From NCBI GenBank assembly GCA_005862285.1, contig SZXW01000014.1:62001-126000 (forward strand): a DNA stretch of 64,000 bases, read 5' to 3'. The position numbers and the translations under genes are program-made. The stretch comes from Chlorobium sp. Its GTDB lineage: Bacteria > Bacteroidota > Chlorobiia > Chlorobiales > Chlorobiaceae. Below the pieces are notes generated by a model that ran no database searches, had not been told where the DNA came from, and was given only the letters and a program-made list of their open reading frames with translations. Shown here piece after piece: positions 1 through 64,000 of the stretch. How positions within the stretch are numbered: position 1 is the first letter of the stretch; each line of letters opens with the position of its first letter.

Positions 1-222
1 AAAAAGGCAATCATCGACCGAGCTGCCGGAGGAAACCTTGAAACAATCGCCGGATACAATGTACAGGGCTTCAATAATCTTGACGGTTACAAATATCATT
101 TCGAGGGCGGCTGGATGCTGATCCGGCCATCCGGAACGGAACCGATACTGCGGTTGTATTGCGAAGCGGATTCCCAGGAAAAAGTTGACAAGGTACTTGC
201 GTTTGCATCAAAACTCGCCTGA
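1..222 (+). CDS. Phosphoglucomutase/phosphomannomutase, C-terminal fragment (cut by window start)
   Basis: Frame 1 is open from the first base to a TGA at 220-222 and encodes about 73 residues. The segment RPSGTEPILRLYCEA is the phosphate-binding loop of domain 4 of the alpha-D-phosphohexomutases, which interconvert hexose 1- and 6-phosphates. The catalytic serine and metal-binding domains lie outside the window, so PGM, PMM and GlmM-type members cannot be separated from this piece. A hairpin terminator follows directly. Confidence 0.85.
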   Translation, partial: KKAIIDRAAGGNLETIAGYNVQGFNNLDGYKYHFEGGWMLIRPSGTEPILRLYCEADSQEKVDKVLAFASKLA

Positions 223-241
223 TCATAGCGTTATCCGGAGA

Positions 242-276
242 TTTGCCTTATGATTTCCCGAGGCAAAGCCTTTTTT
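242..276 (+). terminator. Rho-independent terminator after the phosphohexomutase
   Basis: TTTGCCT (242-248) pairs with AGGCAAA (261-267) and is followed after GCC by six T. It lies 20 bases after the stop codon of the mutase. The rest of the gap up to 525 shows no convincing gene. Confidence 0.7.
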
Positions 277-525
277 CAGGAAGCTGGTAACATGAATTAA
301 TCATTGGACTTAACATACATCAAGAAAATTAACTGAATCAAAGAGCAAGATTTTATCATGTTTGTCGTCATATAAAGGTCTGGGTGAAGTGCACGGGGAA
401 GCGTATTCCTGTTCTTGACACACACTACGATAGAATCCATGAAAACCAGACGGAATGAAAGAATACAGAAGGATTGCAAGTGCCAGTAAATGATATCGAC
501 GATCGTGTAAAAAAATTCAGGAACG

Positions 526-1134
526 GTGACTTTATCAGCACATCAAGTAAGTGCCCTGATGGGCAACAATAAGGGCATTGCAAAATCGGGTATGACCTCA
601 CAGGAAGAATTGTTCAGGAATCTTGTTATCGAACACCAGGAAATGGTGATCAATACCTGTTACCGTTTTGTTTTCAACCGTGAAGATGCCGAAGATCTCG
701 CCCAGGAAGTATTTGTTGAAGTTTTCCGTTCTCTTGACCGATTCAGGGAAGAGGCGAAAATGTCAACATGGATTTACAGAATAGCCGTCAGCAAGTCACT
801 TGATCACCTGCGGCGAATGAAAAGAAAAAAAAGGTTCGGTTCATTGAAAAGATTGATCGGTTCTGAGGATCCCGGTGAAGATATCGCGGCTTCTTTGTCT
901 GATACGCCCGCTGAAACGTACGTTGGACAGGAAAGGATGAAAATTCTGCAGGATGCTCTCGATACCCTGCCTGACAGCCAGAAAACGGCCTTTCTGCTCA
1001 GTAAACAGGAAGGATTCAGCAACCAGGAAATTGCCGATATACTTAAAACATCCGTATCAGCAGTCGAATCACTGGTCCACAGAGCTAAAAAGAATCTTCA
1101 CGATAAACTTTATGCTTACTATGCAAATAACTGA
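526..1134 (+). CDS. ECF-family RNA polymerase sigma factor
   Basis: This 202-residue protein has sigma-70 region 2 at about 27-101 (core-binding [14 protein letters not shown], then STWIYRIA) and region 4 at about 143-195 with a helix-turn-helix ([20 protein letters not shown]). There is no region 1.1 or 3, which is the ECF architecture. The chosen start is a GTG with AGGAAC just upstream; ATG at 559 is an alternative. The next two genes encode a single-pass membrane protein and a Spy/CnrX-like periplasmic protein, so the factor is probably held at the membrane until an envelope signal arrives. The sigma call is firm; the signal is inferred. Confidence 0.9.
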
Positions 1135-1197
1135 TTTTTATCCAGGCACAAAAGTTTTTCCAAAACCTGTCGTCAAATGTATAAACGGGAGTCAACG

Positions 1198-1587
1198 ATG
1201 AAAAAGAGTAACGTAAACATTGAGACCGAGATCGACAGGACGTTGAACCTGCTTGATGAAATGAAACCACTTGAGGTAAATCACTTTTTCAGGGTCAGGC
1301 TGATGCAAAGGATAGAACAGGAATCTGAACAGCGTTCAAACAAACTTGCCATCGGCCGGGGGGTGGGCAAGATCGATTTAAGATTTGCTTTCATGGCCTT
1401 GCTCATAATCATCAATGTAGCTTCTGCCATTGTCTCACTCATACATACCGACAGCCCAGTAAGGGCAGGTATCAGTGAAATGCTCGACTCTCAGGGTTAT
1501 GATTATGCAAGACCTGCATATGCCTATTATGACCCGACCGGAACGTTTCCGTCAGATGCGGAAACAAACAGCAACAAGAATCCCTGA
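1198..1587 (+). CDS. Small single-pass membrane protein, probable anti-sigma factor
   Basis: The start at ATG 1198 is preceded by GGGAG; an in-frame ATG at 1177 lacks a ribosome site. The 129-residue product has a charged N-terminal cytoplasmic part (about 1-60), one hydrophobic helix at about 62-84 and a short Tyr/Pro-rich outer tail. It contains no zinc-binding HxxxCxxC, so it is not a ZAS-type anti-sigma. Its place 63 bases after the ECF sigma gene and its topology match the CnrY/RsgI-like class of short anti-sigma proteins. This role is inferred from neighbourhood, since I see no recognisable domain. Confidence 0.6.
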   Translation: MKKSNVNIETEIDRTLNLLDEMKPLEVNHFFRVRLMQRIEQESEQRSNKLAIGRGVGKIDLRFAFMALLIIINVASAIVSLIHTDSPVRAGISEMLDSQGYDYARPAYAYYDPTGTFPSDAETNSNKNP

Positions 1588-1712
1588 GCCCAGCGAATGA
1601 TTTTCACAAAAAAATGATCGAATAAACACTTTTTAACGATACACAAGTTTCGAATCCCCGGAGCTTTCAATACACCATGTATTAAAACCTGGGTAACCTG
1701 ACCGGTAAAAAC

Positions 1713-2258
1713 ATGAATTTGCTGACCTCAAAAAAATTCGTAACAACAGCTCTCATTCTTCTTGTCCTGCTCAATGTCACACTTCTTGGCGTTCTCTGGT
1801 GGCAGAACATGGTTAAAAGCGAATACCAGCACGTTACCATAACACGGCAGATAAACCGCCAGCTTTCTTTGTCAGGTCCGCTTGCTTTAAGTGAATCGCA
1901 ATCAGCCAGTTTCCAGAAATTGCGCAAGGAGCACTTTGAAAAAGTTCTTCCTGAAATAGAGGCGATCAACGGGCAGAAAAAAATTATCATTGAAGAATCA
2001 CTGAAGGATCAGCCCGATATAAAAAAAATAGAAGCTCTTGCATCGAGCATCGGCATCCATCAGGCAACGATGGAACGCGAACTGGCAGCGCATTTTCATG
2101 AATTGTCCAAAATATGCACGCCGGAACAGCGGGATTCGTTAAAAACCGTTCTCGAGCATATCTCGACCCACAACCTGCCAAACAGAAGAGGTGAACGCTG
2201 GGGTTTTCTTCCGCCGTTCAGAGAAAGCATCACGGTTAAGGAAACACAGAGCAGGTAA
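1713..2258 (+). CDS. Periplasmic Spy/CpxP/CnrX-like sensor or chaperone, membrane-anchored
   Basis: The 181-residue protein starts with a hydrophobic anchor (about 9-29), followed by a helical, charged periplasmic domain. The stretch ICTPEQRDSLKTVLEHI matches the LTxxQ-type motif of the Spy/CpxP/ZraP and CnrX heavy-metal-sensor families. In CnrYXH-type systems such a protein relays an envelope or metal signal to an anti-sigma factor. It lies 125 bases after the probable anti-sigma gene. Family membership is fairly clear; the ligand cannot be read from sequence, and no His/Met metal-binding cluster is obvious. Confidence 0.7.
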   Translation: MNLLTSKKFVTTALILLVLLNVTLLGVLWWQNMVKSEYQHVTITRQINRQLSLSGPLALSESQSASFQKLRKEHFEKVLPEIEAINGQKKIIIEESLKDQPDIKKIEALASSIGIHQATMERELAAHFHELSKICTPEQRDSLKTVLEHISTHNLPNRRGERWGFLPPFRESITVKETQSR

Positions 2259-2273
2259 ACAACTCACCCTTTC

Positions 2274-2363
2274 TGTCATTCTGAGCGAAGCAAAGAATCC
2301 ATATCTTATTGTATATTAAGAAGATGGATTCTTCATTCCGTTATACTTCATTGCGGAATGACA
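2274..2363. repeat. Imperfect inverted repeat with GTCATTCTGA ends
   Basis: The left arm begins TGTCATTCTGAGCGAAGC and contains AGAATCCAT; the right arm contains ATGGATTCTT and ends GGAATGACA. The arms pair around an AT-rich centre at about 2303-2322. A related element lies at 62526-62623, so this is a dispersed repeat. It occupies most of the gap between two converging genes and could act as a transcription barrier. Confidence 0.75.
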
Positions 2364-2418
2364 AGCCCTTTGTCCCGGATTTTTTTTGATCTGATGTTGT
2401 CGGATCAATAACGGCCGA

Positions 2419-3939
2419 TCAGCCCTGAATGCGTGAAACCCTGTTTTTTACTTTACGGAAGGCCAGAACCGCTTCTTCACGGAAAAGCATGAGGGCGACA
2501 ATCATGTAAGCGACGAGAAAAACAATTTTTACGGCCAGCTCTGACCATGATGAGATAAGCATGGAAACAGAGAAATTCTGAAGCCAGCCGAGCAATACAC
2601 CTGCCGCAAGCAGCAGATTCAATTTTATCCAGTCATACTTCATGGGATAAAATTTCAGGGAATACCAGGCCATGACAAGGCACATCACCAGCGTGCCGGC
2701 AACAATCGCAAATGCCGCCCCGTCCATGCCTCCGAGGGGGATAAGAAGCCAGCAGCTGACCGCCGTCACTGCCGCACCGGCGAAAGTAACGACAGGAAGA
2801 CACCGGGTATTGCCGGTGATGAGAATGCCGGCCGAGAGATTGGTTGAAACCATGTCAAAAACATAGCTCAGGAAAATCCAGGGTAGAAAGCTCAGGCCGA
2901 TCCAGTATCGGGGAGGGAGAAGATAGAATTTTCCGGCATAATGGTACCGGACAATGTCCGGGACGAAATAGGACGCTGCCAGCGCAAGAAACATGACAAA
3001 CACCGAGGAAATGTTCATCACATGCCGAAACAGATTCGGAGCATCGGGATCTTTCGAATGCTGCAGGAAAAACGGCTGCCATGCGAAACGGAATACCTGG
3101 ATGAAAAGCTGCAGGATAACACCGAAAGCCGCTATCCTGCCATAAATACCCACGATATCGGAGGCCTGGTAACCCTGCCCGTAAATTCTCGTAATCTCCG
3201 AAGGCTGGATCCTGATAAGAATGTTTCTGTCGATCAGATGAATAAGCAGGCCGGCGATACCTGTCGGCACATAGGGCAACCCGATACGAAGCATCTCGCG
3301 AAGCTGACGGGAAGAAAAAAAGAGCCTGAACTTGCTGAAAACAGGGATTACCAGGAGAAGGCTTGCAAGGGAGCCGATCGCCTGACCGATGAATACGCCA
3401 TGAAGACCCGCATGCAGGGGGACGATAAGAATGATGGAACTGATAACGACCGCCACAACGCCGGCAACCCTTGCAACCGCGAAATGGATCGCCTTCCTTT
3501 TCAGCCGGAGCTCGGCAAAAGGTATCACCAGAAGGGTATCGAGCCAGAGAATCAGTGCTGCATATCTGAGGAACTGGGCATCGTCAACCGATATTTCTAT
3601 CAGGCCTGCAAGAAAAGGCGCAAAAAAAACAATAGCCAGAGAGAAAATCGTGGAAGTCAGAAGAAGGGTGAGGAAAGCCGTAGAAAAGAGACGCGTTTCA
3701 TCGCTCTCCCTCTCTGCGGAATCGGAAGCGACCTTCAAATAGGATGTTTCGAGCCCGTAAGCAAACACAACGTTCGCCAGCGCGATGTTTGCGTAGATGA
3801 TGGTCTGAATACCGTTATCGAAAGTGGTAAGTTTGTTGGCATAAAGCGGGACCAGCAGGTAATTGAGACTGCGGGCGAGAATGGTGCTTGTACCGTAGAT
3901 GACGGTATCTTTGAATAGAAGCTTTAACTTTGAAAACAT
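2419..3939 (-). CDS. Polysaccharide flippase (Wzx/MATE-type membrane protein)
   Basis: The 506-residue protein is hydrophobic throughout with about 12-14 predicted membrane helices and an N-terminal segment ([20 protein letters not shown]) typical of the polysaccharide-biosynthesis / MOP flippase superfamily. Such proteins move lipid-linked oligosaccharide across the inner membrane for O-antigen or exopolysaccharide assembly. The gene follows the small coiled-coil membrane protein at 3960-4298 by 20 bases on the same strand, so the two are probably co-transcribed. No glycosyltransferase cluster is adjacent, so the substrate is unknown. Confidence 0.85.
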
Positions 3940-3959
3940 GCAGGGTAATCCAACCTTAC

Positions 3960-4298
3960 TTATGCCAAATCGTTATTTACCGTTCCGTTGCCATTGGTTG
4001 CAGCCTTTCGTTTCCTCAGCTCCTCCTGATCGATCTGGAACCTTCCGTCTTTCTGAACGACAGGTATTTTTGAAATCACTTCCCTGAGGTGTCTCTGGGC
4101 TTCCTCCTGCTGCCTTTTGAGGTTTTCAAGCTCTGCCCCTTGAAGCCCTACAGGATTGTTCTCGTCGATAAGCGTGCTTTTCAGGGATTCAATTTCCAGG
4201 TTCTGCTCTTTTTTCATATACCCTACAAATTTTCTGAGTATGACAACCAGAAAGACAAACAGCAGAATGGATATGACAAAAAGGACAATCCAGCTCAT
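3960..4298 (-). CDS. Small membrane protein with N-terminal helix and coiled coil
   Basis: The 112-residue product has one N-terminal membrane helix (about 3-25), then a Glu/Lys/Gln-rich stretch with heptad character (about 60-80, [20 protein letters not shown]) and a polar tail. I do not recognise a family. It is immediately upstream of the flippase on the same strand, so it may be an accessory to that transporter, but nothing in the sequence proves it. Confidence 0.6.
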
Positions 4299-4419
4299 AA
4301 CCGTAGTATTATTAATTATGAAAGCAATTTATAATTACCCAATTTAGCCGATATTACCATTTAAAAAAATGAGTAACCTGCTATCTTTTCTCCATGCAGG
4401 CATCTATTTGCAGCCAACA

Positions 4420-5400
4420 ATGAATGCACCATCGATCAGGCGGGATATTACAGAAACCGGCAAAGAAATTCTCCTGAAAGAAGCGGATGCTATCCGCCTT
4501 ATGGCAGAGCGTCTGGATGAAGAATTTTCGAAAGCGGTAAAGATGCTCGTATCCTGCAGCGGGAAAATCATTATTTCAGGTATGGGAAAATCAGGTATTA
4601 TCGCCCAGAAAATCGCGGCTACCATGGCATCGACAGGTTCGACAGCGGTTTTCCTCCATCCTGCAGATGCCGCACATGGTGACCTTGGCATCGTTTCCCG
4701 CGATGATGTTGTAATCTGTCTTTCGAAAAGCGGCACAACGGAAGAGCTGAATTTCATTTTTCCAGCACTCAGACAGATCGGTGTACAGATTATCGCAATG
4801 ACAGGCAACAGTCGCTCCTTTCTTGCAGAAAATGCGGATATCGTCCTCGATACCGGCATCGGGCAGGAAGCATGTCCATACGACCTCGCCCCCACCACTT
4901 CGACTACCGCGATGCTCGCAATGGGGGACGCACTGGCGATATCCCTGATGCAAGAGAAAGATTTCACCTGGCAGGATTTCGCACTGACACACCCCAAAGG
5001 CTCTCTCGGTCGAAGACTTACGGTCAAAGCTTCCGATATCATGTCAAAAGGGGATGCTCTGCCTCTGGTAGAAGAAACGGCATCTATTGCCGAGCTCATC
5101 CTTGAAATGACATCGAAACGTCTGGGGGTCAGTGCCGTGATAAACCGGGAAGGCTGCCTTACCGGGATATTCACCGACGGCGATCTGCGCCGGGTGGTAC
5201 AACAGGGAGGGGATCCCCTTAAGCTCAGCGCGTGCGAAGTCATGACTCCGAACCCTAAAACAGTCAACACATCAACTATGGCAAAGGAATGTCTTGACAT
5301 TCTTGAAACCTACCGTATCACCCAGCTCCTGGTTTGTGACAAGGAACGGCGGCCAATAGGAATTGTCCATATTCACGACCTGATAACGCTCGGCATTTGA
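4420..5400 (+). CDS. kdsD: Arabinose-5-phosphate isomerase (KdsD/KpsF family)
   Basis: The enzyme converts ribulose 5-phosphate to arabinose 5-phosphate, the first step to KDO for lipopolysaccharide. From ATG 4420 the protein has 326 residues, the usual family length, and its N-terminus aligns with KdsD; ATG 4369 would add 17 atypical residues. A SIS domain spans about 45-180 with GKIIISGMGKSG (48-59) and STGSTAVFLHPADAAHGDLG (71-90). Two CBS domains follow (about 208-326). The gene diverges from the flippase operon. Confidence 0.92.
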   Translation: MNAPSIRRDITETGKEILLKEADAIRLMAERLDEEFSKAVKMLVSCSGKIIISGMGKSGIIAQKIAATMASTGSTAVFLHPADAAHGDLGIVSRDDVVICLSKSGTTEELNFIFPALRQIGVQIIAMTGNSRSFLAENADIVLDTGIGQEACPYDLAPTTSTTAMLAMGDALAISLMQEKDFTWQDFALTHPKGSLGRRLTVKASDIMSKGDALPLVEETASIAELILEMTSKRLGVSAVINREGCLTGIFTDGDLRRVVQQGGDPLKLSACEVMTPNPKTVNTSTMAKECLDILETYRITQLLVCDKERRPIGIVHIHDLITLGI

Positions 5401-5491
5401 ACCAGTGCAGCTGTCTTACAATACCTGACGGCCGTTTCTTTTTTAAGAAGCCTTTTGATATATTTAGTTATACTGGTTTAAAATTGATTCG

Positions 5492-5905
5492 ATGGCCAAA
5501 AGTAAATGCAACATAGCGTGCAGTATCTGGCGATCTTTTGAGATTCTTCTTTTTTTTGTGATTTCAGTTGTCGGTTTCAATATCATCAAGACAACGTCCC
5601 TGAACACCAAGTCAAAGGAAAAGACGCTCTCTGAAAAAGTTGCCACACAGTACGAACATTCAAGGGACGAACTGACTTTCAACAACGGATTGACCCGCCT
5701 GAAAGAGTTCTTCAGCCACCAGTCGAAAAAAAACGCTCCACACTCAGTAGCGTCCGGTTTCCATACATTTTCTACAACTCTCCATCACCGCCAGTTTTTC
5801 CTTCCCGGATACAGTCCGATACCTGAAAAAGAATATACTTCGTCGTTCTCTCTTCCTTTCAAACCAGCCAATCTGTTACAACAGAATCCCGTACTTCTGA
5901 TTTAA
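5492..5905 (+). CDS. Hypothetical small membrane protein upstream of bchH
   Basis: This open frame encodes 137 residues with one hydrophobic helix at about 13-30 (SFEILLFFVISVVGFNII) followed by a polar, Ser/His-rich region. I recognise no domain. It is on the same strand as bchH, 128 bases upstream. The composition is protein-like but there is no strong ribosome site, so the coding call is tentative. Confidence 0.45.
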   Translation: MAKSKCNIACSIWRSFEILLFFVISVVGFNIIKTTSLNTKSKEKTLSEKVATQYEHSRDELTFNNGLTRLKEFFSHQSKKNAPHSVASGFHTFSTTLHHRQFFLPGYSPIPEKEYTSSFSLPFKPANLLQQNPVLLI

Positions 5906-5991
5906 ACAGTTTCAGCATTGATAAACCAGATCCGGCACAAGAATTTTGTCTATCAATGCATAGCGGTGCCGACGACAGGAAAAAGCAGCTA

Positions 5992-6006
5992 AATACTGAC
6001 AGTATT
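5992..6006. promoter_or_regulatory. Perfect 7-1-7 palindrome upstream of bchH (candidate operator)
   Basis: AATACTGACAGTATT is an exact dyad with a single central base. It ends 27 bases before the bchH start codon, where a dimeric repressor would block initiation or act on the leader. No T-run follows, so it is not a terminator. The binding protein is unknown. Confidence 0.4.
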
Positions 6007-6033
6007 CACATTTTTTATTGACAGGTTGGACTT

Positions 6034-9000
6034 ATGCATTTTGTCTTTCTTACCATGGAAGCCACCAACAACAGCGTGCTGAAAGCTGCTGCCGGTGAGC
6101 TTAAAAGAAAGTTCGGTGCAGATCTGAAAGTTTCTGTTTTCAGTCTGGGCCTCAACAACAGCAAAAAGCTCTGGGAAACCCTCGAAGTAACCCTCCCTGA
6201 AGCCGATTTTGTTTTCGGCTCGATGCTGTTCAGCGAAGAAATCGTCCGTCCCCTCCAGAAACTGCTTGAACCGCTCACATGCCCGATTTGCATGATCACA
6301 AGCAATCCTGTCCTGGTAAACCAGACACAGCTCGGCAAATTCTCGCTCCGCAAACCTGCCAGGGAAGAAGCGAAAGAATCAGGAATTTTCAAGCAATGGA
6401 CAGCGAAACTCAAGCCGAAGCATAATGCCCAGGAAAACCAGCGTCAGCTTTCTCTGGTCCGCAATGTCAGCAAAATTATGAAGCACCTGCCCGGAAGGGC
6501 CCGCGATATCTATGTCTTCATTGCCGCCCACCAGTTTTGGCTCAACGGGACCCAGGACAACCTGGAACGGTTCCTCTGCCTGCTCGTTGAACGATATATT
6601 CCCGGCTGGAAAGGGAGGCTTCCCCAGGAAAACCCGGTGTTTTACCCGGAAAGTGCCATATGCCATCCTGATGCACCTGAACCATTTCTGTCCGCCGGCA
6701 GTTACCTTGACTGGCACAGGAAAAGCAGGCCGGGCACTAAAGGAAACCCTGTCGTGATTCTTGCAATGCGCTCGACAGTGCTGAGCAGGAATACGGCTCA
6801 CCTCGATTCCCTTGTACGGTCCCTCGAATCGGCGGGTTTACAAAGCTGTATCATCTACAGCGGAGGCCTCGATGTACGCCCTGCGTTCGACCTGTTCCTC
6901 GGCAGGGAAATACCTGGTTCTCTGAAACCCCGTCTGCTCCTGAACGCGACAGGCTTTTCAATTGTAGGCGGCCCGGCTGAAAACAAGGCCCCAGAAGCGG
7001 TCGCCGCTCTGAAGAAACTCGATATCCCGTGTTTCAACCTCATTCCACTTTCTTTCCAGCCGATCGAGCAATGGCGTGAAAGCAGCCTCGGACTGACCCC
7101 AATGCAGACTGCATTCAGCGTCGCAATTCCCGAACTCGACGGTTCCATAGAGCCGCTGGTCTATGCGGGAACGGAAGGAGGGAATGAACGGACTATACCG
7201 CTGGAACAGGAACTCGGGACCGTAACGGAACGAGTCCGACGATTTATCAGGCTGCAGGAAAAACCCGGACAGGAAAAGAAAATCGCAATTGTGCTTTTCA
7301 ATTTCCCGCCCAACCTCGGCAATGCCGGAACGGCGGCCTACCTCGATGTTTTTGAAAGCCTGCACCGTCTTCTCCTGGAAATGAAAGCCGGGGGTTACAA
7401 GGTCGAAGTCCCGGAAAATGCTGAAAAACTGAGAACCGTGCTGCTTGAAGGCAACAGGCTGATTTACGGCACAGACGGTAACGTCGAAGCACACCTGCCG
7501 GTTGAAGATTACCGGAAATTCTTTCCTGATTACACCTCCATCGAACCTTTCTGGGGTGACGCTCCCGGTGAGATCCTCAACGACCGCAAACGGTTTCATA
7601 TCCTCGGCTGCTCGCTCGGAAACATCTTTATCGGCCAGCAGCCTAGCTTCGGGTACGAGCGTGACCCTATGCGGCTGCTCATGGCGAAGGATGCCGCGCC
7701 GAACCATGCATTCGCTGCTTTCTATACCTGGATCGAAAAATGCTTCGACGCCGATGCCGTCGTGCATTTCGGCACTCACGGCGCACTCGAATTCATGCCT
7801 GGCAAGCAGGTCGGCCTTTCGAACGCATGCTGGCCGAAAAAGCTGATCGGCAGCCTCCCGAACTTCTACTGCTACTGCGTGAACAATCCCAGTGAAGGTT
7901 CGATCGCGAAACGGCGTGGATTCGCGACACTCATCAGCTATCTCTCGCCTCCTCTTGAACATGCCGGTCTCTACAAGAGCCTCGGAAAACTGAAAGAGAT
8001 GATATCGGCCTACAGAAGATCCCCTTCGGACGAACTTTTATCGGAGCTGAAAGAGCTTGCTGCCAGCCTTGAACTGAACAAAGGCCTGCAGGAAGAACAG
8101 GAGGAACTTTACCTTGCAAGACTGTTGAATGAGCTCTATCTGGTAGAGGAACGCATGATCCCGCTTGGACTTCATATCATGGGTGAGGCACCGGCTCCCG
8201 AAAGTCTCTGCGACCACCTCGCACTGCTTTCAGCACACAGCCGGCCCGAACTTGAAGGCCGCACATTGCCCGAAATGATCGCTCGCGGACTTCATTACGA
8301 TTACAGCAGGATAATCGATGCAATGGATACTGACTTGGAGCTTCAGCAGCAATGGAAACGGATAACTTCCATCTGCCGCGAAGCTGTAAGAAAGTTTCTG
8401 GGAACAGCACCTTCCGGAAAAAGCTCGGCAATACCGGCCTCCAGAATCCTTCAAGGAAGCCTTGCCGTGAGAATTTCCGAAGCCTCCAGTTACCTGCATC
8501 ACGAGGCAGGCATCAGGCATCAGGAACTGGAACGGTTCTGGCATTTCCTGAACACGGTGCTCATGAACCTCTCGGAAAACCATGAACTGAAAGCGCTCCT
8601 CCGTGCACTCGACGGCAGGTATATCCCTCCGTCACCCGGAAATGATCTGGTCCGCAATCCTGAAATCGTACCCACCGGACGAAATATCCACAGCCTCGAT
8701 CCATACACCATACCATCGTCGTTCGCGCAGAAGGCCGGGAAAACTTCAGCCGAACAGCTTATCGAGCAGTACCGGGAGGAAAGCGGTGAACTGCCCGATT
8801 CGATTGCGCTTGTACTCTGGGGAACGGACAATCTGAAAAGCGACGGGGAAGGCATTGCCCAGGCTTTCGCGCTGATGGGAGTAAGAGCAAAAACCGACGA
8901 ACTCGGTAAAATCGCTGACGTCGAACTCTTGGAACTCACGGAACTTGGCCGGCCGCGCATCGATGTCGTCATGACTGTCAGCGGCATTTTCAGGGACCTT

Positions 9001-9873
9001 CTCCCGCTTCAGGTGCGACTGCTCGACAAGGCCGCACGTCAGGCAGCCGCCGCGGACGAGCCCGAAGAGATGAATTTCCTCCGAAAACATGTCAGGCAGG
9101 AGATGCTCGAACGGAACTGCACTTTCGAGGAAGCGTCAAACAGGGTATATTCCAATGCACCCGGCAGTTATGGAGCGAACGTCAACCACCTTGTCGAAAG
9201 CAGTTCCTGGGAAGAGGACAGTCAGCTCGCAAATGCTTTCGTCAGCCGAAAGAGTTTCGCCGTAACAGCAGAGGGCCAGTGGGAGGAATGTCCCGAGGCA
9301 CTTCGCTCCGCCCTTAAAAATGTCACCCTCGCGTTCCAGAATATTGACAGTTATGAGATCGGTATTTCGGATATTGATCATTATTATGAGTATCTTGGAG
9401 GCGTTTCAAAAACTGTGGAGCACCTGAGCAAGGCAAAACCGAAAGTGATGGTAGGCGACATCGACGGTACCGGAAAAAAACAGAGAATCTGTTCGCTCGA
9501 AAAAATGGTTTCGCTCGAGGCCCGCACGAAAATGCTCAACCCGAAGTGGTATGAATCCATGCTCGAGCACGGATACGAGGGAGTCAGGGAAATCGAGGCC
9601 CATCTCGGCAACACCTATGGTTGGAGCGCAACTGCATCTGCAGTGAACAAGTGGACATACGACCAGTTCAATGCCACTTTCCTGCAGGACAGCGCGATGC
9701 TCGAACGTCTCGCTTCGCTCAACCCGCAGGCAACCATGTCGATGACACAGCGGCTTCTCGAAGCAAACTCCAGGGGGTTCTGGGAAGCTGATGACGGAGT
9801 GATCGAAAAGCTTCAAGATATCTATGCTGATCTTGAAACAAGAATGGAAGGTGCACATATCGAGCACCGGTAA
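6034..9873 (+). CDS. bchH: Magnesium chelatase large subunit H (BchH/CobN family)
   Basis: BchH binds protoporphyrin IX and, with the BchI-BchD ATPase, inserts Mg2+ at the branch point to bacteriochlorophyll. The 1279-residue length is normal for the family. An N-terminal chelatase-H domain (about 1-160) precedes the CobN/Mg-chelatase region, with the signature [20 protein letters not shown] at about 575-594. AGGTTGGA stands upstream of the ATG. Green sulfur bacteria are known to carry three paralogues (BchH, BchS, BchT). Adjacency to bchM and bchE favours BchH, but sequence alone does not settle which paralogue this is. No bchI or bchD is in the window. Confidence 0.92.
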
Positions 9874-9915
9874 ACGATTTAAATTAAGTCAACCTTGCAA
9901 CGTAATACACATACC

Positions 9916-10614
9916 ATGAGCAGCACCTCTTTCAATGCCGAAGAACACAAGAAAATGCTTCGTACCTATTTCAACGGACAGGGATTTCATCGCTGGGCGT
10001 CGATTTACGGTAACGACAAGCTTTCAACCGTCAGAAACACAGTCCGGCAGGGCCATGCGGTTATGATGGACAAGGCTTTTGATTGGCTGCAGCAGCTTGG
10101 GCTCCCTCAAGGGGCGACAATTCTCGATGCCGGTTGCGGAACAGGACTTTTCAGCATAAGACTTGCGAAGGCAGGATACAAAGTCAAGTCAGTTGATATA
10201 GCCTCTCAAATGGTTGACAAGGCAAAAGCCGATGCTATCAAACAGGGGGTCAAAAAAAACATTGAATTCGAAGTGAACACCATAGAATCAGTGTCCGGCA
10301 CCTATGACGCTGTGGTCTGCTTCGACGTACTGATCCATTACCCGTCGGAAGGCTTTCTTCAGGCGTTCGGCAACCTGGCCCGCCTTACAAAAGGGCCTGT
10401 CATTTTCACTTACGCCCCATACAACAGGATCCTTGCATTGCAGCACTGGATCGGCGGATATTTCCCTAAAAAGGAACGCCGGACAACCATCCAGATGATC
10501 ACTGATGAACAGATGAACAAGGCCATGAAAACAACCGGGATGCAGGTCAACAAACATGAGAAGATCAGTTGGGGTTTTTACCATACCATGCTGATGAGTG
10601 CTTCTCACAACTGA
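9916..10614 (+). CDS. bchM: Magnesium-protoporphyrin IX O-methyltransferase
   Basis: BchM uses S-adenosylmethionine to methylate the C13 propionate of Mg-protoporphyrin IX. From ATG 9916 the product has 232 residues; a TTG at 9895 would add seven. SAM motif I is [12 protein letters not shown] (69-80), and the conserved [20 protein letters not shown] of BchM/ChlM follows later. It starts about 40 bases after bchH and acts on the product of that chelatase, so co-transcription is likely. Confidence 0.93.
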
Positions 10615-10751
10615 GCTCCTGCATGAAAACCTTATGAATTTTTTATAAATTAATTGTAAATTAAAGTTCAGGGATTTTTTAATTGACGGAAAGCATTATC
10701 CCCATTGCAGTCCCTGTTTTGTAAAACTATATACCTGGAGGGTGGTTACCG

Positions 10752-12392
10752 ATGAAAATTCTGATGATTCAGCCTAATTATCATTCCGGCGGAGCTGAAA
10801 TTGCTGGCAACTGGACGCCAAGCTGGGTTGCCTATATCGGTGGCGCCCTGAAGCACGCAGGATTCGATCAGGTCCGTTTTGTCGATGCGATGGCTGATGA
10901 CCTGCCCGATGAACAGATCGAGGAAATTATCCGGAAAAACAAGCCGGATGTAGTTATGACGACCAATATCACCCCTTCCATCTTCAAGGCGCAGGATATC
11001 ATGAAAATCGCCAAGAAGGTCAACAGGAACATCAGGACCATCATGGGGGGCATACACTCTACCTTCATGTACCCGCAGGTACTGAGCGAAGCGGCTGAAA
11101 CCGATTACATCATCCGCGGAGAAGGTGAAGAAGTTGCCGTCAACCTCATCAAGTCCATCGCTGCCGGCACTGACAAACAGGATCGTGCCGAAATCACCGG
11201 CATCGCATATATCGACGATGACGGCAAGGTATTTGCCACCGCCGCGCATCCGGTCATCGAGGACCTCGACACCCTCACGCCGGACTGGAGCCTGTACGAC
11301 TGGGATAAATATATTTATACCCCACTCAATTGCCGACTTGCGGTGCCTAACTTCGCGAGAGGATGCCCGTTCACCTGCACGTTCTGCTCGCAGTGGCAGT
11401 TCTGGCGCCGTTACCGTGCCCGCAGCCCGAAACATTTCGTGGACGAAATAGAAATTCTGGTAAAAAAATACAACGTCGGCTTCTTCATTCTCGCCGACGA
11501 GGAACCGACCATCAACAAGCAGAAGTTCGTGGCGCTCTGCCAGGAGCTGATCGACCGCAAGCTCAACGTCACCTGGGGCATCAATACCCGCGTGACAGAC
11601 ATCATGCGTGACGAAGACCTGCTGCCCTTCTTCCGCAAGGCAGGACTGGTGCATGTTTCGCTCGGAACAGAAGCGGCAAGCCAGATGAACCTGAACCGCT
11701 TCCGCAAGGAAACCACGATCGAAGAGAACAAATTCGCCATCAAGATGCTCCAGAAAAACGGCATCGTGGCAGAAGCTCAGTTCGTCATGGGACTCGAGCA
11801 CGAAACTATGGAAACCATCGAGGAGACCTATCAGCTCTGCAAGGACTGGGATCCCGACATGGCAAACTGGACCATCTATACGCCATGGCCCTTCTCCGAC
11901 CTTTTCAAGGAGCTTGGCGACAGGGTCGAAGTCCGCGACTATTCACGCTACAACTTCGTCTCGCCGATCATCAAGCCGGATAACATGGAAAGAGAGGACG
12001 TGCTGAAAGGCGTGCTGAAATCCTATGCGCGTTTCTATGCACGCAAGACATTCTTCAGCTACCCGTGGATCAAGGACCCCTATGTCCGCAAATACATGCT
12101 CGGCTGTCTTAAGGCATTTGCCCAGACAACGATCACCAAGCGCTTCTACGATATCGATCGCGTAAAGACCAAAAACCGCAAGATCGAAATCGACCTCGGG
12201 TTCGACAAGTCGAGGATCCTCACACAGGACGAGGTAAAGAACCTCAAGGAACTGCGTCCGGAAATGGTTGCCGACATGAGCTTCGGTCTGAAGGAGGCTG
12301 GATACCAGCGCGAACACGACGAACATGACTGGGATGCATTCGATGAAACCACCATAAAGGACCGCACCTCGTCAACCGTCCGCAACTGCTGA
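10752..12392 (+). CDS. bchE: Anaerobic Mg-protoporphyrin IX monomethyl ester cyclase (B12/radical SAM)
   Basis: BchE forms the isocyclic ring E of chlorophylls without oxygen, using cobalamin and a radical-SAM [4Fe-4S] cluster. The 546-residue protein has an N-terminal B12-binding domain (about 1-140) and a radical-SAM domain with C205, C209 and C212 in RGCPFTCTFCSQW. GGAGGG lies ten bases before the ATG. It follows bchM by 137 bases and completes the order of successive biosynthetic steps H-M-E. A perfect hairpin terminator closes the block. Confidence 0.94.
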   Translation: MKILMIQPNYHSGGAEIAGNWTPSWVAYIGGALKHAGFDQVRFVDAMADDLPDEQIEEIIRKNKPDVVMTTNITPSIFKAQDIMKIAKKVNRNIRTIMGGIHSTFMYPQVLSEAAETDYIIRGEGEEVAVNLIKSIAAGTDKQDRAEITGIAYIDDDGKVFATAAHPVIEDLDTLTPDWSLYDWDKYIYTPLNCRLAVPNFARGCPFTCTFCSQWQFWRRYRARSPKHFVDEIEILVKKYNVGFFILADEEPTINKQKFVALCQELIDRKLNVTWGINTRVTDIMRDEDLLPFFRKAGLVHVSLGTEAASQMNLNRFRKETTIEENKFAIKMLQKNGIVAEAQFVMGLEHETMETIEETYQLCKDWDPDMANWTIYTPWPFSDLFKELGDRVEVRDYSRYNFVSPIIKPDNMEREDVLKGVLKSYARFYARKTFFSYPWIKDPYVRKYMLGCLKAFAQTTITKRFYDIDRVKTKNRKIEIDLGFDKSRILTQDEVKNLKELRPEMVADMSFGLKEAGYQREHDEHDWDAFDETTIKDRTSSTVRNC

Positions 12393-12416
12393 CCTGCATT
12401 ACAAAACGTACAGATA

Positions 12417-12450
12417 CAGAAAAACCTCCAGACTTCAGGAGGTTTTTCTG
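12417..12450. terminator. Strong bidirectional rho-independent terminator (bchE / hsp20)
   Basis: CAGAAAAACCTCC (12417-12429) pairs perfectly with GGAGGTTTTTCTG (12438-12450) across an eight-base loop. The T-rich right arm and following TTTT serve bchE; the A-rich left arm gives T residues on the opposite strand for the converging hsp20 gene. Confidence 0.9.
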
Positions 12451-12476
12451 TTTTCAGCTTCTCTTTCCTAATCGGG

Positions 12477-12896
12477 TCACTTGACCTCGATTTCCTTGCC
12501 TTTCTTCGGTTCTGCTTCTTTTTTAGGAATGGTGACTTTCAGTACCCCGTTGTCATAAGAAGCCGAAATATTCTCGGCATCGACATTTTCACCGACTGAA
12601 AAACTTCTGCTCATACTTCCCCAGGATCTCTCGATCCGATGATAACCCTTTTTCGTTTCTTCCTCCTCCTGCTTCCTTTCGGCACTGATACATAGAACAT
12701 CATCTTCAAGCGAAACTTTGACATCTTCCTTACTCATGCCGGGCATATCGGCAGATACATAGAGGGCCTTTTCGTCCTCGCTGATATCCACCTTGAAGGA
12801 AGGAGTAATCATCGAGGAAAAGAAAGGTGATACCTTGTCGTTGAAAACATCTTCGAACATTTTGATTGGGTCCCTTCCATAAAGTTTCAGTGCCAT
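12477..12896 (-). CDS. Small heat shock protein (Hsp20/alpha-crystallin)
   Basis: The 139-residue protein has the alpha-crystallin domain from about 36 to 130, including VSADMPGMSKEDVKVSLEDD, a Glu/Lys-rich loop, and the C-terminal ASYDNGVLKVTIPKKE. Such proteins are ATP-independent holdases that keep unfolding proteins soluble. It is a single gene, convergent with bchE. ATGGAGATC gives a ribosome site just upstream. Confidence 0.93.
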   Translation of the reverse strand: MALKLYGRDPIKMFEDVFNDKVSPFFSSMITPSFKVDISEDEKALYVSADMPGMSKEDVKVSLEDDVLCISAERKQEEEETKKGYHRIERSWGSMSRSFSVGENVDAENISASYDNGVLKVTIPKKEAEPKKGKEIEVK

Positions 12897-12917
12897 GGCT
12901 GATCTCCATTTCTGATA

Positions 12918-12923
12918 ATTATA
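12918..12923 (-). promoter_or_regulatory. Candidate -10 element of hsp20
   Basis: The minus strand reads TATAAT about 22 bases upstream of the hsp20 start codon. The -35 at the proper distance is poor (CATTAA). No CIRCE inverted repeat (TTAGCACTC-N9-GAGTGCTAA) is seen, so HrcA control is not supported here. Confidence 0.35.
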
Positions 12924-13075
12924 CCGTTAGTAGTATTCAGTTAATGTCTGCATAATATCAACATAATCCAGCATTGAAAAATTCCCTTCCGCTTAAACGT
13001 TTCACCAGAGGATCCCGGCTGATCAGTCCTTTCGTTCTTTTTTCCAGGCAGCTCATGAATAAATTATACCCGGGT

Positions 13076-14002
13076 TCAACCATGTAAACCTTCCGGTACT
13101 GGTTCGATCACTTTCCATCGGTTATGAAGCCAGAACCACTCTTCGGGATACTGGTAAACAGCTTTTTCAATTATCCTGGTATAACGCCTGGCAATTTCTT
13201 CGATATCAGTTTTTGAGGTTCCGAATCCAGTAGTATCAATTTCTTCAATATCAGCAACATATCGGCCGTTGCCGACCCTGCGACACAAAGCAACAAACAA
13301 TGGCACACCTGCCTTCAAGGCAAAAAAAGCCGGCCCAAGAAAAACTGAAGTACGGCGGCCCATAAATTCAGTGAAAAAACCGGCACTCGGATCGGACTGA
13401 TCGCCCAGAAGAGTCAGAATCCCTCCTTGCTGCAAGGTTCTCAATCCTTCGCGAAGAGCCCGGTTATCGTAAACAATCTGATTGCCGCGCAATGTTCTGA
13501 TCTCGTTCATCCTGCGGTCAATTGCTTTATTGGTCAGTTCTTTCACAACTATGGTATGAGAATGCATCAGTAATCCGCTGCAGAAAGCGAGAAGCTCCCA
13601 GTTTCCAAAATGTGCCGAAACCAGCACTCCCCCTTTTTTCTGATCGATCGTTTTTGAAAGGATCGCTTTAGTGTCAAGTTCCAGAAAACGCGCGGCATCT
13701 TCTGCTGTTTTTATCATGGGCAGACGGACCGTTTCAATGATATTTTCAGCCTGATTACGATAGACTTGGCGGGCTTTCGCATTTATTTCGGAGCTGTCCT
13801 TGTCAGGAAAAGCCCGTGACAGGTTTTCTATAACGAGTTTTCGTCTTGTTTGCAGGATGTAAAAGACAAAATCACCAAGGAAACGAGCAATGGCTGCAGA
13901 TGCTTTCAAACTTACACTCCTGATCAGAATGGCAAAAAACGACATGATGCTGACAAGAATTTTTTCCGTTGCCCTGTCGTTTTTTATCCGGATGAGTTTC
14001 AT
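13076..14002 (-). CDS. Lipid A biosynthesis acyltransferase (LpxL/HtrB family)
   Basis: The 308-residue protein belongs to the Kdo2-lipid IVA acyltransferase family, which adds secondary acyl chains to lipid A on the inner membrane. The catalytic HX4D/E motif is H131-FGNW-E136, and LGDQSDPSAGFFTEFMGR matches the second conserved block. A hydrophobic N-terminal segment (about 15-35, 40-52) anchors it. It is divergent from the heptose adenylyltransferase gene, also an LPS gene. LpxL and LpxM types cannot be separated by eye. Confidence 0.9.
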   Translation of the reverse strand: MKLIRIKNDRATEKILVSIMSFFAILIRSVSLKASAAIARFLGDFVFYILQTRRKLVIENLSRAFPDKDSSEINAKARQVYRNQAENIIETVRLPMIKTAEDAARFLELDTKAILSKTIDQKKGGVLVSAHFGNWELLAFCSGLLMHSHTIVVKELTNKAIDRRMNEIRTLRGNQIVYDNRALREGLRTLQQGGILTLLGDQSDPSAGFFTEFMGRRTSVFLGPAFFALKAGVPLFVALCRRVGNGRYVADIEEIDTTGFGTSKTDIEEIARRYTRIIEKAVYQYPEEWFWLHNRWKVIEPVPEGLHG

Positions 14003-14122
14003 AAATAATCAGCTGTATTTTATAATTCGGACGATACAGATGGATAAGGTAAATTGAAAAAATAATCGGCAATTTACTCCTTTACCTGAAAGTGATCCAA
14101 TCTTTATAAAAAAAGCAAGGGC

Positions 14123-14635
14123 ATGAATTTTTCCGACAAGCTTGTCACACGTTCTGATGCAATTGAAAAAGTCCGTTCCTGGCAGTTATCAGGACAAAAG
14201 GTTGTTTTTTCAAACGGATGCTTCGATATCATGCACGCCGGACATGTTTCATACCTCTCTGCAGCAAGGCTGCTCGGCGACAAACTTGTCATCGGTCTCA
14301 ACAGCGACGAATCCGTCCGGAGGCTGAAAGGCCCGCAGAGGCCTGTCTGCTGCGAAGCCGATCGAGCTACGGTCCTTTCAGCACTTGAAGCGGTTGATGC
14401 CGTAACACTCTTTGACGAAGACACTCCTGAAAACCTTATCAATATCCTGCTGCCGGATATCCTTGTCAAGGGAGCCGACTGGGATGTCGACCAGATTGCG
14501 GGAGCCGGAGCTGTTCTCGAACACGGAGGGCAGGTACTTACGCTTCCGCTGCTCGAAGGGCGCTCGACAAGCGGCATCATAGAAAAAATCATTCGTATCT
14601 ATTCTCAATCCCTGATCAGCGGTGAAACGCATTAA
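14123..14635 (+). CDS. rfaE2: D-glycero-beta-D-manno-heptose 1-phosphate adenylyltransferase (RfaE2/HldE C-domain)
   Basis: This 170-residue nucleotidyltransferase activates heptose 1-phosphate with ATP to ADP-heptose for the LPS core. The signature VFSNGCFDIMHAGHVSYL at 28-45 contains the HxGH active-site motif (H38-H41), and GRSTSGIIEKI near the end is the second family motif. It is the separate adenylyltransferase half; no heptose kinase domain is fused. Its end overlaps the tamB start by 14 bases. Confidence 0.9.
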   Translation: MNFSDKLVTRSDAIEKVRSWQLSGQKVVFSNGCFDIMHAGHVSYLSAARLLGDKLVIGLNSDESVRRLKGPQRPVCCEADRATVLSALEAVDAVTLFDEDTPENLINILLPDILVKGADWDVDQIAGAGAVLEHGGQVLTLPLLEGRSTSGIIEKIIRIYSQSLISGETH

Positions 14636-17600
14636 ACATTATTCGGTTATCATATTGATAGCGTTTTCAGGGTTCGTGCTGTTTCTTTCGCTGGTTTCAT
14701 TACTGGTACTGAACAGCGGAATTCTCGACCTCTGGGCAAAAAACAGGGTAGTATCCCTTTTCAACGAACAGTTTTTCAGCAGGCTCGATATTGAGGAACT
14801 GCACCTGAAATTTCCAAACAATGTTGTCCTGATAAATCCCCGTATTTATGACCTGAAAGAAAACAAGCCCGCACTTGAAGCTCGCCGTGTTTCTATGAAA
14901 TTCAATTTTCTGACGGTGCTTCAGCCGAAAATAAAAAATCTCTACCTGCGCAGTCTCGATGCCGATTCTCTCAGTATCGATATTGTCGAAGGCGATAACG
15001 GAAAACTCAATCTTCAACGAATTTTCAAGCCACGGGGCCCTGACTCGACCAGATTTCCCATAGAACATTTTTTCTGTAAAAAACTTAAGCTGGACCGTAG
15101 CAGCCTTTCGTTCACCGGCAATAAAAAACATGCGGCAAACATCGATCTTGCATTGAAAGATGTATCGATGTCGCTCTCGTCCTTCAGCGCAATGAAAAAT
15201 GAACTGAAAGGCTCCCTTGATCAGTTGCTGTTCAACATACCTCGTCACCGCTTCTCCTTGCTGCAGGCATCAGGAAAATTCCAGTTTTCGGAAAACCGTT
15301 CAGAAGTACTGGTCTTCAAAGCTGAAAGCAATAAAAGCCGTGCGGAGCTGTCAGCAACAATAGACCATTTCAATATTTTCTCATCGAGTCCTCTCACAAA
15401 GGAAATCAACCTGAGCACCTCATTCCTGAATATCCGGCAGCTTGACCTCCACAGTGACGATATCAGGATGTTTTACCCTGCATTCGATCTGCCGCCCGGC
15501 ATCTATTCGCTCAAGGGAAATGCAAAAGGCAAAGCCGATAACATTGATATACTTGATGCCCGCTTGACGCATCTTGACAGTAAGCTCGTTCTGAAGGGAA
15601 AAGTAATCAACCTGCAGAACAATAAAGCACTTGCCTATCAGCTTGAATGTGACAGTTCCAGGATTGCCGAACCTTTTCTTGAATCATTCCTGAAAGATAA
15701 CTCCCACAAGGAACTTGCAAGAAGGACCGGAAATATAACCTTTATTGGCCAGGCAAAAGGGTCGCTTCACGCCGTACAATCGAAAATGAACTTCCTATCC
15801 GGGCTCGGTGAAGCCTCGCTGGATGCATCGATCGCTGCAGAAGAAACCCGTCGGCTTTCCGCCAAAGGAACCTTTGTCCTGAAAAAATTTCAGCTCCACA
15901 AGGTTATCGCCGACGGGAAAGGAAAAAGCCTTTTGAATGCCGAAGGAAGTTTTGAAGGGAAAAAATCCGCAAACAGCGAGTACCTGCTGAAGCTGGAAAC
16001 GAAAATCTCCAATTCGTTCTGGCTGGATCAACCGGTTCAGGACGGTTCACTTTCCGTAAGCTATGAAAACCGGATGCTCGATACATCCGTTTCACTGACA
16101 GACAAACTCTCAAGCTTCACGCTCACTGGCGGAATAGACTGGAAAGACAAATCGCCCCGATACCATGCTGCAGGCAAAGCTGTAAACGTAGACATATCAA
16201 AAGCCACGGGGCAGGGAAAATTCAGGACCGACCTGAACGGAAACTACACCCTGCAGGGAAACGGGTTTGATCCGGGCATGATCAACATCGCGGCTTCCAT
16301 GCAGTTTTCGCCGTCGACGATCAATGGCTATCAGCTTAAAGACAGATCGAAAATCACAGCTCAAATAGAACAGACCCCTCAATCCTCGAAAGCCGGTATC
16401 ACCAGCGATTTTCTTGACATTCAGGCGGAAGGCGACTACAGCTTCAGGGAACTTCTTGATCTTGGAAAATTCGTCGCCTCAGGAGTTTCAAAAGAAATCT
16501 ACACACAGAATATCTGGCACTCCACTTCTCTTATTCCCTGGTCGCCAGCAGACACTCCGGCAAAACCGTTTACCGTGAAATATCGGGTCTCGGTTAAAGA
16601 CATCTCGCCTCTTGCACTGATCCTGCCTGTACAAGGATTCAGTATCCAGGGCAACGCAGAAGGACATGCCGTCTACCGGAACGGCCAGTGCACCATCGGC
16701 TCATCGCTCAATATTGCCAGGTTCCAGGCAGAAAAAAACTTTCTGCTGGAAAACGTTTCAGGTGACATCTCTCTCGAATGCGGCAGAAACGGCGTCTCGA
16801 AAGCTGCCGCTTATGGTAAAGCCGCATCGGCAGCCATTTCTGAAAAAAAAATCGGCGCGCCGGTTTTTTCAGGCAACTATACACCCTCACATCTGGACGC
16901 TTCTCTTGAACTGGCCGTTCCGAAACCTGCACAAAATTTTTCGGCCAAATTTGCAACTACAAGAAACGGCAACCAGTATGACCTTGTTTTCAATCAGCTT
17001 GCAATAAAAGATGCTGCAGGAAGCTGGCAGGCTGCGCCCGGATCTCATATGACACTGGCCAGGGCGTCAGCGAAATTTTATCGTTTCACCGTTGCAAAAG
17101 GGGGGCAGCAGGCAGTATTCGATGGAGAACTCAGCAATACGCAGGCAGGAACCTTTCAATGCATGATTTCAAATATTGATGTCAACGAACTGAAACGTTT
17201 TTACCTTGACCCCGCCCTGGATAAACTGTCCGGCATCATCAATGCCTCTTTGACGGTAAGCGGTTCTCCGGGGTCGAAAACGAGCTCTCTCAAGATTAGC
17301 GGACAGAAGCTCCGTTATGACAAAGTCGTTATTGGCAGCCTGCAGGCCAATGCCACCCATAATGGCAGCCTGCTGCGGTTTGATATGCACAGCAGACCGG
17401 CCGCTAACGAAACATCGATCCCGATGAATGTCATCGATGGAAGCGGGACCATTCCACTCGTCCTGAATTACTACCCGTTGACGGTAAAGATACCGGAACA
17501 GCAGACGATAAATGCATCTTTCAGGTCAGATAACCTCTCTGCCCAGTTTCTCGAGTATATATTACCCCTTTTTGAATCGGCTGAAGGCATCATTCCAACC

Positions 17601-19136
17601 ACGCTTCGCATCGAAGGCAGGACTCCCAGACCTGACATTTACCTGACCAGTACGCTGCGGAACACCGGAATCACGATTGCTCCTACGCAGGTCTCATACA
17701 GGCTTAACGGTGAAGTCCTAATAACACCGCAGGCAATGGAACTCAGAAACATAAACGTCAGCGACAACCAGAACGGCAGCGGAAAAATTAGCGGCATGGT
17801 CAAGCTGGTAAAAATGGAGCCTCAGGAACTGTCATTAGGGGGAAAATTCAACAAGCTTCTGCTGTTCGACAAGAAAGACAAAAAAGACGAAACCTCATTC
17901 GGAACCGTGACTGGATCAACGGACAACATCCTGTTTCACGGAACACTCTCGGCACCGATAATTGAAGGCGAACTGATGGTTGATTCCGCAAACTTCTCCC
18001 TTTACCGCTTCGGCGCAAACGAAAGTGCAAAGTATGCAGGTGTCGATAAATTTATTGAATTCATTCCCCGTTATCCGTCACCCAGCGCTCCTGTTATCGA
18101 AAAGAAAGAAAGCCCGGCCGATTTCTACTTTTCGATCATCGATATCCTTCAGATTAAAAACCTCAGGCTCAGCAACGCAGAGCCGCTCAAATGCTCCATT
18201 ATTTTTGACAGGATCAGGGGGGAACAGATTGAAACCTCGCTCAACAACCTTTCGCTGCTTGTCAATAAAAACAGTCAGCAATACCGCCTTTTCGGATCGG
18301 TAAACATTACTGGAGGCAAATACAAGTTTTCAAATTCAAGTTTCGATCTGCAGGACGGAGGTAAGATAACCTGGAACAATGCCGACATCCGCAACGGTGT
18401 GATGGATAATCTGTTCGGAAGCAAACTCGTCAATGCCGCAAGCATCCAGACAGGCGAACGAGACAATGTCAGACTTCTCATCGCCATCAACGGGACGCTC
18501 AACGAACCTAAAGTGGTAATGGGATATTACCTGAACGAACAATCGCAGCCTTATGCGTCCGTCAACATGATCGGCGGACAACCCAGCCAGATAGATCCCA
18601 ATGCGGAGCTGAACTTCATCACCATGATGTTTTCGAAACAATGGTACATCAGGCCTGGCGGAACATCACAGTACGCAAACGCTGCAGTTTCCAATGTCGG
18701 AATCTCTGCCGGAACAGGGCTCCTCTCCTCGAGGATTTCAAAAGCTATCGAAGATATAGCCGGACTGGAAAGCTTCAATGTCAATATGGGTGTTGACAAA
18801 CGCGGTGAAGTCAGCGGCCTTGACCTGTATTTTGCGCTCAAGGTCCCCGGCACAAGCGGAAAAATGCGTTTTATCGGAACCGGAACATCAATCGGCTCAA
18901 GACAAACGGTCACGAACGACAGTTACGGCATGTCCCAAAAAATCGAATACCGGGTTACACCGAAAATTTATATAGAAGCTTCGAGATCATACGGTCAGAT
19001 CAACAATTCGATTTCGAACAGTTCACTGCAGAAACCGGCGGAAACCTGGGGGCTCAGCGTCTCGTATAAAGAACGTTTCCAGACATGGGACCAGTTCTGG
19101 AAACGTCTGATCCCTTCTTCTGACAAAAACAAATAA
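14622..19136 (+). CDS. TamB-like translocation and assembly module protein (DUF490)
   Basis: The 1504-residue protein starts from a GTG inside the preceding gene. It has one N-terminal membrane helix (about 6-30), AsmA-like N-terminal repeats, a long beta-rich periplasmic body and a C-terminal TamB/DUF490 domain with INITGGKYKFSNSSFDLQDG and GLLSSRISKAIEDIAGLESF. TamB bridges the inner and outer membrane and is linked to autotransporter assembly or phospholipid transport. No Omp85/TamA partner gene is adjacent. The length is slightly above the E. coli protein. Confidence 0.88.
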   Translation: MKRIKHYSVIILIAFSGFVLFLSLVSLLVLNSGILDLWAKNRVVSLFNEQFFSRLDIEELHLKFPNNVVLINPRIYDLKENKPALEARRVSMKFNFLTVLQPKIKNLYLRSLDADSLSIDIVEGDNGKLNLQRIFKPRGPDSTRFPIEHFFCKKLKLDRSSLSFTGNKKHAANIDLALKDVSMSLSSFSAMKNELKGSLDQLLFNIPRHRFSLLQASGKFQFSENRSEVLVFKAESNKSRAELSATIDHFNIFSSSPLTKEINLSTSFLNIRQLDLHSDDIRMFYPAFDLPPGIYSLKGNAKGKADNIDILDARLTHLDSKLVLKGKVINLQNNKALAYQLECDSSRIAEPFLESFLKDNSHKELARRTGNITFIGQAKGSLHAVQSKMNFLSGLGEASLDASIAAEETRRLSAKGTFVLKKFQLHKVIADGKGKSLLNAEGSFEGKKSANSEYLLKLETKISNSFWLDQPVQDGSLSVSYENRMLDTSVSLTDKLSSFTLTGGIDWKDKSPRYHAAGKAVNVDISKATGQGKFRTDLNGNYTLQGNGFDPGMINIAASMQFSPSTINGYQLKDRSKITAQIEQTPQSSKAGITSDFLDIQAEGDYSFRELLDLGKFVASGVSKEIYTQNIWHSTSLIPWSPADTPAKPFTVKYRVSVKDISPLALILPVQGFSIQGNAEGHAVYRNGQCTIGSSLNIARFQAEKNFLLENVSGDISLECGRNGVSKAAAYGKAASAAISEKKIGAPVFSGNYTPSHLDASLELAVPKPAQNFSAKFATTRNGNQYDLVFNQLAIKDAAGSWQAAPGSHMTLARASAKFYRFTVAKGGQQAVFDGELSNTQAGTFQCMISNIDVNELKRFYLDPALDKLSGIINASLTVSGSPGSKTSSLKISGQKLRYDKVVIGSLQANATHNGSLLRFDMHSRPAANETSIPMNVIDGSGTIPLVLNYYPLTVKIPEQQTINASFRSDNLSAQFLEYILPLFESAEGIIPTTLRIEGRTPRPDIYLTSTLRNTGITIAPTQVSYRLNGEVLITPQAMELRNINVSDNQNGSGKISGMVKLVKMEPQELSLGGKFNKLLLFDKKDKKDETSFGTVTGSTDNILFHGTLSAPIIEGELMVDSANFSLYRFGANESAKYAGVDKFIEFIPRYPSPSAPVIEKKESPADFYFSIIDILQIKNLRLSNAEPLKCSIIFDRIRGEQIETSLNNLSLLVNKNSQQYRLFGSVNITGGKYKFSNSSFDLQDGGKITWNNADIRNGVMDNLFGSKLVNAASIQTGERDNVRLLIAINGTLNEPKVVMGYYLNEQSQPYASVNMIGGQPSQIDPNAELNFITMMFSKQWYIRPGGTSQYANAAVSNVGISAGTGLLSSRISKAIEDIAGLESFNVNMGVDKRGEVSGLDLYFALKVPGTSGKMRFIGTGTSIGSRQTVTNDSYGMSQKIEYRVTPKIYIEASRSYGQINNSISNSSLQKPAETWGLSVSYKERFQTWDQFWKRLIPSSDKNK

Positions 19137-19200
19137 ATGCACGATGATTTTTTAAATTGTGCGTAAACTATTTATTAATAAACCGTTCGGGGAATACATC

Positions 19201-20436
19201 TTGAGAGGGAAAAACATAATTGTCGGCATATGCGGAGGTATTGCAGCCTATAAAACACCGCATCTCGTGAGGCTGCTGAAAAAAAGCGGTGCGAATGTGA
19301 AAGTTGCACTGACTGATGCCGGTGCTCGATTTGTGAGCGAACTTTCTCTCGCAACTGTTTCACAGGAACAGGTGTACCGTTCAATGTTTCCTCCAACCGA
19401 CAAGGCCGGAATGGATTTCACCCGTCATATCTCGCTCGGAGAGTGGGCCGATGCTCTTGTTATCGCACCGGCCACAGCAAACACAATCGCAAAACTTGCT
19501 TCAGGTCTTTGCGATGATATGCTTACGGCATGTTTTATTACCCTCCGGCCCGGAAAACCGGTCCTGATTTTCCCGGCAATGGACGGACAGATGTTTCTCT
19601 CGCCTTCTGTTCAGAGAAATATCAGCACCCTCGCCGGCCAGGGTGCAATAATTGTAAATCCGGAAAGCGGCGATCTCGCATCGGGTCAATGCGGAACCGG
19701 ACGAATGCCGGAACCGGAATCGATTGTCCGGGATATTGAAAAAGCAATGCATTCTTCCATGAAGCGGTCCCTGCTTCATGGAAAAACCATTGTTGTCACA
19801 GCGGGACCTACCAGGGAAAAAATTGATGAAGTCCGGTTCATTTCCAATTACTCTTCCGGAAAAATGGGCTTTGCCATTGCCCGTGCAGCCGCCTTGCGAG
19901 GAGCAAAGGTCACACTCATTGCAGGACCGGTCAATCTTGAGACTCCTCCCGGTGTTGAACGCCTCGATATCGAATCAGCAGTTGAAATGCATGCCGCAGC
20001 CGTGAACTTTTTCAGTTCATGTGACATTTTCATAGGTGCAGCTGCTCTTGCCGATTACCGTCCTTCAGTATATTACCGCGGTAAAATGAAAAAAGAGAGC
20101 GACGAACTGCAATGCACCCTTGTTAAAAATCCTGATATACTTGCCGATTTCGGCAGCCAGAAAACCGGAGGCCAGCTTGCCATCGGGTTCGCTCTCGAAC
20201 AGGAAAACGGTTTGGAAAACGCCAGGAAAAAACTCGAATCGAAAAATCTGGATCTGATTGCGCTCAACTTTTTCGACCGGAAAACATCCGGCTTTGAAGT
20301 CGATACAAATATTCTTACCCTGATAAATCGAGAGGGTGAAATCACCGAACTCCCGCAGTTGAACAAGGACGAAGCCGCCCGGAAACTTCTTGACACGATA
20401 GAAGTAATCTGCCGGAAAACAAGTATTGATACCTGA
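19201..20436 (+). CDS. coaBC: Bifunctional phosphopantothenoylcysteine decarboxylase / phosphopantothenate-cysteine ligase
   Basis: CoaBC joins cysteine to phosphopantothenate and decarboxylates the product on the way to coenzyme A. I choose TTG 19201 because GGGGA lies at good distance and the product then begins RGKNIIVGICGGIAAYK like its family; GTG 19159 lacks a ribosome site. The flavin decarboxylase half (about 1-180) has HISLGEWADALVIAPATANT and CGTGRMPEP. The ligase half (about 185-410) starts TIVVTAGPTREKIDEVRFIS. Length is 411 residues. Confidence 0.92.
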   Translation: MRGKNIIVGICGGIAAYKTPHLVRLLKKSGANVKVALTDAGARFVSELSLATVSQEQVYRSMFPPTDKAGMDFTRHISLGEWADALVIAPATANTIAKLASGLCDDMLTACFITLRPGKPVLIFPAMDGQMFLSPSVQRNISTLAGQGAIIVNPESGDLASGQCGTGRMPEPESIVRDIEKAMHSSMKRSLLHGKTIVVTAGPTREKIDEVRFISNYSSGKMGFAIARAAALRGAKVTLIAGPVNLETPPGVERLDIESAVEMHAAAVNFFSSCDIFIGAAALADYRPSVYYRGKMKKESDELQCTLVKNPDILADFGSQKTGGQLAIGFALEQENGLENARKKLESKNLDLIALNFFDRKTSGFEVDTNILTLINREGEITELPQLNKDEAARKLLDTIEVICRKTSIDT

Positions 20437-20451
20437 AAGAGCAATCGTTTC

Positions 20452-21108
20452 ATGCAGGGAAATTTATTTGATGCCGTTGAAAGAACACCGGCTGCACCAG
20501 AAAAAAAAGCTTCATCCGCCGATGAACTGGCCCGGTTGTTCAATACATCAAAAGAGTGCCGTAAATGCAGGCTTTCCGCATCAAGACTGAATTTTGTCTT
20601 TGGCGAAGGCAGCCCTGCGGCAGACATTTTTGTAATAGGCGAAGCACCTGGTGCAGAAGAAGATGCCTCAGGCAGACCTTTTGTCGGCAGGTCCGGCCAG
20701 TTGCTCGACAAAATCCTGCAGGCTGTCAATTTTGAACGGAAAGATGTGTATATAGGTAATATTATCAAATGCCGTCCGCCGCAGAACCGCAATCCGATGG
20801 AGGACGAAATTGCCTGCTGTATGCCCTGGCTTCTTGAACAGCTCAGTATAATCAGACCGAAACTGATTCTTCTTCTTGGAAAAGTCGCAGCCAATACCAT
20901 CCTTGACAACCGGCTTTCCATGGGAGCGATGAGAGGAAAAATAATCAGATGGAAGGAGTTCGACTGTTTTGTGACCTATCATCCTGCCGCCCTGCTGCGC
21001 AATCCAGGATGGAAACGGGGATGCTGGGAAGATGTACAAATGATGAGACGACATTATGACAAACTCTGTGCATCAGGCACGATTCAAGACAGGATAAGCG
21101 AACGATGA
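20452..21108 (+). CDS. Family 4 uracil-DNA glycosylase (Fe-S)
   Basis: The 218-residue enzyme removes uracil from DNA. Motif A is GEAPGAEEDASGRPFVG (63-79) and the C-terminal motif is HPAALLRNP (177-185). C36, C39, C107 and C123 have the spacing of the [4Fe-4S] ligands of family 4. The gene starts 15 bases after coaBC and its stop overlaps the dnaB start in ATGA, so it is translationally coupled to the replicative helicase. Confidence 0.92.
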   Translation: MQGNLFDAVERTPAAPEKKASSADELARLFNTSKECRKCRLSASRLNFVFGEGSPAADIFVIGEAPGAEEDASGRPFVGRSGQLLDKILQAVNFERKDVYIGNIIKCRPPQNRNPMEDEIACCMPWLLEQLSIIRPKLILLLGKVAANTILDNRLSMGAMRGKIIRWKEFDCFVTYHPAALLRNPGWKRGCWEDVQMMRRHYDKLCASGTIQDRISER

Positions 21109-22628
21109 TAAAGCAAGCAAACGATATCCTGGATTTCACCAAGGATATCGATTTCAGCAAGGAAAGCAGGATACCTCCCTATTCCACTGAAATCGAGCAG
21201 GAAGTCCTGGCCTGTATTCTTCTTGAAGATGATCCCATAGAACAGGTTATCCAGATATTCGGCGACAACAGGGAAGAGGTTTTTTACGAGAAACGCCACC
21301 AGATCATTTTCAAGGCGATGATGCAGCTGTACAACAAACGGCAGGCTATAGACATCATCACGGTAAGCGAAGAGCTGCTGAAAATGAGCGAGCTCGAAAA
21401 TGTCGGAGGCAGGCACTACCTTGCAGAACTTTCCGGCAAAGTTATCAGCGCGGCGAACATCGAGTATTATGCCCGCCTTTCGAAGGAAAAATACCTTTAT
21501 CGCCGTATGATTTCCATATCGGCAAAAATATCTTCCACCGCCTACGGCTCGTCGATGGATATTTTTGATCTTGTTGAACATGCCTCACAGCAGTTTTTCA
21601 ACATATCCCAGGCCGGAATCAAAAAGAAAGCGACCCCGATAAAGGAACTTGTGAAAAACGGTATCAGGATGCTCGAAAACCTGAGGGAATCACAATCTTC
21701 CGTTACCGGCGTCGCTTCAGGTTTTTCCGATCTCGACCAGATGACGGCCGGGTTTCAGCCTTCCGACATGATCATAATTGCAGCAAGGCCTTCGGCAGGT
21801 AAAACCGCCTTTTCCCTTGCGCTTGCAAGAAATGCCGCTGTAAATTTCGATACTCCCGTGCTGTTTTTCAGTCTTGAAATGGCGGAAGTACAGCTCGCGA
21901 TCAGGCTCATGTGCGCCGAAGCGCGTGTCGAATCCCAGCTCGTAAGGACAGGGCGCATCACTCCGAAAATGATGGGAGACATAATCAACAGCATGGACAA
22001 GCTCAATGAAGCGAAATTGTTCATAGACGATACTCCCGGTATTTCGATCATGGAGCTTGCGGCAAAGACACGCAGGATGAAACAGGAACAAAACATCGGC
22101 ATGGTCGTGGTTGATTACCTTCAGCTTGTAACGCCGGTCCGTGACGGCAAGTCAAACAGGGAACAGGAGATCGCCCAGATATCGAGGTCACTGAAAGCAC
22201 TTGCAAAGGAACTCAACATTCCGGTCATTGCCCTTGCACAGCTCAATCGCTCCGTCGAACAACGCTCAGGCGACCGGAGACCCCAACTCAGCGATTTGAG
22301 GGAATCAGGCTCCATCGAACAGGATGCTGACGTGGTCATGTTCCTGTCTCGTCCCGAAATGTACGGCAAAACAACCTTCGAAGACGGTGCTTCCACCAAA
22401 GACGTCGTGGAAGTTATCATAGGCAAACAGAGAAACGGCCCGATCGGAGACATAAGGTTGTTGTTCCTTAAAAATTACGGCCGTTTTCAATCCATGGCAA
22501 ATACCTATATTACCGGAGGCGGAGAAGTCACTTATTCACCTGAACAGGAGGGCTTTCAACCTGCACTGCCCGATCCGGGTAAAATGAATGCCGGTTCATT
22601 TATAACTCATGATGATGCACCCTTTTAA
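21105..22628 (+). CDS. dnaB: Replicative DNA helicase DnaB
   Basis: The 507-residue hexameric helicase unwinds DNA at the replication fork. The N-terminal DnaB domain (about 25-135; PPYSTEIEQEVLACIL) is followed by the RecA-like domain with Walker A ARPSAGKTAFSLALARNAA, Walker B VVVDYLQLV and DLRESGSIEQDADVV. No intein is present. It overlaps the glycosylase gene by four bases. The C-terminal tail is acidic and disordered. Confidence 0.96.
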   Translation: MIKQANDILDFTKDIDFSKESRIPPYSTEIEQEVLACILLEDDPIEQVIQIFGDNREEVFYEKRHQIIFKAMMQLYNKRQAIDIITVSEELLKMSELENVGGRHYLAELSGKVISAANIEYYARLSKEKYLYRRMISISAKISSTAYGSSMDIFDLVEHASQQFFNISQAGIKKKATPIKELVKNGIRMLENLRESQSSVTGVASGFSDLDQMTAGFQPSDMIIIAARPSAGKTAFSLALARNAAVNFDTPVLFFSLEMAEVQLAIRLMCAEARVESQLVRTGRITPKMMGDIINSMDKLNEAKLFIDDTPGISIMELAAKTRRMKQEQNIGMVVVDYLQLVTPVRDGKSNREQEIAQISRSLKALAKELNIPVIALAQLNRSVEQRSGDRRPQLSDLRESGSIEQDADVVMFLSRPEMYGKTTFEDGASTKDVVEVIIGKQRNGPIGDIRLLFLKNYGRFQSMANTYITGGGEVTYSPEQEGFQPALPDPGKMNAGSFITHDDAPF

Positions 22629-22637
22629 GTATTAGCT

Positions 22638-24440
22638 ATGTCAGAAAAAAAATCCCCCGCTGACGTCGGAATCAAAGCAAAAAAAACAGAAACAGTTGTG
22701 AAGGGCACCGAGAAGACCATAAATAAAAAGGAAGAAATCTATACCGGCATCGGCGCATCAAGAGGCATTGCCATCGGAGAGTGCTATGCATTCGTGAAGG
22801 AACAGGGCGAACACGACTTCCGCAAACTCGAGGAAAAAGACGTCACGGAAGAAGTTGAACGTTTTCTTGCCGCTCTGCGGCGTTCGGAAAAAGAGCTGAA
22901 AAAAATAGAGAAAGTTACGACCCGGAAACTCGGCAAAGGATATTCCGACCTCTTTCAGGCCCAGATCATGGTCCTCCACGATCCTGTACTCGTAAAAGCC
23001 ATTTCAAACCGAATCCTCTCGGAACACAAACCAGCACATGTCGTTATTGAAGAAGAGTTTGACCAGTATGTCGAGAAACTCAAGAATTCCGATGAACTGC
23101 TGTTCCGTGAACGTGCTGACGATCTACAGGATATCAAGGACCGGATCATCAGAAACCTTCATATAAAAAAGCTTCATTCATGGCTTCCGGAAGGTGTTAT
23201 TGTTGTATCCTACCACCTTTCACCGGCTGACGTCATTCTGCTGAGCCGCAGCAACATCAAGGGCTTCATCACCGATACCGGAGGGAAAACCTCCCATATT
23301 TCGCTTATCTGCAAGTCCCTGAACATACCGATCGTCGTTGGATTCGGAAACCTCTCACAGAAGGTATCGACCGGTATGAAGATGATCCTTGACGCAAGTA
23401 CCGGAAAGGTTATCATCAACCCTGAAGAAAAAACGCTTGCATATTATACTGAAAAGCAGAAGGATGAAAAACAGATTGAAGACAATGCTTCCCTTACAGC
23501 CGAACTTCCTGCAACAACAAAATGCGGTGTCAGGATCACCTTCTATGCAAATATCGATTTCAAGGAGGAACTGGATACCATAAAAGCATCAGGTGCAGAA
23601 GGCGTCGGACTCTACAGAAGCGAAAACCTTTTTACCGACGGCACGAAAACGCCGAGGGAGTCCCTGCAGTATGCCTATTACCGTGAAATGGCCGACACCA
23701 TCAATCCGATGCCTATCGATATCCGCCTTTTCGATATAGGTGGAGACAAACTGCTCTATTCACCTATAAAGGAACCGAATCCGAACCTTGGCTGGAGAGG
23801 CATCAGGATACTCATCGATATCCCTGATATCCTCGAAGCACAGATCAGGGCGATCGTACGGGCAAACACCCATGGCAACATCGACATCCTCATTCCCATG
23901 ATCGTTTCGATCGATGAAATACGGCAGGTCCGGTCAGTTGTCGACAAAGCTTTTGCTGAACTTGAAAAGGAAGACTCCATGATCGAAAAGCCGGAAATCG
24001 GCGCAATGATCGAGGTGCCCGCTGCCGTTGAACTGATCGATGAAATCACCAGATACGTAGATTTTATCAGTATCGGCACCAATGATCTGACTCAGTACAC
24101 CCTTGCCGTCGACAGAAACAACATCATTGTACAGGACCTGTTCGAAACATTCCACCCTGCAATAATCCGCCAGCTCTTCAGGATTATCAGTGCGGCACAG
24201 AGAAACCGCTGCAGGACAATGCTCTGCGGTGATATGGGATCGAATCCTCTGGCACTGCCATTCCTGATCGGATGCGGACTGAAACGGTTCAGCGTGGTCG
24301 TTTCCGATATTCCCAACCTGAAAACACAGGTATCGCGTTATACGCTTGCCGAGACCGAGGAACTTGCCCACAAGTGCCTTGCGTTTCAAACGGCTTCAGA
24401 AATAAAAAGCTGCCTGGAAGCGTTCCAGGCAGCTCATTGA
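22638..24440 (+). CDS. ptsI: Phosphoenolpyruvate-protein phosphotransferase (enzyme I)
   Basis: Enzyme I takes phosphate from PEP and passes it to HPr. The phospho-accepting histidine is H220 in GGKTSHISLICKSLNIP. The C-terminal PEP-binding barrel has GAEGVGLYRSENLF, FDIGGDKLL and the catalytic MLCGDMGSNPLALPFLIGCG. At 600 residues it carries about 30 extra Lys-rich N-terminal residues. It is nine bases after dnaB. No HPr or sugar-specific EII gene is in the window, so it may have a regulatory rather than a sugar-uptake role. Its last codons carry a hairpin that terminates the opposite gene. Confidence 0.93.
   Translation: MSEKKSPADVGIKAKKTETVVKGTEKTINKKEEIYTGIGASRGIAIGECYAFVKEQGEHDFRKLEEKDVTEEVERFLAALRRSEKELKKIEKVTTRKLGKGYSDLFQAQIMVLHDPVLVKAISNRILSEHKPAHVVIEEEFDQYVEKLKNSDELLFRERADDLQDIKDRIIRNLHIKKLHSWLPEGVIVVSYHLSPADVILLSRSNIKGFITDTGGKTSHISLICKSLNIPIVVGFGNLSQKVSTGMKMILDASTGKVIINPEEKTLAYYTEKQKDEKQIEDNASLTAELPATTKCGVRITFYANIDFKEELDTIKASGAEGVGLYRSENLFTDGTKTPRESLQYAYYREMADTINPMPIDIRLFDIGGDKLLYSPIKEPNPNLGWRGIRILIDIPDILEAQIRAIVRANTHGNIDILIPMIVSIDEIRQVRSVVDKAFAELEKEDSMIEKPEIGAMIEVPAAVELIDEITRYVDFISIGTNDLTQYTLAVDRNNIIVQDLFETFHPAIIRQLFRIISAAQRNRCRTMLCGDMGSNPLALPFLIGCGLKRFSVVVSDIPNLKTQVSRYTLAETEELAHKCLAFQTASEIKSCLEAFQAAH
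24408..24434 (-). terminator. Terminator of ppiD embedded in the 3' end of ptsI
   Basis: A perfect 12-bp inverted repeat, AGCTGCCTGGAA and TTCCAGGCAGCT with a three-base loop, lies inside the final codons of ptsI. On the minus strand it is followed by TTTTTATTTC, making a rho-independent terminator for ppiD, which ends at 24475. On the plus strand no T-run follows. Confidence 0.8.
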
Positions 24441-24474
24441 TCTACCATTCCGATTCAGGATCACAGGTCAGGAT

Positions 24475-26589
24475 TCAGGGCCTGAGGTCCTCGATTTTCG
24501 AGTTTTTACGGACCGAATCGAAATATTCCTCCATTGTCTGCTGCTGTTTGACCTGAAGAAGCTGAGGGGCGATCTTGACCGTCTCAGCTTTGAGGTCGAC
24601 ACCTTCCGGCAGAGCTTTCCTCGTAACCATGACAAGAGCATAACCGCTGGCTGTCTTTACCGGAGCAGACAATTTTCCGTTATCGAGACCTGATATTGCC
24701 TCGACAAGAGGCCTGTCATTACCGTAACCAGGTATAAATGCATCGCTCCAGCGGATTTCCTCGGCTGTCACAACATTGACTCCCGGATTTGCTGCAGCAA
24801 TTTTCTCAAGCGTCGCACCCGGAGCCTTTGCCATCGAGGCAAGCTTTTTCTCCAGTGCAGCTCCTTTTTTCTCTCTTACCAGCTCAGCCGTAATCCTTTG
24901 CTTCAGTTCCTGGTCGAGCAACCGGTAGCCGGTATCGTTCATCGCAGTCAGGCGCATGATATAAAAACCTTTTTCAGTTTCGATCACATCCGAAATCTCA
25001 CCCTCCTTGGACTTGAATGCAAACGAAGAGATTTTATCACTGTAACCTATTGACGGAACAGGCATACGTTTTCCGAATTCTCCTGTCTTCTCGATTTGAA
25101 GTTTCTGTGAAGCCGCGGCCTTGTCGAGGCCTGCCGACTTGGCGGTCATCTGGAAAGCCATGGCAATCCGCCTCCTGCTGTCCGCGGTTTCCGTAGAAGG
25201 CTTGATATTCCGGACGATTTCCGAACAGACTATGGCTTTCTGGTCGAAACCGGTAACCTTGATGATGTGCAGACCGAACTGTGTCTGGACCGGCCCTATG
25301 ACAGCTCCAGGACTGGCTTTGAAAACAGCTTCGGAAAAAGCCGGCACCATTTTGTCCTTGCTGAACCATCCGATGTCACCACCGTTAGCAGCGCTGCCGG
25401 GATCAGCGGAATATTTCCTGGCAAGTTCCTCAAAAGGCACTCCTGCCTGTAGCTGTTTGAAAATCAGCGGAATCAGCTCGCGAACCTTCTGTATATCACT
25501 GCTGTTTGAAGGATTGACCCGCAGCAGGATATGTGAGGCTCTTGCAACAGGCTGAGCAGATGTGGTTACCTCCCTCACCTTGATCAGCCGGTACTCACCC
25601 CTGTCGGCTACTGGACCGATCATTGCTCCGGGTTTGAGGTTCGATGGATTGAACACAACACTGGCGGCTGCCTCGGAAAAATTCGAACGGTTGTACTTTA
25701 CATTGATGCCGGTCGGCCGGTCGCTCTGCAGTTTGACAAATTCGCTGTCGCTCTTGGCCCCTGAAAATTCCGCACGAAGAGCGTCAAGCTCGGTGCGGGA
25801 ACTCAGACTGTCTTTCGATGAAGGGATCAGCGGAAAAAAGACATAATCGGCTTTCCTCGATGGAACCTGTTTGAAAAGCTCTTTATGTTCGTCGTAATAT
25901 TTTTTTATTTCATCTTCTTTTACAGGATAATTGCTGTCCGGCCCGGCAAAGCTGAACGGGAAAGGAATAAAAGAGGCTGAAAAACGGGAAAGCTGCCTTT
26001 TGACAATATCATCGATATCGCTGCCGTTAACATGGTCGAGCGACTGAAGCGCCCTGATAAGTTTACTGATTTTCAGTTCCCTTCGTACGATCTTTTCAAC
26101 CTGGAGCCAGAGATCCTTGGCCCGCGGGTCACGACGCGCAGCTTCAAGTTTCTTGCGGTCAATGGTTCCTGTAGCAGGATCGGTGAAATTCTGACGGATC
26201 ACCATTGGCGGATTCGGACCATCGAGAGCTTCGACAACTTCCTGGTCCTGCAGCGTAATGCCGAATTTTTCCAACTGCTGCTCGAGCAGGGTCTGATCGA
26301 CAACAACCTTCCATGCCTGTTCCTGCATGCCAAGTTCGATTTCAGGGGTAATCTCGGTCGACGAATTGGTTCTCCGGAAATTCTCTGATATCTCCTTGTA
26401 TATTTCATCATACTGGCTGTAAGGAATTTCCTTCCCATTTACCTTGCCGGCGAGATTCATCTTGCCCTTGCCGGAAAATCCACCAGTGTACTGCATACCC
26501 CACTCAAAAACGATCAACGCAAGAAACGCGATCAAAAGGGTAAATAAAATAACATGCGTTTTATCCCGCAAGCTGGTCATGAAACCCAT
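24475..26589 (-). CDS. PpiD/SurA-type periplasmic peptidyl-prolyl isomerase
   Basis: The 704-residue chaperone has an N-terminal membrane anchor (about 12-30, VILFTLLIAFLALIVFEW), a SurA-N-like helical domain and a parvulin domain with ASHILLRVNPSN through GGDIGWFSKDKMVPAFSEAV and GPVQTQFGLHIIKV. A second, degenerate rotamase-like segment follows. It helps fold proteins leaving the Sec translocon. It converges with ptsI and is followed on the same strand side by pcm upstream. Confidence 0.9.
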   Translation of the reverse strand: MGFMTSLRDKTHVILFTLLIAFLALIVFEWGMQYTGGFSGKGKMNLAGKVNGKEIPYSQYDEIYKEISENFRRTNSSTEITPEIELGMQEQAWKVVVDQTLLEQQLEKFGITLQDQEVVEALDGPNPPMVIRQNFTDPATGTIDRKKLEAARRDPRAKDLWLQVEKIVRRELKISKLIRALQSLDHVNGSDIDDIVKRQLSRFSASFIPFPFSFAGPDSNYPVKEDEIKKYYDEHKELFKQVPSRKADYVFFPLIPSSKDSLSSRTELDALRAEFSGAKSDSEFVKLQSDRPTGINVKYNRSNFSEAAASVVFNPSNLKPGAMIGPVADRGEYRLIKVREVTTSAQPVARASHILLRVNPSNSSDIQKVRELIPLIFKQLQAGVPFEELARKYSADPGSAANGGDIGWFSKDKMVPAFSEAVFKASPGAVIGPVQTQFGLHIIKVTGFDQKAIVCSEIVRNIKPSTETADSRRRIAMAFQMTAKSAGLDKAAASQKLQIEKTGEFGKRMPVPSIGYSDKISSFAFKSKEGEISDVIETEKGFYIMRLTAMNDTGYRLLDQELKQRITAELVREKKGAALEKKLASMAKAPGATLEKIAAANPGVNVVTAEEIRWSDAFIPGYGNDRPLVEAISGLDNGKLSAPVKTASGYALVMVTRKALPEGVDLKAETVKIAPQLLQVKQQQTMEEYFDSVRKNSKIEDLRP

Positions 26590-26614
26590 AAATCATCCCT
26601 TCATTAATGTGTTG

Positions 26615-27277
26615 TTAAAAAACAGTTGAGTCCCAACCTTCCTTGCCGACAAGAGGGACAAAAACAAAATGGTGAAAGGCTTCCCTGCTGTAAGCTCCAC
26701 CATGCCTCCGGATAACGGTCATCTGCTGCGAATCATGGCTGCCCAGTGGGATAACCATACATCCGTTTTCCGCAAGCTGCCCGAGAAGCGGTCCAGGTTC
26801 CTTCGGAGCGCCTGCGGTAACAATGATACCATCGAACGGAGCCTCTTCCGGCCACCCGAGGGTACCGTCTCGCAAACTGCATGCTATATCGAGACCAAGC
26901 CGTAAAAAAATATCTTCGGCCCTTTCTTTCAGTTCCGGAATTCTTTCAATCGTATAAACCGAATACCCCAGCGCATCGAGGATAGCGGCCTGGTAACCTG
27001 ACCCGGTCCCAATCTCGAGTACTTTCCCTGAAGGAACACGCTCCAGAAGCAATGTAGTCATATATGCGACCGTATACGGCTGGGAAATAGTCTGGCCGAA
27101 GCCGATGGGATAGGCGCAATCGTTATAGGCAAAATCAATGGTATCCCCTTCAAAAAAAAGGTGACGTTTCACCTGAAGAAATGCATCGAGCACCTTACGG
27201 TTATCGATACCGTATTGCCTGAGCGTTTCAACCATCTCCACCCTGCTGAGCTCGAGAAGTTTTTCCGATCGTTCCAT
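26615..27277 (-). CDS. pcm: Protein-L-isoaspartate O-methyltransferase
   Basis: The 220-residue enzyme methylates isoaspartyl residues that form in ageing proteins and so starts their repair. The SAM-binding motif VLEIGTGSGYQAAILDALG and the substrate-loop region YPIGFGQTISQPYTVAYMT are plain. The gene is 25 bases upstream of ppiD on the same strand, so the two protein-quality genes are probably co-transcribed. Confidence 0.94.
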   Translation of the reverse strand: MERSEKLLELSRVEMVETLRQYGIDNRKVLDAFLQVKRHLFFEGDTIDFAYNDCAYPIGFGQTISQPYTVAYMTTLLLERVPSGKVLEIGTGSGYQAAILDALGYSVYTIERIPELKERAEDIFLRLGLDIACSLRDGTLGWPEEAPFDGIIVTAGAPKEPGPLLGQLAENGCMVIPLGSHDSQQMTVIRRHGGAYSREAFHHFVFVPLVGKEGWDSTVF

Positions 27278-27402
27278 TACAAAAAAACTTTGAGCGATTA
27301 ATCTCCCCTGTATCTGTTCGACACCGTATCTTTCAACAAGTATAACATGCTTCCGTCTTTACATATTCGTTCGATAATATTGCATAAAAACCATAAAAAA
27401 CA

Positions 27403-27978
27403 ATGACCGGTTTGCAGTTTACCATTTTCGGGAACCCGGCACATGAAGGCACCTATGCCCTCCTGGTCCATGTCTCAAAGCCTCTTGAACTGGCATTCGG
27501 CAGATTTCAGGGAGGCAGGGTGATCGCGGTTCCCGAAGGTGATTACATCTACATTGGTTCAGCGCTTGGCGGAAAAAGGGCAGGAAACCCGCTTGCACAA
27601 AGACTCCTGCGACACGCGTCGAGGTCCGATGGAAAAAACCATCATGCAATCCGAAAATCTGTCGAAAACCTTTTCTATGATCCGGCAACCAGTCACCGTA
27701 ACCATATCAGTACCGGCGGAAAAAAACTGCACTGGCACATCGATTACCTGCTGGATTGCACTGAAGCTGAAATCGATCATATCATCATCATACAAAGTCC
27801 GCGAAGGCTTGAAGAGAATATATCCGGACTGCTCGGTTCACTCGAAGAAACATCGCTGCTTGCCTATCGTCTCGGCGCTCAGGACAGCAGAAGAAGCACT
27901 CATCTGCTGAAGCTTTCGAGCCGGGAAAACATGTTTTTGAATCTCAGAAATGCCATTCCACCGCTTCTTGAACCATAA
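27403..27978 (+). CDS. DUF123 (GIY-YIG-like) protein
   Basis: The 191-residue product has the DUF123 pattern GTYALLVHVSKPLELAFGRF, YIYIGSALGGKRAGNPLAQR, RLLRHAS and KKLHWHIDYLL. The YIYIGSA strand resembles the GIY-YIG nuclease core, and the family is often found with or fused to endonuclease III. The function is unknown. There is no nth gene beside it here. It converges with ftsY with only 12 bases between stops. Confidence 0.85.
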   Translation: MTGLQFTIFGNPAHEGTYALLVHVSKPLELAFGRFQGGRVIAVPEGDYIYIGSALGGKRAGNPLAQRLLRHASRSDGKNHHAIRKSVENLFYDPATSHRNHISTGGKKLHWHIDYLLDCTEAEIDHIIIIQSPRRLEENISGLLGSLEETSLLAYRLGAQDSRRSTHLLKLSSRENMFLNLRNAIPPLLEP

Positions 27979-27990
27979 AGTCCGGAACCG

Positions 27991-28935
27991 TTAACGTCCA
28001 AGCAAAGCTTCGACAAATTTCTCGCGGTCGAACAACTGGAAATCGTCAATTTTCTCGCCAACACCGATATATTTGACCGGCAGATTCAGTTCACGTGAAA
28101 TGGAAAGCACTATCCCACCTTTCGAAGTGCCGTCAAGCTTGGTGACGATGAGGCCGGTCACATGGACAAATTTTGTAAACTCCCTCGCCTGCATAACAGC
28201 ATTCTGCCCGGTCGTACCGTCAAGAACCAGCAGCACTTCATGAGGCGCTTCGGGAATTTTCTTTTTAGCAACCCGCATGATTTTCGCGAGCTCTTCCATA
28301 AGATGGCTCTTGTTATGAAGCCTGCCGGCCGTATCGACAAGCACTACATCGGAATTGCGGGCTACAGCAGCACTTACTGCGTCGAAAACCACGGATGCGG
28401 GATCGGCACCCTGGCCCTGGCCGATCAGCGGAACCCCCGCCCGGTCAGCCCAGATTTTCAGCTGTTCATAAGCGGCAGCCCTGAAAGTGTCGGCTGCGGC
28501 AATCATGACTTTCTTTCCGGCCTTTTCATAATGATGGGCAAGCTTTGCGATACTGGTGGTTTTTCCTGCCCCGTTGACTCCGACAATCAGTATCACATAG
28601 GGTTTTGCCGGCAGCCTGGCATCGAAATCGAGCGGATGCTCTTCGCCGGTCTCGGTCAGCATAAGCTGGATTTCGTCCATGAGCATCCGGTTGAGCTCCT
28701 CTTCGGAACGGTAGGTCTCTTTTTTTGCCCGCTCCGTTATCGCATCGACAATGCCGAGTGTGGTTTCGACGCCAACATCTGCCGCAACGAGAATGGTTTC
28801 AAGCTCCTCGAGGAATTCATCATCTATCTCCGTTTTCCCCTGCGTTATGAAGGAAAGTTTTTCACGAAGGGTTTCGCGGGTTTTTCCCAGGCCTTCCTTC
28901 AGCCTTGAAATTTTGAACTTATCAAAAAAACCCAT
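27991..28935 (-). CDS. ftsY: Signal recognition particle receptor FtsY
   Basis: FtsY is the SRP receptor GTPase that docks ribosome-nascent chains at the Sec translocon. The 314-residue protein is the short form without the long acidic A domain. The N domain (about 1-95) precedes the G domain with GVNGAGKTTSIAKLAHHY, DTFRAAAYEQL, VDTAGRLHNKSHLM and TKLDGTSKGG. It is a single gene between DUF123 and thiL, divergent from the latter. Confidence 0.96.
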   Translation of the reverse strand: MGFFDKFKISRLKEGLGKTRETLREKLSFITQGKTEIDDEFLEELETILVAADVGVETTLGIVDAITERAKKETYRSEEELNRMLMDEIQLMLTETGEEHPLDFDARLPAKPYVILIVGVNGAGKTTSIAKLAHHYEKAGKKVMIAAADTFRAAAYEQLKIWADRAGVPLIGQGQGADPASVVFDAVSAAVARNSDVVLVDTAGRLHNKSHLMEELAKIMRVAKKKIPEAPHEVLLVLDGTTGQNAVMQAREFTKFVHVTGLIVTKLDGTSKGGIVLSISRELNLPVKYIGVGEKIDDFQLFDREKFVEALLGR

Positions 28936-29042
28936 AAAAAGAGGTATTGTCCCTGTTAGTGAAAGTCTGCCTCCGGAACTTTGCCGGGAAAAAACAATAC
29001 CGGCAGACGTGATTTCTTATCCGTATCAATGTACATAAAAAT

Positions 29043-30110
29043 ATGCCATATAAAGCTATCAAGGAAATCGGGGAATTCAGGCTTATCGGGAAGATAAGTG
29101 AAATAGCCGAACCCACGCTGGAAGCCGTTCCGGATCTGATCAACGGCATCGGCGACGACTGTGCGGTCTACAAGGTATCGGATACACTCCTTCAGGTGGC
29201 AACCACCGATATCCTTGTCGACCAGATTCACTTCGATCTCCTGACAACCCCGATAAAACATCTCGGAAGCAAGGCGATCAGCGTCAACGTCTCCGATATC
29301 TGCGCCATGAACGCCCTGCCCCGCTACGCCCTTATTTCCCTTGCCATACCTCCATCGTTCACCGTGGAAATGATCGAGGAGCTTTACCGCGGCATGCAGC
29401 ATGCTGCATTACACTACGGAATCGCCATCGCCGGCGGCGATACCTCTTCGTCACGCTCCGGCCTGGTTATTTCTGTATCCATGGTTGGAGAAGTGCATCC
29501 TGACCGGGTAACGCTCCGGAAAGGTGCGGAACCCGGCGACCTTGTCTGCGTTACCGGCGCACTCGGAGGAGCTGCCGCGGGCCTCCGTCTCCTCATGCGG
29601 GAAAAGGAGATCATGCTGGAACACATCGAAAACAACGAGCCTTACAACAGGAACGTCATGGCCGACCTTCAGGAATACCGTGAAGCCATAAAACGTCAGC
29701 TTCTGCCGCTTGCGCGCCTCGAAACCGTAAGGTTCCTCGAAGCTCAGGGTGTCCGCCCTTCAGCCATGATCGACATTTCAGACGGCCTCAGCTCAGACCT
29801 TCAGCATATCTGCAGTCAGTCCGGAACCGGTGCCCTCATCCATGAAAACCGCATCCCGATCCATGCCGAAACACGGCTGATTGCCGATGAACTGCAGCAG
29901 GATGCACTGACGTGGGCTTTGACGGGAGGTGAAGATTATGAACTGCTGTTTACCATTCCGAAAAATTGTTCCGGGCTCATCGAGCACAGCAGGGATATTT
30001 CGATCATAGGCGAAATCACGGAAGCTGAAGCCGGAATCAGCATTACGGACATATACGGAATGACGATCGACCTGACAGCGATAAAGGGATTCGATCATTT
30101 TCAAACCTGA
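29043..30110 (+). CDS. thiL: Thiamine-monophosphate kinase
   Basis: ThiL phosphorylates thiamine monophosphate to the active cofactor TPP. The 355-residue protein has the AIR-synthase-like fold with GIGDDCAVYKV, TTDILVDQIHFDL, AINVSDICAMNALPR-like NVSDICAMNALPRYALISLA and the C-terminal WALTGGEDYELLFTI. It stands alone; no other thi gene is near. A tRNA gene follows about 110 bases later. Confidence 0.95.
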   Translation: MPYKAIKEIGEFRLIGKISEIAEPTLEAVPDLINGIGDDCAVYKVSDTLLQVATTDILVDQIHFDLLTTPIKHLGSKAISVNVSDICAMNALPRYALISLAIPPSFTVEMIEELYRGMQHAALHYGIAIAGGDTSSSRSGLVISVSMVGEVHPDRVTLRKGAEPGDLVCVTGALGGAAAGLRLLMREKEIMLEHIENNEPYNRNVMADLQEYREAIKRQLLPLARLETVRFLEAQGVRPSAMIDISDGLSSDLQHICSQSGTGALIHENRIPIHAETRLIADELQQDALTWALTGGEDYELLFTIPKNCSGLIEHSRDISIIGEITEAEAGISITDIYGMTIDLTAIKGFDHFQT

Positions 30111-30218
30111 ACCGATGCCGCGTTGAATGCGTCATTATCACCGTTTCCGAAATCATTTATTTTTTTGGTAAACCATGTGAAGATAGTAAATTGTTCGACC
30201 TCCCAAGGGAAACATGCT

Positions 30219-30307
30219 GCCGAAGTGGCGGAACTGGTAGACGCCCAGGACTTAAAATCCTGTGTTCAGCAATGGACGTGCGGGTTCGATTCCCGCCTTC
30301 GGCACCA
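30219..30307 (+). tRNA. tRNA-Leu (anticodon TAA), CCA encoded
   Basis: The acceptor arms GCCGAAG and CTTCGGC pair exactly and are followed by ACCA. The anticodon arm CAGGA-CTTAAAA-TCCTG puts TAA at the anticodon. A long variable arm precedes the T arm GCGGG-TTCGATT-CCCGC, as expected for leucine tRNA. Confidence 0.97.
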
Positions 30308-30497
30308 TACGACACTTCAAGGCCTTCCGGTATTTTTCGTTATACTGTATTGACATCAGAGATACATCGCAGGCGGTAAAAACCATTGATACGAGCCTAA
30401 ATCGGGGCAATGCAAGACATAAGCATCATTCTCCGGAAAACAGAAACATCTTTTACTCTCCTTTTCAGCCACCATTCACTCAAAATTGAAAACGATC

Positions 30498-31865
30498 ATG
30501 AGTTCGGACTTTACGAAGATCCTGCTGAATGAAGACGAAATCCCCCGCCAATGGTACAATATTCAGGCCGACCTGCCTTCACCGCTCCCTCCGCCGGTCG
30601 GACCTGACGGAATTCCGATAGGGCCGGACGCTCTTGCAAGGGTTTTCCCGATGAACCTCATCGAACAGGAAGTCAGTACCGAGCGGTGGATCGATATTCC
30701 CGAAGAGGTGCTTTCAATCCTGAAAATCTGGAGACCGTCACCACTCTACCGGGCAAGACGCCTTGAAGCCGCATTGCAGACCCCGGCGAAAATATTCTAT
30801 AAAAACGAAGGCGTTTCTCCTGCCGGAAGTCACAAACCCAATACGGCGGTTCCACAGGCATGGTACAACAAACAGTTCGGCATCAAGCATCTCATCACCG
30901 AAACAGGCGCAGGCCAGTGGGGCAGCGCCCTTTCAATGAGCTGCAAGCTCGTCGGCATTGACTGCAAGGTCTTCATGGTCCGTATCAGCTTCGACCAGAA
31001 GCCGTTCCGGAAAATCATGATGAAAACATGGGGAGCCGACTGCATCGCAAGCCCGAGCGATCAGACTGAGATTGGAAGAAAAATTCTCGCAGAGACCCCC
31101 GACACCCCGGGAAGCCTTGCCATCGCCATCAGCGAGGCGATCGAACAGGCCGTCAGCTACGACGATACCCGCTACGCGCTCGGAAGCGTCCTGAACCATG
31201 TCATGATGCATCAGACCATCATCGGCCTCGAAGCGCGCAAGCAGTTCGAAAAGATAAACAGCTATCCCGATATCGTCATCGGCTGCGCCGGAGGCGGATC
31301 GAATTTCGCCGGTATCAGCTTCCCTTTCCTGTATGACAAGATCCATGGCAAAAACGTCCAGGTAATCGCAACGGAGCCCGAAGCCTGCCCGACCCTGACC
31401 AGAGGACCTTACATCTACGATGCGGGCGATGTGGCGAAAATGACTCCGTTCCTGCCCATGCACAGCCTCGGCCACGGATTCATTCCTCCGGCAATCCATG
31501 CCGGCGGACTGCGTTACCATGGCATGGCTCCGCTGGTCAGCCACGTCAAGCAACTCGGACTGATCGAGGCAACGGCAATCGGACAGCTTGAATGTTATGA
31601 AGCCGCAATGCTCTTCGCCCATACGGAAGGATTCATTTCCGCTCCTGAAACCTCGCATGCCATAGCGCAGACCATCCGGGAAGCGAAAAAGGCGAAGGAA
31701 GAGGGACAGGAAAAGGTCATTCTCATGAACTGGTCGGGCCACGGGCTCATGGACCTGCAGGGTTACGACGCTTACCTTTCGGGAAAACTCAGTGATTATC
31801 CGCTTCCGGAAGAGCTTCTGCAGCGTTCCCTTGCCGCGGTCAAAGACCATCCGCCGATCAGGTAA
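30498..31865 (+). CDS. Tryptophan synthase beta-like protein (TrpB2 type)
   Basis: The PLP enzyme makes tryptophan from indole and serine. The 455-residue protein is of the longer TrpB2 class, with the N-terminal [13 protein letters not shown] and the PLP lysine K113 in [14 protein letters not shown]. The Gly-rich phosphate loop is [13 protein letters not shown] 30498 is preferred over TTG 30486. No trpA is adjacent, and TrpB2 enzymes usually lack the alpha-subunit contacts, so it may salvage free indole. A perfect terminator follows. Confidence 0.92.
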
Positions 31866-31872
31866 ATGATGC

Positions 31873-31907
31873 AATGAAAAAACCCCGGCAAGCGGGGTTT
31901 TTTCATT
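31873..31907. terminator. Bidirectional rho-independent terminator (trpB2 / clpC)
   Basis: AATGAAAAAACCCCG (31873-31887) and CGGGGTTTTTTCATT (31893-31907) form a perfect 15-bp stem with a five-base loop. Both strands provide a T-run in the distal arm. It separates the converging trpB2 and clpC genes. Confidence 0.93.
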
Positions 31908-31926
31908 ATACAGCTTCCAGAAATCG

Positions 31927-34473
<2,547 letters not shown>

Positions 34474-34646
34474 TCTATATGCAGGTGTAAAATTGTTATG
34501 AATATCAAGTTACATCATATCCTGAGAAACAAGCCGCTGTAAACAAACATAAAATCTATTATATAAAGATAGCAGGTTAAAATCAATTCCGTCCAAAGAG
34601 AAAAACCCCCGGAAAAGAATAAAAGGTTCTGTATATTTCTTGCGTT

Positions 34647-35117
34647 ATGAATGTTCACCATATTTTTATAGACGACAACAATCCTGATCACCTTGCGCTT
34701 TCCATCTACCGTACAGGCAGGATAAACAGGATACATCTCGATGACAGCACATACAAAACGTATGGCTCTTTCGAGATCGATGCCCATGACTATGCCGCAT
34801 TGTTCCATTACGGCATTTCCGAATCACTCAACAACCTTCCTTTCATATCGGAAACCGGCAACGGCCTGGACAGCTGGGACGAAGCCTATCTGCACAGCAG
34901 CTGCCTTGCAGAACTGGAAAAAATCGTTACCGAAGCCGCCGCAGATATGGATCCGGATTCCATGGAAAGAATCCTGCTTGGCTGGCAGGATCAGCCTGTC
35001 GGCGTAGCTTACCTCCGTAAAATCGATTCTTCGAAATTCATCGCTTTTCTTGAAGCCTTCAGAGCATTTATCACGGAGTCGGCTTCAGAAGGATACGATC
35101 TCGAATTCATCTTGTAA
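34647..35117 (+). CDS. Hypothetical protein, acidic, soluble
   Basis: The open frame encodes 156 residues, rich in Asp/Glu, with no membrane segment, signal peptide or motif that I recognise. The end (KFIAFLEAFRAFITESASEG) is helical. It lies alone between divergent clpC and a convergent SDR gene. Normal codon use and length suggest a real lineage-specific gene. Confidence 0.65.
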   Translation: MNVHHIFIDDNNPDHLALSIYRTGRINRIHLDDSTYKTYGSFEIDAHDYAALFHYGISESLNNLPFISETGNGLDSWDEAYLHSSCLAELEKIVTEAAADMDPDSMERILLGWQDQPVGVAYLRKIDSSKFIAFLEAFRAFITESASEGYDLEFIL

Positions 35118-35149
35118 TATATTCATCTCCTTCTGTTTTTTCCTGAAAA

Positions 35150-35977
35150 CTAAAGGCCGACAGCCAGAAGCGGATCAGGATAAAGAAAGCTGTATTCCAG
35201 TGCACTGACAAGCTTTGAACTGTTGACCAGTTTATACGGGGAAGGTACTGATGATGTTGCCGGTGGAGGCAGCGGAATTCCGGTCGCCTCGGCAGCTTTT
35301 GCATAATATTCCTGTTTGAGGGGATGCAGGGGAGCACATGCATTGAACACTTCCCCCCACTGTTCGAGACGTATGATCTCCATGATAATCCTGATGCAGT
35401 CATCTCGGTGAATCAGGTTCATCGGCTGGTCAGGAGCTGTTATTTCCTTCATATGGCCGAGATAACCCGCCGGATTCCGGTCATAACCTATCAATCCTCC
35501 GAAGCGCAGGACTGTTGTCTGAAAACCGCTTTCACTCATAAGCATCTCTTCTGCAAGCAGCAGCGCCTGACCGGACAGAGATTCCGGATCGATGCTGTCA
35601 TCCTCGGTAACTTCCCTGTTGCAGGAAGGATAAACCGATGTCGAACTGACGAAAAGCACCGACCTGACTGTTGACTGACCAAGAGCGTCGATCAGAGAGG
35701 AAAACTGCCCGATATGGTATTCGATGATATCATCCCGACGTTCAGGTGGAATATTGACCACAAGAATATCGCTTTGAAGAAAATCGGTAATATCATCTCC
35801 GCTCACTTCCGGATCGAGATTGATCATGAACGGTTCAATTCCGGAATTACGAAGTGTCTCCAGTTTTTCCTCCCTTGTTGTCGAGCCTTTTACCCTGTAA
35901 CCTGCAGCGGCAAGGGTACTCGCGAGCGGCAGACCCAGCCAGCCGCACCCAAGTATGGATATGGTTTCCTTCTGCAT
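35150..35977 (-). CDS. NAD(P)-dependent epimerase/dehydratase (SDR, YeeZ-like)
   Basis: The 275-residue protein begins with a dinucleotide-binding fold, SILGCGWLGLPLASTLAAAG, and carries VLFVSSTSVYPSCNREVTED with the SDR serine and tyrosine. The best family guess is the atypical SDR group of E. coli YeeZ. Substrate is unknown. It is six bases downstream of a cytochrome c gene and appears to be the last gene of the glpK-led operon. Confidence 0.82.
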   Translation of the reverse strand: MQKETISILGCGWLGLPLASTLAAAGYRVKGSTTREEKLETLRNSGIEPFMINLDPEVSGDDITDFLQSDILVVNIPPERRDDIIEYHIGQFSSLIDALGQSTVRSVLFVSSTSVYPSCNREVTEDDSIDPESLSGQALLLAEEMLMSESGFQTTVLRFGGLIGYDRNPAGYLGHMKEITAPDQPMNLIHRDDCIRIIMEIIRLEQWGEVFNACAPLHPLKQEYYAKAAEATGIPLPPPATSSVPSPYKLVNSSKLVSALEYSFLYPDPLLAVGL

Positions 35978-35983
35978 AATGTG

Positions 35984-36295
35984 TTATTGTTTCAATGACT
36001 GTATATAGAGCAAAATCGACTGCATCTCCATCGAATCTTCGTCGAGGGGTACTCCCCTCAGCGGACCGATAATACAGTTGTTGACCTGTCCGGCAAGGTT
36101 CGGATTTACCCAGGCTAACTGCAGGTCCGCCCCCCCGCGATGACAGCTTGCACAGCTTTTACCTGAAGTCGCGCCGGCAAACAAGGTGGAATTGAAAAGC
36201 TGCTGTCCTCTTTCGATCGAGGGCATTTCATCTGCGAGCGCTCCCTGTGAAATAAAGGAAACACAAATCAGGAACAAAAACGTGATATTTTTCAT
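35984..36295 (-). CDS. Small periplasmic c-type cytochrome
   Basis: From ATG 36295, preceded by GGAG, the product has 103 residues: a signal peptide (about 1-21, ending ALA), then one heme site C48-A-S-C51-H52. A Met in DEDSMEMQSILLYIQSLKQ could be the distal ligand. The heme-site order and size suit a soluble electron carrier. It lies between the CWC zinc protein and the SDR gene on the same strand. The partner enzyme is unknown. Confidence 0.85.
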   Translation of the reverse strand: MKNITFLFLICVSFISQGALADEMPSIERGQQLFNSTLFAGATSGKSCASCHRGGADLQLAWVNPNLAGQVNNCIIGPLRGVPLDEDSMEMQSILLYIQSLKQ

Positions 36296-36315
36296 CTGAA
36301 GCTCCGTTAAGGTTT

Positions 36316-36540
36316 TCAATTCTCCAGGTTCTGCCCGGTACTGCTCTTTCTGATCAGCCTGTCAAGACAGCTGCTGCAGACACAGGTATCATATCGGGAG
36401 GCAAGATGATAGCGTACATCGTCGGGAACGACTTTCCTTGCACACCAGCATGAAGCGTTCAAGGTACATTCAAAGGGGCTTCCACATACAGGGCAAGTCA
36501 CTGTTTTAGCCATACCGGGAACATGTTCGTCAGTGTTCAT
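36316..36540 (-). CDS. Cysteine-rich CWC family protein
   Basis: The 74-residue protein has the CWC pattern: C16PVC19, C25, then C31-W-C33, and later C53-V-C55-SSC58. Eight cysteines suggest two metal sites, probably zinc. The family function is unknown. It sits 42 bases after glpK and 20 bases before the cytochrome gene on the same strand, so co-transcription is likely. Confidence 0.85.
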   Translation of the reverse strand: MNTDEHVPGMAKTVTCPVCGSPFECTLNASCWCARKVVPDDVRYHLASRYDTCVCSSCLDRLIRKSSTGQNLEN

Positions 36541-36581
36541 TTCCAGTTCTGTTTAAGGGTTCTTGATTTTATTTTCTCCAC

Positions 36582-38033
36582 CTATAAGGCAAGCGTCTGC
36601 CTGAGCGCCCGCTGCCAGCCGGAAAGAAGAGTCTCTCTTGATTCCGGATCCATCCCGGGAATATAGGAATGTTCGAAATGCCGCAGTGATTTCAGCTCAT
36701 TGACAGAATTCCAGATACCGCTTTTCAGACCGGCAAGATAGGCAACTCCAAGGGAAGTTGATTCAATATTTTCAGGTTTTACAACTGGAACGCCGAGAAG
36801 ATCGGCCTGAAACTGCATGAGAAAAGAGTTGCCTGCAGCCCCTCCGTCAACCATGAGAGACTCGGGATTTATACCGGTGTCCGCAACCATTGCCTTGAAC
36901 ACATCGTAGGACTGATAGGCGATCGACTCAAGGGCAGCACGTATGATATGGTTGCTGTTTGTTCCGCGTGTCAGTCCCGTAATAGTTCCTCTTGCATCCG
37001 CTCTCCAGTGGGGAGTTCCAAGACCGACAAATGCCGGGACAATATATACCCCTGCATTTCCCGAAACTTTTCGGGCCATAGATTCCGAATCCTCGGCACT
37101 TTGCAGGATCTTCAGTTCATCGCGAAGCCACTGGACAACCGCCCCGCCGATAAAAACAGATCCCTCGAGGGCATAACAGGGTTTACCGGAAGCGTCGACG
37201 GCAAGTGTCGAAAGGAGACCGTTCTGGGAATGCACAAGCTTTTCCCCTGTATTCATAACCATGAAGCAACCGGTCCCATAAGTATTTTTCATGCTGCCCG
37301 GGCTGTAACAGCACTGGCCGAAAAGAGCCGCCTGCTGATCGCCTGCCACCGCATTGATCGGAACTCCCCGAAGTTCAGGAACAGCGGTAACCGTACCGAA
37401 ACCATCCATTGAATTCCTGACTTCCGGCAGCAGCATTTCAGGTACATCGAACAGATCGAGAAGATCTTTGTCCCAACGCTTGTCTACAATATTGAAGAGC
37501 ATCGTCCTCGATGCATTGGTGAAATCGGTTGCATGCACTTTCCCAGCGGTAAGTTTCCATACCAGCCAGGTATCGATGGTTCCGAAAAGAAGGTTTTCGT
37601 AATCAAGCCGGCCGCAATGGCCAAGTATCCACCTGATTTTGGCTGCACTGAAATAGGCATCGAGCGGCAAACCGGTTCTGGACCTGATAAATTCCCTTTC
37701 CGGTTCGTACCGCCTCAAAAATTCACTGGTTCTTCTGCATTGCCAGACTATGGCATTGTAAACCGGTATGCCGGACCTTTTGTCCCAGACAACGGTCGTT
37801 TCCCGCTGATTGGTTATCCCGACCGCCTCAACCTGTCCGGAATATTTCGTTCCGAGTTCCTGTAACCCAAGGACAACGGTCTGCCAGATTTCTTCAGGAT
37901 CATGTTCAACCCAGCCTTCCCTGGGATAGATCTGGGTGAATTCACGATAGGCACTGGCCAAAGCAGCGCCTTTTTCGTCATACAGGATACTGGTTGTACC
38001 TGTCGTCCCCTGATCGATTGCAAGAATCGCCAT
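36582..38033 (-). CDS. glpK: Glycerol kinase
   Basis: GlpK phosphorylates glycerol to glycerol 3-phosphate. The 483-residue FGGY-family protein opens with ILAIDQGTTGTTSILYD, has TNQRETTVVWDKRSG with the glycerol-binding residues, and the C-terminal MVDGGAAGNSFLMQFQADLL. It is the first gene of a four-gene minus-strand run (kinase, CWC protein, cytochrome c, SDR). No glpF or glpD is adjacent, which is odd for glycerol catabolism. Confidence 0.95.
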   Translation of the reverse strand: MAILAIDQGTTGTTSILYDEKGAALASAYREFTQIYPREGWVEHDPEEIWQTVVLGLQELGTKYSGQVEAVGITNQRETTVVWDKRSGIPVYNAIVWQCRRTSEFLRRYEPEREFIRSRTGLPLDAYFSAAKIRWILGHCGRLDYENLLFGTIDTWLVWKLTAGKVHATDFTNASRTMLFNIVDKRWDKDLLDLFDVPEMLLPEVRNSMDGFGTVTAVPELRGVPINAVAGDQQAALFGQCCYSPGSMKNTYGTGCFMVMNTGEKLVHSQNGLLSTLAVDASGKPCYALEGSVFIGGAVVQWLRDELKILQSAEDSESMARKVSGNAGVYIVPAFVGLGTPHWRADARGTITGLTRGTNSNHIIRAALESIAYQSYDVFKAMVADTGINPESLMVDGGAAGNSFLMQFQADLLGVPVVKPENIESTSLGVAYLAGLKSGIWNSVNELKSLRHFEHSYIPGMDPESRETLLSGWQRALRQTLAL

Positions 38034-38294
38034 AGTTCCAGACTATACATCTTCAAAATGATACACCAGCAATTACCTTCAACTTAAAAATACCCAAGGC
38101 TCCCGATATTTCCTTACCAATAATCTCACAAGCAAAACCCATGAGATCAGCCTCGAATATTTCACCGTTTCATTACAATGATATATAATATCCACTTGCC
38201 GGGAAACGCTCATGAATAAAGGTCAGTCCGGTGTATTGAGGGCTCCCGGAAGAACGGATAAGGTGAGATTGACAATATCAGGCAACCTCTGCGA

Positions 38295-38768
38295 TCAAAC
38301 CCTTTTCGCTTCGACCCAGTTGGAATACCCGGTCATCCGCATATCGATTAAACCGCAGTGTTTGCAGACATAGTTCGAACATTGCACTATATAATGCCAT
38401 TCGACATCGTTATGAAACTCTTTCTTCAGGATCTCTTCCGATTCTCCTTTGTATTCCCACTCGTGCATCCTCTCTTCAACCCTGCCATCCCTTGCACATC
38501 TCCGCCTGTAACAATAATCCTGATGTTCGCCCTCCTTTATCCATGCATGCTGTTCCCTTTCTTCCTTTTTCTCGCACTGCTGGCAAGCACGTGTCTGCAT
38601 GCAGGACTGATCGGATACATATTGCCATTCAGTAAACTTGTGGGGAACAGATCTTGTCAGCTTGACACCGCACCTTGCACAGACTCTCATCTGATCGCAG
38701 GAAGTCCCGGGAACAAACTGCCAGTCACTGAATTTGTGACCGAATGTATTACAAAGCAATTGTTTCAT
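38295..38768 (-). CDS. Cys/Trp repeat protein with three to four CxxC units
   Basis: The 157-residue protein is built of units of about 30 residues with the pattern H-x-F-x-x-W-x-x-V ... SC-x-Q-x-R-x-C-x-x-C. Unit 1 has HKFSDWQFVPGTSC and CARCG, unit 2 HKFTEWQYVSDQSC and CQQCE, unit 3 HAWIKEGEHQDYC, and the end has CKHCG. Such CxxC pairs are probably zinc knuckles. There is no signal peptide. I do not recognise a named family with this exact repeat; similar H-W-C-CxxC repeats occur in bacterial surface proteins. Confidence 0.75.
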   Translation of the reverse strand: MKQLLCNTFGHKFSDWQFVPGTSCDQMRVCARCGVKLTRSVPHKFTEWQYVSDQSCMQTRACQQCEKKEEREQHAWIKEGEHQDYCYRRRCARDGRVEERMHEWEYKGESEEILKKEFHNDVEWHYIVQCSNYVCKHCGLIDMRMTGYSNWVEAKRV

Positions 38769-39199
38769 GCTGTTTTATCTTGTAGAGACAGGATCTGAAA
38801 CCAGAAAAAGATTGTTTAGCCGATGTATTAGACATTTGATGACCGTACAGGACCCGGGCTGAGGGAATAAATAGTACTTCATCCATCAGAAGCAGTTATG
38901 CTATATGCAAATATAGGCAAGCTTTCAGACTGCCGGAAAATACTTTTTTTAAAACACGTTCTTTTATCCAGGAAGAATCCCTCAAAACACCCGAATTTCA
39001 ACTTGTTTTTTGCATAACCCAAGAGGCGTAATGCAGTTTTTTTTGATTTTTCTAAAAATCTGCACAAGGATATTCTGTAAACGTCGTCGAAATAGATGAA
39101 AAAGGTTGAAAGTGTGTGTTCGCCTTTGGTGTTGTGTGTGTGTTTGAAAAAGTTTCAACAACTGTCAGTTTTTTTTGACAATCGGTGATGAAGATTCGG

Positions 39200-39290
39200 A
39201 CAGATGAGTACCTCATAATTTGATGTTTACGGGACAGGTTGTTGATTTGAAAAGCGAAGGGGTTTATTCTCCTTCGCTTTTCTTTTTTTT
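39200..39290 (+). ncRNA. Candidate small RNA ending in an orphan terminator
   Basis: A strong terminator ends at 39290, but no coding frame lies upstream on this strand for over 1 kb. A small hairpin ATGAG-TAC-CTCAT (39204-39216) precedes it, and TTGACA stands at 39175-39180. The -10 is not clear, so the 5' end is a guess. This is a prediction from structure only. Confidence 0.4.
39249..39290 (+). terminator. Rho-independent terminator with no upstream gene
   Basis: GAAAAGCGAAGG (39249-39260) pairs perfectly with CCTTCGCTTTTC (39271-39282), followed by eight T. The 38769-39435 gap also holds a weaker hairpin TGCAT/ATGCA near 39010-39035 followed by T8 and a GT-rich stretch at 39110-39145; no gene is seen. 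Confidence 0.88.
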
Positions 39291-39435
39291 AATGAACAAG
39301 CATGCCATCCGTCCACCTTTTATCCATCAGATTACCTGCAAAAGATTTTACCTCGGAAAACGTCAAACATAAGTAGGGTAGCGAGGTTCATGTACACGTG
39401 ATAAATACAAACAAAATTGGTGAAGGAGAGGGGTC

Positions 39436-40011
39436 ATGAGACGATCATCGTGGATTTCACTGATACTCACACTGCTCATGCTGGCAGGGTGTTCGAACAT
39501 CAGCGTCGTAACCGATTACGACAGCAGCGTTCCTTTCGCAAGTTACAAAACATACCGCTGGGCCGACGACATGACAGCAAAAAAAAGCAGCAGTGTTCTT
39601 GCAAACAATCCGCTGATATTGAAACGGATCAAAAATACAATAGACAGAGAGTTCGCGGCAAAAGGTTATGTGATGAACAGTAACGGACCTGTGGACTTCA
39701 CGGTTTCCGTCTCCGCGGGAGTCCGGGACAAAGTTTATTATAACCCTCCACCCATGGGCTTCTATTATTCGCGAGGCTATTACCATGGCAGGTACGGTTT
39801 TTACTATCCTTATTGGTGGGGGCCTTATGCAACAAGGTATGAGGAAGGCACGCTTGTCATCGACGTTATTGACCAGAGAAAAAACGAGTTGGCATGGCGA
39901 GGAATTGCGAGGGGAATCCTGAAAAACTACAGGGATGGCGACGATCTCCAGAAAGATATCGACGAGGCGGTATCGAAAACGCTTGAGGAATTCCCGCCGC
40001 TGAAAAAATAA
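39436..40011 (+). CDS. DUF4136 lipoprotein
   Basis: The 191-residue protein has a lipoprotein signal with lipobox LAGC and acylated C19. The mature part shows the DUF4136 pattern: VVTDYDSSVPFASYKTYRW near the start, and TLVIDVIDQRKNELAWRGIA later, with a Tyr/Gly-rich insertion between. It is probably in the outer membrane; the function is unknown. GGAGAGG stands upstream. It converges with the gene at 40058. Confidence 0.88.
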   Translation: MRRSSWISLILTLLMLAGCSNISVVTDYDSSVPFASYKTYRWADDMTAKKSSSVLANNPLILKRIKNTIDREFAAKGYVMNSNGPVDFTVSVSAGVRDKVYYNPPPMGFYYSRGYYHGRYGFYYPYWWGPYATRYEEGTLVIDVIDQRKNELAWRGIARGILKNYRDGDDLQKDIDEAVSKTLEEFPPLKK

Positions 40012-40057
40012 ATCAGCGGCTGTTCAGCTGGACAAACTGTGCTGTTAATTCGAGGTT

Positions 40058-40780
40058 TCAGATCAGTTTACCTCTTAGCCTGAATCCGTGAATGTCAAGA
40101 TGAATGAGCACAGGTCCTTTCAGGGGCTTTCCCTTCGGCCCTCTCGGAGTCACTCTTCGTTCCGACGGGTAAAGCAGACCTTCTTTATTTCTTGAGTGTT
40201 GCAGGACAACATTTGAAGCTTTGGCGAGCGGGCTGATAATATCTGCCGTATAATCGTGCTGGATCAGTCGCCCGTTGTCGCGGTCAAACCTGAAGCGCTG
40301 CACCTGGCTGTGAGTAGGAATCTCCTGGGGGAAGTGCGCTTCGAGCAGGCCGGGTTCAAGCTCTTTCCAGTCTATATCCTCACGCATCAGCAGAGCGGGC
40401 AGTGTGAAGTAATTCCATGAAGCATAGTTCGCGAAATAGGACATATCGAGATCGTCCCAGATAAACAGACGCCGGCCGATTTTGAAATACTCCCGCGCAT
40501 TCTTCCTTTCGGCTATCACCTTTCCGGTTTTATCCTCGAGGCGAACGTCATGTCCTTCAAGAATGCCTGAAATACCTGGAACCCGCCCGATCGGAGTAAG
40601 CGAGGAAAAGGGACTGTGCACCTTTTCGATAATCTTTACACGCCGGAAAAACGGCCTCCGTTTCAGTGTAAATGCCCACCCGTAGGCATTCACCTCCACT
40701 TCAAGCGTTTCCGCGCTCTGCCAGAGCTCCCTGCCGCCATATGCTGCAATGGCTTTTTCAGCTGTTTTCGAAATAGACAT
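40058..40780 (-). CDS. Conserved hypothetical protein, beta-rich
   Basis: The 240-residue protein has no signal peptide or membrane helix. It is rich in alternating strands (YGWAFTLKRRPFFRRVKIIE; LIQHDYTADIISPL; GPVLIHLDIHGFRLRG), suggesting a beta-barrel or LolA-like fold. Similar proteins appear in soil and phototroph genomes as unnamed families, but I cannot assign one. It stands alone between converging and same-strand neighbours. Confidence 0.7.
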   Translation of the reverse strand: MSISKTAEKAIAAYGGRELWQSAETLEVEVNAYGWAFTLKRRPFFRRVKIIEKVHSPFSSLTPIGRVPGISGILEGHDVRLEDKTGKVIAERKNAREYFKIGRRLFIWDDLDMSYFANYASWNYFTLPALLMREDIDWKELEPGLLEAHFPQEIPTHSQVQRFRFDRDNGRLIQHDYTADIISPLAKASNVVLQHSRNKEGLLYPSERRVTPRGPKGKPLKGPVLIHLDIHGFRLRGKLI

Positions 40781-41005
40781 GCAAGATCACTGGTATGGTT
40801 GTTTTGGTAATCCGGTCCCGGACATGATCACAATATCAAAGAAACGTGATATTTCTCACTTCTATAGTGAATATGAAGAGCCTAAAATTAAACGACAGAT
40901 AAAAAATATCAGTTCCTGCAAGAGGGATAGATTTTCGTCGAGATCATTTCCATCCTTATCTCAGGTTCCGGCAGGAAACAAACACAAATTATCCGTCAAA
41001 GGTTA

Positions 41006-41785
41006 CTATTGCGAAGCGGACGAGTAATAGCTCATGAAGAATTTAGCCTGTTCGATAAAATCATCAGGCCCGACTGAGATCAATCCTTCGAACGGGTGAT
41101 CGAGCGACTTTATCAGAATCATGACCAGAACAATCATCCCGGAAAGTGAAGATACCATCAATATCTGGGCCCAGACATTGCTTGTTCCGAAAAGGAAGCT
41201 GAATGCAATAGTAATGAAACCACCGATAATCAGCACATTCCACATCATTTCGGGAATTCCGTTATTCCTGGAAAACAGTCTTGCATTTCTCGCATCGCTG
41301 AAATTATTCATCCGCGATATGATTTCTTGGTACCAGATCTTTTCGTAATCGTTTCGGGGGGTGATCGATGTCACATCGCTGAAAATCTTTCTCATCCTGA
41401 CACGGGCTGTCGAGCTGATTTCACCTTTTCCCATCAACCGCCATTCTTCATGGATCACGCTATCTGCATAATCCAGAATGTCTTTCCGGATTGTCGAAGT
41501 ATAAGGTTCACCGAAAATCCTCGCATCACGGAAAACATCGGACATGCAGCGGACTTCTTCATGAACCTTCACTTTCGCATCGCGAAAAAGCTCCCATTCT
41601 ACAATAACGACAAAAGCAAGCAGAACGGCATAGACAACGCCGATAACATTGAAGATAAAGCCGGCCACATCATTATGCAGAGCGAGTACCGTATGGCCGA
41701 AAAGCCTTCTCACTACAAGCATGCACAAAGCAGACAGGAACATGACCGATAAGGTGATAAATGTCGCAAACAATAAATTTTCCAT
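41006..41785 (-). CDS. DUF4239 (bestrophin-like) membrane protein
   Basis: The 259-residue protein has two N-terminal membrane helices (about 3-25, 42-62 with FIFNVIGVVYAVLLAFVVIV), a charged central region and two further helices (about 190-230). This layout, with NDVAGFIFNVIGVVYAV, fits DUF4239, a family distantly like bestrophin channels. Function is unproven. It is a single gene. Confidence 0.82.
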   Translation of the reverse strand: MENLLFATFITLSVMFLSALCMLVVRRLFGHTVLALHNDVAGFIFNVIGVVYAVLLAFVVIVEWELFRDAKVKVHEEVRCMSDVFRDARIFGEPYTSTIRKDILDYADSVIHEEWRLMGKGEISSTARVRMRKIFSDVTSITPRNDYEKIWYQEIISRMNNFSDARNARLFSRNNGIPEMMWNVLIIGGFITIAFSFLFGTSNVWAQILMVSSLSGMIVLVMILIKSLDHPFEGLISVGPDDFIEQAKFFMSYYSSASQ

Positions 41786-41927
41786 GATGGCAGGTTTATT
41801 GTAATCCTGAAAAATTTTGACTAACAGTGAATTTCGGCATTTCGAAACCGGATAAACAGCGGTTGATGATATTAATATAGTGTTTACGGCGTAAATAAAT
41901 ATCGTACAAAAAAGGAAATATTCAGGA

Positions 41928-42294
41928 TCAGCAGTTATCTCTTGTCTGCAAGTTTTTCAGCCTCATTCTTTTGACTCCTTCGTTTTTCACCCTTTCCTCA
42001 AGTATACGTTTCAGAAGCTCTGCGGCGGGTTCGTCGTCGGGATCGGCAAGTTCGCCGCTGAAAGCTTTGGCGAAAACAGACTACTCGATCTTATCTACCT
42101 GTTCAAGGGTTTTTCTGAATTGGGCTTCGACGGAATCGGCAGCGTCGTTTACTGTTGTATATTCTTCAACCGCGTGAAAGGTAAGCTTCGAAATCTCAAG
42201 ACCTTCTCTATAGGGAATGATTTCCCATGGAGGATGGAGGATTGAGGGCTTTAAGCTGGGTATCGATCCGGGCTTCCCTTGTCTGCCATTCGGA
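41928..42294 (-). pseudogene. Type I restriction scar: 5' part of hsdR fused to 3' part of hsdS
   Basis: Reading the minus strand, SEWQTREARIDTQLKALNPP and WEIIPYREGLEISKLTFHAV, then VEEYTTVN, match the N-terminus of HsdR. The frame between the two pieces is broken by a 7-bp tandem duplication (ATGGAGG twice, 42227-42240 on the plus strand). The text then passes directly into the HsdS C-terminus, DSVEAQFRKTLEQVDKIE, a TAG stop at 42081-42083 where HsdS proteins have Gln, and SVFAKAFSGELADPDDEPAA. The stop is TGA 41928-41930. A deletion between hsdR and hsdS explains it. Confidence 0.82.
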
Positions 42295-42322
42295 TTAATG
42301 CATGATCGAAGAATATATATCA

Positions 42323-42997
42323 TCAAGGCTTTAGAGTAAATGCTTTCTCTCCTTCAAGCTCAGCCTTTCGTTCTCTGATATATTTTATTACAGCAATAAT
42401 AATCATAAGAAAAAAAACTACAGTGATCGGAACAGTGTAAATCTCAACAAATAATCCGATCTTCTCCCATTTATTGCCAAGATAATAGCCGCCATATATT
42501 AAAAGGGAGTTCCAGGCCGTTGCGCTTAAACCTGCAGCGATAAAGACCATAACGGCATTAAGATTCATAAGACCGATTACCGGAGATATGAGCGAACGGG
42601 ATCCCAAAAGAAACCGGTTGATCAGCACCGCAAAATATCCATACTTTGAAAATCTCATTCTAAGCGCAGTTAACTCATTTTTAGGAAAGCGCTTATAAAT
42701 CCTGTTCAACCATTGATATTCTGATATTCCGTTATCATGCTCAAATATTCTAGTCCCGAACTTTCTGAATAAAATATAAATAGAAATAAAGCCGAGGGTT
42801 GATCCAAAAGATGGCCAAAAAATAGCCATAAAAATATTGAGTTTCGTATAAAAAAGCAGAAATCCTATAAGCGCTATAAATATATCAAGTGGTAAAAAAG
42901 GTATAAAGTTTTTGAAAAATGATATTAGAAACAGAGAGATATAGAGAGAAAAGGGATCTGCCGAAAGCAAAAAAGAAATAATTGTTTCACGCATCAC
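42323..42997 (-). CDS. DedA/VTT-domain membrane protein
   Basis: The 224-residue protein has a VTT-domain layout with about five membrane segments, including KNFIPFLPLDIFIALIGFLL, the loop RFSKYGYFAVLINRFLLGSR with a conserved arginine, and a C-terminal helix. DedA proteins are phospholipid (undecaprenyl-phosphate or PE) flippases or transporters. Many ATA and AAA codons make it more AT-rich than its neighbours, which suggests transfer. It lies next to the restriction scar. A second DedA gene is at 49484-50164. Confidence 0.85.
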   Translation of the reverse strand: MMRETIISFLLSADPFSLYISLFLISFFKNFIPFLPLDIFIALIGFLLFYTKLNIFMAIFWPSFGSTLGFISIYILFRKFGTRIFEHDNGISEYQWLNRIYKRFPKNELTALRMRFSKYGYFAVLINRFLLGSRSLISPVIGLMNLNAVMVFIAAGLSATAWNSLLIYGGYYLGNKWEKIGLFVEIYTVPITVVFFLMIIIAVIKYIRERKAELEGEKAFTLKP

Positions 42998-43137
42998 TAT
43001 AACTTCTAATATTTAAAGAATTCCATTTCTTGAACATGATAAATTTCTAATCAAAGGTAAATTACATCGGGCATCCTTGTTATTTTCATATGTAACTTGC
43101 GTTGCTAACCGCAAGATCTTCCCATGCTGATCTTTCC

Positions 43138-43704
43138 TTACAATCCGAAAAAAGCAAAAATTCCAAACCCGACACCACAACCGGCACAAGCCAAACTTAT
43201 GTTGAGCAGCCATTTCCTGCGGGTTAGCAGTGACATGGCTGCAAGCGAAATGGCGATCTGCAGAGTTGTCGCCCCCGTAGCCCAGAGATGATGCTCATGC
43301 ATAAGCCTTTCTGATCGTTTTTCAGAATTTTCCGACAGTTTTTCTTCTGCTTCAGCTTTCTTCCGGATTTCCTCTTTTTCATTTCCATATCGAGTAGCAT
43401 TATTTTTGCTGATTTCCTGATTTTTACCCGTTGTAAGCATCGTTGCGAGCTCAGCAATATTTTGCCTGTTGTTTTTCGACTGGTAATAATTCCATTGATC
43501 GGCCGCTTCGGTTTTCTTGATCGTTGCATCATTTTTCAAAATGATAGCTTCTCCGAGGGAAGCGCTTGCTTCATAGGAAAGTAACGCACCCAATGTGGCC
43601 ATAATTGACGTGAAAATCGCAATACGGCTGTTAAACGCATTCGATTTTTCTTCTCCTTCGAGAATCTCATCATGAGGTCCTTTAACTTCAAATTCTTCAC
43701 TCAC
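43138..43704 (-). CDS. DUF4337 membrane protein
   Basis: The 188-residue protein has the DUF4337 pattern: a helix IAIFTSIMATLGALLSYEAS, the block AADQWNYYQSKNNRQNIAEL, a charged coiled-coil stretch and two C-terminal helices. Function is unknown. It is in the same minus-strand stretch as DedA, 140 bases upstream of it. Confidence 0.87.
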   Translation of the reverse strand: MSEEFEVKGPHDEILEGEEKSNAFNSRIAIFTSIMATLGALLSYEASASLGEAIILKNDATIKKTEAADQWNYYQSKNNRQNIAELATMLTTGKNQEISKNNATRYGNEKEEIRKKAEAEEKLSENSEKRSERLMHEHHLWATGATTLQIAISLAAMSLLTRRKWLLNISLACAGCGVGFGIFAFFGL

Positions 43705-43877
43705 GGAATCTCCTCCCTAATTTTTCCTTCTTCAGCTTTGCTTGTCGGGCAGAAAAAACTTAATATACAACAAGCGTTTCACCTTCCCTTTTTAGTCATA
43801 TGTAGCCTAACAACCTCGACGATATCGAGGCTGAAGACGGTATAACCTTTTTTAATAAAAACTTACATGAGCAGCTC

Positions 43878-44078
43878 ATGCTGGGACAAATGGATGTCAT
43901 CCTGATCGGTGGTGCGATACTGTTACTTTTCGGACCTAAAAAGTTTCCCGACCTTATGAAAGGGCTCGGACAAGGGATGAAAGAGTTTAAAAAAGCTCAG
44001 ACTGATTTTGAAGAGCAAGTGACAAAATCGGTTACTTCTTATGAAACCACGAATAAACCGGAAGAAAACAAACCTTAA
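43878..44078 (+). CDS. tatA: Sec-independent translocase component TatA/TatE
   Basis: The 66-residue protein has a short N-terminal helix (VILIGGAILLLFGPKKFPDL) with the FGPKKFPDL hinge, then an amphipathic helix and a polar tail, as in TatA/E. It forms the pore part of the twin-arginine pathway for folded proteins. No tatB or tatC is adjacent. Confidence 0.9.
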   Translation: MLGQMDVILIGGAILLLFGPKKFPDLMKGLGQGMKEFKKAQTDFEEQVTKSVTSYETTNKPEENKP

Positions 44079-44595
44079 AATTAATATAAGCGCTAATCCT
44101 CAGGAATCCGTTTCAATATTGTAAATTTTTGACTGCTGCTCGAAACCGATAATCATCCTGTCGATGCTCGTTACTCATTTTAATAAGAATGGAATCTTCA
44201 GATCGAATCCTTGAAAGATACCATCATTGATACAGACAAACCAATTGGCCTTATAGCAGGGAGACCTTGAAAATTTGAATAATAACCGGCATGATTGACA
44301 GGTACACCTCCTAAGGATGGTATCTATAAATCCCCGTTATTCAGATAAATGGCCGTTTTCAGAATGGCACACAAGTTTTGTGAATACAACGTCAGGTACG
44401 TATAAGTATCGGCAAGCATGGAAATAGCGAATGATACTTTCAATCCGGAAGGATTTTTTGTATCAAGACAAGAACACAATCCCCCCGAATTTCCCGTCGC
44501 TGATAACTTCCAGCAATGCCTTTCAGATGTTTTTGCAATCATTATTTCATAAGGAATTATAATGACCATTCAATCAGATAAGGGCACCGCTATTT
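44079..44595. other. Non-coding gap between tatA and the DUF1003 pseudogene
   Basis: No convincing gene is seen. One short plus-strand frame (44418-44552, 44 codons, beginning MEIANDTFNPEGFF) could be a decayed fragment, but it has no ribosome site and no recognisable family. Confidence 0.4.
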
Positions 44596-44703
44596 ATTGT
44601 CGTGAGAAGCACGAGTGCAAGGCGGACGGAGCGGAGAAACCGGAGTGTACATGCAGTACATGAGGATTTCGAGCACCGCCCAACGCAGCAATAGGGCTTC
44701 GGA
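44596..44703. repeat. GC-rich repeat with central GTAC palindrome
   Basis: The segment runs from GTGAGAAGCACGAGTGCAAG through TGTACATGCAGTACA at about 44645-44660 to AACGCAGCAATAGGGCTTC. From memory, similar sequence is dispersed in several bacterial genomes, but I cannot check this. It lies at the 5' end of a decayed DUF1003 gene and may have replaced its original start. Confidence 0.45.
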
Positions 44704-45243
44704 ACAAATAAATAGAGGTGCCCATAATTTTCAGACAAAATCTCCTTCAGACATCCCAGGTAATTATTACCGGTTTCATGATCAACACCGGCACCTCGAA
44801 CCTGTATTCGGAAGTGACTGGTTTGCGTTGAAAGCAGAAGCGTTTGCCCGTTTTTTTGGAACACCTCTTTTTTTGGTTTCTCAGACTGTAATTGTCTTGC
44901 TTTGGATAGGTCTCAATGTGATCGGGTGGGCCAGGTTTGATGTTTATCCATTCATTCTTCTGAATCTGGCGTTTAGTCTGCAGGCAGCGCCGCCCCATTA
45001 ATTCTTCTGGCGCAGACACGTCAGGCCGATAGAGACAAGGCACACGCTGAAGCGGATGCCCAACATCGCGAATCCCTTGCAATGGCAAGCGAACAGAGAG
45101 AATTACTGGCCGCGAAGCAGAATGAGCAACTTTTAAAACTGCTTGAACAGAACACAGAACTTACCGTGCTTGTCAAAGAGTTGACTTCACATATAGAAAC
45201 ACTGACAAATGATGTTCACCAGAAAGTTGTAGCTGAAAAATAA
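44615..45243 (+). pseudogene. Frameshifted DUF1003 membrane protein
   Basis: The first part encodes a DUF1003 core: FGSDWFALKAEAFARFFGTP, then two membrane helices ending AFSLQAA, after which the frame stops at a TAA (about 44998). In the next frame the family sequence resumes at once, PLILLAQTRQADRDKAHAEA, and runs to TAA 45241-45243 with a coiled-coil tail. The family normally has AAYAAPLILLAQ, so about four bases appear lost near 44988. The N-terminal region is inside a repeat and looks unoriginal. Confidence 0.8.
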
Positions 45244-45294
45244 AGAAAAACACGTGCAGCTTGATGGCATCCTGAATGAATCCTGCACAAGAGT

Positions 45295-46035
45295 TTACTG
45301 TTCCCCCTGTTTCTCGGTCAGATATTTCCAGTATTTCATGGGCATGTTGGATTTCTGCAACCGGGGATTCCTGCGTTCGGATATGGCGATGGTGCCGAAG
45401 AAGGTTTTCCAGAGCGCCTGCACCGCTTTCTCCTCCTCTGACAGGGCTGGCGCGGTGAACTGTTCGATAGCACCGAGCATGAGGGTTCCCCTGTTCCAGC
45501 GGGCGGCTGTTCGGCGCCGGACGTCGTAGATAAACCAGTTCTCGGCCCTGAGCCGCTTGCTGAAATGCAGGGCGAGGGGATGGATGATGTTGTTGTCCGG
45601 CTCCATTTTCGCCAGGTATGCGCCGTCCTGCAGCTTTTCGAAACGCAGAAGCCCTTTCATACGGTGCAGTTCCCGGCCGGCTTTCCTTGCAACCGTGACG
45701 ATCTCCTTCACTGCCGGATGGGTGAGGTAGCCGTTCACCTTGCTGCCATGCCGCATGGCAAGTGAGAGATAGCGCAACATACTTGTTTCCAACCCTTCCC
45801 TCTCTGCCATCGTGAAATAGTAAAAGGTATAGGCCGCTTCGGAAGCCTGCTTCTGCAGGCGGCTGAAAAATTCCTCGGCCGCGGCAGTATCGGTTGAAAT
45901 GTAGCAGCCTTCCTCGAAAAGCGTGTTTTCCCGCTCGGCAAGGGTGACACGTTCAACATCATCTTCTTCCGAAATAATATGCGCTACCGCACTCAGCAGG
46001 CCTTCGGAGGTACCATCGTAGAGGTAGCGGTTCAT
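45295..46035 (-). CDS. TIGR03915-family (DUF4130-type) SAM-partner protein
   Basis: From ATG 46035 the product has 246 residues and starts NRYLYDGTSEGLLSAVAHII, the form typical of the family. Later blocks are HPLALHFSKRLRAENWFIYD and PMKYWKYLTEKQ. Family members sit beside the TIGR03916 radical-SAM gene and are thought to act with it in DNA metabolism. Here the two genes are four bases apart on the same strand. An upstream frame extension to 46194 overlaps the neighbour and is less likely. Confidence 0.87.
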   Translation of the reverse strand: MNRYLYDGTSEGLLSAVAHIISEEDDVERVTLAERENTLFEEGCYISTDTAAAEEFFSRLQKQASEAAYTFYYFTMAEREGLETSMLRYLSLAMRHGSKVNGYLTHPAVKEIVTVARKAGRELHRMKGLLRFEKLQDGAYLAKMEPDNNIIHPLALHFSKRLRAENWFIYDVRRRTAARWNRGTLMLGAIEQFTAPALSEEEKAVQALWKTFFGTIAISERRNPRLQKSNMPMKYWKYLTEKQGEQ

Positions 46036-46039
46036 TGCA

Positions 46040-47302
46040 TCAGGCGAAGAGTCCCGGAAGGACAAGTTGTTTCGGCGGTTCGACAACCATAATGTCGCTG
46101 CCGCTCCCGAGCAGCAGGCGGTTGCGAAGCTGGGGCACGGAGCCTGCCGGTTTTTCAAAAGGCCTGCCCGAACAGGTGATGAAATATCTGGCACGCTTCA
46201 TGACCACTCCGATTTTCTTCAGACCTTCGGGAGTGATGACGGAAAAACGCCGGGCGGTGATGATCCTGCGGGCCGATGTCACGCCGATGCCGGGAACACG
46301 CAGCAGAGTAGCATAGTCAGCACGGTTGATCTCGACGGGATAGAACTCGGGATGCCTCAGAGCCCACGCGGTCTTGGGATCGAACGATTCGTCAAGGTTC
46401 GGCATATCGTCCGACAGGATCTCTTCAGCCGAGAAACCGTAAAAGCGCAGCAGCCAGTCCGCCTGGTAAAGACGGTGCTCCCGGAGGAGAGGAGGTGCCG
46501 CAAGGACAGGTAGCCGGTTGTCTTCGTTGACCGGTACGAATGCCGAATAGTAGACACGCTTCAGGTTCATTTTCCGGTAGAGCCCCTGCGAAAGCTTGAG
46601 TATCTGGAAATCGCTTTCCGGGCTGGCGCCGACGATCATCTGGGTGCTCTGGCCAGCCGGGGCGAACTTAGGGGCTTTCCGGCTCGTACGGCGCTCGAGG
46701 AGGTTCTGGCCTATCTCCCTGCCGATAAGCGACATCGGTTCGAGAATGGAGAATTTTTCTTTCTGCGGTGCAAGGCGTTTCAGCGATTCATGCGACGGCA
46801 GTTCGATATTGACGCTGATGCGGTCGGCATAAAGGCCCGCGCGTCTGACCAGTTCCGGACTGCTGCCGGGAATGATCTTCAGATGGATATAGCCTCGGAA
46901 CCGCTCTTCGTTGCGCAGGATTTCAACCACGCTGATCATGCATTCCATAGTCTGGTCCGGGCTTTTCATGACCGCCGAACTGAGGAAAAGCCCTTCGATG
47001 TAATTACGCCGGTAGAAATCCATGGTGAGATCGGCCACTTCGCGTGCTTCGAAGGATGCTCTTTCGACCGGATTGGAAGAGCGGTTCACACAATAGGCAC
47101 AATCGTAAATACAATCGTTGGAAAGCAGGATTTTCAGAAGCGAAATGCAGCGGCCGTCGTCGGACCACGAGTGGCAGATACCGCTCTGAGACGTGTTCCC
47201 GGTGCTGAAAGGATTGCCTTCCCTGCTGCACCCGCTCGAAGCGCACGATGCGTCGTATCGCGCCGCTCCGGAAAGGATCTGAAGTTTCGCAAGCGTTTCC
47301 AT
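46040..47302 (-). CDS. Putative DNA modification/repair radical SAM protein (TIGR03916)
   Basis: The 420-residue protein has the radical-SAM triad C64, C68 and C71 in SNDCIYDCAYCVNRSS. Four more N-terminal cysteines (C20, C25, C43, C52) could hold a second cluster or zinc. Near the C-terminus is a helix-hairpin-helix, LLRVPGIGVTSARRIITARR, which suggests DNA contact. The family role in DNA repair or modification is predicted rather than shown. It is translationally close to the TIGR03915 gene. Confidence 0.9.
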   Translation of the reverse strand: METLAKLQILSGAARYDASCASSGCSREGNPFSTGNTSQSGICHSWSDDGRCISLLKILLSNDCIYDCAYCVNRSSNPVERASFEAREVADLTMDFYRRNYIEGLFLSSAVMKSPDQTMECMISVVEILRNEERFRGYIHLKIIPGSSPELVRRAGLYADRISVNIELPSHESLKRLAPQKEKFSILEPMSLIGREIGQNLLERRTSRKAPKFAPAGQSTQMIVGASPESDFQILKLSQGLYRKMNLKRVYYSAFVPVNEDNRLPVLAAPPLLREHRLYQADWLLRFYGFSAEEILSDDMPNLDESFDPKTAWALRHPEFYPVEINRADYATLLRVPGIGVTSARRIITARRFSVITPEGLKKIGVVMKRARYFITCSGRPFEKPAGSVPQLRNRLLLGSGSDIMVVEPPKQLVLPGLFA

Positions 47303-47354
47303 GAAGGCAATATAGTCAAGAAAGCGTTAAGAGTGCAGGACGGAACAGCACCAT

Positions 47355-48833
47355 TCAGACAATGCCTCTCGGGGCCTGCTGCAGGAGCAGTTCCACCGTC
47401 CGGCGCGCCCCTGTCACTACTCCAGGCAAAGATTGGCCCGGAAAAATGGAATCACCGACCAGATAAAGGTTCGCGTAGCGTGTTGCTGGGCCGCGTACCC
47501 TGAAAAGCGATGTCTGTGGATAACCTCCCACGCAGCCGTTCTGCCGTCCGGTATAGCGTTCCCAGGTAACCGGTGTTCCTGCGCTGATGCTCCTCACGGC
47601 ATCACGTGCGCCGGGAAATTGCTCCGAAAGCACATCGAACAGCTTTTGCGTGTACATATCCTTCAACTCCCTGTAGGCGGACTGACCCTTATTGAGGGCT
47701 TCGAACCAGGGTTTCGACTCTGCATGCGTCGAGATGGTCACCGCGCGCAATCCTTCAGGCGCTCTGCCGGGTTCATCGTCAGGGGAAATGGAAGCGAATA
47801 TCGAATCGCCTTCCGTGAGTTTTCCGTTTCTGCTGACAATTTGAACATGCCTGGCCGGAAGGTTCCTGAAAAGCTCAGGCTCCATTCCGAGATAGAGGGT
47901 AAATGCGCTCCAGAGGTGCAGCCCTTCCTTTTCAGGCTCAAGTGCGGTTTCCGATCCCTCGATCCCGGCAAGGGATGCAGGGGTCATATTCGCTAAAACA
48001 AAATCGGTGGCAAAAGCGCCTCCGTCCGATGTTTCCAGACCGATAACCTGCCTTCGCACGGAATCGATGCGAATGACTTTCTGCCGGTAAAGCACCACGC
48101 CATCGTATTTTTCGATAGCCCCTGCAAGCCGTGAAGCCACCGCGCCCATGCCGCCTTCGACACGAAAGGTGCCCGAAGCGGGAAGATCGAGCGCTATTGC
48201 CGCATTGACGGCGTTGGCAAACTGCGATGTGGTTTGCACGGAAACAAGCAGCTGCGCATCGATAAACCGTACAAATTCCGGATCATGGTGCAGGTCATGC
48301 GAAGCGAGCCATTCATATGCGCTTTTCGATGCGAATTTCAGCAGGATCGCGGAAGCCGGCAGTCCGGCAAATCCTTTACGGATAAGATTACCGAGATCGC
48401 GAGGACCTTTCACGGGCCAGGACAGACCACCTTTTGCAAGTTTCCAGAGCAGTCTGGCAAGAGCGGATTGTTCCTCCCAGAAAGCCTTTGTTTTCGGGAA
48501 GCGCTGCAGTATTTCAACCCTGCCGGCGGACAGGTCGAGACAGATATCGCCATCACGGTATTCCCATGCAACAGGTTCAGGTTTGACCGGCCAGGCAATA
48601 TCCAGCTCCTTTCCAAGTTCATCCATCGGGCCCCCCGGATGGAAACCGCAACCGATCGTCGCACCGGTATCGAATCGGAACCCCTCCCTTGAAAAGGTTG
48701 CAGCACACCCTCCCGGATAGTCCTGCGCCTCGAGCACTGTCACCATCGCGCCACGCTTTGCAAGCATGGCTCCGGCAGCAAGCCCGCCGATACCGGCGCC
48801 GATAATCATGACATGCATATCTTGAACATCCAT
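47355..48833 (-). CDS. FAD-dependent carotenoid desaturase/isomerase-type oxidoreductase
   Basis: The 492-residue protein (from ATG 48833) has an N-terminal dinucleotide fold, VMIIGAGIGGLAAGAMLAKR, followed by VLEAQDYPGGCAATF, and the C-terminal LYLVGDSIFPGQSLPGVVTG. This is the CrtI/CrtH (phytoene desaturase / carotenoid isomerase) superfamily. In green sulfur bacteria the candidates are CrtH-like isomerases or CrtD-like desaturases, but no crt neighbour helps to choose. ATG 48818 is an equally possible start. Confidence 0.82.
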   Translation of the reverse strand: MDVQDMHVMIIGAGIGGLAAGAMLAKRGAMVTVLEAQDYPGGCAATFSREGFRFDTGATIGCGFHPGGPMDELGKELDIAWPVKPEPVAWEYRDGDICLDLSAGRVEILQRFPKTKAFWEEQSALARLLWKLAKGGLSWPVKGPRDLGNLIRKGFAGLPASAILLKFASKSAYEWLASHDLHHDPEFVRFIDAQLLVSVQTTSQFANAVNAAIALDLPASGTFRVEGGMGAVASRLAGAIEKYDGVVLYRQKVIRIDSVRRQVIGLETSDGGAFATDFVLANMTPASLAGIEGSETALEPEKEGLHLWSAFTLYLGMEPELFRNLPARHVQIVSRNGKLTEGDSIFASISPDDEPGRAPEGLRAVTISTHAESKPWFEALNKGQSAYRELKDMYTQKLFDVLSEQFPGARDAVRSISAGTPVTWERYTGRQNGCVGGYPQTSLFRVRGPATRYANLYLVGDSIFPGQSLPGVVTGARRTVELLLQQAPRGIV

Positions 48834-49093
48834 GGCCTGTAGAACTATATTTTCTGTATCAATAAGCAATGCCAGCCATACGGATGGAAGAAACGTTCCC
48901 CATGGTGACAAGATTGCGATAATTGAATCGATGAAAATATAACCCCGGTAAAGATCAGGAAGTTCTCACCGCAAAAACCATAGTATACGTATCGAAGCAA
49001 TACCACCAGAGCTTTTGGCCCGGAAAGGGATGGATGAGTCTTTTCGGAAGGATAAAAAAGTGAGGGATCCCGAAGAGGTAACTGAAAAAAGTG

Positions 49094-49167
49094 TCGGCGT
49101 AGCGGGATTCGAACCCACGACCCCTTCCACCCCAAGGAAGTGCGCTACCAGGCTGCGCTATACGCCG
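49094..49167 (-). tRNA. tRNA-Pro (anticodon GGG)
   Basis: On the minus strand the acceptor arms CGGCGTA and TACGCCG pair exactly. The anticodon arm is CTTCC-TTGGGGT-GGAAG, giving GGG. The T arm includes GGGTTCGAATCCC. The 3' CCA is not encoded (ACA follows). Confidence 0.97.
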
Positions 49168-49294
49168 AAATCATCGAAAAGGGTACTGATTATAATAAAA
49201 TTCAGGGATTAAAATAACATTTTTTACAGGGTTTCAGCTCGTTTCGGCTTGCATAGTCCCGTCAGAAGCTCCCATTCTATTGAGATATAAAAAC

Positions 49295-49479
49295 TTATCA
49301 ACAATACCCATATAACACATCAAACTTTTTAACATCGAGACAGGTAATAGTGAAAATAACGGCAAAAATCATTTATATTATTATATAAAAATAACTTAAT
49401 CTGTATTTCAATATCTTGCGGACCATCCGGAAACATCTGAAAACGTAAAAAACGACAGGTATTCAACAAGTTATCCACA
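49295..49479. other. AT-rich gap with two DnaA-box-like sites
   Basis: TTATCAACA at 49295-49303 is one base off the DnaA box and TTATCCACA at 49471-49479 is a perfect box. Between them is an AT-rich tract at about 49360-49400. No gene is seen between the tRNA and the DedA gene (49168-49483). This could be a DnaA-binding or replication-linked site; a chance match is not excluded. Confidence 0.4.
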
Positions 49480-49483
49480 TTTC

Positions 49484-50164
49484 TCAAACATTTGCACCGG
49501 CATCATGCCTGCCGAAACGGTATTTCAGGTAACCGATGACCGGCGGCACAAGGGAAACGGCAATAATGGCAAGGAATATCAGTTTCCGGTTCTGCTGCAC
49601 TACGGGAAACTGCCCGAAAAAATAGCCGCTGTAACAGAAAAGGCATACCCAGAACAGTGCGCCACCGATGCTGAAGAGAATGAAACGGCCGTATGACATC
49701 GAACCGATACCGGCAACAAACGGGGAAAACGTTCTGATAATGGGAATGAAACGCGCTATGATCACCGTCTTGCCTCCATGTTTTTCATAAAAGGCATGAG
49801 TTTGTGCAAGATGGTCCGGATTGAAAAATTTTGATTTCCTGAAACCGAATACCTTAGGGCCGATCCGGCGTCCAATGAAATAATTGAGGTTATCACCGAT
49901 GAATGCGGCGGAAAAAAAGATAAGGACAAGAATGTGGGGATCAAGAGATGAACCTTTCAGGGAGGCAAGTGTTCCTGCTGCAAAAAGCAGAGAATCACCG
50001 GGAAGAAAAGGTGTCACAACCAGACCTGTTTCACAGAAAACGATAAGGAACAATATACCGTATATCCATATTCCATATTGAGTTACAAGAAACAGCAAAT
50101 GGGTATCGATATGCATGATAAAATCAATTACAAAAGATACCAGTCCGTTCAGTGAATAGTCCAT
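49484..50164 (-). CDS. DedA family membrane protein
   Basis: The 226-residue protein is a classical DedA/VTT transporter, with FCETGLVVTPFLPGDSLLFA, then FIGDNLNYFIGRRIGPKVF, the loop HAFYEKHGGKTVIIARFIPI with the conserved arginine, and FSPFVAGIGSMSYGRF. DedA proteins move undecaprenyl phosphate or phospholipids across the inner membrane. It is monocistronic. Confidence 0.93.
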   Translation of the reverse strand: MDYSLNGLVSFVIDFIMHIDTHLLFLVTQYGIWIYGILFLIVFCETGLVVTPFLPGDSLLFAAGTLASLKGSSLDPHILVLIFFSAAFIGDNLNYFIGRRIGPKVFGFRKSKFFNPDHLAQTHAFYEKHGGKTVIIARFIPIIRTFSPFVAGIGSMSYGRFILFSIGGALFWVCLFCYSGYFFGQFPVVQQNRKLIFLAIIAVSLVPPVIGYLKYRFGRHDAGANV

Positions 50165-50306
50165 TGTCTGTCGATAAAGAATGAAAAACCAGGGATAACC
50201 GGTTAAGCTGCATTCCTGGGTTCACCTTCGAGAGTGAAGGCTGAAAAGTTATTATTGTTGTATATATTAGTTTTTTTTGCTCGAGAGAAAAAATCAGGGA
50301 TCGATA

Positions 50307-51194
50307 ATGAGTTATCTTGACACAGACCGCTGCAGACTTTACTATGAAGACAGTGCCGAACATGATCCATCCGGTTTCCACAAACCGGCCGTGCTGTTTG
50401 TAAACGGCTGGGCAATTTCATGCAGGTACTGGAGACCGCTGATCGAGAAACTGTCTCAGAAATACCGCTGCATCGTCTACGACCAGAGCGGTACCGGCAG
50501 AACCGTGATCAGGGGGTACAAGCCTGCGTTCACTATTGAAGGATTCGCCAGCGAGGCTGGCAGGCTCATCGAGTACCTCGGGCTCGATAAAACAAGGAAC
50601 CTGCATATTGTCGGGCACTCGATGGGAGGAATGGTTGCAACGGAACTCTGCCTCCGGTACCGCGATGCCCTGCTTTCGGCATCCATCGTTGCATGCGGTA
50701 TTTTCGAAGAAACCGCCTTTACCTCGCTCGGGCTCTTTTTTCTCGGGGGGCTTATCGATGTTTCCATGAATTTCCGCAACGTCTTTCTGGTCGAACCGCT
50801 CAGAAGCATGTTCATCAAACGGGCGGCGACAAAAGAGATAAGCAGGGATTACCACGATATCATCATCGAGGATTTCACCCAGTCCGACAAGGAGGCAACC
50901 AACGCTGTCGGAAAGTTTTCCATCGATCCGGAAGCTCTCAGGGCATATACCCGTCATGTCATCCAAATCCCTTCTCCTGTTCTCTGCTGTGTAGGTATGG
51001 CTGACCATACCATTCCTCCTGAAGGGACCATAACCCTTTACGAAAGACGGCTGGCGGAAACCGCAACGCCGACAAAACTGGCAAAATTCATGGACCTCGG
51101 ACACCTGCCCATGCTTGAAGACACTGCAAGGTTTGCCGGTGCCCTTGAAAAACATTTTGAATTTGCCGAACAATTTTATAAAAAGACACCCTGA
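50307..51194 (+). CDS. Alpha/beta hydrolase
   Basis: From ATG 50307, preceded by AGGGA, the product has 295 residues. The oxyanion-strand VLFVNGWAISCRYWRPLIEK, the nucleophile elbow GHSMGGMVATEL, and the late catalytic histidine in FMDLGHLPMLEDTARF mark the fold. The substrate is unknown; the family includes esterases, haloperoxidase-like enzymes and BchO-like proteins. It is on the same strand as the PBP gene 82 bases later. Confidence 0.85.
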   Translation: MSYLDTDRCRLYYEDSAEHDPSGFHKPAVLFVNGWAISCRYWRPLIEKLSQKYRCIVYDQSGTGRTVIRGYKPAFTIEGFASEAGRLIEYLGLDKTRNLHIVGHSMGGMVATELCLRYRDALLSASIVACGIFEETAFTSLGLFFLGGLIDVSMNFRNVFLVEPLRSMFIKRAATKEISRDYHDIIIEDFTQSDKEATNAVGKFSIDPEALRAYTRHVIQIPSPVLCCVGMADHTIPPEGTITLYERRLAETATPTKLAKFMDLGHLPMLEDTARFAGALEKHFEFAEQFYKKTP

Positions 51195-51276
51195 GAAACC
51201 TGATCCGGTTGACAGGTCTGCAATCGATGAGCATGCGTCTGCCTTGAAATATGAATACTATGCGTAAAACATCAAG

Positions 51277-53535
51277 ATGAACGATACCGTGAGTAAATTT
51301 TTTTCCATGAAGAAAGTTGTTCTTTCCATCCTGTTTCTTGCCATTATGCTGACAGCCGGTCAGGTTCTGGCGAAGAAATCCTTCCTGGGCCTCCCGAGTG
51401 TCGAGGAACTGGAAAACCCCAATCCTGAACTTGCTTCGCTGGTGTATTCGGAAGACGGTGTGCTCCTGCACAAATATTTCCTGAAAAACCGGACCTTCAT
51501 ACCGCTCAAATCCATCCCCATGTCCACGCGCCATGCGCTCATTGCAACCGAGGATGCGACATTTTACCAGCACTGGGGTGTGGACCTGCGAAGGCTTGCC
51601 CTCGTGATGGGTGAAAATATCGTCAAGGGAAGGTCCCGCTGGTATGGTGCAAGCACGATCACACAGCAGCTTGCAAAAAACCTGTTCCTCACCCAGGAAA
51701 GAACGGTGAGCAGAAAACTCAAGGAGTTCGTAACGGCTGTCGAACTTGAAAAAACCTATACGAAAGACGAGATCCTCGCGCTTTACCTCAATACGGTGTA
51801 CTTCGGCTCAGGAGCCTACGGAGTGGAAGCGGCTGCCCAGACCTATTTCGGAAAATCGGCGTACCAGCTTACTCTTCCTGAAAGCGCGACCCTGATAGCG
51901 ACACTCAAGAACCCTACAGCCTATAACCCGGCAAAAAACCCGAACGATGCCGTCAGCAGAAGGAACATCGTGCTTTCTCTGATGGAAAAGGAAAATTACA
52001 TTACTTCCGCACAGGCTGCACAGGCGAAAAGGGCGCCTCTTGTAATGAAATACTCACCGGTAAGCCGTCAGGGGCTTGCTCCCTACTTTACCGAGTACAT
52101 CCGTCAGACGGTCAAGCCGACTTCGATGCTGGGAGATATCAATCTTTACCGGGATGGCCTGACCATCCAGACCACGCTCGACAGCAGAATGCAGAAATAT
52201 GCACAGCAGGCTGTCGCAGAACATCTCGCAGCTTTACAGGCGACATTCGACCGCTCCTGGAGATGGACGGAATCTCTGAAAAACCAGATGATCCGCGAAA
52301 GCGACCGGTACAAGGAGATGATCGATGACGGCGTGACAGACCAGCAGGCTATGGTGAAGCTCAAAGCCGACACAGCCTGGCTGAACGGACTGCTGAGAGA
52401 AAAAACACGCATACAGGCCGCACTTGTAGCTATCGATCCTGCAAACGGACATGTCAAGGCCTGGGTGGGCGGAAACAGCTCCCCTGACGAGTATAAATAC
52501 CAGTTCGACCACGTCTGGCAGGCCAAACGGCAGCCAGGCTCGACCTTCAAGCCCTTTGTCTACACGACTGCTATCGACAAGGGATTGCCGGCCAACTTCC
52601 GTGTGCTCGACCAGCCGCTTGAACTGAAAAGCGGTGACGGGTCCATCTGGTCACCAAGGAACTCCGACGGCTCTTCCGGCGGCATGACGACGCTTCGCGA
52701 CGCCTTGTGCCGTTCATTGAACCAGGTTACCGTCAGGCTCGCCTACGAACAGCTGAAGGTATCGGAAATCATCAGCTATGCGAGAAGAATGGGCATCTCA
52801 TCTCCCCTGGCCCCGAACCTGTCGCTCGCCCTCGGAACTTCTGAGGTCAATCCGCTTGAACTTGCCGGCGCATTTTCGACATTCGCCAACAACGGTATCT
52901 GGAACGAACCTGTTTCCATTCTGAGGGTAGACGACAAAAATCACCGCAAGCTCTCCGAATACATTCCCAACCGGCATGTTGCCATAGATTCCACGACGAA
53001 TTTCGTGATGATTTCGATGCTCAAGGATGTCATCAACAGAGGCACAGGAGCCGCAGTGCGAGCGACCTATGCGTTCAATAACGAAGCTGCCGGAAAAACC
53101 GGTACGACGCAAAGCATGCGTGATGCCTGGTTTGCGGGATTCACTCCTCAGCTTGTCGCCGTTGTATGGACCGGATTCGATGACGAACGCGTCAAATTCA
53201 CCTCGATGGAATACGGCCAGGGCGCAAGGGCGGCGCTTCCGATCTGGGCCCTGTTCATGAAACGCTGTTACAGCGATGCTTCGCTTAAACTTCAAAACAG
53301 GTATTTCCATATACCAGAAACGGTTGTTGCCGTACCGATTTCAGGACAGACCAACGCGCCGTCTGAGCTTCTCGGCAGCAATGTGTATGTCGAATATTTC
53401 ACACCGAAAGGTTTTGAATATTATAAATCCCATGCTGCCAGTTCTTCGGGCGCAGCAAGTGACTCGACAGGTCACGGAGGAGGAAATTTCCCGCCGCCGA
53501 CCCCGATGCCGGCTGAAAACCGGGGCAGGGAATGA
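51277..53535 (+). CDS. Class A penicillin-binding protein (PBP1A-type)
   Basis: The 752-residue bifunctional enzyme polymerises and cross-links peptidoglycan. An N-terminal membrane anchor (about 12-30) precedes the transglycosylase with catalytic E92 in IATEDATFYQHWGVD and GASTITQQLAKNLFL. The transpeptidase has S422 in PGSTFKP, an SLNQ box and KTGTT. The C-terminal tail is Pro/Ser-rich. Length is typical. ATG 51307 is a possible later start. Confidence 0.92.
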   Translation: MNDTVSKFFSMKKVVLSILFLAIMLTAGQVLAKKSFLGLPSVEELENPNPELASLVYSEDGVLLHKYFLKNRTFIPLKSIPMSTRHALIATEDATFYQHWGVDLRRLALVMGENIVKGRSRWYGASTITQQLAKNLFLTQERTVSRKLKEFVTAVELEKTYTKDEILALYLNTVYFGSGAYGVEAAAQTYFGKSAYQLTLPESATLIATLKNPTAYNPAKNPNDAVSRRNIVLSLMEKENYITSAQAAQAKRAPLVMKYSPVSRQGLAPYFTEYIRQTVKPTSMLGDINLYRDGLTIQTTLDSRMQKYAQQAVAEHLAALQATFDRSWRWTESLKNQMIRESDRYKEMIDDGVTDQQAMVKLKADTAWLNGLLREKTRIQAALVAIDPANGHVKAWVGGNSSPDEYKYQFDHVWQAKRQPGSTFKPFVYTTAIDKGLPANFRVLDQPLELKSGDGSIWSPRNSDGSSGGMTTLRDALCRSLNQVTVRLAYEQLKVSEIISYARRMGISSPLAPNLSLALGTSEVNPLELAGAFSTFANNGIWNEPVSILRVDDKNHRKLSEYIPNRHVAIDSTTNFVMISMLKDVINRGTGAAVRATYAFNNEAAGKTGTTQSMRDAWFAGFTPQLVAVVWTGFDDERVKFTSMEYGQGARAALPIWALFMKRCYSDASLKLQNRYFHIPETVVAVPISGQTNAPSELLGSNVYVEYFTPKGFEYYKSHAASSSGAASDSTGHGGGNFPPPTPMPAENRGRE

Positions 53536-53574
53536 GCGGCAGGATAATAATTTTCCAACAATAACTCTTTTTTT

Positions 53575-55116
53575 ATGCAATCGGTATTAGTACTGGATTT
53601 CGGTTCGCAATATACACAGTTGATTGCCAGACGTATTCGCGAACTTGGTATCTATTCTGAAATCCTTCCCTACAATACCACGCCGGAAACCATACGGGAA
53701 CATGATCCGAAAGCCATCATTCTTTCGGGCGGGCCTACGAGTGTTTACAGTGAATCATCGATCATGCCAAATGAAGGAATATTTTCACTCGGCATTCCTG
53801 TGCTCGGCATCTGCTACGGCCTTCAGGCTATCGCAAAGCATTTCGGCGGAGAGGTTGCAAGTTCAGCGAAACATGAGTTCGGCCGTGCGAAAATCTTCGT
53901 TAACCGTGATAATGAACCGGAAAGCATGCTTTTCCGGAATATTCCTGATTCAGACGTCTGGATGAGCCACGGCGACAAAGTGGTCCGGATGCCCGAAGGG
54001 TTCAGGGTAACCGCAAGCAGCGGAAATTCCGAAATGTGCGCCATCGAAAGTTATGGAAACAGGGCCGCACTGAAAGTCTACGGCCTGCAGTTTCATCCGG
54101 AGGTTCAGCATACCCTTTACGGCAAACAGCTCCTCTCGAACTTTCTCATCGATATCGCAGGCATAACCCCGGACTGGTCATCAAAAAGCTTCATCGACCA
54201 CCAGATCGACGATATACGCCGTAAAGCCGGCAAGGAAACCGTGATCTGCGGCATCAGCGGAGGGGTCGACTCTACTGTAGCCGCCGTGCTTGTCAGCAGG
54301 GCGATCGGCAAGCAACTCCACTGTGTCTTCGTCGACAACGGCCTCCTGAGAAAGAACGAAGGGCAGAAGGTAATGAGCTACCTCAAGCCGCTGGGCCTGA
54401 AAGTCACCCTTGCCGATGCATCCGACCTGTTTCTGAAAAGGCTCCAGAACGTGGCATCACCGGAAAAGAAACGCAAGATCATCGGCAGGACCTTCATCCA
54501 GGTTTTCAACGAGCACGTCCACCAGGAGAAGTTCCTTGTCCAGGGAACCCTTTATCCCGACGTCATCGAGAGCGTAAGCGTCAAGGGCCCATCCGAAACC
54601 ATCAAGTCGCACCACAATGTCGGAGGTCTGCCGAAACGAATGAAGCTCAAGCTCATCGAACCGCTTCGCGAGCTCTTCAAGGACGAGGTGCGTTCCGTAG
54701 GCCGCGAGCTCGGCATCAGTGAGGATCTGCTCATGCGCCACCCCTTCCCCGGACCCGGCCTTGCCGTCAGGGTGCTTGGTTCGGTCAGCAGACATCGGCT
54801 CGACATCCTGCGCGAAGCCGATGACATCTATATCGAGGAACTGAAATCGAGCGGCCTCTACCAGCAGGTCTGGCAGGCGTTTTCCGTGCTTCTTCCGGTT
54901 CAGTCGGTCGGCGTCATGGGTGACAAGCGGACCTATGAAAACGTGCTTGCGCTGAGGGCTGTCGAATCTTCGGACGGGATGACCGCCGACTGGGCCCAGC
55001 TGCCGCATGATTTTCTCGCCAGGGTTTCCAACAGGATCATCAACGAGGTAAGGGGCATCAACCGCGTTGCCTATGATATTTCATCGAAACCACCCGCAAC
55101 GATCGAGTGGGAATAA
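53575..55116 (+). CDS. guaA: GMP synthase (glutamine-hydrolysing)
   Basis: GuaA aminates XMP to GMP. The 513-residue protein has the class I glutamine amidotransferase with nucleophile C80 in [14 protein letters not shown] and the HPE pair in [10 protein letters not shown], then the ATP pyrophosphatase with P-loop [15 protein letters not shown], and the dimerisation end [15 protein letters not shown]. It is 39 bases after the PBP gene on the same strand. Confidence 0.97.
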
Positions 55117-55151
55117 TATCATCCTGCTATTAAAATATGGTAAGGGCTGAC

Positions 55152-55946
55152 ATGTCGAACATGCCTGAAGAAAATCTCGTTGTTTTGGTGAACAGCTGTG
55201 ACAAGTATGCAGATATCTGGCCCGTTTTCTTTCAGTTATTCTTCAAATACTGGCCTGATTGCCCATATCCGGTTTTTCTGGGAAGCAACGAAAAGGTCTA
55301 TGATGATCCAAGAGTGACAACGCTTTGCGCCGGACCAGACAAAAGCTGGGCAGATACGACACGAGCGATGGTAGCCAAGGTCCCGGCGACCAATATTCTT
55401 TGGTTCCTTGACGACTTCTTTCTATATGGCAAAGTATCGAATTCTGAAATTGCAGAGTATTATGAGCGGTTTGTAAAACTTCAGGCCAATCATCTCAGGT
55501 TGCAGGCACATGGTGGAAGCGATCAGTTGAAGCGCAGTATCGATGCCAAGCTGGTTGAAATACTTCCCGGTGATGACTATCGAACTTCGCTGGGAAATGC
55601 TATCTGGCGCCGTTCAACCCTGCTTGGCCTCCTGAAAGCAGGAGAATCGCCCTGGGAAATGGAATCTTTCGGCAGCCGTAGATCAGATCAGTTTAACGGT
55701 TTCTATGCCACTCGTCAAGATATTTTTCAACGTAAAAATGGATTGGAGAGAGGCAAATGGCTGCGGGAGCATCTACCGTTTTATGCAAGTGAAGGCATTA
55801 CGATCCCTGCCGGACATGCCGTTATGAGCCGCACCGAGCATAATGCCAAATTAATGAGGCAACACATGAAACGCTACCTGAAGCGAAGCCTCGTTCCCTT
55901 CCGTTCGGTCTATAGAGTATTGAAGGATAAAAAAATCAACGAGTAG
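55152..55946 (+). CDS. Glycosyltransferase-like protein
   Basis: From ATG 55152, with AAGGG at good distance, the product has 264 residues. The N-terminus (NLVVLVNSCDKYADIWPVFF, then WPDCPYPVFLGSN) and the acidic motif ILWFLDDFFLYG look like a GT-A fold nucleotide-sugar site. The C-terminal region (NAIWRRSTLLGLLKAGESPW) supports that family. It is the first gene of the accessory region. Family fit is good, exact enzyme unknown. Confidence 0.7.
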   Translation: MSNMPEENLVVLVNSCDKYADIWPVFFQLFFKYWPDCPYPVFLGSNEKVYDDPRVTTLCAGPDKSWADTTRAMVAKVPATNILWFLDDFFLYGKVSNSEIAEYYERFVKLQANHLRLQAHGGSDQLKRSIDAKLVEILPGDDYRTSLGNAIWRRSTLLGLLKAGESPWEMESFGSRRSDQFNGFYATRQDIFQRKNGLERGKWLREHLPFYASEGITIPAGHAVMSRTEHNAKLMRQHMKRYLKRSLVPFRSVYRVLKDKKINE

Positions 55947-55971
55947 TCCCGAAGCTTGATCGATCACTTGA

Positions 55972-56103
55972 TTAGCGGTTTCGATCATAAATCAAATCCT
56001 CCAGCTTCTTCCTGATCCAGCTCCGTTCGTCGCTCCCGACCGCCGACAGTCGCAGTACCGGCAGACCGCATTTCGCCGGCACAGCATCCTTCAGGGCATC
56101 CAC
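55972..56103 (-). pseudogene. C-terminal fragment, DUF2726/nuclease-like
   Basis: A minus-strand reading gives a C-terminal piece, VDALKDAVPAKCGLPVLRLS, then SDERSWIRKKLEDLIYDRNR and a stop at 55972. It resembles the last strands of DUF2726-type or related nuclease-like domains, where 'DxxLxxxGLPLLRI' is typical. There is no start codon or upstream domain, so it is a remnant. Assignment is uncertain. Confidence 0.35.
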
Positions 56104-56149
56104 CAATCGACCGTCTCAATGTCATGGAACACTTTCAAGCCGAACAGCC

Positions 56150-57589
56150 TCAATCGGGCGGTCTTTGGTTTCCTGTGAAAACCTTGTCCGCGTTCAACCG
56201 GGTTGCGTCGAAAATTTCGTCCCAGGCTGCATTCGCCTTTTCGGACTGGTCCATGAACTCATGGCTGCGACCGCATGCGAGCAGTCGACGGCCCGCGTAG
56301 TCGGATAACGCTACGTGGCTGTCCAGCATAGCAAGCAATATGTCGCGGTCCTCCTCCGACAGATCGACTGTTCGCTCTCCTGTCTGCGAGTAATAATCGT
56401 ATGCGCTCTGCGTCACCGCCGAATAGGCCGCCAGTGTCCGGCCGGTCGCTGCATGATCACCGAGCAGCAATGTCATGCAGATCCGGAGCTGGAGCTGTGC
56501 AACATAAAGCGGCAGGAAGTCGATCGATCCTGACCAGCCTGCTTCTACGAGCTTTTCCAGCGTTCCCGACATCTCATGGAGCCGAGTGAGATCCGTGTCC
56601 TGGACTGAGGGATAGAATTCGAAGTCGAGCCAGGTCTCCCGTTCACCAGGTTTGAGCTCGGCATTGCTTGCATCGATGTGGCGCCTGACATCCTCGATGT
56701 TCGCCTCGAATTCATCGGGAGTCATCACCTTGAACACATCAGCCAGGCCTTCCCGGACTTGCACTGCCGTCAGTGACGGCGGACATCCCTGCTTCGTCCA
56801 GACGGCCTTTCCCAGCCGCCCGGCCATCGCAGACTGCATAGCCAGCTGCGACTCTTTTTTTGCGATCGCTTTTTCGTCGAACACGACAGTCACCCGATCG
56901 CGCCGTTGATCCGTGTTCAGCTGGTCGAGCTCCCATAGCGCGCTTTCGGTGAGCGAGGATACGTAAACAATGTAATGGTCCATCCGCGGAACCAGTTCGA
57001 GCAACCCTTCCTTCCAGTGCAGTGCATTGAGGTAGACTGCGGCCGGACGTTGATTGATCCATTGAATCAGTGCATCGAAGTCGTTGTAGTACCGCTCCGC
57101 AGTCACCGTCTCCCAGTCTACCTCCCTGGGACTGAGCACTTTGAACAGGTGGCGCTGCAGTAGTGAGGGCAGCTTCAGCGTGAAACCTTCCGTATCCATC
57201 GTCGAAAGGCCCGCCGCCATTCCCCCGCCGGTCGCGAAGGCTGCCTCGAAGTCATAGCCCCGCAGGTAAAGCACCTGCTTACCATTGTAACGGTGAAGCA
57301 ATTGCCAGTTCGCGCTCTTGTGACACGAAAGCACGTACATGTATACACCGATAATCTCGATCAATACATTGAAATCGAGCGACCGGAAATCGAAGAGCAT
57401 TGAGCGACCTTTCGCTGTCGGCCGGGTCAGTCCTTCGCTGAGACCCTCCTGATACTGCAGGTTGAGTGTGGTCGTGATCGAAGAGAGATAGAGGCGGAAC
57501 TTGCGGTATACATAGTATCCAAACAGCTTCTTCGCAGCCTCATCGAGCAACACGAAGTCGATCAGTTCATCTGCAGCATGCTCGGTCAT
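56150..57589 (-). CDS. Large protein with TIR/SLOG-like motifs, possible immune effector or sensor
   Basis: The 479-residue protein starts at ATG 57589, preceded by AGGGGAG. I recognise no named family. Residues 106-115 read VLYLRGYDFE, and 204-221 include YIVYVSSLTESALWELD, then RVTVVFDEKAI; this spacing recalls the nucleotide-binding TIR/SLOG-like folds that follow VLxLRSF motifs in bacterial conflict proteins. About 60-90 is moderately hydrophobic (NVLIEIIGVYMYVLSC). The C-terminal 150 residues look helical, like repeats. Upstream on the same strand are a small membrane protein and a TIR protein. Confidence 0.6.
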   Translation of the reverse strand: MTEHAADELIDFVLLDEAAKKLFGYYVYRKFRLYLSSITTTLNLQYQEGLSEGLTRPTAKGRSMLFDFRSLDFNVLIEIIGVYMYVLSCHKSANWQLLHRYNGKQVLYLRGYDFEAAFATGGGMAAGLSTMDTEGFTLKLPSLLQRHLFKVLSPREVDWETVTAERYYNDFDALIQWINQRPAAVYLNALHWKEGLLELVPRMDHYIVYVSSLTESALWELDQLNTDQRRDRVTVVFDEKAIAKKESQLAMQSAMAGRLGKAVWTKQGCPPSLTAVQVREGLADVFKVMTPDEFEANIEDVRRHIDASNAELKPGERETWLDFEFYPSVQDTDLTRLHEMSGTLEKLVEAGWSGSIDFLPLYVAQLQLRICMTLLLGDHAATGRTLAAYSAVTQSAYDYYSQTGERTVDLSEEDRDILLAMLDSHVALSDYAGRRLLACGRSHEFMDQSEKANAAWDEIFDATRLNADKVFTGNQRPPD

Positions 57590-57757
57590 AAAACTCCCCT
57601 GTTGTTTGCTTGAGGCAAAGAATATGGTGAAAAGAAACTCTGATCCGGATCCTCGATACTTTCATTCAATAGAAACAACAATCAATACTCGTTTTCATTT
57701 TGGTTTGCTGAACAACGCCCCAAATACTTTCTATAGTTACGATCGTCCTCTCTTTGA

Positions 57758-57952
57758 CTACCTCCTCCTGAAGGAAACTATGGCGAATCCGAGAGCCGCT
57801 CCGGCACAACCCGCGCAAGCTATCCTCAGCCAGGCATAGTGCATTTCGGTACGGATCCCCATGAGAATCCCGAAAATGAGAATGCCGAGAATGATTTTGA
57901 CAATCTGCCGGCCCGATAAGGGTGCAGACTTACTTTTCCGCTCCTTATTCAT
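57758..57952 (-). CDS. Small two-helix membrane protein
   Basis: From ATG 57952 the product has 64 residues: a basic N-terminus, a helix at about 17-35 (IVKIILGILIFGILMGI) and a second at about 43-60 (WLRIACAGCAGAALGFAIVS), ending RRR. It lies between the TIR gene and the 479-residue gene on the same strand with gaps of about 150-170 bases. It may be a membrane partner of that pair. Start at 57979 is possible. Confidence 0.5.
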   Translation of the reverse strand: MNKERKSKSAPLSGRQIVKIILGILIFGILMGIRTEMHYAWLRIACAGCAGAALGFAIVSFRRR

Positions 57953-58105
57953 GATCATTTCTGACCAGGGATTCATCACAATCGAAGTTATGTATAAGTA
58001 TTATTGTCCCCTTTTTTCTCATGAAATCGCCCAACGACTTGCTGCTCACCGGCGGCACGCAGTGCTGTCCGATACTGCTGCGGGTTAGAAGGAATTGAAC
58101 CGATG

Positions 58106-58699
58106 TCAATCGTGTCTTTCGGAACTCGTCAGGCGTGCAACAATACTGCGAGCTATCTCCTCGGTCCGGGTCGCCTGTGACCTCTTCCAGTCTTGTTTTC
58201 TCTCGTGCTCCTGCTCGACGTGCTGCTCGGATTCCCAATCCCGGTATTCACCGGACTCATCCTTTGGATAGTAGTGGATGTTGGAACGTCTAACAAACAC
58301 GCCCGGAGAAAAGCCAAACAAACCACCGTGGGGTGTGTTCCTCCGAAAGTCGAGCCATTGGTATGCGCGGAGCGGATCGGGAACTTCCGTATCATCAAGC
58401 AGGATCGGTATGATCTCCTTGTCAGCCTTGATGCTTGCCTCGTACTCCTGACGCACCCAATCGGAAGCTGCAGAGTGCACGCACCAGAAAACAAGCACAG
58501 TGTGGCAGTGTTCCAAAGCTTTCATGATCTTCTCTGCCCACTTCTCACCGGGCCGGATGCTGACAAAGTCCTGAAATACGCTCCCTTTCTTCATCGCACG
58601 GACCAATTGGACAATCGGATCGATCCTGTCCCGGTCCTCGGAGCTATACGAGATAAAGACATCGGCAGCATCAGATAACGAATGTGTGGTATCGTTCAC
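58106..58699 (-). CDS. TIR-domain protein
   Basis: The 197-residue protein has a bacterial TIR domain at about 10-120: box 1 DVFISYSSED (13-22), HTVLVFWCVHSAASDWVRQE (66-85) with putative catalytic E85 in the W81xxxE85 pattern, and IIPILLDDTEVPDPLR. Such domains are often NAD+ hydrolases in anti-phage systems. A Glu/Arg-rich coiled-coil tail (about 155-195) follows. It is the first gene of a minus-strand trio. TIR identity is firm; NADase activity is inferred. Confidence 0.88.
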   Translation of the reverse strand: MNDTTHSLSDAADVFISYSSEDRDRIDPIVQLVRAMKKGSVFQDFVSIRPGEKWAEKIMKALEHCHTVLVFWCVHSAASDWVRQEYEASIKADKEIIPILLDDTEVPDPLRAYQWLDFRRNTPHGGLFGFSPGVFVRRSNIHYYPKDESGEYRDWESEQHVEQEHERKQDWKRSQATRTEEIARSIVARLTSSERHD

Positions 58700-58833
58700 G
58701 CGCTCACTCCCAACGATTTAGTATAATAGCCCTTCCATTCGGGTTATATCTTTTTTCCAAGTCCGATGACAACCTCCCTCATCTTGGGAGACCAGGTCAG
58801 CTTGGCCTGCTGCCTTGTAACAATAAATAGATG

Positions 58834-58983
58834 GATCAGCCTAAACCGCGGATTTTAGATTTATATCAGATAAGTTTCAGCAATAATGTCTCAAGGATTC
58901 TGGGTAACTGAAAATATAACGAAATGATGCCGTGTCATCAATATAACACGGCATCAAATAACCGACAACTACGTCGCAGTCCA
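58834..58983 (+). repeat. REP-like ~150-bp repeat, copy A
   Basis: This segment matches 62319-62468 with a constant offset of 3485 bases and no evident gap. It opens with a hairpin-forming core, ATCAGC-CTAAACC-GCGGAT, and shares CCGCGGATTTTAGATTTATA. Its right end abuts a decayed REP-associated transposase fragment. Confidence 0.8.
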
Positions 58984-59080
58984 AGCTGTTTCCACTTTTC
59001 AGCAGGATACACAAATGGTTGGTCATGAGCGCCCAGGCATAAATGCTCGTTCCGTTAGCTGCCGCTGCCATTCCCATTCA
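58983..59080 (-). pseudogene. REP-associated tyrosine transposase (Y1) fragment
   Basis: The minus strand reads TSIYAWALMTNHLCILLKSG, the conserved HUH region of Y1/REP-associated transposases. The family has TNHLHIL, so the second catalytic histidine is changed to cysteine. Similarity stops where repeat copy A begins, and no N-terminal domain is joined. It is a truncated, inactive remnant. Confidence 0.75.
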
Positions 59081-59268
59081 CATCCCCTGCCCCAGGCATA
59101 GCGATTCTCATTCACACTATCTACAGTATCATCACTTTTTCAGGATACGCATTACTCTTCCAAAGCAGAGTGACTCCAGTTTTCTGAAGTCAATGATGAC
59201 CGGTCGTTGTTTTAACAAGAGGAATTGGTATGATAAAAAGTATGACAACTATTCAATAACGTGAGCTG

Positions 59269-59511
59269 ATGGGAAAAACAAAAGTTGCGGTTACCATTGA
59301 TGCTGTGGCCATCATAAAAATTGACCGGCTTGTCAAAGCGAAGGTTTTTGCCAATCGCAGTCAGGTAATTCAGGAAGCGCTCTATGAAAAAATTGAGCGC
59401 ATCGAGCACAGCAGACTGGCCGAAGAATGCGCAAAACTCGATGCTGTCGAAAAGCGCCAACTCTCGGAAGAGGGTATAAACGAAGAGATTGAGACATGGC
59501 CGGAATACTGA
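59269..59511 (+). CDS. Ribbon-helix-helix antitoxin (CopG/MazE-like)
   Basis: The 80-residue protein opens with a beta strand and RHH fold, KVAVTIDAVAIIKIDRLVKA, and NRSQVIQEALYEKIER, which binds DNA as a dimer. The acidic C-terminus (about 60-80) would wrap the toxin. Its end overlaps the MazF-like gene by 16 bases, as in type II modules. Confidence 0.88.
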   Translation: MGKTKVAVTIDAVAIIKIDRLVKAKVFANRSQVIQEALYEKIERIEHSRLAEECAKLDAVEKRQLSEEGINEEIETWPEY

Positions 59512-59834
59512 GGGGTGAAATCCGATGGGCTGACCTCAACCCGACGCGGGGTAATGAACAATCCGGTCTTCGACCTGTTCTTGTGGTGAGCCATGATGTG
59601 TTTAATGACCGATCAGGAACTGTTATTGCAATCGCGTTGACAAGCCAGCCTCAAAAAGCGGGTTTTCCGCTTACCATGCCAATTGAATCAGCTGCTCTTC
59701 CGAAAAGATCATGGATTAAAATCAGCCGGATCAGAACTCTCTCAGTAGAACGGATCGGAAGCAAAATCGGAACGCTTTCTGCCGAAGAGTTGATTCGGGT
59801 TATCGACGGCCTCAATGAGATTATCGGAACATGA
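59496..59834 (+). CDS. MazF/PemK-family mRNA interferase toxin
   Basis: The 112-residue protein has the MazF pattern: RGEIRWADLNPTRGNEQSGL with the catalytic arginine region, RPVLVVSHDVFNDRSGTVI, and SWIKISRIRTLSVERIGSKI. These toxins cut mRNA at short sites. It overlaps its antitoxin gene. The pair lies inside the repeat-bracketed segment among transposase remnants and may help keep the island. Confidence 0.92.
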   Translation: MAGILRGEIRWADLNPTRGNEQSGLRPVLVVSHDVFNDRSGTVIAIALTSQPQKAGFPLTMPIESAALPKRSWIKISRIRTLSVERIGSKIGTLSAEELIRVIDGLNEIIGT

Positions 59835-59889
59835 TCCTGCCGAAAGGGCTGTTGAAAGGAACAAGGATGGGACACTCATAACTACATAT

Positions 59890-59994
59890 ACTGATTCCCC
59901 GCACGATCACATGATACAGGGTTCCCGCTGCCGCTGCAGCTGAAACTACAATATGATGCCATGCTCCCGGTACGTCCAGTATCGGTCCTCTCGG
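59890..59994 (-). pseudogene. Remnant of REP-associated transposase N-termini
   Basis: The minus strand reads PRGPILDVPGAWHHIVV and then, after an Ala-rich join, AGTLYHVIVRGI. Both are versions of the RAYT N-terminal signature (PRxxRLDxPGxxYHVIxRG). Two N-terminal pieces in tandem mean at least two insertions or a recombination. There is no downstream catalytic part. The rest of 59835-60356 shows no gene. Confidence 0.65.
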
Positions 59995-60356
59995 CTTTGG
60001 TCTTTGTGATAATGGATTCACAAGGTCTGCCTGCCAAATGCAGTGATTTCGGAACTCGATAGGGCGCCTGTGTATTCCCCTGTCAACGCTTCCCCATTCC
60101 ATTGCTGGCTATCGAGGCATGACTCGGGGTCATGAAGGTTGGCGATTCCTTTCATGTGAGTAACTTTCATTCTCTGCTTTCTACCGGTTTTTATCGGCGC
60201 TTTCTGAATGTCCCGTTATTATTAAAAACAACATAACCAAGGCCAGGTCTTGGAGTGATTGCATATTTTCTCCTTCAATTGGCTAATGTGTTGCGCCTGA
60301 GCTGCGTGCATCGTCTTGAGCGTCGTTCTCCAGATACGGGTTAGGTCGTGTCGTCG

Positions 60357-60956
60357 TCATAGAGAAGCCTTCTCGCGCTTGTACGGGAGGCCATGAAGGG
60401 AATTCATCAACTCACGCAGGTGCTCGTTGATTCGGAAAATCTCGAGAGCGCGCTGCTCTCCCTCCAATTCCTTCGAGAGCGCGACAGACGTCATCAGATA
60501 TTGAGTAGAAACAAGCTTCTTCAGGGAATCTTGCATTTGATCTTGGAAGACCCGGTTCTGTCGAAAGAATAATGCCGCAGAAGCCTGTGAAACGATCCCG
60601 GCTGCCGAACTCACGGTACCGAGCAGTGCTTGATTCCCGATGAATGCAATGAGAATTCCAGCAATGATAACAACAAAGCCAATAATGGCGATTGCAATGC
60701 TCGCAAGTGAACTGGTCCGTGCTTGGGAGAGGTTCTCTGTGTAATAGGTGTTCAGTACCCGAAAGTTTTGAACAAGTAGGTTTGAGAGATTGTCAACGCT
60801 GCCCGGCTGGAGTTCGACGGAGATGGCTCTCGCCTCGCTATTTTTGGATGACTTCAGGAGTGCCTCCCGGTATTGGAAAAAAACCATGAGCGAGGAGATG
60901 ATCCCGGCCAAAACCACTCCGACGAGCGTGACAAATTCCGTGCTAATTCTATCCAT
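60357..60956 (-). CDS. Membrane protein resembling TRADD-N-associated membrane domain
   Basis: From ATG 60956, preceded by GGGGGGA, the product has 199 residues. One helix at about 6-25 is followed by a charged linker, NFRVLNTYYTENLSQARTSS, then two closely spaced helices with ASIAIAIIGFVVIIAGILIA. The C-terminus is a helical, charged cytoplasmic part. The YY-x3-L-x-QAR...helix pattern resembles the two-helix domain found with TRADD-N in bacterial conflict systems. This match is from memory and needs a profile search. Confidence 0.6.
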   Translation of the reverse strand: MDRISTEFVTLVGVVLAGIISSLMVFFQYREALLKSSKNSEARAISVELQPGSVDNLSNLLVQNFRVLNTYYTENLSQARTSSLASIAIAIIGFVVIIAGILIAFIGNQALLGTVSSAAGIVSQASAALFFRQNRVFQDQMQDSLKKLVSTQYLMTSVALSKELEGEQRALEIFRINEHLRELMNSLHGLPYKREKASL

Positions 60957-61002
60957 CGAGAATCCCCCCAACACTTGAAGTCTAGCCTAACAATTATTAG
61001 AT

Positions 61003-61050
61003 GATCCGCTTAAAACTCGGATTTTTAATGAATAACCCATATAACACGCA
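61003..61050 (+). repeat. Third, partial copy of the REP-like hairpin
   Basis: ATCCG (61004-61008) and CGGAT (61018-61022) form the same type of hairpin as copies A and B, with a shifted loop (CTTAAAACT) and an AT-rich tail. Only the head of the repeat is recognisable. Confidence 0.5.
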
Positions 61051-61197
61051 ATTGAATCCCAGTTCAAACATCTGATAACCATATGAGCTTCAATCACTTA
61101 TACCTTATATCACATTTTATTAGAGCATCTTATATAGATCGGCATAAAAACGTTGCTTACAACCCATCTACAGGGCTTCGTCCTGAATGAACGCATA

Positions 61198-61455
61198 TCA
61201 AGCCGTTGCCTTCGTGGCTGCTTTATCAATAACCTGCCATCTCGCTTCAATGGTATCCGCTGACAAATCAGCACCGCACTCCCATTCGATAAAGTATCCC
61301 CCATTGCTGACTTTCATAAATTCATCATGATCTTGAAGCTCTTCAAATGCTTCATATTCCAGATAAGGCGTAACATCAAAACGACCAATCCGGCCATCTT
61401 CCGCAACAATTGACAATACCCAATCAGATTGGGGGTGAAGTTCTGCAATTCTCAT
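61198..61455 (-). CDS. DUF2442 protein
   Basis: The 85-residue protein has the DUF2442 pattern ELHPQSDWVLSIVAEDGRIG, then FDVTPYLEYEAFEELQD, FMKVSNGGYFIEWECGADLS and a helical end. Its role is unknown; family members are frequent in accessory and toxin-antitoxin-like pairs. It starts 13 bases after the 67-residue gene on the same strand. Confidence 0.88.
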   Translation of the reverse strand: MRIAELHPQSDWVLSIVAEDGRIGRFDVTPYLEYEAFEELQDHDEFMKVSNGGYFIEWECGADLSADTIEARWQVIDKAATKATA

Positions 61456-61468
61456 CGGTCAAGCCACT

Positions 61469-61672
61469 TTATTGGAAATGTGTTCCTTTATAAAATCTAA
61501 ACAACATTTTCATGTCATCAAATGCCGGGGCAGGCCGCTGCATCGTGAACTCAGGGCACATGGAAAAATGTACTATGCCCCTTTTTGAAGGTTCACAAAA
61601 CAATACACAATCTTGACTGTATAGCATATAGAAACCATCCTCCGCGACGGTGAGAATATGCCAATCAGCCAT
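61469..61672 (-). CDS. Small protein paired with DUF2442
   Basis: The 67-residue product has no membrane helix. It contains three cysteines and a Trp/Phe/Tyr-rich beta pattern (HILTVAEDGFYMLYSQDCVL). I do not recognise it; it is not the DUF4160 protein that usually precedes DUF2442. Its closeness to DUF2442 suggests a two-gene unit. Confidence 0.5.
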   Translation of the reverse strand: MADWHILTVAEDGFYMLYSQDCVLFCEPSKRGIVHFSMCPEFTMQRPAPAFDDMKMLFRFYKGTHFQ

Positions 61673-61758
61673 TTTTTTTGGGTGTAATCTTGGGCTTCAC
61701 TTCTGATATTCATATGGGTATCGTCCTTGTTGCCAAACGCCGAATTTCAGCCGCTTTT

Positions 61759-62283
61759 CTACCACAGCGCAGCAGAGGCAGAAGCGTCTGCAGGAGCGCC
61801 TTGTTGGATATGACCGAAAGTAGCCTTTATGCTGGCCTCGTCTGGCATGGAACTGGTTTGCCAGCGCACGATGCGGATACCCGCTGAACCCAAAGCTTTG
61901 TCTTTCTTTGCGTCTGCAGCCTGACGGTCTGCTTTTTCATGTGACGAATCGTCAAGTTCGATGACCGCAACGATGGTTAAATCTTTCGAGCATAGAACAA
62001 AGTCTGCACTCATGCGATTGATGCGGTTGAACCATTCACCAAAGTTATTGCCCTTTTTGACTCCGAGAAAGCGGGATATGCCCACCTGTGCCAGAACAAT
62101 ATGCTCTGGCAAAGCCTTGCAGAGACGGAAATAAAGTACCTGCTCTGGACTTGAAAGTGGTTTCTTTGCATAGAAAGGCCACGGCGCATCGGTGTCGGTA
62201 CCTGCGCCCTTCTTTTTTTGTGTGATGACGATTAGCGCCGCAGTTATAGCGACAACAACTACGAGTAAAAGCAAAAAGCGCAT
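61759..62283 (-). CDS. DUF2726 protein with N-terminal membrane anchor
   Basis: The 174-residue protein has one N-terminal helix (about 2-21), then a DUF2726 domain with KKPLSSPEQVLYFRLCKALP, FVLCSKDLTIVAVIELDDSS and HEKADRQAADAKKDKALGSA. The E-L-D-D-S-S-H strand resembles a PD-(D/E)xK nuclease core. It may be a membrane-linked nuclease. It closes the repeat-bracketed segment next to repeat copy B. Confidence 0.85.
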   Translation of the reverse strand: MRFLLLLVVVVAITAALIVITQKKKGAGTDTDAPWPFYAKKPLSSPEQVLYFRLCKALPEHIVLAQVGISRFLGVKKGNNFGEWFNRINRMSADFVLCSKDLTIVAVIELDDSSHEKADRQAADAKKDKALGSAGIRIVRWQTSSMPDEASIKATFGHIQQGAPADASASAALW

Positions 62284-62318
62284 GAGTTCATTCCCTTACG
62301 CCTATCAATAATTAAATT

Positions 62319-62468
62319 GATCCGCCTAAACCGCGGATTTTAGATTTATATCATATGAGTGTCGGCTTTAATGTCTCATTGATCCTATGTTAGTGAAAAT
62401 ATAGCGAAATAGCATTCAGTCATCAAAATAATACGGCACCAAACAACCTGCAACTACGCCGCAACGCA
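62319..62468 (+). repeat. REP-like ~150-bp repeat, copy B
   Basis: It is a same-orientation, gap-free match to copy A, at exactly 3485 bases distance. The core ATCCGC-CTAAACC-GCGGAT makes a perfect six-pair hairpin. It bounds the 3.3-kb segment on the right. Confidence 0.8.
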
Positions 62469-62525
62469 TTGTCATTCACTTATTACTCCGACGATGAAAG
62501 GTATTGATCCGGTTTTGCGCAAAAA

Positions 62526-62623
62526 GTCATTCTGAGGCCGATGCAGTCGGGCGAAGAATCCATAACCCTTTTCTGAAATTGAAGATAGATCCTTCACTAC
62601 GCCATGCTTCGTTCAGGATGACA
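62526..62623. repeat. GTCATTCTGA-type inverted repeat, second copy
   Basis: It opens GTCATTCTGAGGCCGATG, contains GAAGAATCC and on the other arm GATCCTTC, and ends CAGGATGACA. The ends and the GAATCC core are those of the 2274-2363 element, so they are the same family. It lies before serB. Confidence 0.7.
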
Positions 62624-62780
62624 GGATCAATATCATACCCATCTTCGATCTTTCGTTGCTGTAGTAATAATGCTTGTTACTGCTCGTCAGTTGTCTAGGC
62701 CCCCCCCGTTTTTGAAGGTTCCCGAAACAACATTATCTTGACTGACAACTTTACAGGGTAATAACCGATATCTCCAGCAC

Positions 62781-64000
62781 ATGCGCGAGCTTCTCCTCAT
62801 CAATATCACCGGCCCGGACAAACCGGGACTTACGTCAAAAATCACATCTATCCTGTCAGGGTACAATGTGCCTGTGCTCGATATCGGGCAGGCGGTGATC
62901 CACAACCACCTGTCGCTCGGCATGCTGGTCGAGGTACCGGCAGAGTCCGCATCGTCTCCGGTGCTCAAAGACCTGCTGTTCTGCGCGCACACCCTCGGCA
63001 TTCAGATTACCTTCACTCCGGTTTCCGATGAGGAATACGGCCTCTGGGTCAATGAGCAGGGAAAACCCAGGCACCTGCTGTCGCTGCTTGCAAGAAGGAT
63101 CACTGCGGAACAGATCGAACGGGTCTCTTCGATCATTGCCTCACACAACCTCAATATCGACACCATCAGCCGTCTCTCGGGCCGTATTCCCCTGGAAATC
63201 AACGAAAACGAACATACGAGGGCATGTGTGGAATTTTCGATCAGGGGAAGGCTCGAGGAAGAAAACCGATTCCGTGAACAGATGCTCGCCATCACCGACA
63301 GCCTCGGCATCGACATCGCCTTCCAGGAAGACAGCATCTTCCGGCGCAACCGCAGGCTGGTGGTGTTCGATATGGATTCGACCCTCATCACCTCCGAAGT
63401 GATCGACGAACTTGCCCTCGAAGCGGGAGTCGGTGATGAAGTTTCCGCCATTACGGAACGGGCGATGCGCGGAGAGCTCGATTTCACGGCAAGCCTGCAG
63501 GAGAGGGTTTCAAAGCTGAAGGGTCTGGATGAGCATGTGCTTGAAACGATAGCCCGGAGGCTGCAGCTCACCGAGGGTGCCGAAAGGCTTTTCCACAACC
63601 TGCACAACCTCGGCTTTAAAACAGCCATCCTTTCCGGCGGCTTCACCTATTTCGGGCACTATCTGCAGAAAAAACTCAATATCGACTATGTCTATGCCAA
63701 CACGCTTGAAATCGTGGAAGGAAGGCTGACTGGACGGGTGGTCGGCCAGATCGTCGATGGAAAACGGAAAGCTGAGCTGCTCGAACTGATCGCGAAAAAG
63801 GAGAATATCCGCCTCGAACAGACCATTGCTGTCGGCGACGGCGCCAACGACCTTCCGATGCTCGGCAAGGCAGGGCTTGGTATCGCATTCAGGGCGAAAC
63901 CTATCGTGAGGGAAAGCGCAAAACAGGCGATTTCAACCCTTGGCCTCGATGCGATCCTCTATCTCATGGGGTTCAGGGACAGGGACGACCTGAGCGTATA
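62781..64000 (+). CDS. serB: Phosphoserine phosphatase SerB with N-terminal ACT domains (cut by window end)
   Basis: SerB makes serine from phosphoserine. The frame runs from ATG 62781 past the window end, giving 406 residues. An ACT domain opens the protein (LLLINITGPDKPGLTSKITS), a second ACT-like region follows to about 190, and the HAD phosphatase has D197 and D199 in VFDMDSTLI, SGGFTYFG, and VGDGANDLPML. The two N-terminal ACT domains suggest feedback by serine. The stop is probably just beyond the window. Confidence 0.93.
   Translation, partial: MRELLLINITGPDKPGLTSKITSILSGYNVPVLDIGQAVIHNHLSLGMLVEVPAESASSPVLKDLLFCAHTLGIQITFTPVSDEEYGLWVNEQGKPRHLLSLLARRITAEQIERVSSIIASHNLNIDTISRLSGRIPLEINENEHTRACVEFSIRGRLEEENRFREQMLAITDSLGIDIAFQEDSIFRRNRRLVVFDMDSTLITSEVIDELALEAGVGDEVSAITERAMRGELDFTASLQERVSKLKGLDEHVLETIARRLQLTEGAERLFHNLHNLGFKTAILSGGFTYFGHYLQKKLNIDYVYANTLEIVEGRLTGRVVGQIVDGKRKAELLELIAKKENIRLEQTIAVGDGANDLPMLGKAGLGIAFRAKPIVRESAKQAISTLGLDAILYLMGFRDRDDLSV

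Follow-up and report, generated by a model that had tools for sequence, protein, structure and literature searches.

On the minus strand of a 64,000-nucleotide stretch of Chlorobium sp. DNA (hereafter the window), a short sequence appears to run from the beginning of one type I restriction gene, hsdR, directly into the end of another, hsdS. This raises the question of which system once stood here, how its two ends came to be joined, and whether anything functional is left. We conclude that the locus is almost certainly the decayed scar of an hsdR-hsdM-hsdS type I operon, collapsed by a net deletion and now a non-functional fusion (Table 1).

Restriction systems are often gained and lost. Since this turnover is well known, the case illustrates rather than changes the existing picture; its value is as a base-resolved example of restriction operon decay, with intact and part-decayed relatives available for comparison. 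The finding is ordinary pseudogene history, unusually legible, and we found no report of this case in the literature.

Table 1. Features of the hsd remnant, its surroundings and the second type I system (window coordinates unless stated)
Feature	Position	Strand	Description and basis
hsdR'-'hsdS fusion remnant	42303-41928	minus	0.37 kb; base-by-base check and translation
hsdR 5' remnant	42135..42303	-	start codon to ...NDAAD codons, ~66 codons; tblastn and DNA alignment
hsdS 3' remnant	41928..42141	-	last ~55 codons of homology; tblastn and tail alignment
Deletion junction hsdR/hsdS	42134..42142	-	CTGCYGAYT shared; comparison with four sequences each of hsdR and hsdS
Nonsense change, hsdR codon 3	42295..42297	-	GAA in four relatives, TAA here; alignment of hsdR starts
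7-bp tandem duplication	42227..42240	-	ATGGAGG twice on the + strand; frameshift; 7-column gap in 4/4 relatives
Nonsense change in hsdS part	42081..42083	-	TAG here; CAG or CAA in aligned hsdS tails
Accessory segment carrying the remnant	41934..45293		3.36 kb; 175 bp instead in syntenic G008; blastn
Accessory segment contents			hsd scar, VTT-domain gene (42323-42997), DUF4337 gene, tatA-like gene, short inverted-repeat element, DUF1003 fragment; Pfam
Second type I system	L055 7861-15557 (G000:C10)		every frame open; hsdR, then two or three other ORFs, then hsdS and hsdM

The remnant joins the two ends of a type I operon

The original prediction had read an HsdR N-terminus passing straight into an HsdS C-terminus, and had proposed tblastn and comparison with relatives as checks. 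Searching the window with the intact proteins of G012, a genome of the same genus, bears this reading out. HsdR residues 5-33 match 42324-42238 and residues 31-65 match 42239-42135 (E 3e-14), while HsdS residues 415-467 match 42140-41988 with 68% identity (E 3e-15). These matches are contiguous and follow the order of the operon, and tblastn with the G012 operon proteins found nothing else in the window. The remnant therefore consists of the hsdR start with its first ~66 codons, joined to the last ~55 codons of hsdS.

The hsdR-like stretch begins ATG CAT TAA TCC GAA TGG and stays in one frame to ...LKALNPPS. Beyond the frameshift caused by the ATGGAGG duplication, the reading is WEIIPYREGLEISKLTFHAVEEYTTVNDAAD straight into SVEAQFRKTLEQVDKIE-TAG-SVFAKAFSGELADPDDEPAAELLKRILEERVKNEG...; homology to hsdS ends at about 41950-41988, and the frame is open onward to a TGA at 41928-41930. 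Pfam returned no domain match on the raw fusion fragments, as is expected of pieces that fall outside the domain models, and the intact proteins of relatives were therefore needed for the identification.

In G012, the operon is intact (hsdR 906 aa, hsdM 468 aa and hsdS 483 aa as stop-to-stop frames) and is ordered hsdR-hsdM-hsdS, all on one strand. Its HsdR carries the Pfam domains HSDR_N, ResIII and EcoEI_R_C, and its HsdS carries Methylase_S. A second copy in G028, intact or nearly so, is split over two contigs: a short one that carries hsdR, hsdM and some of hsdS, and another that has an hsdS tail. The lost operon is thus of the type I restriction-modification, EcoEI-like (type IB-like) family. 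With the hsdRMS operons of G012:C43 and G028:C51, which encode an EcoEI-like HsdR (PF08463), the window shares both operon ends, codon for codon and with order and strand unchanged, but it lacks everything from hsdR codon ~66 to hsdS codon ~415, including hsdM, and carries three disabling lesions.

What is missing comprises the nuclease and DEAD-box motor domains of HsdR, of which residues ~1-66 remain with no Pfam domain, and the target-recognition domains of HsdS (two in a functional system), of which residues ~415-467 remain. The deletion originally proposed between the two genes did account for the loss of the hsdR motor and the hsdS recognition domains; hsdM, which lies between them in relatives, went unmentioned and is gone as well. 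In fact, tblastn found no hsdM at the locus and none of the G012 type anywhere in the window's own genome, where the best match (47%) lies on contig C10. Of the parts that make up a functional type I system (the HsdR domains, HsdM and a two-domain HsdS), the locus has none.

A join within short hsdR/hsdS similarity

The junction reads AACGACGCTGCCGATTCCGTCGAA in the window, CCTGCTGATTATG in an example hsdR relative and CTTGCCGACTCCCTCGAA in hsdS relatives. The join falls within 7-9 bases of similarity between hsdR and hsdS, CTGCYGAYT, and the frame is kept. Because the R-M-S order on one strand in relatives allows a net in-frame loss of the ~5.15 kb that separates the joined points in G012 (L046, 3969 to 9118), the fusion can be explained as follows. 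A net deletion between similar short sequences, at hsdR codon ~66 and hsdS codon ~415, would have taken the hsdR nuclease and motor, the whole of hsdM and the two recognition domains of hsdS, leaving an in-frame hsdR'-'hsdS fusion. The position of the join suggests illegitimate recombination at microhomology, in one or possibly several steps; this microhomology is short and is read from the sequences of relatives, among which no intact operon was found at the window locus.

The collapse may have been stepwise, through several smaller internal deletions, for example within hsdR first and across hsdM-hsdS next. Such a course is a variant of the net deletion and not an exclusive alternative to it, and we rate its chances as appreciable if somewhat below even: a decayed copy in G020 shows two internal deletions, whereas in the window hsdR and hsdS meet at one join, no operon fragment lying in between.

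Disabling lesions and probable relaxed constraint

Within the remaining sequence, the hsdR start, ATG CAT at 42303-42298, is followed directly by TAA. The two copies of ATGGAGG at 42227-42233 and 42234-42240 correspond to a single unit in the four hsdR N-termini aligned as DNA with the remnant (G012, G028, G020 and G002). The original prediction, which regarded the damage as readable base by base, had correctly called this duplication and the conversion of a Gln codon to TAG in the hsdS part, but had missed the TAA at codon 3. Judged by its sequence, which matches the two ends of the operon in their normal order and carries a codon-3 stop, a frameshifting duplication and a later stop that intact relatives lack, the fusion is a dead pseudogene. 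We infer, from one genome, that the point lesions came after the deletion. For the annotation of this genome, no hsdR or hsdS gene should be called at 42303-41928.

The window copy is the most diverged member at the amino-acid level, with raised first- and second-position changes. It differs from relatives at 16-18 residues in a 48-codon hsdR block (1-10 among other members) and at 11-13 residues in a 30-codon hsdS block (2-6 among other members). This excess of amino-acid change fits what relaxed constraint would predict, the samples being small.

An in-frame join near the native hsdR start might also suggest that the fusion was once expressed as a small protein with a role, such as a regulator or decoy, that was lost later. 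We consider this very unlikely, however, given that chance alone yields an in-frame join one time in three, that neither half holds a domain for catalysis or recognition (none was matched by Pfam), and that the fusion is now dead. Moreover, no intact protein family of this exact fused form, which the original prediction had named as evidence against its reading, was found among the 65 genomes surveyed, and the exact fusion is absent from the other genomes of the genus.

Decay of the operon across the genus

The decayed scar in the window is not the only one of its family. Among the 65 congeneric genomes that we surveyed, with membership of the HsdR family set at over 70% identity, a complete HsdR of this EcoEI-like family was found only in G012 and G028, as was its HsdM (87% or more; others 49% or less). 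HsdR remnants are present in G002 (residues 1-145, frameshifted), G020 and the window, and a 55-residue piece in G085, with a stop nearby, is possibly a remnant of the same family. Only the HsdS tail is left in G007, G010, G081 and, at a second place, G020; G013 has an HsdS tail alone at a contig edge, where incompleteness is possible. Since the remnants differ among several congeners, decay of the EcoEI-like hsd operon is recurrent across the genus.

The decayed copy on G020:C142 (L047 5900-7100, minus) is of the same family and, like the window, retains the hsdR start and the hsdS end after internal deletions. Unlike the window, it lies at another locus, keeps an hsdR C-terminal piece (802-859) and hsdS from 304 on, which includes some of the second recognition region, and has an open hsdR start; it is an independent partial collapse. 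The hsdS tails on G007:C36, G010:C122, G081:C43 and G020:C259 and the hsdR head on G002:C9 also belong to the family and have no hsdM, but differ from the window in preserving one end only and in lying at other loci. Because their neighbourhood is shared, the G010 and G020:C142 remnants are probably at one locus; those of G002 and G020:C259, both adjoining a TPR-like gene, may mark another.

A cell that gave up only the methylase and kept the nuclease would be harmed. Losses in the genus may take the middle of the operon and keep one or both ends, and one could imagine a tolerated exit in which nuclease motor, hsdM and recognition domains are lost together. We offer this as an idea only and think it improbable; the ends may only seem to be retained because of the way in which deletions happen and searches are run.

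A second type I system in the same genome

On contig C10 of the window's own genome, the frames of HsdR (954 aa), HsdS (487 aa) and HsdM (501 aa) are all open. This system is of a different type I subfamily, with about 35% (HsdR) and 47% (HsdM) identity to G012. Because C10 carries another open type I system, the scar records the loss of one system and not of type I restriction altogether, and the bacterium is not restriction-free. The claim that the locus records loss of a restriction system consequently stands for the collapsed hsdRMS operon, with the qualifications that several steps are possible, as in G020, and that the C10 system is still open.

Genomic setting of the scar

The hsd remnant sits at the edge of an accessory segment. 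On either side, G008 is collinear with the window at 35566-41933 (91%) and 45294-52756 (89%; blastn, window against L056). In G071, G084 and G034, the gene at 40058-40780 almost directly adjoins 45295, with no hsd traces, and the Bestrophin-like gene (41006-41785) is also absent. As none of these four genomes has the segment at this site, the site is a variable one, with the extra genes gained (or kept) in the window lineage. The VTT gene of the segment looks accessory, because C14 carries another copy, which is genus-wide.

That the scar is an assembly or sequencing artefact is scarcely credible: the sequence does rest on one assembly, but the contig is collinear with G008 over 6.4 and 7.5 kb on the two flanks of the segment, the remnant is single-copy in its near-complete 2.61-Mb genome of 15 contigs, and independent remnants of this family are seen in other assemblies.

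Insertion of the segment with target duplication was considered and rejected, there being no long repeats at the ends of the 3.36 kb, against 175 bp in G008, that would mark a transposon. The 175-bp filler in G008 (G008:C84, L056 7466-7640) has no match among the other sequences compared. Near the locus, Rfam identified only a tRNA. Within the segment, a ~148-bp element at 44579-44726 resembles a miniature inverted-repeat element. Its 20-bp ends form an imperfect inverted repeat (90%); about 14 near-full copies (73-100%) occur in the window genome and one, at 86%, in G084. A frame at 44615-45001 begins inside this element and holds a DUF1003 domain cut to its first ~47/103 positions, probably another gene fragment of this segment. 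We note finally that short dispersed repeats at 2270-2368 and 62472-62676 have several matches in G071, G084 and G034 at 74-84%.
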